Source: a virus. From it: DNA of 30,056 bases. Shown one piece after another: positions 1 through 30,056 of the stretch. Every line of letters begins with the position of its first letter. Position 1 is the stretch's first letter. The stretch is from positions 1 to 30,056 of the IMG/VR virus record IMGVR_UViG_3300037090_000306. The stretch is one strand, 5' to 3'. A model generated the notes under the pieces. The model had not been told where the DNA came from. It ran no database searches and worked only from the letters and a program-made list of their open reading frames with translations. Made by a program: the position numbers and the translations under genes.

Positions 1-878
1 TTCTCGACGGCGCGGAAGGCTCCGTCGTGCGCGACGACCTGGAGGCACAGGCTGATCAGCGCGTCGCGGTCTCCATTGGCGTCGGGGGCTAGTTCTTTGA
101 CGAGGTGCTCAATGAGGGGGCGCGGGTCTTTGAGGGGGATCTCGGGGGCTTCGTCGGCGCGGCTGGCGCGGCGGGCATCGGTGAGGAGGCGCTTCTTGAG
201 GATGGGGAGGCCGAGGAGGACAACCGGGTTGCCGGTTTGCTCGTGAAAATCGACGCAGCATTGCAATGCGCGCGGGCCGAGTTCGTGGGCATCGTCCACG
301 ATCAGCAGACGGTCGCTGTTGGCGCATTTTTCGACGATTAAATCCCAGCGGCGCTTGCGGGGCTCGGCGGGGCCTTGGGCGTTTTTGCGGCGGCGGCGCT
401 GGGGCTGGATGTCGGCAGCCTGGCAGAGGTCGTCTGCGAGAGCGCAGAGGCCCGTGTGCATGGCGGTGACTCGGAACGCAATGGCGAGGGTATGAGTCTG
501 GAGGTACAGGCCGAGGCCGCGCGACTTGCCGGTGCCAGCCGGGCTGGTGATGACGGCCAGGGCGCGGTTGAGGCGCACCTCTTCGAGTTTCCGGCAAAGG
601 TAGCGGCTGGCCTCAGTGTCGACCGTCGTGACTCCGGTAGTGCGGGTGAGGTTGCGGTCGCGGAGCCATTCGCGGATGCGCGCTTCGATAGCCGGCAGGT
701 CGCCGTTGAACTTATTGTTGAGGTAAATATTGACGTAGCCGGCGCTGTAACCGATGCCGCGGCCGAGTTCGGCATTGCTGAGGCCGGTGGCTTTGAGGGC
801 GGAGATGAGAGCAGGGTCGCAGTCGGGGGTTTCGTCGCGGTCGCTGGGGGGGAGAGATTTTTCGGCGAAGGAGTTCAT
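1..878 (-). CDS. MuB-like AAA+ ATPase, transposition target selector (3' end outside window)
   Basis: In Mu-type phages this ATPase binds target DNA and delivers it to the MuA transpososome. About 292 residues are visible; the C-terminus lies beyond the window. An N-terminal helix-turn-helix (about residues 33-57, SNAELGRGIGYSAGYVN) matches the MuB layout. The ATPase core has Walker A SPAGTGKS at 112-119 and Walker B LLIVDDAHE at 191-199, then a sensor-1-like strand (PVVLLGLPILKKR). The ATG at 878-876 overlaps the stop of the upstream 68-residue gene as ATGA. No Shine-Dalgarno sequence precedes it, so translation is probably coupled. The frame was read directly from the reverse complement and stays open to the edge. 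Related alternatives are ExeA/TniB-type AAA ATPases, but the neighbouring MuA-like gene favours MuB. Confidence 0.9.
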   Translation of the reverse strand, partial: MNSFAEKSLPPSDRDETPDCDPALISALKATGLSNAELGRGIGYSAGYVNIYLNNKFNGDLPAIEARIREWLRDRNLTRTTGVTTVDTEASRYLCRKLEEVRLNRALAVITSPAGTGKSRGLGLYLQTHTLAIAFRVTAMHTGLCALADDLCQAADIQPQRRRRKNAQGPAEPRKRRWDLIVEKCANSDRLLIVDDAHELGPRALQCCVDFHEQTGNPVVLLGLPILKKRLLTDARRASRADEAPEIPLKDPRPLIEHLVKELAPDANGDRDALISLCLQVVAHDGAFRAVE

Positions 879-1081
879 GCTATTTGACAGTTGGGGGAGA
901 TGACAGTTGGGGGAGTTGCTCGTTGGCGAGTGATGAATAGGACTGGACAATTGTATAGCTTCGAGAAAGGGACTAAGGCCTCGCGCACGTCGTCAATTGT
1001 CTGGGCGCTGATGACCAATTCTGGTCCATCTTCTTGCAACTTACCGGCCTCTTCCGTATAGGACCGTGTGATGAAGTCCAT
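875..1081 (-). CDS. 68-residue protein between MuA-like and MuB-like genes
   Basis: Function not recognised. This small, soluble, acidic protein has no membrane segment and no Cys/His motif that I recognise; predicted helices (TIDDVREALVPFSKLY) are followed by a strand (CPVLFITRQ). The ATG at 1081-1079 is chosen because AGAAAGG lies 7 bp upstream. A longer reading from a TTG at 1117 would overlap the transposase stop by three bases but has no better ribosome site. Its stop overlaps the ATPase start (ATGA). The last residues (TPPTVISPNCQIA) are encoded by the 16-bp-period direct repeat. Its place between A and B suggests an accessory role in transposition or simply a spacer gene of the operon. 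Confidence 0.7.
   Translation of the reverse strand: MDFITRSYTEEAGKLQEDGPELVISAQTIDDVREALVPFSKLYNCPVLFITRQRATPPTVISPNCQIA
885..915. repeat. 15-bp direct repeat at the junction before the MuB-like gene
   Basis: TGACAGTTGGGGGAG occurs at 885-899 and again at 901-915, one base apart (period 16). The two copies encode the last residues of the 68-residue protein and lie 7 bp from the MuB-like start codon. This may be a slippage duplication or a binding site; nothing in the sequence decides between them. Confidence 0.75.
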
Positions 1082-1113
1082 GTGATGCCCTTTCTGTGGT
1101 GTTTGTTTGGTGG

Positions 1114-3036
1114 TCAATCCGCGTCGATGGACGCGGCTAAAGCTTCGTCGGGGTCGCGCGCGGCGGCGAGGACGGCCAGGTTGTTATCGAGGCGGCGATT
1201 CTGTTCGCGGACCAGCTCGGCATGGCGCCTGAGCAGTGGGCGCTTCATTTCGGCCAGGCGCTGGTTGCGATGGCCGAAGGCGCGTTTCAGGGCTTCCTCG
1301 TCAGAGCGGTCAACGCGGGCGGCGCGGGGGGCGGCGCCAAGGCAGATGCCGCGCGCGTCGGAGACGAAAATCGCGGACGGGTCAAAGGGGTTGACGGTGA
1401 CCTGGAAGGTGTCCTCGGGGAGTTGCTGGCGCGTGCCGTCGGGTGCGGTGATGGCGGACTCGTAAAGCAAGGGTTCGGGAGCGATTTCGGCGTCCTGAAA
1501 CGGAGCGAAATACGCACCTTCGACTTTCAATTCGCGGGCGAAGTCGGGACCCAGCAACTCGGCGACGATGGGCGAGGGGAGAGTGGTGAGGGAGCCGCGA
1601 TCGCGCGCGCGCACCTGGTGCGGGGAAAGTTTGCGGGTGTAGAGGTAGCGGGGATCGGATTGGGCGGCGAGCTTGAGGATTTCCTGGGCGGGGGCCGGCA
1701 GGGCGCGGAATTGCTGGTCGGTGAGTTCGGAGTGGTTGACCTGGTCGGATGGATCGGAGGTGCCGAGGGCCGGGGTGGTGCGGTACCCGGTAACGATGTT
1801 GCCGGCGGCGTGCCAGCCTTCGAGGGTGTGCCAGGTGCGCCGGTTAATGGCGTCGTAAACGGTGATTAATATGGGCAAAAAATGGGCGTGGTAGTCGAGG
1901 AGATTGAGCTGGATCTGGGCGGCGCGGGCGGGATTATCCTGGCCGAGGACGGTGATGATCTTGAGCCACTCGCTGCATTCGCGCAACTGCCCGTGGGTGT
2001 GCTCGGGACGGTGCTCGACATCTTTTCCGGTCTGGGCGGGGATTTGGGCCTGGTTGGCAAGCTCGTTGTGTTTGAGGTTGCGGAGTGATTCGAGCGGGGC
2101 TTTGAACCGGAAGTTGCCACGGCCTTCACCGGACCAGCCGATAATGGCTTGTTCGTGGCCGACGATGCCAGAGCGGCGGACGGTGACGAGACCGCCAGTG
2201 GCGTTGTGGAGGATGGCCGCGACGCGCTCGTTGACGGCGGCGGTGCCGTGCTCCGCGACGATCTCGGTCCCGCGCGGGGAATAGCCTTCGCTCCAGAGGA
2301 CTTTTGCGACCAGCAGGCGGGCGTACTTCTCTTTGAGGTTGTCGAAGGTGCCGTCTTCGCGCTGGAACCGGGGCTTGCAGCCGAAGTTGACGAGGGCGCC
2401 GCTGAACACGTCGAGTAGGTCAAGCTCCAGGACGCGGACGATTTGTTTGCCGAAGACGACGAAATTATCGTGCCACAAGTCATCAATCATGTAGTGGCTG
2501 CCATACCAGAGGTCGGCCCGCGTGGTGAAGATCTTGGGGCCGTGCTCGGAGATGGCGCAGGCGAGGCCGCGACGCATGGCGGCGACTTCAAAGCGGGTGG
2601 GTTTGAAGCGCATGAGGTTGTGGTAGCCATAGCCGGTGGGGATGGATCCGCGGTTGAGATCGGGACTCAGGCCAGGGATGTGCTCGCGAGCGAGATAGCG
2701 GCGGCAGAACTCCCTGTACGCGGCCTTGGCGTTGCGCTGGTACATACTATATAGGTCGCGCCACCATTCGAGGAACTCTTCAGTATGGGTCGGGGTGCGC
2801 TGCGGCAAGCGCGAGCGGTTGATGAGGCCGCGCCAGCCGTGGTGGTGGAGAGCGTCATATTTGCGGCGGGCAGTTTCCGGGCTGGTGCCGAACTGCGCCG
2901 CAATAGCCGCGAGGGATTTGCCGACGCCGGGCGGGGAGATGTCCAGAAGTGCTCGGTGCCAAAGATTGACCTCGGTGCGGACGCCCTCGGGCAGCCCGAG
3001 GTAAAGGTTGATATCGGCGTTGGGTATTAGGTCCAT
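1114..3036 (-). CDS. MuA-like DDE transposase/integrase (640 aa)
   Basis: Catalyses strand cleavage and transfer at the phage ends. The N-terminal part carries a helix-turn-helix (about 43-72, IAAQFGTSPETARRKYDALH). An RNase H-like core follows: first acidic strand YMIDDLWHD (D185/D186), a beta hairpin (VLELDLLDVFSGALVNFG), then VAEHGTAAV with E262 where MuA has Asp in its TIDNTRG motif, then PLESLRN with E316 matching the VERAFG Glu of MuA. The E262-E316 spacing (54) is close to the MuA D336-E392 spacing (56). The C-terminal part shows a beta-barrel-like segment (FQVTVNPFDPSAIFV) and a basic helical tail, as in Mu transposases. The ATG at 3036 has GGAGAA upstream and follows the previous stop by four bases. 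An upstream extension to 3267 overlaps the previous gene and is rejected. Confidence 0.93.
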   Translation of the reverse strand: MDLIPNADINLYLGLPEGVRTEVNLWHRALLDISPPGVGKSLAAIAAQFGTSPETARRKYDALHHHGWRGLINRSRLPQRTPTHTEEFLEWWRDLYSMYQRNAKAAYREFCRRYLAREHIPGLSPDLNRGSIPTGYGYHNLMRFKPTRFEVAAMRRGLACAISEHGPKIFTTRADLWYGSHYMIDDLWHDNFVVFGKQIVRVLELDLLDVFSGALVNFGCKPRFQREDGTFDNLKEKYARLLVAKVLWSEGYSPRGTEIVAEHGTAAVNERVAAILHNATGGLVTVRRSGIVGHEQAIIGWSGEGRGNFRFKAPLESLRNLKHNELANQAQIPAQTGKDVEHRPEHTHGQLRECSEWLKIITVLGQDNPARAAQIQLNLLDYHAHFLPILITVYDAINRRTWHTLEGWHAAGNIVTGYRTTPALGTSDPSDQVNHSELTDQQFRALPAPAQEILKLAAQSDPRYLYTRKLSPHQVRARDRGSLTTLPSPIVAELLGPDFARELKVEGAYFAPFQDAEIAPEPLLYESAITAPDGTRQQLPEDTFQVTVNPFDPSAIFVSDARGICLGAAPRAARVDRSDEEALKRAFGHRNQRLAEMKRPLLRRHAELVREQNRRLDNNLAVLAAARDPDEALAASIDAD

Positions 3037-3040
3037 AGGA

Positions 3041-3739
3041 TCAAAGTGTTCTCCGGAGTTGATCGAGGAAAGTGGCGTCGCGTTTGGCGGCCGGGGTGTT
3101 GAGCCAGGTTCGGCGGATCCGGAGATGCTTTTTGAGGACGGCGGCCTGAGCTTCGATGCGATGTTCGTCGGGGAGGAAGGTGAAGTTTGCGCCGTAAGCT
3201 GCGAGGGACATTTCGAGCTTGTTCCAATCTTTGACAGCCGCCTTTCGGAACGCCGCGGCGGTCTCATCTATGGTGAGGGCGCGGCGGCCACCTTCGCCGC
3301 GGCGGCGGCCGGCGCAGGGATGGGATTCGTCGTCATCGTCGAGTTTACCCTGTTTGAATTCGAGGCAAAGTTGGCGCTGGGTCTTGCCTTCTATTAGCTT
3401 TTCTACGTTTGCAGGAAGTTTACCATCATGGGCAAATAACGGATAATCCCTTATTTTGAACATCCTGGTTTCGATGATTCCGCGCCCAATGGACAGATAG
3501 ACAGTAACGGTGTCATAGTTCAGTTGCGGCAGATTGCGGGAGACCCAGGGACGAAATGCTCCGTGTGGAATGGAGCCATCTTCTTTACCGCGCTGCTTGA
3601 TGTACTGGAGGAAGATGCCGAGAAATACAGCTTTACGGGTGGCATCGAGGAAAAGGGTATGTGTGGCGGCGAACATGGTGCCGAGCTGGACGGCGGCTTC
3701 GGAGTGCCAGGCGGGCGGGAGTTTCGTGAGTCTGTTCAT
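3041..3739 (-). CDS. DUF3102-like protein of the early operon (232 aa)
   Basis: Residues about 35-95 (KAVFLGIFLQYIKQR, then IPHGAFRPWVSRNLPQLNYD, then TVTVYLSIGRGI) resemble the DUF3102 pattern: a helix ending in a Lys/Arg pair, a GxFxxWV segment, then a YD/TV..Y helix. This resembles the small helix-turn-helix proteins that recognise plasmid and phage DNA, so a DNA-binding or replication-accessory role is possible. The middle is acidic (KLDDDDES) followed by an Arg/Gly-rich stretch (AGRRRGEGGRR), which looks like a flexible linker. The C-terminal part is helical (AAYGANFTFLPDEHRIEAQA). The ATG at 3739 shares a base with the preceding stop (TAATG), which fixes the start; the longer 318-residue reading from 3997 is rejected. 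Family assignment is by pattern only. Confidence 0.7.
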   Translation of the reverse strand: MNRLTKLPPAWHSEAAVQLGTMFAATHTLFLDATRKAVFLGIFLQYIKQRGKEDGSIPHGAFRPWVSRNLPQLNYDTVTVYLSIGRGIIETRMFKIRDYPLFAHDGKLPANVEKLIEGKTQRQLCLEFKQGKLDDDDESHPCAGRRRGEGGRRALTIDETAAAFRKAAVKDWNKLEMSLAAYGANFTFLPDEHRIEAQAAVLKKHLRIRRTWLNTPAAKRDATFLDQLRRTL

Positions 3740-4329
3740 TAGATGGAGCCTTCGAGGCGGTGGGTTAGGAACTGGACGAAGTCGGGGCGCGGAATCAGGG
3801 CGTAGCCTTTGGGGCCGCGGCGGTATTTGGTGCCGGGCATTTGCGGGAGAACTTTGCTCGATACGAGGTTGACGCCGTGCTGGCGGCCACAGTTTAACAC
3901 GGCTTTGATTTCCTTGCCGGTCACGTACGGCTTGTCGGTCTTGAAGCCGCGCATCACCAGGGCAACGGCCTGGGCGGGGGTGATAGTCGAAACCCAATCT
4001 TCGCTGCCGCTGTCGCGGTTGAACTCGCTGATGCTGGCGGTGAGGATGCGCAAATCGCGCCGGGCGGCGCCGGGGCTGCGAATGTCGAAGGCGACCACCT
4101 GGCCACCGTCAACCAACAGACCGATCTCATCTTCGCTGCGGCCCAGGAGGTCCTTCGCCGTCTCGATGGCGCAAAGCGGACCCTTGTAACGCGGGTCGGC
4201 GAGGCGAGGGAGGGGGAGTTGCACGGGAGCGATCACGGGACGTGGAGCGTGGAGCGTGGAGCGTGGAGCGTGGAGCGTGAAAGGGAAGGGGCGCGCGCGG
4301 CGGAGAGTTCTATAGGTAGGTCCATCCAA
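3739..4329 (-). CDS. Early-operon protein of unknown function with heptad-repeat insert near N-terminus
   Basis: Function not recognised. The protein is up to 196 residues. Residues about 44-110 contain two conserved-looking strands (IGLLVDGGQVVAFDIRS). The C-terminal 80 residues read as a helix-turn-helix-like module (TPAQAVALVMRGF, VTGKEIKAVLNC, LIPRPDFVQFLTHR), so a DNA-binding role is plausible. The start is uncertain. The ATG at 4329 puts the tandem repeat peptide (TLHAPRSTLHAPR) near the N-terminus; a GTG shortly after the repeat (VIAPVQLPLP) could be the true start, with the repeat then lying in the 5' leader. Neither has a strong ribosome site. The stop overlaps the next start by one base (TAATG). 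Confidence 0.65.
   Translation of the reverse strand: MDGPTYRTLRRARPFPFTLHAPRSTLHAPRPVIAPVQLPLPRLADPRYKGPLCAIETAKDLLGRSEDEIGLLVDGGQVVAFDIRSPGAARRDLRILTASISEFNRDSGSEDWVSTITPAQAVALVMRGFKTDKPYVTGKEIKAVLNCGRQHGVNLVSSKVLPQMPGTKYRRGPKGYALIPRPDFVQFLTHRLEGSI
4241..4282. repeat. Heptamer tandem array, unit CGTGGAG (five exact copies plus one imperfect)
   Basis: Five exact copies of a 7-bp unit at 4241-4275 and a drifted sixth (CGTGAAA). On the coding (minus) strand the unit is pyrimidine-rich and encodes a seven-residue repeat (TLHAPRS). The same unit recurs at 17281-17315 and as a short copy at 16404-16424. Confidence 0.95.
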
Positions 4330-4381
4330 GCCACCCGTCCGGAGATTTCTTCCGGCACCATCAAGGCCCGCGCGCGCACAA

Positions 4382-4570
4382 TCATGCAGGCTCCTTCTTT
4401 CCGTTGCGCAGCTTTTCCTCCAGCGCTCTTCGAATTAGCTTCGACCGATCCGAATCCTGGGTGCGGATAAAATCATCCATAAGGCCCAGCAACTCGACCG
4501 GAATCCAAGCGCCAATAAAGGCGTAATCAGTCTTTCGGTAGGCCCCGCGTTTCACTGTTCGCTGTATCAT
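4382..4570 (-). CDS. Small ribbon-helix-helix (Arc/CopG-type) regulator (62 aa)
   Basis: First gene of the leftward operon. A basic N-terminus (MIQRTVKRGAYRK) is followed by a beta strand (YAFIGAWIP), helix A (VELLGLMDDFIRT), a turn and helix B (SDRSKLIRRALEEKLRN). This is the classic ribbon-helix-helix layout with the SRS-type N-cap of helix B. These proteins bind DNA as dimers through the N-terminal strand and often repress their own operon. Here that fits the operator-like inverted repeats just upstream. The ATG at 4570 is the only in-frame start after an upstream stop. It is close to the predicted -10 box, so the transcript may have almost no leader. It is the best candidate for the lysogeny/early switch regulator of this phage; I see no Mu c- or Ner-like gene. 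Confidence 0.8.
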   Translation of the reverse strand: MIQRTVKRGAYRKTDYAFIGAWIPVELLGLMDDFIRTQDSDRSKLIRRALEEKLRNGKKEPA

Positions 4571-4578
4571 TGGCCACG

Positions 4579-4607
4579 GTATTAAACTCCTTTTAACATC
4601 GTGTCAA
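4579..4607 (-). promoter_or_regulatory. Sigma70-type promoter for the leftward early operon
   Basis: On the minus strand, a perfect TTGACA (-35, positions 4607-4602) is followed after 17 bp by TAATAC (4584-4579), or after 15 bp by TTTAAT (4586-4581). It points to the ribbon-helix-helix gene at 4570. Initiation would fall almost at the start codon. Confidence 0.65.
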
Positions 4608-4651
4608 CACTTTGCGAAAATAGTTGCATTTATTTTCGAGGGGTGTTAAAA
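4591..4651. promoter_or_regulatory. Operator-like inverted repeats over the divergent promoter
   Basis: TTTTAACAT (4591-4599) and GTGTTAAAA (4643-4651) form an inverted pair matching at 8 of 9 positions. Between them GTGTCAACAC (4601-4610) is nearly self-complementary and covers the -35 box. A dimeric repressor, probably the adjacent ribbon-helix-helix protein, could bind here and control both directions. This is inference from symmetry and position. Confidence 0.5.
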
Positions 4652-4659
4652 CGATTTCC

Positions 4660-4761
4660 ATGCCAGGCAAACATGCGGAAGGAACGAAGTTGATCGGCCT
4701 CTATGCGGAGGCTCAGCTTGTTCAGAACAGAGAAAGAGGGGAATGCCACCATAGCCTTTGA
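4660..4761 (+). CDS. Possible 33-residue peptide in the control region
   Basis: An ATG at 4660 opens a 33-codon frame (starts MPGKHAEGTKLIGLYAEAQL). The opening resembles the strand-plus-helix start of small ribbon-helix-helix proteins, so it could be a truncated regulator or a leader peptide of the rightward operon. There is no good ribosome site (GAGGGG is 17 bases away), and it may be chance. Confidence 0.22.
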   Translation: MPGKHAEGTKLIGLYAEAQLVQNRERGECHHSL

Positions 4762-4966
4762 GCGCCTGCTAACTTTTCACGCGTGAATCTGCGGCATCCA
4801 GAAGCAACGAAAAACACGGTGAAGGCTGAGGGCGCAAAGCCGGGCAGTTCGCAATTAACTCTGGGGGGCCGGACGGCCAAACTACTGCCGGGAGAGATGC
4901 CCTTCTGTGGTGGTGGTGGTGGTCGCCGGAACCCCTTTTTCCAAATGCTGAAAATCTGAAATCAAA

Positions 4967-5419
4967 ATGAAGACAAGAATAAGACAGATGGGAACGGTGG
5001 TTGGAATCGTGGCGGCGGCGGCGGCGCTGTTCATTGGGTGTGTGGCGCTTAGTCCCGGCGCCGATCCCTTCGTCGTCCGCGTCGAGCAATCCCAGACGGC
5101 CGCCGCTGCCACCTTTGACATGATCCTTAACGTCGAACTCGCCAGCCCCGCCTACTGGAAAACGAATGCCGCCCCCTTCTACCAGTTCTGTGAGTGGCTC
5201 AAGACCCCAGTCACTTATTGCGCCGCGGCAAGCGGGACGTGCATTCCCTGCCCGCGCTGCGTCGTCATGCAGTTGAACGTGGACGACCTCAAAGTCGCCT
5301 ATAAACTATCCAAAACAACGGGTAACTCCAACGCCCTTTGGTCCGCGTGGTCCGTCCTCAACACGGCCATCGGACAATCCACCAGTTGGTCCAACATCGT
5401 AACGACCGCAACTCACTAA
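4967..5419 (+). CDS. Lipoprotein-like exported protein (150 aa)
   Basis: Precise function not recognised. The N-terminus is a signal sequence: basic MKTRIRQ, a hydrophobic Ala/Val run, then LFIGC with Cys25 in near-lipobox context (Phe at -3 is not ideal). The mature part is about 125 residues, with VEQSQTAAAATFDMILNVE (a helix) and four more Cys, including CIPCPRC at about residues 88-94. It is the first gene of the rightward transcript, ahead of a lipase and a membrane coiled-coil protein, so a lysis or superinfection-exclusion role is possible. Host-derived cargo is an alternative. The start has only A-rich sequence upstream. Confidence 0.65.
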   Translation: MKTRIRQMGTVVGIVAAAAALFIGCVALSPGADPFVVRVEQSQTAAAATFDMILNVELASPAYWKTNAAPFYQFCEWLKTPVTYCAAASGTCIPCPRCVVMQLNVDDLKVAYKLSKTTGNSNALWSAWSVLNTAIGQSTSWSNIVTTATH

Positions 5420-5423
5420 ATTT

Positions 5424-5621
5424 ATGGGAACAGCAGCAGCCATCCAACTCGGCCTCGCCCTCCTACCGCTCATCGAGCAGGGAGTTCCTCAATTCATCGC
5501 CTGGATCACAAGCCTCAAAGCCGCCGCCCAGCAAGCCGGCGAATGGACTGACGCCCAGGAAACCGCTTATCGCGCGGCCCTTCTGGCGAAAACGGGCGAC
5601 CCGGCTTACCAGCCGAATTGA
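5424..5621 (+). CDS. Small hypothetical protein (65 aa)
   Basis: Function not recognised. A mildly hydrophobic N-terminal segment (AAIQLGLALLPLIEQGVPQF) is followed by helices rich in Ala/Gln (TSLKAAAQQAGEWTDAQETAY). It lies four bases after the previous stop, on the same strand and in the lysis-like block. The first helix could be a peripheral or transmembrane segment as in small holins, but hydrophobicity is moderate. Spacing and codon use like the neighbours support a real gene. Confidence 0.55.
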   Translation: MGTAAAIQLGLALLPLIEQGVPQFIAWITSLKAAAQQAGEWTDAQETAYRAALLAKTGDPAYQPN

Positions 5622-5645
5622 ACAGCGAAGGCGAAACAAACTGTT

Positions 5646-5909
5646 ATGAACATACAACGAACGATAACACTCAAGCGCGGGCTCAATGTCTGGAATCCGA
5701 AGCTGGGGACGCTGGTGCAGCTCCAAGCCGCCTGGGCGCAGGGGAATTATGTGCAGGCCTCGGTCCTGACCGACCCGGCAACGATTCCGACGGACCCATG
5801 CAGCATCTTTGTGGCTGGGAACGGTGACAGCGTGGATCCTGAGCTAGGGATCGCGATTCTCTCGGTCGGGCCGTTGTCACTTTACTCAAGCTGCATCGGG
5901 CGGGTATGA
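5646..5909 (+). CDS. Small hypothetical protein (87 aa)
   Basis: Function not recognised. The sequence suggests a small beta-rich domain (RTITLKRGLNVWNPKLGTLV, then PCSIFVAGNG). There are two Cys residues and no signal peptide. The ATG at 5646 follows an A-rich leader. The stop at 5907-5909 lies just before the lipase start region, and the lipase frame is already open upstream, so the end of this gene and the start of the next are uncertain relative to each other. Another ORF overlaps it in a second frame, but it lacks family signals. Confidence 0.5.
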   Translation: MNIQRTITLKRGLNVWNPKLGTLVQLQAAWAQGNYVQASVLTDPATIPTDPCSIFVAGNGDSVDPELGIAILSVGPLSLYSSCIGRV

Positions 5910-5913
5910 GCTT

Positions 5914-6789
5914 TTGCGGGCACTGGAAATGGCGGGCCTGGGGGTTGCTGTCGTACCTCCGATGTACCTTCGGTCCCGCCCTTTTTCTGGTGGGAGTGAT
6001 GGGAGTGATGGGACGGATAGGGCCGTGAAACGTGAGCTGACAACGCAGGATTTAGAGCTGGCCTGGCAATGCGTGGGGGCGGCGGCGCGCAGTTACTCGA
6101 TGGTGACCATCGAGAATAACCTCTGCCACGTCCTCCAGGTCCCGCTGGTGATGGGGCCGCCGTGGTGGAAAAAGGTCAATATCATCGCCTGCCGAGGATC
6201 GGATTCACTGCGGGATGTGGTGACGGATTTGGAAATCGGGCTGGTGGATTTGGGGATCGCCCGGGTACACGCGGGGTTTTGGAAGAGTGCGAATTCCATC
6301 CTCGACCAGGTGCTGAAGCTGGATCAAACGGCGCTGCCGGCGCCCGTGGTGCTTTGCGGACACAGCAAGGGCGCCGACGAGGCGAAGATCCTGGCGTGGC
6401 AGTTGGCGCGGTGCGGGCGGCCGGTGGCGGCGGTGCACACGTTCGGCGGCCCACGGATCGGGGACGCGGGCTGGCGGCGGACCTACAACGCGCAGAAGGC
6501 GAATTTTGATCTGCAAACGCTGGGCGACATCACCACGCGCTGGGTGCATGAGGAAGACATCGTCGCGCGACTGCTGGCCTGGATTACGGGCTACCGGCAC
6601 GTGGGGCATGAGGCGTTTATGTCCAGCTTTGGCGGGGTGGAAATGGATCCGCCGCTGTGGGCGAAGGGGCTGTCAGACCTTTGGGGGACGTTTTGGGGCT
6701 ATGAGCGGGGACACATTGAGCTGATCGAGGATCATCCGGTGAGCCGGTACGTCGAGCACCTAAAGGGATTAACCGAAAAGAACGCATAG
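5914..6789 (+). CDS. Class-3 lipase-like alpha/beta hydrolase (291 aa)
   Basis: Probable lipase/esterase. The ordered lipase_3 landmarks are: IIACRGSDSLRDVVTDLE (91-107), the equivalent of the VxFRGT..DWxxDL oxyanion segment; VHAGFW (118-123); nucleophile elbow LCGHSKGA with Ser151; TFGGPRIGD (176-184); Asp215 in HEEDIVARL; and a C-terminal His, best candidate H274 in IEDHPVSRYVEHL. No signal peptide is seen. A 9-bp tandem repeat at about 5996-6020 encodes the Gly-Ser-Asp run near residues 26-35. The start is TTG at 5914; the ATG at 5929 would remove five residues. Its position beside membrane and lipoprotein-like genes suggests a role in host envelope lysis (compare LysB-type esterases in other phages), but it could also be lysogenic cargo. 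Confidence 0.82.
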   Translation: MRALEMAGLGVAVVPPMYLRSRPFSGGSDGSDGTDRAVKRELTTQDLELAWQCVGAAARSYSMVTIENNLCHVLQVPLVMGPPWWKKVNIIACRGSDSLRDVVTDLEIGLVDLGIARVHAGFWKSANSILDQVLKLDQTALPAPVVLCGHSKGADEAKILAWQLARCGRPVAAVHTFGGPRIGDAGWRRTYNAQKANFDLQTLGDITTRWVHEEDIVARLLAWITGYRHVGHEAFMSSFGGVEMDPPLWAKGLSDLWGTFWGYERGHIELIEDHPVSRYVEHLKGLTEKNA

Positions 6790-6798
6790 GGCACAAAG

Positions 6799-7260
6799 AT
6801 GACTAACACACTTTCTTCTGTTGCAGCGACTGTGGGCGATTCGATTCCGCTGGCGATTGCCTCCTGGCTAGCCTGTCTCGTGGTCATAATAATGACCGCA
6901 CTCCTATTCATTAAGTTGATTAAGGAGTTGCGAGGGAAGCCGGCAGCGTCGGAAGTCGCGGCGGAGGCGGCGGACCGGTATGTGACAAAGACGGCCTGCG
7001 AGCGCCAGCATGACCAGATGACGACGGGGTTTCGTGATTTGTTCGCCAAAATGGGCGGAATCGAGCGGGGAGCGGCGGCGGCACTAAGCACGGAGGTGCG
7101 GGACCTGAGAAGGGAAAGGAAGGAGGATGCGACCGTCCTCCAAGCCCAGCTCACCGCATTCTCGGGAATCGTCGGCGGCCTGAAACAGGCATCGGCGCTG
7201 CATACCGATAAGCTCAATAGGATGGATGAGAAACTCGACTATCTACTGCAACACCGATGA
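6799..7260 (+). CDS. Membrane-anchored coiled-coil protein, holin/spanin-like candidate (153 aa)
   Basis: One strong transmembrane helix near the N-terminus (about 18-40, PLAIASWLACLVVIIMTALL) is followed by a basic segment (KLIKELRGK) and a long helical, coiled-coil-like tail to the C-terminus (TEVRDLRRERKEDATVLQ, LHTDKLNRMDEKLDYLLQ). This fits a small phage membrane protein of the lysis block, such as a class III-like holin or an inner-membrane spanin. In Mu-like phages small TM/coiled-coil genes precede the terminase genes. The stop overlaps the next start as ATGA, indicating coupling. The lysis role is inference from context. Confidence 0.65.
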   Translation: MTNTLSSVAATVGDSIPLAIASWLACLVVIIMTALLFIKLIKELRGKPAASEVAAEAADRYVTKTACERQHDQMTTGFRDLFAKMGGIERGAAAALSTEVRDLRRERKEDATVLQAQLTAFSGIVGGLKQASALHTDKLNRMDEKLDYLLQHR

Positions 7261-7508
7261 ACCCAATCATTAATTATAAGCGTTTTATTCTGAAGGCCCT
7301 CCTGGAGGCAGGGGGGACCCCCCAACTGGACGCTCTGCTTGAGGATTGGTGCCGTAGGGTGCAGCCGTCGCTGCTGTTGAGTGATTTTCACCAGGCCTTG
7401 CGCGAGCTGGAGAGCGATAAGTTCACGATCGGCATCGAAGACGGGCTGGATAAGAGCGTATCGTGGGCTCTGACGGTCAAAGGGGAGGCACGAGCGAAGC
7501 AACTCTGA
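7257..7508 (+). CDS. Small winged-helix-like protein (83 aa)
   Basis: The fold looks like a compact winged helix: helix YKRFILKALLEAGG, helix LDALLEDWCRR, helix LLLSDFHQALRELE, then a wing with two strands (KFTIGIED, SVSWALTVKGEARA). This pattern is common in small Mu-phage proteins lying just upstream of the terminase genes (gp24-gp26 region of Mu). The start overlaps the preceding stop (ATGA). DNA binding is likely from the fold; the target is unknown. Confidence 0.6.
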   Translation: MNPIINYKRFILKALLEAGGTPQLDALLEDWCRRVQPSLLLSDFHQALRELESDKFTIGIEDGLDKSVSWALTVKGEARAKQL

Positions 7509-7525
7509 AACATGAAACGTGAAGC

Positions 7526-8080
7526 GTGAAGACCAAAGCGAGCAAACTGGATGCCTACGCCGAAAGGTTGCAGGAATGGTTTCTGGCGGGCAAGACGCTG
7601 GCCGAGGCGCAGGAATTGCTGGCGGCGGAGGGATGCGGCGTTTCATTGGGGCGGTTGTCTGTGTGGTGGGCTTCGCGGCAGCGGGCGCGAATGGAGGAGG
7701 GATTGCTCGCCCAGATTGCGAGCGGGGCGCGGGCTTGCAAGATCGTCGAGGCGGAGTACGAGAAGAACCCGGAGCCTCGGCTCAAGACGATTATCGCGCT
7801 GCTCAAGACGCTGATCATGAAGGTCTCGACGCAGCCGGACTGCGATCCCTCGTTGCTCAAGCTGGTGGTGCAGTTGCTTCAGCCGGTGCTGGAATTCTCG
7901 AAGCTGGAAGCCAAGAACCAGGACCTATCGCTGGCGCGGGAGAAATTCGAGTTCAATGCCGCGTCGGCATGCCTGGCGGTGCTGCCCTCGCTGAAGGTGA
8001 TCGCGACCGATACGGGGCTGAGCGAGGTGGAGAAGGTGCAGCAGATACGGCTGAAGCTGTTTGGAGCGGCTCCGGGTTGA
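7526..8080 (+). CDS. Mu gp27-like protein, probable terminase small subunit (184 aa)
   Basis: All-helical protein directly upstream of the large terminase. The N-terminus shows a helix-turn-helix (DAYAERLQEWFLAGKTL, AEAQELLAAEG, VSLGRLSVWWASR). Long helices follow (LKTIIALLKTLIMKVS, LLKLVVQLLQPVLEFSKL, LAREKFEF). This is the pattern of DUF3486/Mu gp27-type proteins that recognise phage DNA for packaging. The GTG at 7526 lies inside a short heptamer array (GAAACGT, GAAGCGT), so the leader is repeat-derived. An overlapping frame open from 7519 into the large terminase is treated as a shadow. Confidence 0.72.
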   Translation: MKTKASKLDAYAERLQEWFLAGKTLAEAQELLAAEGCGVSLGRLSVWWASRQRARMEEGLLAQIASGARACKIVEAEYEKNPEPRLKTIIALLKTLIMKVSTQPDCDPSLLKLVVQLLQPVLEFSKLEAKNQDLSLAREKFEFNAASACLAVLPSLKVIATDTGLSEVEKVQQIRLKLFGAAPG

Positions 8081-8081
8081 C

Positions 8082-8108
8082 CACGGATTACACGGATTTC
8101 ACGGATAC
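8082..8108. repeat. Nine-base tandem repeat between terminase genes (CACGGATTA type, three copies)
   Basis: CACGGATTA, CACGGATTT and CACGGATAC lie head to tail directly before the GTG of the large terminase. If translated in the terminase frame they give a DYTDFTD-like peptide. Confidence 0.9.
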
Positions 8109-8109
8109 A

Positions 8110-9717
8110 GTGAAAAAGAACTCTAAAAAAAGAGCGGGGGCGGTCGCGGGTGAGGCGACGGCCGGCGGCTTATTGGTGATAGTACCAAACGCCCCCGTGG
8201 AATTTGGCGTGCCGGGGCTGATCAAGTTCCGGCGCTACCAGTTGCCAGCGTTCATGGATCGCGAGTCGGGCATCCTGATTCTCCACTGGTCGCGGCAGAT
8301 CGGGAAGAGTTTCACGCTGGCATCGTGGGCGGTGGATCGGCTGCTGTCGCAGTTGCAGCGGTACGATTCCTGGCTGATTACGGTGCTGTCCAACTCGAGG
8401 GACAACGGGGCGGAGTTCAATATCAAGTGCGCGGAGGTATGCAATAAGATGGGGTTGATGATGGTGAGCGAGGACACCTCACCGGACATCACGTACGAAA
8501 ACATGCGCATGGAATGCCGGGTCACCCTGACCGTGGGCGGGCGGACGCGGACGGGGCGCATCAAGGTTCTGGCGGCAAATCCACGGACCGCGCGCGGGTT
8601 CAGCGGGGATTTGATCCTGGATGAATTCGCGTTCCATGAGGACAGCAACGCGATTTGGGAGGCAGCGGAGCCGATTCTGTCGAGCAACCCGGAGTTTCTG
8701 TGCCGCATCGCGAGCACGGGGAACGGGAAGCACAATATGTTTTACCGGATGTCGGCTGGCGACGGGCCGAATGACGGGACGGTGTTTATCTCGGCGCTGG
8801 GCTTCCGGGTGTGCCGCGTGACACGGTCGGAGGCGCACAAGATGGGGGTGAAGGTGTATGACCCGAACACGCGCAAGCCAATTACGCCAGAGCAGGCGCG
8901 GGCTAAGGCATTGGACAAGCGGGCCTATGACCAAAACTACGAGTGCAAGTTCAATGATGAGAACATGGCGCTGCTGACGAATGAGCTGATCCAGCAGGCG
9001 CAGCGTGAGGGGATACCGATCGACGACCAGAAGTGGAGCGCAGTCTCGATGGCGCGAATGTTCCGGGCCCGGGGCGAGCTTTTCCTGGGCGGGGATATTG
9101 GTCGCAACCGGGACATATCAGTTTTCGCGGTGATCGAGCGCGAGGGGCTGAGCCGGAGGATTATCGCGATGCTGCGAATGTCCGGGATGCGTTTGCCGGC
9201 GCAACAAACCCAGCTCGACATGGTGTGCGCGCTGCCGAAATACCGGAAGTGCTGCATTGATATGACGGGCATCGGGCTCGGCCTGGTGGAGTACGCACAG
9301 GAGAAGTGGGGCGACTACCGGGTCCAGGGGATAAACTTTTCCACGACGGAACCGATTAGCGACCGGATCCGGGCCGAGGGGCGCAAGACGGAAACGGCCC
9401 GAGTGACCGAGATCATGGCGACGGACCTGCTGGGAGTGTTCGAGGACCGGACGATCACCATCGAGGTCGAGTTGGACATCGAGGCGGTGGACGATTTGCG
9501 CAAGCCGGAGAAGATGACCTCGCCGGGCGGACGGGTGAGCATCGCGGCGGTGCGGGATGAGGCGGGGCATGCGGATCATTTCTGGGCGTTTGCGCTGGCG
9601 ATCCGGGCGGCGGGAGCGGGAACGGGGCCGGCGCAGTTTTCGCGGCCCAGGAATATCTCGCAGCGGCCAATGTCGGGGATGGGAATGGGAAAGTATTCCG
9701 GGAAGGTGCTGTTGTGA
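8110..9717 (+). CDS. Mu gp28-like large terminase (535 aa)
   Basis: Packaging motor ATPase and headful nuclease. Walker A HWSRQIGKS is at 59-67 (K66), Walker B DLILDEF at 167-173 (D171, E172), and a coupling motif STGNGKH at 202-208. The C-terminal RNase H-like nuclease has three acidic positions: D329 (LGGDIGRNRD), D384 (CCIDMTGIG) and D489 (GHADHFWA). Length and motif order match Mu-like terminases. The start is set at GTG 8110 (MKKNSKK), just after the 9-bp repeat. The frame is open far upstream, but there it runs through the small-subunit gene. No good Shine-Dalgarno sequence is visible, so the exact start is uncertain by tens of codons. Confidence 0.93.
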   Translation: MKKNSKKRAGAVAGEATAGGLLVIVPNAPVEFGVPGLIKFRRYQLPAFMDRESGILILHWSRQIGKSFTLASWAVDRLLSQLQRYDSWLITVLSNSRDNGAEFNIKCAEVCNKMGLMMVSEDTSPDITYENMRMECRVTLTVGGRTRTGRIKVLAANPRTARGFSGDLILDEFAFHEDSNAIWEAAEPILSSNPEFLCRIASTGNGKHNMFYRMSAGDGPNDGTVFISALGFRVCRVTRSEAHKMGVKVYDPNTRKPITPEQARAKALDKRAYDQNYECKFNDENMALLTNELIQQAQREGIPIDDQKWSAVSMARMFRARGELFLGGDIGRNRDISVFAVIEREGLSRRIIAMLRMSGMRLPAQQTQLDMVCALPKYRKCCIDMTGIGLGLVEYAQEKWGDYRVQGINFSTTEPISDRIRAEGRKTETARVTEIMATDLLGVFEDRTITIEVELDIEAVDDLRKPEKMTSPGGRVSIAAVRDEAGHADHFWAFALAIRAAGAGTGPAQFSRPRNISQRPMSGMGMGKYSGKVLL

Positions 9718-9718
9718 G

Positions 9719-9776
9719 GTCCGAAGTCCGAAGTCCGAAGTCCGAAAGAAGGCCGAAGGCCGAAATCCGAAGGCCG
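9719..9776. repeat. Heptamer tandem array, unit GAAGTCC and drifted forms
   Basis: About eight units follow the terminase stop: GAAGTCC repeated, then GAAAGAA, GGCCGAA and AATCCGA-type variants. The later units differ but keep the 7-bp phase. The array lies immediately upstream of the 90-bp dispersed element. Confidence 0.93.
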
Positions 9777-9787
9777 ATGGAGGCGCT

Positions 9788-9877
9788 AGGACGCGTTGGG
9801 GGGCGTTTGGGGTGCAATCCATGCCGGGAGGGGTTCCGACGCAGCACATCGAGCGTTAAACGGGTATTAACAAGTGT
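9788..9877. repeat. 90-bp dispersed intergenic element, copy A
   Basis: Aligns without gaps to 16100-16189, about 80 percent identical by eye. The best-conserved parts are AGGACGCGTTGGGG, TTGGGGTGCAATCCATGCC and TAACARGTGT. Both copies contain an inverted repeat GTTAA-N7-TTAAC (here 9855-9859 and 9867-9871). Both copies have a heptamer array before and heptamer units after. It lies in the gap before the portal gene. A regulatory site or a short mobile/repeat element are the main options. Confidence 0.85.
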
Positions 9878-9887
9878 TGAGAAGACA

Positions 9888-9922
9888 GTCCAAAGTCCAA
9901 TGTCCCGCGTCCAAAGTCTTCT
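9888..9922. repeat. Heptamer array following the dispersed element (GTCCAAA type)
   Basis: Five in-phase 7-bp units: GTCCAAA, GTCCAAT, GTCCCGC, GTCCAAA, GTCTTCT. The longest reading of the portal gene would translate this array as its N-terminus; I place the portal start after it. Confidence 0.85.
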
Positions 9923-9960
9923 GGGTGCGGGATGGCGGAATTTCAACCTTTGGGAGGCCT

Positions 9961-11796
9961 GTGAACCTTAACGGCACCAGCCAATTCAACCAGGCGCGGA
10001 TCGAATGGGCGATTCGGCTGAAATATTCGCCGATGCCGGAGCTGGACATGGAGATGCTGGCCTCGCAGCTCAATGCGTTCCGGATCGGCGAGATGCGCGT
10101 CGTGGGCAAGACGTGGGAAGTAATGATGGAGCGGGACGGGGAACTGGCCGTCAATGCCGACAAACGGGCGGCGGACCTGGCCGGCATGAGCTGGAAAGTG
10201 GTCAGCGATGGCAGTCCGGACGGGGATAAGCACGCGGCGGCGCTGCAATACTTCTACGACCACCTGAAAGTGACTGAGGCGCTGGATCAGGACGTTTGCG
10301 GGAATGCCGACCATTTGATTTACCAGATGGCGTCGGCGCACTCTTACCGCTACAGCGTGCACGAGATGCTGATGCGGGTGGATAATCCGGCGGCCATGGA
10401 AGTGACGGCGGAGTTCCGGCATACGCCGGTTTGGTTTTTCGAGTCGCGTCGGGGTTACCTCGGCTATTTGCAGCACATTTTCGACATGTACGGGGTGCCC
10501 TGCGTGTCGGGGGAATGGCTGACCTGCGTGGGGCTGGGCTGGATGCGGCCGCTTTCGATGGCCTTTGCGATGAAACATTTCGCGCTGCGGGATTGGCTGC
10601 TGTTCTGCACGCGCTATGGCAGCGGGTTCCTCGAGGGAATCACGGACGCGCAAAAGGACTCGCCGGAATGGGGCCAGGCCGTGGAAGCGCTCGAGGCCAT
10701 CGCGAATGACGGCGTGGTGCTCCATAACCGCGGGGTGGATTTCAAGTTCCTCGACCAGGCGGCCAAGAATGCGCTGCCTTTCCAGCCGATTATCGAGATG
10801 ATCAACGGGCTGTACGCGAAGTGTTACCGGGGAGTGGATCTGGCGACGGGCTCGCGGTCAAGCGCCAGCCAGCCGGGGCAATCGTCTAAGAGCCCGGTCG
10901 GGGCGAGCGTGCAGAAGGAAGAGAGCGGGATCTACCTGGTGCGGGACTGCAAGTGGCTGACGGGGTATGCGAATGACCGGATTGATGTGCCGGTGATCCG
11001 CTACCTGTTCAACCAGCAGCCGCGGGCCTGGTTCGCGCTCATGCCGCCGCTCGAAGACATGACGAGCGACGACCTGGCCAGCGCGCAAGCCCTGGTGCCG
11101 ATGGGTCTGAGGCTCGCTCTGAGCGAAGTCTATGGCCGTTTCCGCTGGCGCCAGCCCGAGGCGGGCGAGCCGGTGCTGATCCCGGCCCAGGCGCCCGCCA
11201 TGCCCGGCGAAGACCCGGAGGCGAAACCCGCCGGCCCGAATGGCAAGCAGCCCAATGCCGGACAGCAGAAACCGAAGCCGAATCCGCCGCCCGCGCCCGC
11301 CAACGGCGGCAAGGTCAAAGGCGCCAAAGGCCCGCCCGCCGCGGCGGACCGCAAGACGCAGCCGGCTTTGGAGGAAGCTCCCATCGCCGCGGGCGCTGAT
11401 CCGGATAAGAATCCCGAAAGCCAAACGGCCAGCACGGCCATGCCGGATACGCAGGTGGATGCCGGCGGCTTCTGGAGCCGGGCCGGCCTGCTGCCGAAAG
11501 GTGCGGACGGCCAGACGCTGCCGATGCCATCGCTCGGCTACGCCCTCCCGCAAGACAAGACGCAGCCGGAAGTAAAGGTATTTGCGGCCGCGGTCGCACA
11601 CGACATCGAGCCGATGCTGGCGCGGCTGGCGAAGGTCAGCGGGATCAAAGACGACGGGATTTTCAAGACGAAGCTGCACGATCTGATGCGCGACTGGGAT
11701 GCGCTGGCTAATGACATCCAGGCGGATCCCCGCTCGCTACGGGTGCTCGAACAGATCCTGCAACAGGGGGTTTTACGGGGAGTGACAAAAACATGA
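9961..11796 (+). CDS. Mu gp29-like portal protein, DUF935 type (611 aa)
   Basis: Forms the portal ring at the capsid vertex. The N-terminal domain reads like DUF935 portals (LDMEMLASQLNAFRIGEM, then MMERDGELAVNADKRAADL, then LAGMSWKVV). The middle has the expected WFFESRRGYLGYL, SGEWLTCVGLGWMRPLSM and LFCTRYGSGFLEGI segments and VLHNRGVDFKFL. A Pro/Ala/Lys-rich linker (about 400-470) leads to a helical C-terminal clip-like part. The GTG at 9961 is chosen because GGGAGG precedes it by three bases and the sequence becomes family-like there. A GTG at 9925 or an ATG upstream would add repeat-encoded residues. The stop overlaps the protease start (ATGA). Confidence 0.88.
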   Translation: MNLNGTSQFNQARIEWAIRLKYSPMPELDMEMLASQLNAFRIGEMRVVGKTWEVMMERDGELAVNADKRAADLAGMSWKVVSDGSPDGDKHAAALQYFYDHLKVTEALDQDVCGNADHLIYQMASAHSYRYSVHEMLMRVDNPAAMEVTAEFRHTPVWFFESRRGYLGYLQHIFDMYGVPCVSGEWLTCVGLGWMRPLSMAFAMKHFALRDWLLFCTRYGSGFLEGITDAQKDSPEWGQAVEALEAIANDGVVLHNRGVDFKFLDQAAKNALPFQPIIEMINGLYAKCYRGVDLATGSRSSASQPGQSSKSPVGASVQKEESGIYLVRDCKWLTGYANDRIDVPVIRYLFNQQPRAWFALMPPLEDMTSDDLASAQALVPMGLRLALSEVYGRFRWRQPEAGEPVLIPAQAPAMPGEDPEAKPAGPNGKQPNAGQQKPKPNPPPAPANGGKVKGAKGPPAAADRKTQPALEEAPIAAGADPDKNPESQTASTAMPDTQVDAGGFWSRAGLLPKGADGQTLPMPSLGYALPQDKTQPEVKVFAAAVAHDIEPMLARLAKVSGIKDDGIFKTKLHDLMRDWDALANDIQADPRSLRVLEQILQQGVLRGVTKT

Positions 11797-12734
11797 AATC
11801 AACAAATCCTGACATCGTCCTGCAACTAGCCCTGGGGAACGGGGAAATCGACGCGGATGGCTGGGCGCTGATCGCGCCGTTTGGCGAGCATCCGAAGACG
11901 CGGGTTTACCGCGAGGACGGGCAGATTAAGGAGCAGCAGTTTATCCAGGTGCTGGATAACGAATCGGCGGACGCGCTGCTGGCCAAGGAGAATTCATTTT
12001 TCCGCAAGCTGCGCCGGGCGCTGGTGGGGATTCCCACGTTCAAGGGGCACGGCGACCTGAATGATGCCGATCCGGCGGCGGTATCGAACGAGGCGCAAAA
12101 GATCAAGATTGGCGTCGTGGACCAGGTGCGCAAGGGCGAGCGTGGCATCGAGGCGCACTTTGCCCTGGATAACGAGGGGGCGGAGGCAGTCGAGGCGGGT
12201 TTCAAGTATCCCAGCGCATTCTGGTGGGTCTTACCCATCGCCAATGGCCAATCAGATGGCAAGGCGATCCGCTGCCGGCCCTTCAAGCTGATTTCGGTGG
12301 CGTTGACGCCTTATCCAAACATTTCGGGGGTTGAGAGCCTTGCCAATGCAGCCCCCGAGGAACAATCAGGGCAAGAAAAACAATCAAACGACAAGGAAAA
12401 CATGTTACGCGAACAGATCATTGGGTGCCTGATTGCCAAGGGCGTGCCCATTCAGAACGAAATGACGGATGGGCAGCTGCTGGCCGTGCTGGCGAACGAG
12501 TTTCACGGGAATCAATCCACGGGCGCCGAAGTGCATGGCTCGCATAACGAAGCGAGCCGCAGTGCGCACACGGCATCGGCGGATGCGAACAGCAAGGGTG
12601 GCCATGAAGCGGCTGCGAAGGCGCATTTGAAGGCCGCCGCGGCGCAGGACAAGGCTGGGAACGGCGAGACGGCGGAGATGCACCGGAAGATGGCGCAGTA
12701 TCACGCGAGCCGGGCGGGCCGATTCGGCAAGTAA
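11793..12734 (+). CDS. Mu gpI-like prohead protease fused to scaffold (313 aa)
   Basis: Prohead maturation protease. Residues 1-180 match the Mu I-type protease pattern: an opening beta domain (DADGWALIAPFGEHP), IPTFKGHGDLND with H86, a strand pair (GIEAHFALDNEGAEAV), YPSAFWWV with S141, and the family-typical closing FKLISVALTPYPNISG. H86 and S141 are the catalytic candidates. After a Gln/Glu/Lys linker, residues 204-313 form an Ala/His-rich helical scaffold-like domain (HEAAAKAHLKAAAAQ, MHRKMAQYHASRAG). The start overlaps the portal stop. As in Mu I/Z, the C-terminal part may also be made separately (see next entry). Confidence 0.85.
   Translation: MKSTNPDIVLQLALGNGEIDADGWALIAPFGEHPKTRVYREDGQIKEQQFIQVLDNESADALLAKENSFFRKLRRALVGIPTFKGHGDLNDADPAAVSNEAQKIKIGVVDQVRKGERGIEAHFALDNEGAEAVEAGFKYPSAFWWVLPIANGQSDGKAIRCRPFKLISVALTPYPNISGVESLANAAPEEQSGQEKQSNDKENMLREQIIGCLIAKGVPIQNEMTDGQLLAVLANEFHGNQSTGAEVHGSHNEASRSAHTASADANSKGGHEAAAKAHLKAAAAQDKAGNGETAEMHRKMAQYHASRAGRFGK
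12402..12734 (+). CDS. Possible internal-start scaffold protein within the protease gene (110 aa)
   Basis: An in-frame ATG (codon 204 of the protease gene) is preceded by AAGGAAAAC, a fair ribosome site. It would yield a scaffold of 110 residues (begins MLREQIIGCLIAKGVP). Mu makes its scaffold Z from an internal start in gene I, and the arrangement here is the same. The evidence is the start context plus precedent, not an expression signal. Confidence 0.5.
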   Translation: MLREQIIGCLIAKGVPIQNEMTDGQLLAVLANEFHGNQSTGAEVHGSHNEASRSAHTASADANSKGGHEAAAKAHLKAAAAQDKAGNGETAEMHRKMAQYHASRAGRFGK

Positions 12735-12792
12735 TGATTTTGGCGGCGTCTGAGCGCAGCCAGAGAACACAAACAACAACGAAAGATAAAGC

Positions 12793-13404
12793 ATGAAGAA
12801 TATAATGATTGGATGGCTGGCGGGCCGGGGTGTCACCCTGAGTCCTGACAGCAGCGACCAGGTCGTCATGAGCGCGGTGCAAACCGCGGCCACGGCGGCG
12901 CAGGGTCAAATCAGCGCGCTCGGCAACGAAAAGAGCGAGCTGGGCGGGCGCATCACGGCGCTGGAAAACGAGCGCAACACGGAGAAGAGCCGGGCGGACC
13001 AGGCGACGACGGCGCTGGCAAACGAGCAATCGGCGCGCAAGGCCGAGCGCAAGGGCCGGGCCGAGGCGACGACGGACCTGGCGATTCATCGCGGGATCCT
13101 GACCATGGCGGAGCGCGAGGGGCAAGTGACGGCGCTGGAGAATTCGGCGGACTTCGATAAGGACGCCGAGGCGTTGCTCGCCAAACAGCCGGCCACCAAG
13201 ACGACCAGCAACAATACGTCGGTAAGTGGCAAGCAGTCGGCTGCCCTCAGCAATGAGGAGCAGGAGACGCGGGCGCAGTACGACACGGCGTTCAAGGCCG
13301 AACTCATCGCCAACGGGCAGGACCCGGTGCGGGCGCATGCGGCGGTCATGAAGAAGCCGGAATACAAGGGGCTGGCGCAGAAGCTGACGCCGAAGAAAGG
13401 TTAA
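12793..13404 (+). CDS. Coiled-coil scaffold-like head assembly protein (203 aa)
   Basis: A short N-terminal domain (IMIGWLAGRGVTLSPDS) precedes a long heptad-type coiled coil (about 40-95, LGNEKSELGGRITALENER, LANEQSARKAERKGRAEA). The C-terminal part, DLAIHRGILTMAEREG to LENSADFDKDAEALLAK, resembles the tail of Mu-type protease/scaffold proteins (xIxxGRITxAERxxW). It is therefore likely a second, separate scaffold or a duplicated scaffold domain. The C-terminus is basic (LTPKKG), as is common for scaffold parts that bind coat protein. The leader before the ATG is A-rich without a strong ribosome site. Confidence 0.65.
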   Translation: MKNIMIGWLAGRGVTLSPDSSDQVVMSAVQTAATAAQGQISALGNEKSELGGRITALENERNTEKSRADQATTALANEQSARKAERKGRAEATTDLAIHRGILTMAEREGQVTALENSADFDKDAEALLAKQPATKTTSNNTSVSGKQSAALSNEEQETRAQYDTAFKAELIANGQDPVRAHAAVMKKPEYKGLAQKLTPKKG

Positions 13405-13423
13405 AGGCTAAAGGCTAAAGTCG
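13403..13423. repeat. Short heptamer array (AAAGGCT, AAAGGCT, AAAGTCG)
   Basis: Three in-phase units beginning on the stop codon of the scaffold-like gene, upstream of the gene at 13440. Confidence 0.8.
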
Positions 13424-13439
13424 AACAGGAATCAAAAAT

Positions 13440-13748
13440 ATGGGTGAGAAACAAACACAGACGCCGGCGGCGGACCTGGCGCCCGAGAATGCGGGGGTTC
13501 AAGCGCTCGGAAACAGCCGCCGCGTGGCACGGACGCCGCCGGTGGACATGGCACACGAGAACATGGGGCTGAAGGCGCGGGTGGCCGTGCTGGAGGCGGA
13601 GAAGACGCAACGGACCGCGGATGAGGGATTGATCTCGGCCAAGATGGCGCGGGGGCTTTCGCGGGGGCAGGCAGTCGCGGTGATCACACGGCAGCGGGAG
13701 TACGACACGGCTAAGAAGGCGGCGGAGGCTAAAACCAAAACGAAGTAA
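13440..13748 (+). CDS. Small hypothetical head-region protein (102 aa)
   Basis: Function not recognised. The first half is polar and low in structure. The second half has a helix (LKARVAVLEAEKTQR) and a segment ISAKMARGLSRGQAVAVITRQREYD, which I recognise as a pattern frequent in small phage head-region proteins (xKMxxGLxRxQAxxVIxRQxxxD). It may act in head assembly or as a minor head component. The basic Lys-rich C-terminus is typical of DNA- or coat-contacting tails. A heptamer array lies on each side. Confidence 0.6.
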   Translation: MGEKQTQTPAADLAPENAGVQALGNSRRVARTPPVDMAHENMGLKARVAVLEAEKTQRTADEGLISAKMARGLSRGQAVAVITRQREYDTAKKAAEAKTKTK

Positions 13749-13761
13749 CAGCAGACAAAAG

Positions 13762-13789
13762 CAGAAAACAGAAAGCAGAAAACAGAAAG
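13762..13789. repeat. Heptamer array, alternating CAGAAAA / CAGAAAG (four units)
   Basis: Four units in strict alternation, so the higher-order period is 14 bp. The array is upstream of the gene at 13803 and supplies its purine-rich leader. Confidence 0.9.
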
Positions 13790-13802
13790 CAAGAATCGAA
13801 AC

Positions 13803-14348
13803 ATGAAGAGAATCAAACAATTAATGGTGGCCGTGCTTGGCACGCTGGCCGCGACCTGGGATCGCCTGACGAAGCCGGCGGGGTTCGCCCTGCCGAATGA
13901 ATTGGCCCTGATGAACGAACATGGGGTCGAGACGCTGATCATCAACGCTGGCACAGCGCCGGTGTCCAGCCGCTACCTGCTCTATAAGCGCGGGTCGGGC
14001 GGGGCGAATTTCTGCGACATCTGCACGGCGAGCGATCTGCCGATGGGCATTTCGAGCGATTCACCTTACCAGGACGCGGATCTGGTGAACGTGCGTCGCC
14101 TCGGGCTCCGGAAAGGGTTCGAGATCGGGATGGCCGCAACAGCCATCACGATCGATCACTTGGTGACACCGGCGGCAGCGGGCAAGGTCCAGGACCTGTC
14201 GCTCATTTCCGCGGGCGCGAATTACTACGTGATTGGCCGGTGCAATAAAACCGTCGCCGCCCTGGCGGAGGTCTCCTTCGTCCCGTGCACGCCTTACCTG
14301 GTGACCGTGGCGTCGCTGGGAAGCTGGTCGCTCGCCAATCCGGCATAA
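13803..14348 (+). CDS. Probable capsid decoration protein, DUF2190-like (181 aa)
   Basis: Directly before the major capsid gene, the usual place of a head decoration/stabilising protein. The core shows the DUF2190-type pattern: SSRYLLYKRGSGGANFCDI, a Gly-rich strand pair (LPMGISSDSPYQD), then GMAATAITIDHLVTPAAAGK and YYVIGRCNKTVAALAEVSF. This is the repeated beta-tulip style of decoration proteins. An extra N-terminal stretch (MKRIKQLMVAVLGTLAAT) is hydrophobic and basic and looks like a weak signal sequence, which is odd for a capsid protein. Cys residues (FCDICT) could form disulfides or chelate metal. Confidence 0.65.
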   Translation: MKRIKQLMVAVLGTLAATWDRLTKPAGFALPNELALMNEHGVETLIINAGTAPVSSRYLLYKRGSGGANFCDICTASDLPMGISSDSPYQDADLVNVRRLGLRKGFEIGMAATAITIDHLVTPAAAGKVQDLSLISAGANYYVIGRCNKTVAALAEVSFVPCTPYLVTVASLGSWSLANPA

Positions 14349-14353
14349 CCCCC

Positions 14354-14388
14354 GAAGTCTAAAGTCTAAAGTCTGAAGTCTAAAGTCG
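14354..14388. repeat. Heptamer array, unit AAAGTCT / GAAGTCT (five units)
   Basis: Five in-phase units between the decoration and major capsid genes; the last is AAAGTCG. The AAGTC core is shared with the arrays at 9719 and 13403. Confidence 0.93.
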
Positions 14389-14403
14389 AAGAAAGAAAAG
14401 AAC

Positions 14404-15441
14404 ATGAATAGAATTGACATACCCCTGGCACTGGCGAACACGCGCGCGGGCCTGGCGTTTATGCAGAGCGGCGTGGTGCTGAGCAACGACTGGGCGGGAA
14501 TGCCGAGTGGCACGATCTGTCTGCCCAATGATTCGTTGCTGCGGCAGACGGAAAACATCGAAGAGCTGACGGCTTTTGCCGCGAGCTACGATTCAATGGT
14601 CGGCAACGGGCTGGCGCGGTTGCGGGATTTCCTGGCACCGCCGAGGCCGAGCAGCAGCCGGATTTTCCGGTTGACGACCTATAACGAAAACGAGCCGTGG
14701 GAAACGGTGGATTACAACCGGATTAAACGCGGCATCCTGGCGGATTTTGCCGAAGTGCGGCAGCGCACGGCGGCCAAGAGCGACCTGCAAGCGCCGAATC
14801 GCGGGTTGTCCGTGATTCTGGACCGGGATGAGCTGAAGGACAAGCCGGAGTGGCAGCAGACGCACACGAAATGGCTGATTGACCTGCTCAACCGGGCGAC
14901 CGTGCTCGAAGCGGTGGATACCTTCACGGCGGCGGCGACGGCGGACGCGGTCACCTGGGATGCGGCAAGCAACCCAGACCTGGACATCAGGACGCGGGTC
15001 ATCACGCTGGCGAACACGACGGGCTTCTACCCGCAGAACGTGGCCTATGGCGACGCGGCTCATCTGGCGCGGCAGACAGCCTACGAGAACCAGCTCACGG
15101 CTGGGTCACTGGCGCGGGCGGGGCAGTTCACCGAAGCGGAGATCGCCACAGCGCTCGGCATTTCCAATGTGCTCATCAATGCGGAGCGCTATCAGAGCAG
15201 CTCGACGGCGAAGTCGGAAATCCTGGGTAAGAACGTCCTCATCTTCACGGGGATCAAGGACGCCGGCCCGATGGATCCGAGCAACATCGTGCGGCATGTC
15301 GTCGGCGGCCAATACGGCAGCGGCGAATACGCGGTCTATGTCACCGACCTGGGCGTCAAGAAGATCGCCATCACCGTGGAGAATTACGAATACCTCCACA
15401 CGCAGCACACGACGGGGATCATGAAGCTGGCCATCAACTAG
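14404..15441 (+). CDS. Major capsid protein (345 aa)
   Basis: Builds the icosahedral shell. Size, position after the protease/decoration genes and sequence pattern match Mu-like siphophage major head proteins of HK97 fold. Features: an N-terminal arm (IPLALANTRAGLAFMQSG), an E-loop region (about 75-105, RIFRLTTYNENEPWETVDYN), a spine-like helix after RGILADFAEVRQRTAAKSDL, P-domain strands (LSVILDRDELKD), an A-domain (DIRTRVITLANTTGFYPQNV, ALGISNVLINAERYQSS) and a terminal strand (YAVYVTDLGVKKIAITVENYEY). The start ATG follows the purine-rich heptamer leader. The protein has a single Cys (SGTICLPND). Confidence 0.85.
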   Translation: MNRIDIPLALANTRAGLAFMQSGVVLSNDWAGMPSGTICLPNDSLLRQTENIEELTAFAASYDSMVGNGLARLRDFLAPPRPSSSRIFRLTTYNENEPWETVDYNRIKRGILADFAEVRQRTAAKSDLQAPNRGLSVILDRDELKDKPEWQQTHTKWLIDLLNRATVLEAVDTFTAAATADAVTWDAASNPDLDIRTRVITLANTTGFYPQNVAYGDAAHLARQTAYENQLTAGSLARAGQFTEAEIATALGISNVLINAERYQSSSTAKSEILGKNVLIFTGIKDAGPMDPSNIVRHVVGGQYGSGEYAVYVTDLGVKKIAITVENYEYLHTQHTTGIMKLAIN

Positions 15442-15449
15442 CTGTAATC

Positions 15450-15477
15450 AAAGCAGAAAGCAGAAAGCAGAAAGCAA
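15450..15477. repeat. Heptamer array, unit AAAGCAG (four units)
   Basis: Three exact AAAGCAG and one AAAGCAA, ending a few bases before the ATG at 15482. The same unit recurs at 20172 and 20993. Confidence 0.95.
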
Positions 15478-15481
15478 AGAC

Positions 15482-16000
15482 ATGAATACGATCAAGAAAA
15501 TCAAGGCGCGGGTGCTGGTGGGGTTGGCCGTGCTGGTGGCGATGGCGCTGCCGGCAATGGGCCAGACGCTCAGTCCGCGTATTTCCACGCTGGCATTGGC
15601 GCTGAGCTGCACGAACGGCTCGACGCTGACGATCGGCACCTCGACTAACATAGTGCAGGGATTCGCGGCGACGCACCGGATGCAGTTATGCGCGGTCATC
15701 GCGCCGTTGGGAACGACGGCGCTGACGAAGGCGAACTTCTGCACCAACCTGGTGATGACGTTCCAATACCTGGTGGGAACGAACGTGACGACCGATACGC
15801 CGTTCACGTGGACCATCGACAATAACCAGCTCGCGGGCGGGGCACTGGCGGCCGGGAACACGAACGCCATCACGGTGCGGACAAATCTGCCCGTCGAGGC
15901 TTGTGACAGCCTCTCGGGGATAAAGTTGGGCACGGCGCTGGGATCGAGCACAAACGCGGCTGGATTCTCGCTGACCGTGCTGACGGCGCAAACGCCATAG
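15482..16000 (+). CDS. Secreted-looking beta-rich protein in the head gene cluster (172 aa)
   Basis: Function not recognised. It begins with a textbook Sec signal peptide: basic MNTIKKIKAR, hydrophobic VLVGLAVLVAMALP, and a cleavage-like AMGQ at about residue 28. The mature part is Asn/Thr/Ala-rich and beta-like (STLALALSCTNGSTLTIGTS, LVMTFQYLVGTN, TPFTWTIDNNQL), like virion decoration or host surface proteins. It has four Cys in the mature part. It lies between the major capsid and connector genes and is followed by a strong hairpin. Possible roles are a head fibre, a head decoration protein or an exported non-virion factor. Confidence 0.6.
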   Translation: MNTIKKIKARVLVGLAVLVAMALPAMGQTLSPRISTLALALSCTNGSTLTIGTSTNIVQGFAATHRMQLCAVIAPLGTTALTKANFCTNLVMTFQYLVGTNVTTDTPFTWTIDNNQLAGGALAAGNTNAITVRTNLPVEACDSLSGIKLGTALGSSTNAAGFSLTVLTAQTP

Positions 16001-16016
16001 CCTTTAGTGCACAGAG

Positions 16017-16049
16017 CCCGGCCGCCGTCTGTAGGGGGCGGCGGCCGGG
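16017..16049 (+). terminator. Strong GC hairpin, attenuator-like, after the secreted-looking gene
   Basis: CCCGGCCGCCG (16017-16027) pairs perfectly with CGGCGGCCGGG (16039-16049), giving an 11-bp stem with an 11-base loop. No U-run follows (CTCCTCTCACG), so it is not a standard intrinsic terminator. It may be a pause, attenuation or mRNA-stability element that lowers transcription after the abundant capsid genes. Confidence 0.6.
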
Positions 16050-16060
16050 ACTCCTCTCAC

Positions 16061-16095
16061 GAATGATGAAGGATGAATGATGAAGGATGAAATGG
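16061..16095. repeat. Heptamer array, alternating GAATGAT / GAAGGAT (about five units)
   Basis: GAATGAT, GAAGGAT, GAATGAT, GAAGGAT, then a drifted GAAATGG. The 14-bp alternation is like that of the array at 13762. It leads straight into copy B of the 90-bp element. Confidence 0.9.
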
Positions 16096-16099
16096 GCGC

Positions 16100-16189
16100 A
16101 GGACGCGTTGGGGGACGGTTGGGGTGCAATCCATGCCCGGAGGGCGTGCGACGCCACCAGCGAAGCGTTAACAGGCTATTAACAGGTGT
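16100..16189. repeat. 90-bp dispersed intergenic element, copy B
   Basis: Gapless counterpart of 9788-9877. The GTTAA-N7-TTAAC inverted repeat is at 16167-16171 and 16179-16183. It is followed by GAGTCTAAAGTT, short heptamer-like units, and then the ATG at 16210. With the array and hairpin before it, the gap 16001-16209 is almost completely accounted for. Confidence 0.85.
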
Positions 16190-16209
16190 TTGGTACAGAG
16201 TCTAAAGTT

Positions 16210-16407
16210 ATGCCGCGTGAATTGTTGCCCCTTAGAAAAAACCGGGAGACGCACACGAAAGCGGAGTTGTTTCCACGGACGGAGGCGCGAGTGGTGGCCG
16301 GATACGGTGGGAGGGCGTGGGACCGGCGGATCGTGAAGTGGGAGCTGCGGGAGATGGCGGCGGACGGGATCGGTAGGGAAGAGGGGAAAGCGCTAAGCAC
16401 GGAGTGA
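16210..16407 (+). CDS. Small basic hypothetical protein (65 aa)
   Basis: Function not recognised. A short, highly charged protein (MPRELLPLRKNRETHTK to the Arg-rich VAGYGGRAWDRRIVKWE), probably helical at the C-terminal end (WELREMAADGIGREEGK). No membrane segment and no Cys. The ATG at 16210 is preferred over 16186 because the earlier start lies in the repeat element. It lies before the gp36-like connector gene. Codon use is like the neighbours, but small size keeps confidence moderate. Confidence 0.45.
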   Translation: MPRELLPLRKNRETHTKAELFPRTEARVVAGYGGRAWDRRIVKWELREMAADGIGREEGKALSTE

Positions 16408-16424
16408 AGCGTGGAGCGTGAAAT
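16404..16424. repeat. Short heptamer array (GTGAAGC, GTGGAGC, GTGAAAT)
   Basis: Three in-phase units overlapping the stop codon of the small basic gene and ending four bases before the ATG at 16428. The middle unit equals the one expanded at 4241 and 17281. Confidence 0.8.
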
Positions 16425-16427
16425 GAT

Positions 16428-16865
16428 ATGAGCTGGATCACCGTAACAGACGAAGAGGCCATGCCGGTGGCATCGCCGGAGCGGCAGTCAATCGCCGGCA
16501 TCAAACGGGCCGATGACCTCTCGGATAAAGTCGCGGAGGCGACCGAAACATTCCGCGACGCGATACGGTCCAGCGGCCAGCCTCTGGACGTTGACGGGAC
16601 GGTACCGCTCTCGCTGAAGAGGTATGTGATTGCCTGGGCCATATGGGCCTTTGTCTCGCAGGGCATGCCGAAAGTGCCATCGATTCAAACCGAGGCGCGA
16701 AAGTCGGAAAATGACAAGGCCGAAAAGATGCTGGAGCGAGTTATTGACGGCAAATTGAAGGTCAGCGCTCCGGACCCGAACCAGACAATCAGTCACGGGG
16801 TCAGCCTCGTGCGGCGCGGGCGGCGCGTGAGGACCGATAGCTTCGACAAGCTGGGTGCGACGTGA
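16428..16865 (+). CDS. Mu gp36-like head-tail connector, DUF1320 type (145 aa)
   Basis: Small helical connector of the gp36/DUF1320 type. It opens with a short strand and acidic loop (SWITVTDEEAMPVASPER), then helices (LSDKVAEATETFRDAIRSS, LKRYVIAWAIWAFVSQGM, DKAEKMLERVIDGKLKV) and a basic C-terminal tail (SLVRRGRRVRTD). This is the expected run: DD/DE loop, long helix, a second helix with aromatic residues, basic end. It precedes the head morphogenesis gene. The ATG at 16428 follows a purine-rich heptamer leader. Its stop lies inside the possible 5' extension of the next gene. Confidence 0.68.
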   Translation: MSWITVTDEEAMPVASPERQSIAGIKRADDLSDKVAEATETFRDAIRSSGQPLDVDGTVPLSLKRYVIAWAIWAFVSQGMPKVPSIQTEARKSENDKAEKMLERVIDGKLKVSAPDPNQTISHGVSLVRRGRRVRTDSFDKLGAT

Positions 16866-16866
16866 C

Positions 16867-17976
16867 GTGAAAGGCGCGGAACCCAATTACCTGGGGAAGT
16901 TGCTGGCGGATATGAAATCCGAGGTCGCCGGCCTGTCGGCTGATCCGGTGCGGGCGCGGGCGCGGATCCGGCAGTTGCTGGACCAGCTGGGTCACTGGGC
17001 TCTGGTGAACTCGAACGACGATAGCGAGGATTCATGTCCGGCAGGAACTATTGAGCGGCTATTCGGCGAGGAAGAGCCAGCCGCCGATCGCAGCGAGCCG
17101 GATTCCAAACGGAAACCGGCAGAGTTGGCTGAGTGGCGCCGCCACATGCGGTCGCGCGTGCCCGCTGTGAGGCGCTATCTAGCTGCCATCCATGAAGCGC
17201 TGTTGCCAGCGCGATTGGAGATGCAGGCCAAGATCCTCAGCAAATCCGCCTTGGCGAACGAACCGGCTCCGTGCTCATTCGCTCCACGCTCCACGCTCCA
17301 CGCTCCACGCTCCACACCCCTGGCGAACAGCGAAGGCTCCGGCGCGGCGATGGATTTCATGTTCGACCTGCGCAAGTTCAAGCTCAACTTCGAGAGCGTA
17401 ATGCGAGTGGCCGGGTTGGATGCTTTCCAGGCGGCCGGGGCGCAGGCTCTCGTCGAGATGGGCAAGGACGATCCGTTCAAGGCGACGCCAGCGGCGGTGC
17501 AGCGATTTCTTGCGGATCGGGAGAATAAGATGGCGGATACGCCGCAGGACATCTTTGACCAGGTGAAAAGCGGGCTGGCTGAGGGGTTCGATAAGGGCGA
17601 GACGATGTCTGAGCTGGCGGGGCGGGTAAAGGCAGCGTTTGGCGACATCGAAAAGGGCCGCGCCATGACCATCGCCATGACCGAGACGAGCGCGGCATAC
17701 GGGCAGGGGCGCAACGATGCTCAGAAGCAAGCCGGGGCCAAATGGAAGCGATGGATGACCTCCGGCAACGCGAATGTGCGGGCGGCGCACCGCATGGTCA
17801 ACGGCGAGGTTATTCCGTTTGACGACTCGTTCACGATGGTTGACGAGCGGACGGGGGAATCGGATGAAATCCGGTTCCCGGGCGACCCCGATGGCGAGCC
17901 GTGGAATGTCATCAACTGTCATTGTAAGTGCGGGGTGGTGCTCAAGGGGCCGCCGGAGGAAGACGCCGTCGAATGA
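16867..17976 (+). CDS. Mu gp30/SPP1 gp7-like head morphogenesis protein with repeat insert (about 369 aa)
   Basis: Minor head protein needed for capsid assembly. The C-terminal 170 residues carry the family signature: KGRAMTIAMTETSAAYGQGR, KRWMTSGNANVRAAHRMVNG, EVIPFDDSF, IRFPGDPDGEPWNVINC and HCKCG, with Cys/His positions as in the family (NCHCKCG). The N-terminal half is helical and divergent. About residue 135-150 a GCTCCAC x5 array (17281-17315) is translated in frame (APRSTLHAPRSTP), an insertion between N-terminal and central domains. The start is ambiguous: GTG 16867 (one base after the previous stop) or GTG 16855 (overlapping it). The stop overlaps the next ATG. Confidence 0.85.
   Translation: MKGAEPNYLGKLLADMKSEVAGLSADPVRARARIRQLLDQLGHWALVNSNDDSEDSCPAGTIERLFGEEEPAADRSEPDSKRKPAELAEWRRHMRSRVPAVRRYLAAIHEALLPARLEMQAKILSKSALANEPAPCSFAPRSTLHAPRSTPLANSEGSGAAMDFMFDLRKFKLNFESVMRVAGLDAFQAAGAQALVEMGKDDPFKATPAAVQRFLADRENKMADTPQDIFDQVKSGLAEGFDKGETMSELAGRVKAAFGDIEKGRAMTIAMTETSAAYGQGRNDAQKQAGAKWKRWMTSGNANVRAAHRMVNGEVIPFDDSFTMVDERTGESDEIRFPGDPDGEPWNVINCHCKCGVVLKGPPEEDAVE
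17281..17315. repeat. In-frame heptamer array, unit GCTCCAC x5, inside head morphogenesis gene
   Basis: Five exact 7-bp copies (35 bp) inside a coding region. The unit is the reverse complement of GTGGAGC seen at 4241. In both coding insertions the coding sense is the pyrimidine-rich strand and gives LHAPRST-like peptides; in gene junctions the purine-rich strand is the sense strand. Confidence 0.95.
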
Positions 17977-18494
17977 ACTTTGAATTCACCATTCCAGCGG
18001 GGGCGGCGAAGGCAGCGGCGCGCTGCCGGGACCAGGCGGGGCTCCTGGGGGCGCTGGCGGCGCGGATGGATCTGCTCAATGAAGCGGCAGTGACTGAGAT
18101 CCAACTGAAACGGTTCAGTAAGAGCGGGCCGGAATCGCTGGGAATAAGGACGAACAGATTAAGCCTCTCAATCCGGCCCAGCAAAGCGGTCGTTTCGGGC
18201 GACGCGGTCCTCTCCACGATTGGCAGCAACGTGAAGTATCTGGGGGTGCATGAGGAGGGATACAAAGGAACAGTACAGGTGAGGCGCCATGTCCGACAGC
18301 GGTTTGCGAAGGAAAAGTTCTTTGGCAAATGGCGACTAAACCGGAAGGCGGACGTGGAGGTGGGTACGTTTATGCGGAAGATGAATATTCCCGCGCGGGC
18401 GCCTCTGCGGCGCGGGATCGAAGATTGCCGCGAGATGTATCGCGCCGGCCTGGCGTCGGTGGCAAGCGACTTCTACGCGGGAAAGGCGGCATGA
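17973..18494 (+). CDS. Mu gp31-like tail completion/virion morphogenesis protein (173 aa)
   Basis: Matches the pattern of small virion-morphogenesis (tail completion) proteins. It has an N-terminal helical region (AAARCRDQAGLLGALAARM, LLNEAAVTEIQLKRF), strands (LSLSIRPSKAVVSGDAVLST), the typical YLGVHEEGYKG (compare YaxiHexGG), and the Arg-rich VRRHVRQRF followed by IPARAPLRRGIED, equivalent to the IPaRPFLg...l motif. The ATG overlaps the previous stop (ATGA), and its own stop overlaps the next start. Confident in family type, less so in the exact step it serves. Confidence 0.75.
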   Translation: MNFEFTIPAGAAKAAARCRDQAGLLGALAARMDLLNEAAVTEIQLKRFSKSGPESLGIRTNRLSLSIRPSKAVVSGDAVLSTIGSNVKYLGVHEEGYKGTVQVRRHVRQRFAKEKFFGKWRLNRKADVEVGTFMRKMNIPARAPLRRGIEDCREMYRAGLASVASDFYAGKAA

Positions 18495-19204
18495 GCGACA
18501 TCCTACAACTCCAGGAATACCTGTTTAAGGGGCTGTTAAGCTGCGGTTTATTCGACCGGTTTAACGTGGTGTTGGAGCGTCAGTTTCTGGCGCAATCGGA
18601 GCTGGCGGTCGAGACGCTTTGGCTGACGGCGCGCCAACCGGACGGCCCGGTGGGAGCAGGACTGTATGTCGAGATGCCGCGCTTGCAGGTGCCTAAGCCG
18701 AATTCGCTTCAGCGGAACCTGCTCGCTTCAATCGTGGCGATTGAGAACCGGAATATCAATCTGCTGAGCACGGGCACAGGGACATCCTGCGAAGAGTTGG
18801 CGGAGTTGGCGCTGGATTTCATGTTTGGCTGGGTGCTGGGGTTCAGCAGCGGATTGACTCCGGACGCGGGAGCGATTACGCCGGCTACGGATCTCTTGCA
18901 GGGCGACGGCCTGGTCGTGTTGCGGGCCTCGGTGTCGATGAGGCGCGAGCATCGGCCTTGGATGAGATGCGATATACCCCTGGTGAGTGATGGGAATGAT
19001 GGGACCTATGGGTTGGTGAATGGGGCCAATTCACCCGACGCGGATATTTACTATACTTTCGACCGGTCGCTGCCGGGAAAGGCTAACACGAAGGCAAAGC
19101 TTTATCAGGGGCCCCTGGCTTTGCAGGTGGGGCAGATCATCACTTTTGCGGCTTGGCGGCCCAATCTGCTGCCGTCGCACATATCGGTCAAAATAATTAC
19201 GTAG
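18491..19204 (+). CDS. Tail terminator-like protein (gp37 position) with C-terminal chitobiase-type beta domain (237 aa)
   Basis: Residues 1-165 occupy the place of the Mu gp37/tail-terminator protein: short helical start (ILQLQEYLFKGLLSCG), strand-rich core (AGLYVEMPRLQVPKPNSLQ), ELALDFMFGWVLGFSSG and strands around LVVLRASVSMR. Residues about 180-237 resemble the FN3-like domain at the C-terminus of chitobiases/beta-hexosaminidases (ADIYYTFDRSLPGKANTKAK, then LYQGPLALQVGQIITFAAWR; compare the DIYYTxDGSxPxxxSxxYxGPIxLxxxxxIxAxA pattern). This adds a possible glycan- or protein-binding knob to a tail protein. A 9-bp GTGATGGGA-type microrepeat joins the two parts (about 18985-19010). Confidence 0.65.
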   Translation: MSDILQLQEYLFKGLLSCGLFDRFNVVLERQFLAQSELAVETLWLTARQPDGPVGAGLYVEMPRLQVPKPNSLQRNLLASIVAIENRNINLLSTGTGTSCEELAELALDFMFGWVLGFSSGLTPDAGAITPATDLLQGDGLVVLRASVSMRREHRPWMRCDIPLVSDGNDGTYGLVNGANSPDADIYYTFDRSLPGKANTKAKLYQGPLALQVGQIITFAAWRPNLLPSHISVKIIT

Positions 19205-19240
19205 AGCGTGAAGAAAATTAGAACATAGAAAGAAAACAAT

Positions 19241-20167
19241 ATGCCAGCACTGGATCTAACAACCATCAACGTGGGGGGACCTTGCAAAATCGTCGATGTC
19301 GCCCAGGTCATTTACACGGAGGGCGACGTGAAGCTCGAACCGAAGCCGGTCTATCGGGAGATTCCATCATCGCTGGGCGGGGCGCTGGATTCGGTCCTGG
19401 TTGACCTGGTCTGGACGATCAGCGGGGTGCCGAAGTCGGTGTGGGATTCCGGGACCCGGGCGTCGCTGTTGCCGGCGGCATTGACGAATTTCGTGACGGC
19501 GGGCGGGCGCGTTTGCGGGTCGGCTAACCGGGCGGTGACGGTCCAGGGAAGCGACGGCGAGCAATTCGCGTTCACGCGGTCGGCGCTGTCGAAGATGCCG
19601 GACGTATTCATGGGCCTCGGGAAGTCGCTCTATACCGGGTTCGAATACACGGGCTGGATTGGCACGGGGAAGTCTCCGACAGACCCCGATGCGTTCTACA
19701 CGCAATCGACAGGCGTGGCGTGGACGCAGGCGGACTATCCGGTCACTCACCAGGAGGCGCTGTGCACGGCGGCCTGGGGCGCGGTCGCCGGCTGGGGCAC
19801 TGTGTTTGCCGAGGAAGGCTTCACGCTGACACACGAGCTGAAGTTGAACCCGGTGAAGATGGGCAACATCACCGTGGACCAACGGGTCGAGAGCTACCGC
19901 GCGATGGTGGGGTTCAAGCCGCAGGGACCAACGACGGCGCAATTGCTGGCGGCCATTGGCCTGCAGGGAACGGCGATGGGCATCGGAACGCGGCTGTCGG
20001 CCCTGGCGCATAGCTTCGTCGTGACCGGGACGGGGTTATCGGTGACCGTGCCGGGCGCGGCACTGAATAAGGGGGCGTTCGAGTTTGACTCGAAACTGAA
20101 CCGGCATGGGGATTTCGGCATGATTACGGCGCTTTCAGCGCCGGGAGCAAGGCTAACCCTGGCTTGA
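19241..20167 (+). CDS. Major tail tube protein (308 aa)
   Basis: Long-tail tube subunit. It begins MPALDLTTINVGGPCKIV. The central part has tube-fold features: DSVLVDLVWTISGVPKSV (compare the region where tube proteins contrast with a default), FTLTHELKLNPVKMGNITVD with the conserved GNITVD/R turn, YRAMVGFKPQGPT, and a C-terminal strand set ending GDFGMITALSAPGARLTLA. It follows the terminator and precedes small tail genes, the usual order. No sheath gene is seen beside it, which supports a siphovirus-type tail. The leader (19205-19240) is A-rich with AGAAAGAAAAC. Confidence 0.8.
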   Translation: MPALDLTTINVGGPCKIVDVAQVIYTEGDVKLEPKPVYREIPSSLGGALDSVLVDLVWTISGVPKSVWDSGTRASLLPAALTNFVTAGGRVCGSANRAVTVQGSDGEQFAFTRSALSKMPDVFMGLGKSLYTGFEYTGWIGTGKSPTDPDAFYTQSTGVAWTQADYPVTHQEALCTAAWGAVAGWGTVFAEEGFTLTHELKLNPVKMGNITVDQRVESYRAMVGFKPQGPTTAQLLAAIGLQGTAMGIGTRLSALAHSFVVTGTGLSVTVPGAALNKGAFEFDSKLNRHGDFGMITALSAPGARLTLA

Positions 20168-20171
20168 CCAA

Positions 20172-20199
20172 AAAGCAGAAAGCAGAAAGCAGAAAGCAA
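20172..20199. repeat. Heptamer array, unit AAAGCAG (four units)
   Basis: Same unit and same unit count as 15450-15477, ending four bases before the ATG at 20204. Near-identical leader for two distant genes. Confidence 0.95.
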
Positions 20200-20203
20200 A
20201 AAT

Positions 20204-20593
20204 ATGATCATACACACAATAACACAGACCTATCAGACCAGCCCGAGCCAACAGCTTTCGGGGCAGACGGCGGTGACCGGGGATACGGAGATGAATTCCG
20301 ATGTCCTGCTGCCCCCGGCATCAGTGGACGTGGTGCTGAGCCAGGCGCTGACATTGGCGAAGGTGCAATCGCTGGCGCTGGCCTGTACGGGGGCGACCAC
20401 GGTGCACACCTATAACGAAATTACGCTGAGGGATACGATCACCTTCGCGGCTGCGGGGACGATCGTGTGCGCGTCAACGGCCGCGGTGGCCGCGCTGTTT
20501 CCGGGGGGCGACTTCACCTCCATCAAACTAACGAGCACGCCGGGCGCCCTGTTCTCGCTGCGCAGCCTGGTGATGGATACGATGTTCCACTAA
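20204..20593 (+). CDS. Small beta-rich tail/virion structural protein (129 aa)
   Basis: The exact role is not recognised. Strand-rich Thr/Ser/Ala protein: ITQTYQTSPSQQLSG, NSDVLLPPASVDVVLSQALT, VQSLALACTGATTVHTYNE, DTITFAAAGTIVCASTAA, FTSIKLTSTPGALFSLRSLV. The pattern of a target-strand pair, then TNxxxxxDTI, then a default-value strand is common in small structural proteins of Mu-like siphophages next to the tail tube. No signal peptide. In many siphophages this position holds tail assembly chaperones, but the beta-rich composition does not fit them. Confidence 0.6.
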   Translation: MIIHTITQTYQTSPSQQLSGQTAVTGDTEMNSDVLLPPASVDVVLSQALTLAKVQSLALACTGATTVHTYNEITLRDTITFAAAGTIVCASTAAVAALFPGGDFTSIKLTSTPGALFSLRSLVMDTMFH

Positions 20594-20602
20594 GCGATTC
20601 AG

Positions 20603-20992
20603 GTGAAGATCGAATACCGAACGCCGACCGGGACCGGGACGTACTCGGTCCTGGCCGATGAAGGGGCCGGCTCCCTGGGCGAGCGTATCTCCGGCTACTC
20701 GGCGCGGCCGGGGCAATCGGCACTCTTCCGCGGGGGGCTCTGGGTCGTGTCGTTCATGGTGGATCGGGTGCACGCGAGCGCGGACGCGGCGGCGCTGTTC
20801 GTTTCGACGCAGGGGGCGATCTTCGCCGTGCCGGGAGTGTTTGGGCGGGTAAACTTCTTCGATCTCAAGATCACGATCGGGAGCCAGGTGCTTTACTCGT
20901 TGATGGCTGGTTGCACGGGGTTTTCGCCCGCGCCGGCCAGCGACCAGACTTCGCTGATTAGTTACACGTTTAGCTGGGGCAGCTATGGCTGA
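20603..20992 (+). CDS. Small beta-rich tail protein (129 aa)
   Basis: Function not recognised. It starts with GTG (KIEYRTPTGTGTYSVLADEG) and is built from strands (LFRGGLWVVSFMVDRVHA, RVNFFDLKITIGSQVLYSL, LISYTFSWGSYG). Same length as the preceding protein but without clear sequence similarity, so not an obvious duplicate. Probably a distal tail or baseplate accessory component from its place between the tube and the first spike. The start is nine bases after the previous stop (CAGGTG, weak ribosome site). The frame is well supported by strand-like periodicity and codon use. Confidence 0.55.
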   Translation: MKIEYRTPTGTGTYSVLADEGAGSLGERISGYSARPGQSALFRGGLWVVSFMVDRVHASADAAALFVSTQGAIFAVPGVFGRVNFFDLKITIGSQVLYSLMAGCTGFSPAPASDQTSLISYTFSWGSYG

Positions 20993-21013
20993 AAAGCAGA
21001 AAGCAGAAAGCAG
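20993..21013. repeat. Heptamer array, unit AAAGCAG (three units)
   Basis: Three exact units, beginning right after the stop codon and running into AAATG of the next gene, so the array is the entire intergenic leader. Confidence 0.95.
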
Positions 21014-21015
21014 AA

Positions 21016-24000
21016 ATGAAGACGCGAATTGGACTGATTGGGCTGGTGACGTTGATGTGCCTGACGGCGCGGGCGACAACGGTCAATTTCTCGACCAAGG
21101 CGATGATCGGGGGCGGCCAGTTGAATGCGCGCCTGACGATCTCGCCGGCTCCGGGGTATGCGCTGTCGGTTTCTGGCACGAATAACATGGTCGGCTGGAC
21201 GCAGACGGTGCCGATGACCAATGGACTGGCGAGCTGCTGGATTGAGCCGGGTCGCTATGAGGTGCGGATTGCGGGGCTCAATGGCTACTGGACGATCAGC
21301 GTCTGGGATTCGCCAGACCCGTTGACGGGTGCGGAAGTGACGGTGGATCTGCTGGCCTATTATTACCCCGGGCAGTCGGCGACGGTGACAAATGCCATCG
21401 GCGGCACGAACAATGGGGTGACGAGCCTGGCCAGCGCTTCGGCGGCGGGGCTGATGCCGACAAATCTGGTTGTGCGAACCTTGAATAGCGCTCTAGCGCA
21501 CAGGGCTGCGATGCGCACGAAAATCCCGATGTTCATATATCCATATGCGGCGGGCGCTCCGGGTGCGACGTGGCAGTTCATCGTGGGGGCGGCGCAGTAC
21601 GCGAATACCAACGGCTTTGTGCAGCATGGCTATGATACCATCGTCATGCAGTGCGGCACTGTAGCCACAAACCGCAACAACCTCGGCGATCTTCAACTTG
21701 AGCCAACGCGGTTTTCGATTGGGGTAACGAACCTGGTGGCCATGCTGGCAACTAACGGCATGAAGTTGGGATTGCAGATGCAGTTTTCAGCAATGGACAA
21801 CGATACCAACTGCGACTGCGCCAGCTACGCCAACGGCGGGCCGGAACTGATGATTGGTCCGACGAATGCCTACCGTGACGGGCTCACGATTGGCCGCTGG
21901 GGCATGTCACATGTCTGGATCGGAAACCCAGGGAATGGCACCAACGAGACGCTGCTCCGGTATATCACGGACAACTTTGAGGCGGGGTTGTATGACGGCG
22001 CCGCGAGTATCGGTTCGGCGATGCCAACCCTGGACATTTCCTTTTCGGCAGCGTGGCCGCATTACAAGTGGCTGACTGAGACGTACAACATGGTTTATAG
22101 CGATCTAGGCTTGCCGGGCGACCCCCAGACGGTGGATCCCAGGGGATTACAGTTGCGCTATTTCGACATCATTGCTCAGGACGGCTGGCTCTACACTGGG
22201 GATTCAGTACCGACGACGTACGGGTTCTATCCTCGTAACGTGGATGGACGTAGTTGGCGGACGGTGGACGCGATGCGGTTTGAGTTTGGGATGTCCTGTA
22301 TGGAAAGCCTGCCTCTCGCACCTAACGTGGCTATGCCTAACTCAGATGAAAGCGTGGTGGTCACCAATGACGCGGCGATTGCGATTGGCCAGGACCTGTT
22401 GCGCTCGCCTGCCTTTGTCGTGTCCAGCAACGCGACTTCGGCGGTAATCGGCAAGCGGTTGATGAACGGAGATGTAGCGGTTGCGCTCTGGAACCTCAAC
22501 ACCAATGCAGCCACCGCGATTTCGATCAACCTCCTGAGCATCCCGGGCATCTGGACGAACGTGGTATCAGTGGTGAATGTGTTTGATGGTGGTCAGACTA
22601 CGGTGACAAACGCTCTCTCCGCTACGGTCAACACGGACGGCCTGAACCTGTACCGGCTGCTGCTGACGCCGACCGTGGCAGGGTTGTCCGGAAACTACGT
22701 GGGCACCAGTGGCGGCCTGTCGAGCAACCAGGTGCTGCTCAGCGCTACCCTCAACGCAAGCAGCCAGGTGGCCGCCTCGGTGGTTTACGCAGCCACCTGC
22801 CCGGTGGATTTGTATGTCACAAACTTAGTGGAGTGGCACAAGCCGGACGCGCTCAACTACACCAATGGGACAGCGACCAACTGGGCAGATTCAACGTCGC
22901 TCCATAACGACACGACCAACGTGAGTAACCAGCCGCTGTTTTACAGCAATGTGGTCAACGGCCTTGGCGCATTTTTGTTCACCAACTCGGCCTATCTCGT
23001 GAGCAAGTATTTCGGCGGCTCGCTCTATACTAATTTCACGTTACTGGTGATGTATAACCAGGCCAGCGCGGGGACGGAGCGGATCGTGGACAAAGGAGTG
23101 ACTGGCAGTGGATGGGGATTGACTGCGTTCGGTGGCATCCACACGGAGATGCGTGCAAATTACGCAAACCTCGATGCGAGCCAGCACGCGATTGGGACCT
23201 GGGATATAGCTGGTGAATGGGTGAATTACCCAAACATGGGCGTGTTCGATGATGGTTCAACGGCGACCAGCGCAATTGGAATCTACACGTCAGGTGTGTG
23301 GGGAGATGATGCGCCTTGGATTGGCAGCACTGCTGGCGGCGGAAACTACTTCACCGGCTGGATCAGCGAGGTCATGTTCTGGAATACCAACCTGAGTCCG
23401 GCTGACCTGAACTATCATTCAAACTACCTCTACGCGAAATACAAGGCGCCGTGGCCGACGCTGGCTATCCCGATCAACGCGAGCCCGGTCGCTTCGCAGG
23501 CGTGGGTGTCAAATAGTACTGCGCTACTCTCCGTGCCCAACGCCTTCACCGCTCCGCAGACGTTTCGGGACGTGACCATTACGGGCAACTTCGGGGTGTC
23601 TAATGGCAACTCGACGGCCACATTGAGCAACCTGGTGGCGACGGGCTGGGCAACGGTGCACGGGTATCAGACCAACCTCTCAGATATTTACGGTACGGTG
23701 TTTCACGGGAAAGCAGACTACGCCGGCAGTGTTTCGGCTGGCGGAATCACAACCAACGCAGGTTACGGCGTGTTTGGAACCGGAGCATTCAGCCCGGCGG
23801 GAAGCGGCGGCAGCACATTCACCAATGGCAACGTCAATGGTGTAGTCTTGACCAACATTGGCGGTCTGAGTGTGGGCGCAGGATTTACGAGCACCTATAC
23901 GAATGAGTTTCGTGGCACTACACTGGCAACGAACCTGACTGGCACTTTGAATGGCAACGCTTCAACTTCGAGCAGTTCGACAAACGCGACCTATGCGAAC

Positions 24001-25215
24001 ATCCCCAATCTGACGAGTTCCTTGATGGCTGACGTGCTGGGCGTGGACAGCACCGGGCATTTCACGATCACTGGCGGGGCCAACCTCGTGGACTGGGCGC
24101 AGTTCGGAACGAACGTTCTGCGCGGGCTGGGCGGTGGCTTCACTAATGGCAACGTCAATGGTGTAGTCTTGACCAACATTGGCGGCTTGCAGGTGGGGGC
24201 GCAGTTCGCATCGGCTTACAGCAACGAGCTTCACGGGACGACCTTGGTGACCAACCTGACGGTCGGCGGCCCTCAGACCAACCAGTCGGACATTTACATC
24301 CAGGGCAATGGCTATTTTCAGAATGAACTCACCTCCGCAGGGTTCACCAACACGGCTTTGACCCCATACCGCTTGAAGATGACTGGGATATACAATAATG
24401 AAGTGTCCGCCGCGGCTTCCGGTGCGGTGCCGATCAACGCGGACGGCACGGCGACTACTAGCTCACAACTGAACACGGTGCTGACCAATTTGAACGGGGC
24501 AATAATCCAGGTTGGGACGGTGAGCAGCAACTCGCTGGACACGCTGACGAAAGCACAGTTGGCTTTAGCCGGGACGAGTGGCAATACGAACAGCGGATTG
24601 AATGCATCGCAAGTGGCCTCACAGATTTCCGCTTCGAACCTCGTCACCTCTGCTCAGGTTGGGACACAGATTGGCAACTCCAACCTCGTCACTTCCGCTC
24701 AAGTCGGGGTACAGATAGGTTCATCAAATCTCATTACGTCAGCGCAGGCTGGGGCGCAAATCGGATCGTCTAACTTGGTCACCTCTGCTAAGGTTGGGGT
24801 GCAAGTTGGCTCTTCAAATTACCTCACGTCCGCCTCGGCCTTGACTGGAGCCAACCTCACAGCGGGCACGGTCAACAGCAACTCGCTGGACACGCTGACC
24901 ATGGCTCAGCTTGCACTTGCAGGGACGGGCGGCAGCGGTGTCACAAACAACCAGTACCTGCCGGGCGTTCCGATTGCCAACGGCTCGGGCTTCACCAACC
25001 TGACCGGCGCAACGATTACCGGCAACCTGCCGCTTACGACGATTGATACCTCGACCGGGAACTATTACTACACAATTACAAACGGGGTGACACTGGCCAA
25101 AACGAACGCGCTCAACACGTTGTATTTGGTGTCAAATGGAATCACGAACTCGGTGGTTGGCGTTGCGTGGGTTGAGGTAAGGGCCATTGGCACAAACTAC
25201 ATTTGGAATTACTGA
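21016..25215 (+). CDS. Giant tail spike/fibre: signal peptide, GH27-like barrel, LamG/ConA-like domain, fibre repeats (1399 aa)
   Basis: Likely receptor-binding spike. (1) Signal-peptide-like start, 1-20 (MKTRIGLIGLVTLMCLTARA). (2) Beta-rich 25-125. (3) About 165-555, GH27-like: PMFIYPYAAG; LVAMLATNGMKLGLQM (like the HxxGxKFGIY strand); GRWGMSHVWIGNPGN (like WGVDYLKYDNC, but G303 replaces the nucleophile Asp); VVTNDAAIAIGQDLL (like VLSNKEVIAVNQD); and a beta-sandwich cap (GDVAVALWNLNTNAATAISI). D363 may stand near the acid/base position. (4) About 600-812, LamG/ConA-like (VEWHKPDA to GWISEVMFWNTNLS). (5) 815-1399, Asn/Thr/Gly-rich fibre shaft with repeats, ending VGVAWVEVRAIGTNYIWNY. It is the longest gene seen; assignments are by motif only. 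Confidence 0.72.
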   Translation: MKTRIGLIGLVTLMCLTARATTVNFSTKAMIGGGQLNARLTISPAPGYALSVSGTNNMVGWTQTVPMTNGLASCWIEPGRYEVRIAGLNGYWTISVWDSPDPLTGAEVTVDLLAYYYPGQSATVTNAIGGTNNGVTSLASASAAGLMPTNLVVRTLNSALAHRAAMRTKIPMFIYPYAAGAPGATWQFIVGAAQYANTNGFVQHGYDTIVMQCGTVATNRNNLGDLQLEPTRFSIGVTNLVAMLATNGMKLGLQMQFSAMDNDTNCDCASYANGGPELMIGPTNAYRDGLTIGRWGMSHVWIGNPGNGTNETLLRYITDNFEAGLYDGAASIGSAMPTLDISFSAAWPHYKWLTETYNMVYSDLGLPGDPQTVDPRGLQLRYFDIIAQDGWLYTGDSVPTTYGFYPRNVDGRSWRTVDAMRFEFGMSCMESLPLAPNVAMPNSDESVVVTNDAAIAIGQDLLRSPAFVVSSNATSAVIGKRLMNGDVAVALWNLNTNAATAISINLLSIPGIWTNVVSVVNVFDGGQTTVTNALSATVNTDGLNLYRLLLTPTVAGLSGNYVGTSGGLSSNQVLLSATLNASSQVAASVVYAATCPVDLYVTNLVEWHKPDALNYTNGTATNWADSTSLHNDTTNVSNQPLFYSNVVNGLGAFLFTNSAYLVSKYFGGSLYTNFTLLVMYNQASAGTERIVDKGVTGSGWGLTAFGGIHTEMRANYANLDASQHAIGTWDIAGEWVNYPNMGVFDDGSTATSAIGIYTSGVWGDDAPWIGSTAGGGNYFTGWISEVMFWNTNLSPADLNYHSNYLYAKYKAPWPTLAIPINASPVASQAWVSNSTALLSVPNAFTAPQTFRDVTITGNFGVSNGNSTATLSNLVATGWATVHGYQTNLSDIYGTVFHGKADYAGSVSAGGITTNAGYGVFGTGAFSPAGSGGSTFTNGNVNGVVLTNIGGLSVGAGFTSTYTNEFRGTTLATNLTGTLNGNASTSSSSTNATYANIPNLTSSLMADVLGVDSTGHFTITGGANLVDWAQFGTNVLRGLGGGFTNGNVNGVVLTNIGGLQVGAQFASAYSNELHGTTLVTNLTVGGPQTNQSDIYIQGNGYFQNELTSAGFTNTALTPYRLKMTGIYNNEVSAAASGAVPINADGTATTSSQLNTVLTNLNGAIIQVGTVSSNSLDTLTKAQLALAGTSGNTNSGLNASQVASQISASNLVTSAQVGTQIGNSNLVTSAQVGVQIGSSNLITSAQAGAQIGSSNLVTSAKVGVQVGSSNYLTSASALTGANLTAGTVNSNSLDTLTMAQLALAGTGGSGVTNNQYLPGVPIANGSGFTNLTGATITGNLPLTTIDTSTGNYYYTITNGVTLAKTNALNTLYLVSNGITNSVVGVAWVEVRAIGTNYIWNY
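23818..24260 (+). repeat. Two-copy 122-bp internal repeat in the spike shaft
   Basis: Copies at 23818-23939 and 24139-24260. The first about 45 bases are almost identical in DNA (FTNGNVNGVVLTNIGG), while later parts differ in DNA but keep the protein pattern (NEFRGTTLATNL / NELHGTTLVTNL). This looks like an old duplication with one segment recently homogenised. Confidence 0.85.
24634..24813 (+). repeat. Four 45-bp repeats (15-residue unit) in the spike shaft
   Basis: Four consecutive units of the form SNLVTSAQVGxQIGS at 24634, 24679, 24724 and 24769, then a partial fifth (SNYLTSA). DNA has diverged at third positions, so the protein pattern is under selection. The pattern suits a trimeric shaft or triple beta-spiral. 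A GTVxSNSLDTLTxAQLALAG module flanks the block on both sides. Confidence 0.9.
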
Positions 25216-25216
25216 C

Positions 25217-27004
25217 ATGAAAAAGATTCGCACTTTCTTACTGTTCCTGACATTCTCTATTCCGGCATTCGGGGCCGCTTACACCAACACGGCCAGCGGC
25301 TTGTTTTCGGCAGGAGCAACGTGGGTCGGCGGCGTGGCCCCGTCCGCCTCCGGCGACACCTGGATGATCGTGAGCAATACCGTGGTCACCTATGACGTGA
25401 ATAATTCCGGCACCACCGGCTGGGGAGCGTGTGTGATTACGAACGGCGGCGAACTGCGGATGACGAATAGCACCTATTGCTGGCTATTAATGAATGGGAC
25501 CTTGTCCGGCGCTGGCAAGTGGACGATTGGAAGTCTCAGCAGCCCCATCAGTTTTACGTCCAGCAACACGCCGGCAGTCATTGTCCAGTTTACCAACAAC
25601 ACCCAATGCACCATGCTCGGCACTAACAAAATGGGCTGGTATGGGGACTATTCGCACGTAACCAACACGTCGCTGGCAGCAACGCTGAGCAGCGGCGGCA
25701 CATCCATCACCGTCAGCAACATGCCCGCTAACATAGGCAGCAATGACATTGTGTTTGTGGGAAGCAGCAACATCGTCGGCCAGGCGGGGGAATATTACCT
25801 GGTGGGCAGCGTGACAGGAAATACAATTACGTTCGCCAGTGCTCCCTTGATCGGGATTCAGACCAACACATTATGGGGATCAGTGTTAAGGACTACGGCC
25901 TCGGCTACTCGCGGTACAAATAGCTGCGTATCGTTCCTGAGTTGTCCGGTGGTGGTCATGGAATCCGTACAGTCCACAGCAGCAATGATCACGCTATCAG
26001 CAACGAATGTTCTGTCGGGAATCAGGTTCCAGAATATCAATAAAGGGGTGTGCACAAGTGCCTCCTGCAATGGCTGGACGGTCAGTAACTGCACAATCAA
26101 CAATTGTTCCTATGGAGGTTTAGGCAACAACATCTGCAACGGCTGGACGGTCAGCAACTGCACAATCAACAATTGTAACTATGGAGGTTTAGGCACCAAC
26201 TCCTGCAATGGCTGGACGGTCAGTAACTGCACAATCAACAATTGTTCCTCTGGAGGTTTAAGCTCCTCCTGCAATGGCTGGACAGTCAGCAACTGCACAA
26301 TCAACAATTGTTCCTCTGGATGTTTAGGCTACAACACCTGCAATGGCTGGACGGTCAGCAACTGCACAGTCAACAATTGTTCCTCTGGAGGTTTAGGCAC
26401 CACCTCCTCCGGCTGGACAGTCAGCAACTGCACAATCAACAATTGTTCCTCTGGAGGTTTAGGCACCACCTCCTGCACTGGCTGGACAGTCAGTAACTGC
26501 ACAATCAACAATTCGTCGCCGATCTTTGTATTGTGCTGGAACAATGTCATGTACGGGACGGCATCCTCCGGCGATACGATCCCGACGGCGCTGGTTAATA
26601 TGCCGAACGTGTTCAACTGGACTAACTGGACGTACGCGCCGTATGGCACGGCAACCCTCACCAATAATATTGTTACCTACAACATCACTAACAGCACGAT
26701 TGGCTCATACTTTTGCCTCGACGTGCGAGGGGGCTGCAGCCGCAGTGTTACCGTTTCTCTCGCGCTCACCAACAACGTGGTTTACGGCCTTTACTACGGA
26801 GTCGTTACGCCGACCGTGCCAACGGCCACCACAACCGTGTCGGCTTCCACGTTGGGATCCTGGACAAACCAGGTCCTCAGCTACAGCAATACCGGACCGA
26901 CTCCAGTGCAGACGATGGTGTATATTTCCGCAGCAGCGACCAATAACACCACCGGCCAGAGCATTGTAAGTCCCGGGAGTGACCGCCTGGTTACAATTCA
27001 ATGA
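25217..27004 (+). CDS. Fibre protein: signal peptide, G8-like domain, Cys-ladder beta-helix (595 aa)
   Basis: Likely exported fibre or receptor-binding protein. Residues 1-20 form a clean signal peptide (MKKIRTFLLFLTFSIPAFGA). About 25-130 resembles a G8-type domain (LFSAGATWVGGVAPSASGD, VVTYDVN, TNGGELRM). About 270-435 is a right-handed beta-helix of seven near-identical coils, each with GWTVSNCTINN and usually a third conserved Cys. Stacked Asn and Cys should form ladders. A beta-sandwich-like region follows to the C-terminus (VTVSLALTNNVVYGLYY, TMVYISAAATNNTTG). Start ATG is one base after the preceding stop, without a clear ribosome site. The stop overlaps the ATG of the 31-residue gene. 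Host secreted-protein origin is possible. Confidence 0.72.
   Translation: MKKIRTFLLFLTFSIPAFGAAYTNTASGLFSAGATWVGGVAPSASGDTWMIVSNTVVTYDVNNSGTTGWGACVITNGGELRMTNSTYCWLLMNGTLSGAGKWTIGSLSSPISFTSSNTPAVIVQFTNNTQCTMLGTNKMGWYGDYSHVTNTSLAATLSSGGTSITVSNMPANIGSNDIVFVGSSNIVGQAGEYYLVGSVTGNTITFASAPLIGIQTNTLWGSVLRTTASATRGTNSCVSFLSCPVVVMESVQSTAAMITLSATNVLSGIRFQNINKGVCTSASCNGWTVSNCTINNCSYGGLGNNICNGWTVSNCTINNCNYGGLGTNSCNGWTVSNCTINNCSSGGLSSSCNGWTVSNCTINNCSSGCLGYNTCNGWTVSNCTVNNCSSGGLGTTSSGWTVSNCTINNCSSGGLGTTSCTGWTVSNCTINNSSPIFVLCWNNVMYGTASSGDTIPTALVNMPNVFNWTNWTYAPYGTATLTNNIVTYNITNSTIGSYFCLDVRGGCSRSVTVSLALTNNVVYGLYYGVVTPTVPTATTTVSASTLGSWTNQVLSYSNTGPTPVQTMVYISAAATNNTTGQSIVSPGSDRLVTIQ
26066..26515 (+). repeat. Seven tandem 66/69-bp coding repeats (beta-helix coils)
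   Basis: GGCTGGAC marks each unit at 26072, 26141, 26210, 26276, 26345, 26411 and 26480, with spacings 69, 69, 66, 69, 66 and 69. The differences are in-frame 3-bp steps in the loop (LGxxxCN). Copies are nearly identical in DNA, so expansion or homogenisation is recent. Confidence 0.95.
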
Positions 27005-27096
27005 CAACCCTCGCCATCATAATCGTCTGGTTCGCAGTATCGTTCCCGCTGGCAGTGCTGCTGGGCCGGGTCATCAAGAATGGAAGTGAAGAATGA
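27001..27096 (+). CDS. 31-residue single-pass membrane mini-protein
   Basis: A gene missed by usual length cut-offs. ATG at 27001 overlaps the previous stop (ATGA), and its TGA (27094-27096) overlaps the next ATG (27093, ATGA). The product is one hydrophobic helix with a basic end (MTTLAIIIVWFAVSFPLAVL, then LGRVIKNGSEE). The double overlap strongly suggests coupled translation. It may be a membrane anchor, an assembly/insertion helper for the exported fibre proteins beside it, or a small holin-like toxin. Function is not known. Confidence 0.65.
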   Translation: MTTLAIIIVWFAVSFPLAVLLGRVIKNGSEE

Positions 27097-27701
27097 AAAC
27101 CTTACTCGCAACCTTATTGGCAGTCAGCCTGTCGCTGTCCTGTTTCTCGCAGTCGTTCATCTCGTCGGCGCAACTGGGCGCGGCGTCGTTGCAGGGGACG
27201 GCGGTGAGTGGTGGCTCCTGCGCCACAACGCAAGATAGCAACGTCGGTTATCAGATTGGGCTGTATTACGGCATAGGATACAATGCGGCGGCGACGTACT
27301 TTGCCGCGCCTTTCACTGCTGGCGCAAGTTACACCTCGTGCCAAGTATCAGTCTATTTGCAAAAGGTGTCATCTCCTACCTCAACAATTTATGTCGCCGT
27401 TTACGCCGATTCGGGTTCTGGTCCAGGGACTTTACTTGGGACAAGCGCTGGAATCAGCGCTGCGGGCCTGTCAACTTCGGTTGCTGCGGTCCCCTTCACG
27501 GTGACCTCCGCCATATCGAGCGGGTCGGTTTACTACGTGTCGGTCTATACCGTTAATGGCAATGCCGACTATGCGAATTACGTTAGGGTGTTGCCGGCGA
27601 GCGGCATCGTAAGCCAATCCTCGTACCTGAGCTCAAACGGTTCAGCTTGGACGGTTTACGGAGGCTACAACTGCTTTGCTGGCACATTCATGTCACCATG
27701 A
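27093..27701 (+). CDS. Secreted beta-sandwich fibre/adhesin-like protein (202 aa)
   Basis: Signal peptide 1-20 (MKTLLATLLAVSLSLSCFSQ), possibly processed after CFS; Cys17 is not in a good lipobox. The mature part is a beta-sandwich of the 'choice-of-anchor' type: FTAGASYTSCQVSVYLQKV, then STIYVAVYADSGSGPGTLLG, SGSVYYVSVYTVNGNADY and a closing strand (SAWTVYGGYNCFAGTF). This layout (vector of strands with YADSGSGPGTLL-type loop) is common in bacterial secreted proteins. Coupled by ATGA overlaps on both sides to a membrane mini-protein and a beta-helix protein, so the three form one functional unit. The role is likely surface or receptor binding; the assignment is tentative. Confidence 0.62.
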   Translation: MKTLLATLLAVSLSLSCFSQSFISSAQLGAASLQGTAVSGGSCATTQDSNVGYQIGLYYGIGYNAAATYFAAPFTAGASYTSCQVSVYLQKVSSPTSTIYVAVYADSGSGPGTLLGTSAGISAAGLSTSVAAVPFTVTSAISSGSVYYVSVYTVNGNADYANYVRVLPASGIVSQSSYLSSNGSAWTVYGGYNCFAGTFMSP

Positions 27702-29194
27702 AAAGCTGGACTTGGAAAATATTTCTAGCGGTCGTATTGCTTGGTCTGACGGCATCAGGGGCGACGGTCAACTGGACCAATACGGCTGGGTTGAACGTGT
27801 CTCCGTATGGCCCGGGTGATATTGTAAACCTATGGGGCACATTCACCAATTCGCTCAGCATCACGAATGGCGGAACAGCGGGCAATCCCATCACGTTCTT
27901 CTTTCAGCCGGGCGCGAACTTCACCGCGCCAGCTTGGTCGAGTTATCCCGGCGCCATCTACTGCGGCAAGAATTACGTGACCATTGACGGTGGCCAGAAT
28001 GGTTTGATCCAGAACACAGCCAACGGCACAGGGCTGGCGCACAGCGTTGACAGCGTGGGGGTTTACGGCGATGGGGCGAGTGATTTTACGGTGAAGAATC
28101 TGACAGTGGCAAACCTGTATGTCCGCACGGGCACCACGGATGAGGCCAGCTTCGGTTCATGGGCAATCGTTGACCGGGGGACGGCTGTCAACATGGAGAA
28201 TTTTGTGGTGACCAACTGCACTATCCACGACGCGGTCACTGGGATCGTTGGAGAGTATGACGCGGGATGCTCGAACTTTGTCTTCTCTGGAAACACCATC
28301 TTCAGCGTGAACCACGGAATAGACGTGCCTGACCGCAACTCGACATCCACGCTTACCCTCGTGACGATTTCCGGTAATCACATTTACGGCTTCACGAACT
28401 GGACCGATACGGCTGGGAACCAATACCATCATAACGCGGTTTACTGCTGGTCGGTTCAAGGGGGAACATCTCAGATCGGGACAGTGAATGCGAATGGTAA
28501 CACGTTCGGTCCGGGCCTTGGGGGAGCTTATCAGACCGCCGAGCTGTTCATTCAAGGGGCGATCACGAATGTCCTGGCCTACAACAACGCGTTTTCCGCA
28601 TCGAGCGGGGAATATGCGTCCGAAGGGCTCTTAAGTCTAAGTTCCAGCAAGAACGCGGTGTTCAACGTCTTTAACAATACCTTCGTCGCCGGTGACTTGG
28701 GCGCTGCGATTCAATGGAACGGAACTGCGGCCACGGCGCAAACGATCTCCATCACCAACAACCTGGGGAGTGGCGGTGGGGCTGGAACCTATATTGCTTT
28801 TTACGACGTTGGGACGGGCGCTCAGACCTTCGGAATTGACAACAACCTCTGCTACAACTTCGACGGCTCGACTCCCTTTATTTATTCTACAACCGGAAGC
28901 TACGTCGGCAAATCGTTTGCCCAGTGGCAGGGACTGGGTTTCGACGTTCACGGCTTGACCGCTAACCCGCTACTGAACGGCAATGGGACACCGCAAGCCT
29001 TGAGCCCGGCGATTGCAGCGGGAGCAAACCTGAGCGCGTACTTCGCCACTGACTACGCAGGCAACGCCAGGCCGTCAACAGGGCCGTGGACGATTGGCGC
29101 TTATGAGTATGGAGCAATGCCGCCGCCTAACCCGTCAACCAATACCACCCTGATTCAGTTCGGCAACATGAGCGGGGGTGGAATTCATTTATAA
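27698..29194 (+). CDS. Secreted right-handed beta-helix protein, pectate-lyase-like fold (498 aa)
   Basis: Signal peptide 1-22 (MKSWTWKIFLAVVLLGLTASGA). It is followed by a parallel beta-helix: FFFQPGANFTAP, YVTIDGGQNGLIQNTANG, DFTVKNLTVANLYVRTG, NFVVTNCTIHDAVTGIVGEYD, FVFSGNTIFSVNHGIDV, TISGNHIYGFTNW, VFNVFNNTFVAGDLGAAIQ. Asn ladders and the NGIxxx pattern are clear. Such helices are used by phage tailspikes and by polysaccharide-degrading enzymes. Putative acidic catalytic residues cannot be placed with confidence. The C-terminal region (IAAGANLSAYFATDYAGNARP, WTIGAYEYG) matches the typical end of secreted choice-of-anchor/beta-helix proteins. ATGA overlap with the preceding gene fixes the start. 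Confidence 0.75.
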   Translation: MKSWTWKIFLAVVLLGLTASGATVNWTNTAGLNVSPYGPGDIVNLWGTFTNSLSITNGGTAGNPITFFFQPGANFTAPAWSSYPGAIYCGKNYVTIDGGQNGLIQNTANGTGLAHSVDSVGVYGDGASDFTVKNLTVANLYVRTGTTDEASFGSWAIVDRGTAVNMENFVVTNCTIHDAVTGIVGEYDAGCSNFVFSGNTIFSVNHGIDVPDRNSTSTLTLVTISGNHIYGFTNWTDTAGNQYHHNAVYCWSVQGGTSQIGTVNANGNTFGPGLGGAYQTAELFIQGAITNVLAYNNAFSASSGEYASEGLLSLSSSKNAVFNVFNNTFVAGDLGAAIQWNGTAATAQTISITNNLGSGGGAGTYIAFYDVGTGAQTFGIDNNLCYNFDGSTPFIYSTTGSYVGKSFAQWQGLGFDVHGLTANPLLNGNGTPQALSPAIAAGANLSAYFATDYAGNARPSTGPWTIGAYEYGAMPPPNPSTNTTLIQFGNMSGGGIHL

Positions 29195-29226
29195 CAAAAG
29201 CTGAAAAGCTGAACCGCTGAAACCGA

Positions 29227-30056
29227 ATGCCTGACGATATTTTCGAGTACAAGCTGAAGGTGACCGCTGAGGGCGGCGGCGGGGCGGCCACGGCGGCGGA
29301 TATTGAGAAGGCCAACGCGGCGGCCAAGAAATGCACGGACATCTTCAAGCAGCTCAATCAGGAGAAGAGCTACGCGGCCCAGGCGGATAAGGAAATCGCG
29401 GAGAGCGTCAAGGTCGTCAGCGCCGAGGAGGTAAAAGCAGCGCAGGTGACCAAAGAGGCGGATGAGAAGGCATTCGCGTCCAAGACTGAGCTGCGACACG
29501 CGGTGCATGGGCTTCGCGATGAGTTCCCGTTGCTGGGACATGTGGCCCGTTTGGCGGTGAATCCGATCGCGCTTGCAGTGGCGGGGGTTGGTGCGGCATT
29601 TGCGATCTTCCGCTATCGAGTAAAAGCAGCCACGGAGGCGTTAACAGCATTCGAGTTGCCCGATCTCAGCGAGAAGAAAATCGGCCAGATTACGGCGGCG
29701 GCGGAAGCGTATCGCGGGATGAATGAGGCGATGGATGGTGTGGTGAAAGCCTATGCCTCGGTTGAGGCGGCCGCTGGTCGCGCGCAGAAGCGATTGGAAG
29801 CCGAAGCTGAGCAGCAGAAGAAGCTCTTAGCGGCCAAAAAGGGATTGGAGCTGGCGGAGTTGGAAGCTGGCAAGAGCGGTATGTCAGGCGCGGATTATGA
29901 GAAGCGGAAGCTGGACATCGAGGACCGTTACGAGCGAGCGGGGATCAAGCGTGAGCAGAGGACCAAACAACAGACCATTCAGAACCAACAAAAAGAGGCA
30001 TCCGATCTGCGTCAGGACGCAGCAAAAAAGGCACGGGAAGCGCAGGGGATCAAGGT
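29227..30056 (+). CDS. Probable tape measure protein, N-terminal part (runs off the window)
   Basis: About 276 codons are visible and the frame is open to the edge. The N-terminus (MPDDIFEYKLKVTAEGGG, then AADIEKANAAAKKC) is followed by long helices. About residues 115-135 form a hydrophobic helix (VNPIALAVAGVGAAFAIFRY) preceded by LRHAVHGLRDEFPLLGHVAR, a pattern I recognise in siphophage tape measure proteins. The rest is Ala/Glu/Lys-rich coiled coil (RAQKRLEAEAEQQKKLLAAK). Position downstream of the tail tube supports this, but fibre genes between tube and tape measure are unusual. The leader has an 8-bp repeat (GCTGAAAA type, about 29196-29220). If the gene is short, a different coiled-coil tail protein is possible. 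Confidence 0.62.
   Translation, partial: MPDDIFEYKLKVTAEGGGGAATAADIEKANAAAKKCTDIFKQLNQEKSYAAQADKEIAESVKVVSAEEVKAAQVTKEADEKAFASKTELRHAVHGLRDEFPLLGHVARLAVNPIALAVAGVGAAFAIFRYRVKAATEALTAFELPDLSEKKIGQITAAAEAYRGMNEAMDGVVKAYASVEAAAGRAQKRLEAEAEQQKKLLAAKKGLELAELEAGKSGMSGADYEKRKLDIEDRYERAGIKREQRTKQQTIQNQQKEASDLRQDAAKKAREAQGIK

Follow-up and report, generated by a model that had tools for sequence, protein, structure and literature searches.

Tandem arrays of 7-bp units occupy most gene junctions of a Mu-like phage, and they are probably heptanucleotide microsatellites, generated by a 7-bp slippage bias of the host lineage and filtered by selection into co-directional gaps. The period of the arrays, their bias in location and their turnover between relatives are observed directly, while the cause at the level of the polymerase and the link to the host are what we infer from them.

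Arrays of period 7 in the window

The window, that is, the whole stretch of DNA that was analyzed, corresponds to a complete IMG/VR record of 30,056 bases. It encodes a Mu-like phage, with Portal_Mu, Mu-like protease I and Phage_Mu_F domains as well as a large terminase (matches to PF06074, 2e-37; PF10123, 1e-5; PF04233, 4e-16). These domains are shared with other Mu-like phages, but the Mu-like kin that we examined do not display heptamer arrays as a general feature. The portal protein had no match among named phages and one weak match among plasmids.

Tandem-repeat and autocorrelation scans identified about a dozen 7-bp arrays (Table 1), among them every array located by a preliminary description of this DNA; the short array at 7505-7531 (GAARCGT) is an addition to that list. 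Exact lag-7 runs of at least 12 matches were found 8 times, versus 0.0 expected from 30 third-order Markov simulations, and head-to-tail 7-bp units, the hallmark of a heptanucleotide microsatellite, are thus present above chance. All other lags between 4 and 13 gave 0 or 1 exact run each, and lags 14 and 21 are multiples of 7. The strict 7-bp phase described earlier is therefore confirmed as an excess specific to lag 7 among the basic lags 4-13, with a density of 0.27 period-7 arrays per kb. Assembly error is unlikely, because every array fits within a read and near-identical contigs from two other metagenomes carry identical arrays.

Table 1. Tandem arrays and copies of the conserved non-coding element in the window.
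Feature	Position	Strand	Location
(CGTGGAG)5.6 array	4241..4279	+	just upstream of minus-strand gene 3739-4236 (predicted start 4236)
GAAACAT GAAACGT GAAGCGT GAAGACC heptads	7505..7531	+	into GTG start (7526) of small terminase gene
Period-9 array (CACGGATTA)2.8	8082..8106	+	fills 29-nt gap between small and large terminase genes
(GAAGTCC)/(GAAGGCC) array	9719..9777	+	begins at terminase stop codon
Element copy A, GCGTTAA..TATTAAC core	9780..9905	+	terminase-portal gap, arrays on either side
(AAAGTCC) array	9887..9918	+	upstream of portal start (GTG 9961)
(AAAGGCT)3.6 array	13396..13420	+	overlaps upstream TAA stop; leader of 13440
AAAGCAG/AAAACAG alternating array, 14-bp higher-order period	13747..13791	+	leader of 13803
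(AAAGTCT)4.7 array	14354..14387	+	leader of putative major capsid gene, 14404
(AAAGCAG)3.9 array	15450..15476	+	leader of 15482
(GAATGATGAAGGAT)2.2 array, 14-bp higher-order period	16061..16091	+	
Element copy B	16087..16210	+	ahead of small gene 16210-16407
GTGAAGC/GTGGAGC array	16404..16422	+	overlaps upstream TGA; leader of 16428
(GTGGAGC)5 array, reads APRSTLHAPRST	17280..17315	-	inside MuF gene, in frame
(AAAGCAG)4.4 array	20169..20202	+	leader of 20204
(AAAGCAG)3.4 array	20993..21016	+	entire gap, stop 20992 to ATG 21016

As expected of such microsatellites, the arrays are mostly non-coding, 11 of the 12 listed lying in gaps or leaders. Two had been taken for coding copies: the one at 17280 does lie inside a gene, but that at 4241 is probably non-coding, and is pyrimidine-rich in the sense of the minus-strand gene that it precedes. 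Between 8080 and 21016, nine of the 12 late co-directional gaps of at least 20 nt hold a heptamer array and one holds the period-9 array, which occupies a similar site with another period; the two remaining gaps, 12735-12792 and 19205-19240, carry no array.

The window contains at least seven different units. The preliminary description had counted AAAGCAG and CAGAAAR separately; they are one unit. Two units recur among junctions (AAAGCAG four times, GTGGAGC three times), the latter in both orientations, as the 4241 and 17280 arrays are mutually reverse complementary. The alternating units at 13747 and 16061 indicate two-unit duplications that followed a point mutation.

A conserved non-coding element of about 125 bp stands between each of the arrays at 9719 and 16061 and the next start codon. 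Since kin carry this element in the terminase-portal gap, and its 19-mer core matches none of the host genomes searched save one by chance, we consider it to be phage-borne. A search for the host with this core gave nothing but that single match (L014), which shows no convincing similarity past the 19-mer.

Carriers of the trait and turnover between relatives

IMG/VR was scanned with three window units, which yielded 47, 37 and 24 stretches; the GC content of this carrier panel ranges from 0.35 to 0.69, and the carriers are thus diverse. The panel was thus collected through units of the window, and arrays of these query units were left out of the density count. The carriers contain 110 non-query period-7 arrays in 842 kb (0.131/kb), versus a mean of 0.012/kb for periods 5, 6, 8, 9 and 10. 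Relatives of the window phage by capsid (65-74% identity) and by MuF (36-46% identity) have 0.027 and 0.018 period-7 arrays per kb, respectively, and in these control sets the other five periods (0.012 and 0.008/kb) are as common as in carriers. The excess in carriers thus concerns period 7 only, and kin are near background, which links the trait to a factor that carriers have in common other than phage family; most simply, this factor is probably the host lineage. The idea of a lineage-specific process that seeds 7-bp units and lets them expand agrees well with these data, given a period-specific excess in about 100 diverse viral stretches and the swapping of units between orthologous leaders.

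The cultured verrucomicrobial phage P8625 has no period-7 arrays. Among 199 planctomycete genomes, which served as a control, (AAAGCAG)3 was found in none and (RAAGTCY)3 in four; the backward control pattern of this search, which is a similar heptamer, was abundant in a few of them, and the trait therefore seems sporadic across species. In three heptamer-bearing planctomycete genomes, stretches chosen blind to arrays contained 0.015-0.034 arrays/kb, and controls had none in 236 kb; the number of arrays in these stretches was too small for the placement test described below to be repeated. The capsid protein gave no match in any of 294 planctomycete genomes; as this search had no positive control, it says nothing about the host.

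Comparison of array length among close relatives, which had been proposed as a check, gave changes of unit and copy number among kin and none in near-identical contigs. Copy number was also unchanged in kin pairs C and D, and the arrays are thus not hypervariable. At larger distances the picture is different. In the capsid relatives, orthologous leaders are mostly A-rich without an array, or carry an array of another unit; the leader of the 13803 ortholog in L007, for example, has an ACTGAAC array instead. In a second kin group, a single leader is built of (GCAGAAA)n in L067, (GCAGAAT)n in L093 and (CGTGAAA)n in L081 and L087, with flanks that align closely, and at the junction next to this three-unit leader L067 and L093 have different numbers of units. 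An array faced a leader with none in 8/23 orthologous pairs at 70-90% protein identity and in 30/117 at 50-70%; where both leaders have arrays, the unit is usually different. One pair at 94% that had been scored as different in fact has the same units in fewer copies. Replacement, gain and loss in orthologous leaders thus provide the change in length or unit among relatives that characterizes microsatellites, and beyond near-identical contigs the turnover of arrays outpaces protein divergence. Within coding sequence, the MuF array faces a gap in 11 homologs, and therefore came about through an insertion or expansion within a linker that left the frame intact.

The heptads that flank perfect arrays are in phase at all seven positions, with an in-phase excess of 0.10-0.18. 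The excess is 0.16-0.18 at the AA core versus 0.10-0.13 elsewhere, indicating slightly less decay. A conserved RAA core, as suggested by degenerate leaders, was considered and rejected, as conservation spans all seven positions and the AA excess is small. The heptads around arrays are decayed array and not a fixed motif.

Placement and composition of the arrays

Array density in the panel was highest in co-directional gaps (1.72 per kb), followed by convergent gaps (0.56), divergent gaps (0.30) and coding sequence (0.10). The placement test employed 103 arrays in co-directional gaps, with homologous gaps collapsed, although some panel contigs are related. Placement in these gaps is non-uniform (KS p = 2e-4): the upstream stop is no more than 7 nt away from 32/103 arrays and is overlapped by 14, the start is no more than 7 nt away from 19/103 and is overlapped by 4, and the 103 arrays show no peak at a Shine-Dalgarno (SD) distance. 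With regard to the enrichment upstream of starts that had been proposed for testing, co-directional gaps are densest, but the arrays adjoin stops more than starts. As for the suggestion that arrays often form the whole leader before a start, that at 20993-21016 does so, but those at 9719 and 9888 lie well upstream of the portal GTG. Window genes were called by codon usage with a simple caller, and as starts are predicted and unmapped, distances to them carry some error.

With respect to composition, purine-sense arrays outnumber pyrimidine-sense ones in the panel (73 versus 29), and 26 of 48 distinct units are purine-rich in the sense direction. AAAGCAG reads in the sense direction in about 20 of its 23 occurrences listed for the panel; outside this unit, the orientation of the purine strand is mixed. 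AA favours the sense direction of the units (30/48 versus 14/48), and random heptamers from array-free gaps lean similarly (43% versus 25%), so that most of the AA preference can be put down to the local composition of leaders. SD-like motifs occur in 12/78 (15%) of array leaders versus 79/269 (29%) of the others (p = 0.013); the SD, which had been described as missing at array leaders, is thus rarer there but still present in some. Predicted leader structure is weaker with an array (-11.0 versus -14.2 kcal/mol, p = 5e-4), GC content is 0.456 with an array and 0.506 without, and array units form slightly less structure than their permuted versions (p = 0.025). The differences in SD motifs, folding and unit structure hint, modestly, at better survival of arrays that are compatible with a leader, and do not amount to a function. 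A role in providing stop codons in all frames was also considered; stops are present in 27/57 sense units versus 21.3 +/- 3.0 in permuted ones, an effect too weak to retain it.

Explanations and comparison with known repeats

In the explanation that we favor, the replication or repair machinery of the host lineage, which would also act on its phages, promotes tandem duplication in 7-bp steps. Chance 7-bp duplications would seed the arrays, and slips of one or two units, together with point mutations, would expand and vary them and replace their units, a mechanism suggested by the 14-bp repeats and the unit swaps. Selection may then remove most arrays from genes, from promoter-bearing gaps and from gaps of divergent or convergent type, as the densities suggest, so that co-directional spacers would be their main refuge. 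Arrays may be tolerated in phage gaps because a leader seems to work with little SD pairing, provided that the stretch ahead of the start leans towards A and is weakly structured; translation would be affected, if at all, in a generic way (spacing, low structure) that is independent of the particular unit. Slippage alone leaves the choice of 7 unexplained. In addition, the decay at the AA core, unit structure and the lower number of SD motifs hint at some selection and count against pure slippage, as does the constant copy number in near-identical contigs and in kin pairs C and D. A broader variant holds that, in some host lineages, a period-7-specific process writes heptad arrays into transcribed intergenic spacers of both chromosome and phage faster than proteins diverge, and that these are kept as interchangeable unstructured leaders whose signal is the 7-nt spacing of AA heptads and not their sequence; we regard it as quite improbable.

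The purine-rich ribosome-loading leaders of the preliminary description correspond to an alternative in which arrays are maintained as unstructured A- or purine-rich standby sites, or S1/Csp-type binding tracts, in place of the SD. The filling of most late gaps, the rarer SD-like motifs, the weaker structure and the sense orientation of AAAGCAG all speak in its favor, as does the parallel of the Beggiatoaceae TAACTGA repeats, which mostly lie directly before starts without a ribosome binding site (PMC4679880). However, orthologous leaders of kin manage without arrays, neither units nor orientation are conserved, little over half of the units are purine-rich, placement is closer to the upstream stop than to the start with no fixed spacing, and lower GC could by itself account for the weaker folding; this alternative is thus conceivable but unlikely. 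The recurrence of units at several junctions, and the presence of the 125-bp element twice in the window with heptads around each copy, could instead point to dispersed mobile or gene-converted repeats, copied ready-made from intergenic regions of the host into the phage. We find this very unlikely, as the flanks of same-unit window arrays appear unrelated by eye and have no common border, and the element itself belongs to the phage. Phase-variable switching, in which array copy number would tune the expression of its gene, has a precedent in the Haemophilus hmwA promoters, where transcript level correlates with the number of 7-bp repeats (PMC2424069); the window arrays, being short, invariant across near-identical contigs and placed before head and tail genes, not surface antigens, make it scarcely credible here.

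Microsatellite origin by 7-bp slippage also has to be set against known heptamer systems. In keeping with such an origin, PMC4692102 cites an over-representation of heptanucleotides in bacteria, noted in 2007 and a question of cause ever since, and reports a proposal that heptamers correspond to the stretch of DNA touched by the active site of the polymerase. The G-rich repeats of Xanthomonas and Nostoc (Rehm 2015, PMC4692102) share with the window arrays period 7, intergenic bias, variation in length and sequence between close relatives, and a proposed slippage origin without demonstrated function; they form G-quadruplexes and follow a single consensus, whereas the window units are A- or purine-rich, varied and borne by a phage. 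TAACTGA direct repeats of Beggiatoaceae, Cyanobacteria and some Bacteroidetes (MacGregor 2015, PMC4679880) are likewise 7-bp intergenic repeats upstream of starts, with rare SD and little-structured units. In that system, however, one heptamer dominates, related heptamers rarely or never repeat, and arrays lie mostly near the start, while in the window many units coexist, arrays of window and panel adjoin stops more, and kin swap units between orthologous leaders. TAACTGA itself is not among the window units.

In the open-access papers searched, we found multi-unit heptamer leaders described for no phage, and no account of heptamer arrays in Verrucomicrobiota or in phages. A survey of short tandem repeats (STRs) in 117,861 genomes gave bacterial viruses STR densities like those of simulated genomes (PMC12699852), which makes the window phage an exception. 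With many units at homologous sites and relatives that swap them, the birth, unit change and loss of arrays become traceable, and the 7-bp rule of mutation can be told apart from any sequence under selection. A further lesson is that heptamer 'motifs' preceding starts are not necessarily regulatory sites in lineages of this kind. The hmwA repeats, also heptanucleotide arrays upstream of a gene, are specific contingency loci, whereas the window arrays occupy most junctions and are stable in near-identical contigs. Borg tandem repeats, as described in PMC9879509, resemble the window arrays in being extrachromosomal, of independent origin at each site, fast-evolving, A-enriched, flanked by partial repeats and present in gaps and genes; they are described there as virtually absent from Borg hosts, and the length of their units is variable (examples of 18-21 nt are given), whereas those of the window are fixed at 7.

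A non-coding element in two copies

Two copies of a non-coding element of about 125 bp are found in the window, one in the gap between the terminase and portal genes and the other before the gene at 16210-16407. Among relatives, L015/L045/L048, L085 and L093 keep its core, a pair of TTAA boxes of the type GCGTTAA(C)GGGGTATTAAY, between the terminase and portal genes; in L124/L125, from the MuF relatives, the core is kept there more weakly. The element may serve as a late promoter, an operator or a packaging site. Both copies also share the segment GGGGTGCAA(T)CCATGCC. L007, a capsid relative, has this segment in its portal leader (2883-2900, minus strand), where it is inverted.

Repeats and genes elsewhere in the window

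Coordinates of features in the window
Feature	Position	Sequence or evidence
Perfect 16-bp direct duplication	885-915	TGACAGTTGGGGGAGA
Class 3 lipase-like protein gene	5929-6789	PF01764, 1e-14
Period-9 array	8082-8106	CACGGATTA
Element, first copy	9780-9905	
Shared segment, first copy	9809-9825	GGGGTGCAA(T)CCATGCC
Inverted repeat	16016-16050	CCCGGCCGCC..GGCGGCCGGG
Element, second copy	16087-16210	
69-bp tandem repeat	26061-26513	Reads CNGWTVSNCTINNCSSGG

The 16-bp duplication lies upstream of the minus-strand gene in the MuB position (1-878), and its site might be a place for an operator or end-binding site. The lipase-like gene precedes the terminase genes, between which the period-9 array fills the gap, reading TTDYTDFTD in the terminase frame. 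The strong GC-rich inverted repeat, which follows the gene ending at 16000, is terminator-like but carries no T run; in the relatives L067 and L093, the ortholog of the 16210 gene has a different GC hairpin in its leader. ORF 25217-27004 contains the 69-bp repeat (6.6 copies, 87% matches), likely a beta-helix-like repeat of a tail or fibre protein.

A heptamer expansion in a few planctomycete genomes

In the search of planctomycete kin, the reversed control pattern, (YCTGAAR)3, was very frequent in a few genomes (G043, G017 and G047), with 98 places in G043. This abundance is a separate, genome-specific heptamer expansion.

Follow-up and report, generated by a model that had tools for sequence, protein, structure and literature searches.

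The window, by which we mean the whole stretch of 30,056 nucleotides analysed, comes from a transposable phage of the Mu/B3 type, as its probable phrog_310 transposase, B3-type terminase and gpF indicate. The genes that frame the element are as follows.

1114 to 3267, minus strand: probable DDE transposase (phrog_310, E 3.6e-10, partial match)
7519 to 9717, plus strand: terminase large subunit, Mu gp28/B3 type (phrog_2, E 1e-26; tblastn matches in B3 and other transposable phages)
9961 to 11796, plus strand: portal (phrog_113, E 2.9e-23; start GTG at 9961 set by comparison with relatives)
16855 to 17976, plus strand: gpF-like head morphogenesis protein, 3' of copy B (phrog_2468, E 3.9e-33)

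Pfam searches with PF09299 and rve gave almost no matches; the rve domain found none in the sister record of the window phage, and Mu-transpos_C gave weak matches in 2 of 18 relatives, a set from which the window's own phage is absent. The sister record extends 9186 bp further left than the window. When both are combined, the two copies of the element, A and B, lie at about 48% and 65% of 39.2 kb, a length from which the right end of the phage is missing.

9788 to 9883, plus strand: element copy A, a putative strong gyrase site at the terminase–portal junction (identity to B; profile match)
16100 to 16195, plus strand: element copy B, a second putative strong gyrase site, 5' of the connector/gpF module (identity to A, blastn; profile match)
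9856 to 9879, plus strand: right arm of A, two TTAA spaced 11 bp (TTAA-N7-TTAA) and followed by GTGTT (sequence; alignment with Mu and D108)
16168 to 16191, plus strand: right arm of B, two TTAA spaced 11 bp (TTAA-N7-TTAA) and followed by GTGTT (sequence)

Copies A (9788–9877) and B (16100–16189) were identical at 72 of 90 positions without a gap (80%), the value that an earlier note had estimated by eye, and their similarity was far above chance (blastn E = 1e-20 in the 434-kb set). Both contain the 19-mer TTGGGGTGCAATCCATGCC, which in viral_contigs occurs only in a pair of almost identical records from the same phage. The GTTAA-N7-TTAAC described in the earlier note is present at the end of each copy, with TTAA at 9856 and 9867 in A and at 16168 and 16179 in B. 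It had been taken for an operator-like dyad; across relatives it varies instead as an 11-bp direct repeat, and this repeat corresponds to the right arm of the gyrase site in Mu. Each copy is preceded by a heptamer array (9719–9777 for A, 16061–16091 for B). A short AGTCCAA array follows A and only about one unit follows B, so the proposed order of array, core, heptamer units and gene start is complete for A and partial for B.

Copy A sits in an insert that separates the terminase large subunit from the portal. Inserts of relatives showed a G-rich core and, about 36 bp past the predicted cut, patches of A/T (TTAA in most cases) that recur once per helical turn. The element or insert lay at about 44–54% of five contigs of 36–42 kb (L020, L021, L042, L125 and L128). 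We analysed 19 inserts, picked by eye among the gapped junctions, plus L013, in which a junction ORF hides the gap. L026 was left out as the same as L027, and L037, L038, L054, L068, L087, L090, L094, L096 and L105 were left out for a short gap or another gene inside. Related phages retain the element at a junction between structural genes, and the idea of a genuine cis-acting nucleotide element was borne out.

Both copies are crossed by small open reading frames.

9714 to 9971, plus strand: mini-ORF A, 85 codons, GTG 9714 to TAA 9971, encoding the heptamer array; its start overlaps the terminase stop and its end overlaps the portal start
16092 to 16205, plus strand: mini-ORF B, 37 codons, ATG 16092 to TAA 16205, ending 4 bases 5' of ATG 16210

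The conserved stretch had been called non-coding. This holds in that conservation is at the nucleotide level; it fails in that both copies lie inside open frames tightly coupled to their neighbours. A small ORF bridged terminase and portal in 19 of 19 inserts; in 16 its start overlapped the terminase stop, and in 15 its stop shared 4 bases with a potential start of the portal. Together with the single reading phase of the right-arm repeat in eight elements, this would suit a gene that lies between terminase and portal, codes for a short basic peptide and is present twice in the window phage. A purely coding origin was attractive from the ATGA overlaps at both ends, but it was set aside for the absence of a single conserved frame among relatives: the core is read in three frames, depending on the phage (APGRF, PQERFGG/PQDV, CPRTVSGG). 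Differences between A and B were not concentrated at third positions, the peptides were unlike each other, that of A encodes heptamer repeats, and TTA, about 5% of leucine codons, recurs at a conserved leucine. We consider a small protein gene improbable.

A family profile was built from seven elements, with Mu left out. Across the complete genome of Mu it scored highest at 17881–17940, adjoining the annotated gyrase cut site of the Mu strong gyrase site (SGS) at 17879/17880, with 14.1 bits (E 0.0011) versus at most 10.8 bits in 200 dinucleotide-shuffled genomes. The Mu SGS stayed the top Mu match in 7 of 7 leave-one-out profiles and in the window-free profile (E 0.00024 to 0.074), and was not found with the reversed profile or with a profile from A and B only. 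Similarity to the Mu site around its cut was seen with the family profile and not with A and B alone. D108 was matched likewise (E 0.0015). With the profile built without the window, copy A was the best match in the window (E 0.00087) and copy B the second (E 0.0095). The profile columns corresponding to Mu 17879/17880 place the putative cuts as follows.

9816 to 9824, plus strand: predicted gyrase cut in copy A, near 9819/9820 ± about 3
16128 to 16136, plus strand: predicted gyrase cut in copy B, near 16131/16132 ± about 3

The predicted cut of A lies 36 bp 5' of the first TTAA, as in Mu. In other named phages, weak top matches were seen at 50% of Alteromonadaceae phage B23 and, on the reversed strand, at 52% of D3112. 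The profile missed the middle of B3, Lsp-JY19, Rhodovulum P1, Aussie, Pasteurella AFS-2018a and Microcystis phages. With a profile of the G-rich core, no named phage had its top match in the mid-genome gap; weak second or lower matches were seen near the middle of some of them. This core is near identical in L113, L117 and L122, contigs in which no transposase or terminase of this type was seen, and a pure gyrase reading does not account for it there.

The earlier note had held that absence of the element from the junction in relatives with the same gene order would point to a chance or host repeat. The outcome was mixed: in many relatives terminase and portal overlap directly, and in several such phages the motif occupies the Mu position. 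The Mu SGS lies 3.3 kb downstream of the terminase. Among 39 such overlapping relatives, eight best matches fell 2.2–3.4 kb downstream on the plus strand versus 1.53 expected (P 1.1e-4), and none on the minus strand; the eight lie at distances of about 2.3–3.3 kb. These eight include L055, a weak match (3.5 bits), and L088 and L107, which as near relatives count as fewer than two events. TTAA-N7-TTAA density, counted in 94 of 95 loci, was 0.130/kb in the 500 bp after the terminase, 0.089/kb at the Mu position and 0.019/kb elsewhere.

Most phages of the group have the element next to their terminase gene, which also raises a packaging site (cos or pac) recognised by the terminase, and direct repeats with a GC dyad are reminiscent of cosB/cosN. 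Against this, the window has two copies 6.3 kb apart, contigs continue through the site, and a similar core lies next to an unrelated terminase (phrog_675, L118). We regard a packaging signal as highly improbable.

A/T positions in the 19 inserts were phased at about 10.5 bp (Fisher 1e-10), with no phasing at 5–6 or 14–17 bp, and the 61 control gaps showed no phasing (P 0.93). Mid-genome gaps of eight named phages were also phased at 10 bp (P 1.5e-6); D108, being a near copy of Mu, was omitted from this test. A and B alone did not reach significance at 10.5 bp (P 0.155 and 0.34).

Direct repeats of 11 bp are suggestive of a Pho box or OmpR-like operator; a cyanobacterial-type Pho box or an OmpR-like operator was considered for them and dropped after the Mu match. 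A broader proposal is a late promoter or operator, at which a phage or host regulator acting on the repeats would start the portal and connector operons. Such repeats are typical of PhoB/OmpR-like or Mu C-like regulators, A and B both lie 5' of structural gene blocks in the same direction, and the stretch immediately 5' of B (16005–16060) forms a highly stable hairpin (z −5.05) that may be a terminator. However, the scan for −35/−10 sigma-70 promoters gave 4 sites in 14.5 kb versus 3.8 in shuffles, no excess, and so lent no support to the late-gene control site of the earlier note. The junction ORFs are coupled at both ends, which implies readthrough translation across the site. A promoter accounts neither for the match to the Mu gyrase cut site nor for the finding that other relatives have the motif shifted to where Mu has it, and we judge this explanation unlikely.

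Two further suggestions of that note were not upheld. As a small structured RNA, A and B showed no unusual fold (z −0.45 and −0.17) and no Rfam match. As a short or host repeat, the element showed no dispersal: five exact 18-mer matches in genome_contigs lacked flank similarity and looked like chance, and the core 16-mer occurred in 1 of 392 Planctomycetota genomes. Separately, L121, L130 and L118 folded better than shuffles (z −3.08, −2.45 and −2.55) and six other elements did not; by eye, L121 and L130 resemble a different, pseudoknot-like relative.

On sequence grounds, the element is probably the SGS of a transposable phage, apparently present here in duplicate, with a translationally coupled mini-ORF running through it. 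The homology of A and B, conservation of the nucleotides, the match to the Mu SGS, the equivalent position and the helical phasing of the family are observed; gyrase binding, the place of the cut and a part in transposition are inferred. Cleavage by host DNA gyrase would fall in the conserved centre, at about 9820 in copy A and 16132 in copy B, and the enzyme would wrap the arm downstream of it, in which A/T patches recur once per helical turn. In Mu, others have shown that supercoiling driven by the central gyrase site helps to bring the two ends of the prophage together for replicative transposition, and a central site may do the same here. Its position would be the terminase–portal junction in the window's group and after the portal, F and G genes in other transposable phages, and the small ORF, coupled to both neighbours, could let ribosomes traverse the site.

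We give roughly even chances to a wider proposal, in which transposable phages from Mu to those of uncultured soil share a sequence-recognisable central gyrase site, marked by TTTAA patches that are spaced 11 bp on the downstream side of the cut. This site could relocate from one of two gene junctions to the other and also become duplicated; where it splits the terminase–portal operon, a mini-ORF without a conserved peptide would evolve only for ribosome passage. The element offers a handle on whether every transposable phage has a gyrase site: a profile from uncultured phages finds the Mu site, and candidates at the expected place elsewhere, which makes the question testable by sequence. It also suggests a reason for the constant length and order of such genomes, and how a translated operon may tolerate an internal DNA site.

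The window phage, like Mu and D108, is a transposable phage. In Mu and D108 the profile match adjoins the annotated cut. As in the window family, the site is on the strand of the late genes, and the right arm carries TTTAA patches about 11 bp apart, the first about 36 bp past the cut. In the Mu SGS the right arm is described as essential and the left arm as dispensable (PMC10052514). The window element differs in lying between terminase and portal, whereas the Mu SGS lies between G and I; in its two copies, 6.3 kb apart, against one; and in its coupled mini-ORF and G-rich core, the latter absent from Mu. Pseudomonas aeruginosa phage Ab30 is likewise a transposable phage with a proposed SGS, predicted in an intergenic stretch near the exact genome middle; as that source presents it, the prediction rests on an insertion-free gap and not on sequence, and Ab30 is likened here by description (PMC5977238). 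The E. coli genomic gyrase motif, as outlined in PMC6379681, spans 130 bp with arms of 10.75-bp GC periodicity, and shares with the element family a centre with arms and a helical alternation of A/T and GC; in that account the motif is degenerate, whereas the window family has a recurring consensus at the sequence level.

Copy A (9788-9877, terminase-portal junction) and copy B (16100-16189, ahead of the connector/gpF module) of the 90-base element were identical at 72 of 90 positions in an ungapped alignment (blastn E = 1e-20), which bears out the gapless match of about 80 percent claimed in the earlier note. At the right end, both showed TTAA-N7-TTAA and then GTGTT. The window, an IMG/VR virus record 30,056 bases long, has the gene set of a transposable phage:

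Window: B3-type terminase, a gene of transposable-phage type
Window: portal, protease and gpF-like protein, genes of transposable-phage type
Window: probable transposase (phrog_310)

A very stable GC hairpin (16005-16060, z −5.05), possibly a terminator without a T run, was observed past the gene at 15482-16000, just ahead of copy B; hairpins also occurred 3' of the capsid gene in three comparison loci (L011, L013, L016). Many gene junctions carried heptamer arrays (9719-9777, 13396-13420, 13747-13791, 14355-14387, 15450-15476, 16061-16091, 20172-20202, 20993-21016) with differing units (GTCCGAA, AAAGGCT, AAGTCTA, AAAGCAG, GAAGGAT), and these are unrelated to the 90-base element. A CGTGGAG array at 4241-4279 has its complement 13 kb away at 17280-17315, giving inverted arms of 30-41 bases. 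A tandem repeat (26061-26513; 69 and 135 bases) lay within a large ORF close to the tail genes.

Many relatives had the portal start directly overlapping the terminase stop; a subset had 100 to 500 bases between the two genes, and such an insert contains copy A. In the insert comparison, L021, L022, L023, L026, L028, A and B gave a near-gapless alignment. The common plan was a G-rich core, in its best form TGCCCCAGGACGATTT-N-GGGGGTATC, with two or three A/T patches about 50 bases past it, spaced by one helical turn. Patch sequence varied by phage (two copies of TTTAAACGGCT in L022, two copies of TTGCAACGGGC in L049, and TTTAATGG in L128), and the strict three-element pattern TTAANNGGNTATTAACNNGTGTT matched only records of the window's phage and of L023's phage. 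Separately, L121 (94-136) and L130 (5949-5991) showed a core variant about 1.8 kb upstream of the terminase, with two inverted repeats interleaved in pseudoknot-like fashion (a b a' b'); these repeats appear to covary from one locus to the other, and the variant folds better than shuffles.

A small ORF spans the inserts, starting on the terminase stop (NTGA) in 16 of 19 examined, and its stop overlapped a possible portal start by 4 bases in 15 of 19, a start partly picked by that very overlap. The core was nevertheless read in three frames in all (APGRF in L021, PQERFGG in L011, CPRTVSGG in L118), peptides of different phages were dissimilar, the ORF of copy A codes for heptamer repeats, and TTA recurs at the right-arm repeat, although the window's main genes use it for 23 of 473 leucines. 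These observations speak against a coding reading, and therefore the constraint acts on the nucleic acid, not the peptide. The core had been called non-coding; this holds for the constraint and needs amending for the spanning ORF, which may ferry ribosomes over the site.

The seven-element profile was completed before any look at Mu, whose record annotates the gyrase cut at 17879/17880. Its best Mu match scored 14.1 bits (E 0.0011) and lay at 17881-17940 on the late-gene strand; the runner-up reached 7.1 bits, and the maximum over 200 shuffled genomes was 10.8 bits. All seven leave-one-out profiles and a profile without A and B gave the same top match (E 0.00024 to 0.074), and the latter ranked A first and B second within the window (E 0.00087, 0.0095). 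With the profile reversed, the sites of Mu and D108 were both missed. As a point against the match, the two-sequence profile (A + B) did not recover the Mu site. At its gene A/B junction (3316-3337), Mu (L159) also has three TTAA boxes spaced by 11 bp, with TTAA-N7-TTAA at 3316 and 3327.

Four of ten named genomes had the top match mid-genome: Mu, D108 (E 0.0015), Alteromonadaceae B23 (at 50% of the genome, E 0.28) and D3112 (at 52%, other strand, E 0.27); the profile missed mid-genome in the other six. Mu's site lies 3.3 kb downstream of its terminase. In eight of the 39 relatives whose terminase and portal overlap, the + strand carried the top match 2.2-3.4 kb downstream, against 1.53 expected (P 1.1e-4); the eight include two near relatives of each other (L088, L107), and no − strand top match fell there. 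Typical matches were TTTTTAAACGGGGTTTAAACGCGG (L095) and GTTAAAGGGTATTTAAAGGGG (L078).

On a published map, the gyrase motif spans 130 bp, and both of its arms have a GC periodicity of 10.75 bp (PMC6379681). Against equal-length stretches from the same locus, the A/T periodogram of 19 inserts gave a Fisher P of 1e-10 at 10.5 bp and no signal at 5-6 or 14-17 bp; 61 other gaps from 15 of these loci showed no A/T phasing (P 0.93). Phasing was also found in mid-genome gaps of eight named phages (1.5e-6 at 10 bp) and in Mu-position gaps of 25 relatives (P 2.6e-4 vs 0.18 for 151 control gaps). A alone and B alone were below significance (P 0.155, 0.34). Over 94 loci, TTAA-N7-TTAA density was 0.130/kb in the first 500 bases past the terminase; the Mu position had 0.089/kb, against 0.019/kb elsewhere.

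Two features fit awkwardly with the gyrase reading. The element is present twice in the window's phage. With a sister record added (99.6-100% identical, extending 9186 bases further left), A lies at about 48% and B at about 65% of 39.2 kb. The sequence breaks off at the right inside an open coiled-coil-like ORF; because this end is missing, the true centre is further right and could be between A and B, or at B. Secondly, L113 (2-43), L117 (7350-7394) and L122 (5363-5407), on contigs up to 54 kb, carry a 45-base G-rich core, ATTTCGCTCTAGGATGCCCCAGGACGATTT-N-GGGGGTATCCACACC, which is nearly the same as that of L118 and L125. It precedes a small gene, and neither a transposase nor a B3-type terminase was seen in these three loci. 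The gyrase reading does not account for this core.

Our literature search never found a strong gyrase site together with terminase and portal, nor Verrucomicrobia paired with 'transposable phage', and a Leptospira paper calls the conservation of such sites unclear (PMC8705779). By analogy with Mu, gyrase would bind the element, cut near 9820 and 16132 and wrap the TTAA arm, and the prophage ends would be brought together with the help of the resulting supercoiling. The analysis shows the homology, the constraint at nucleotide level, the match to Mu, the position and the phasing of the family; gyrase binding, the cutting and the role are inferred. The strong gyrase site (SGS) of Mu itself, as others have shown, is central, its central placement matters, and its left arm is dispensable and its right arm essential (PMC10052514).
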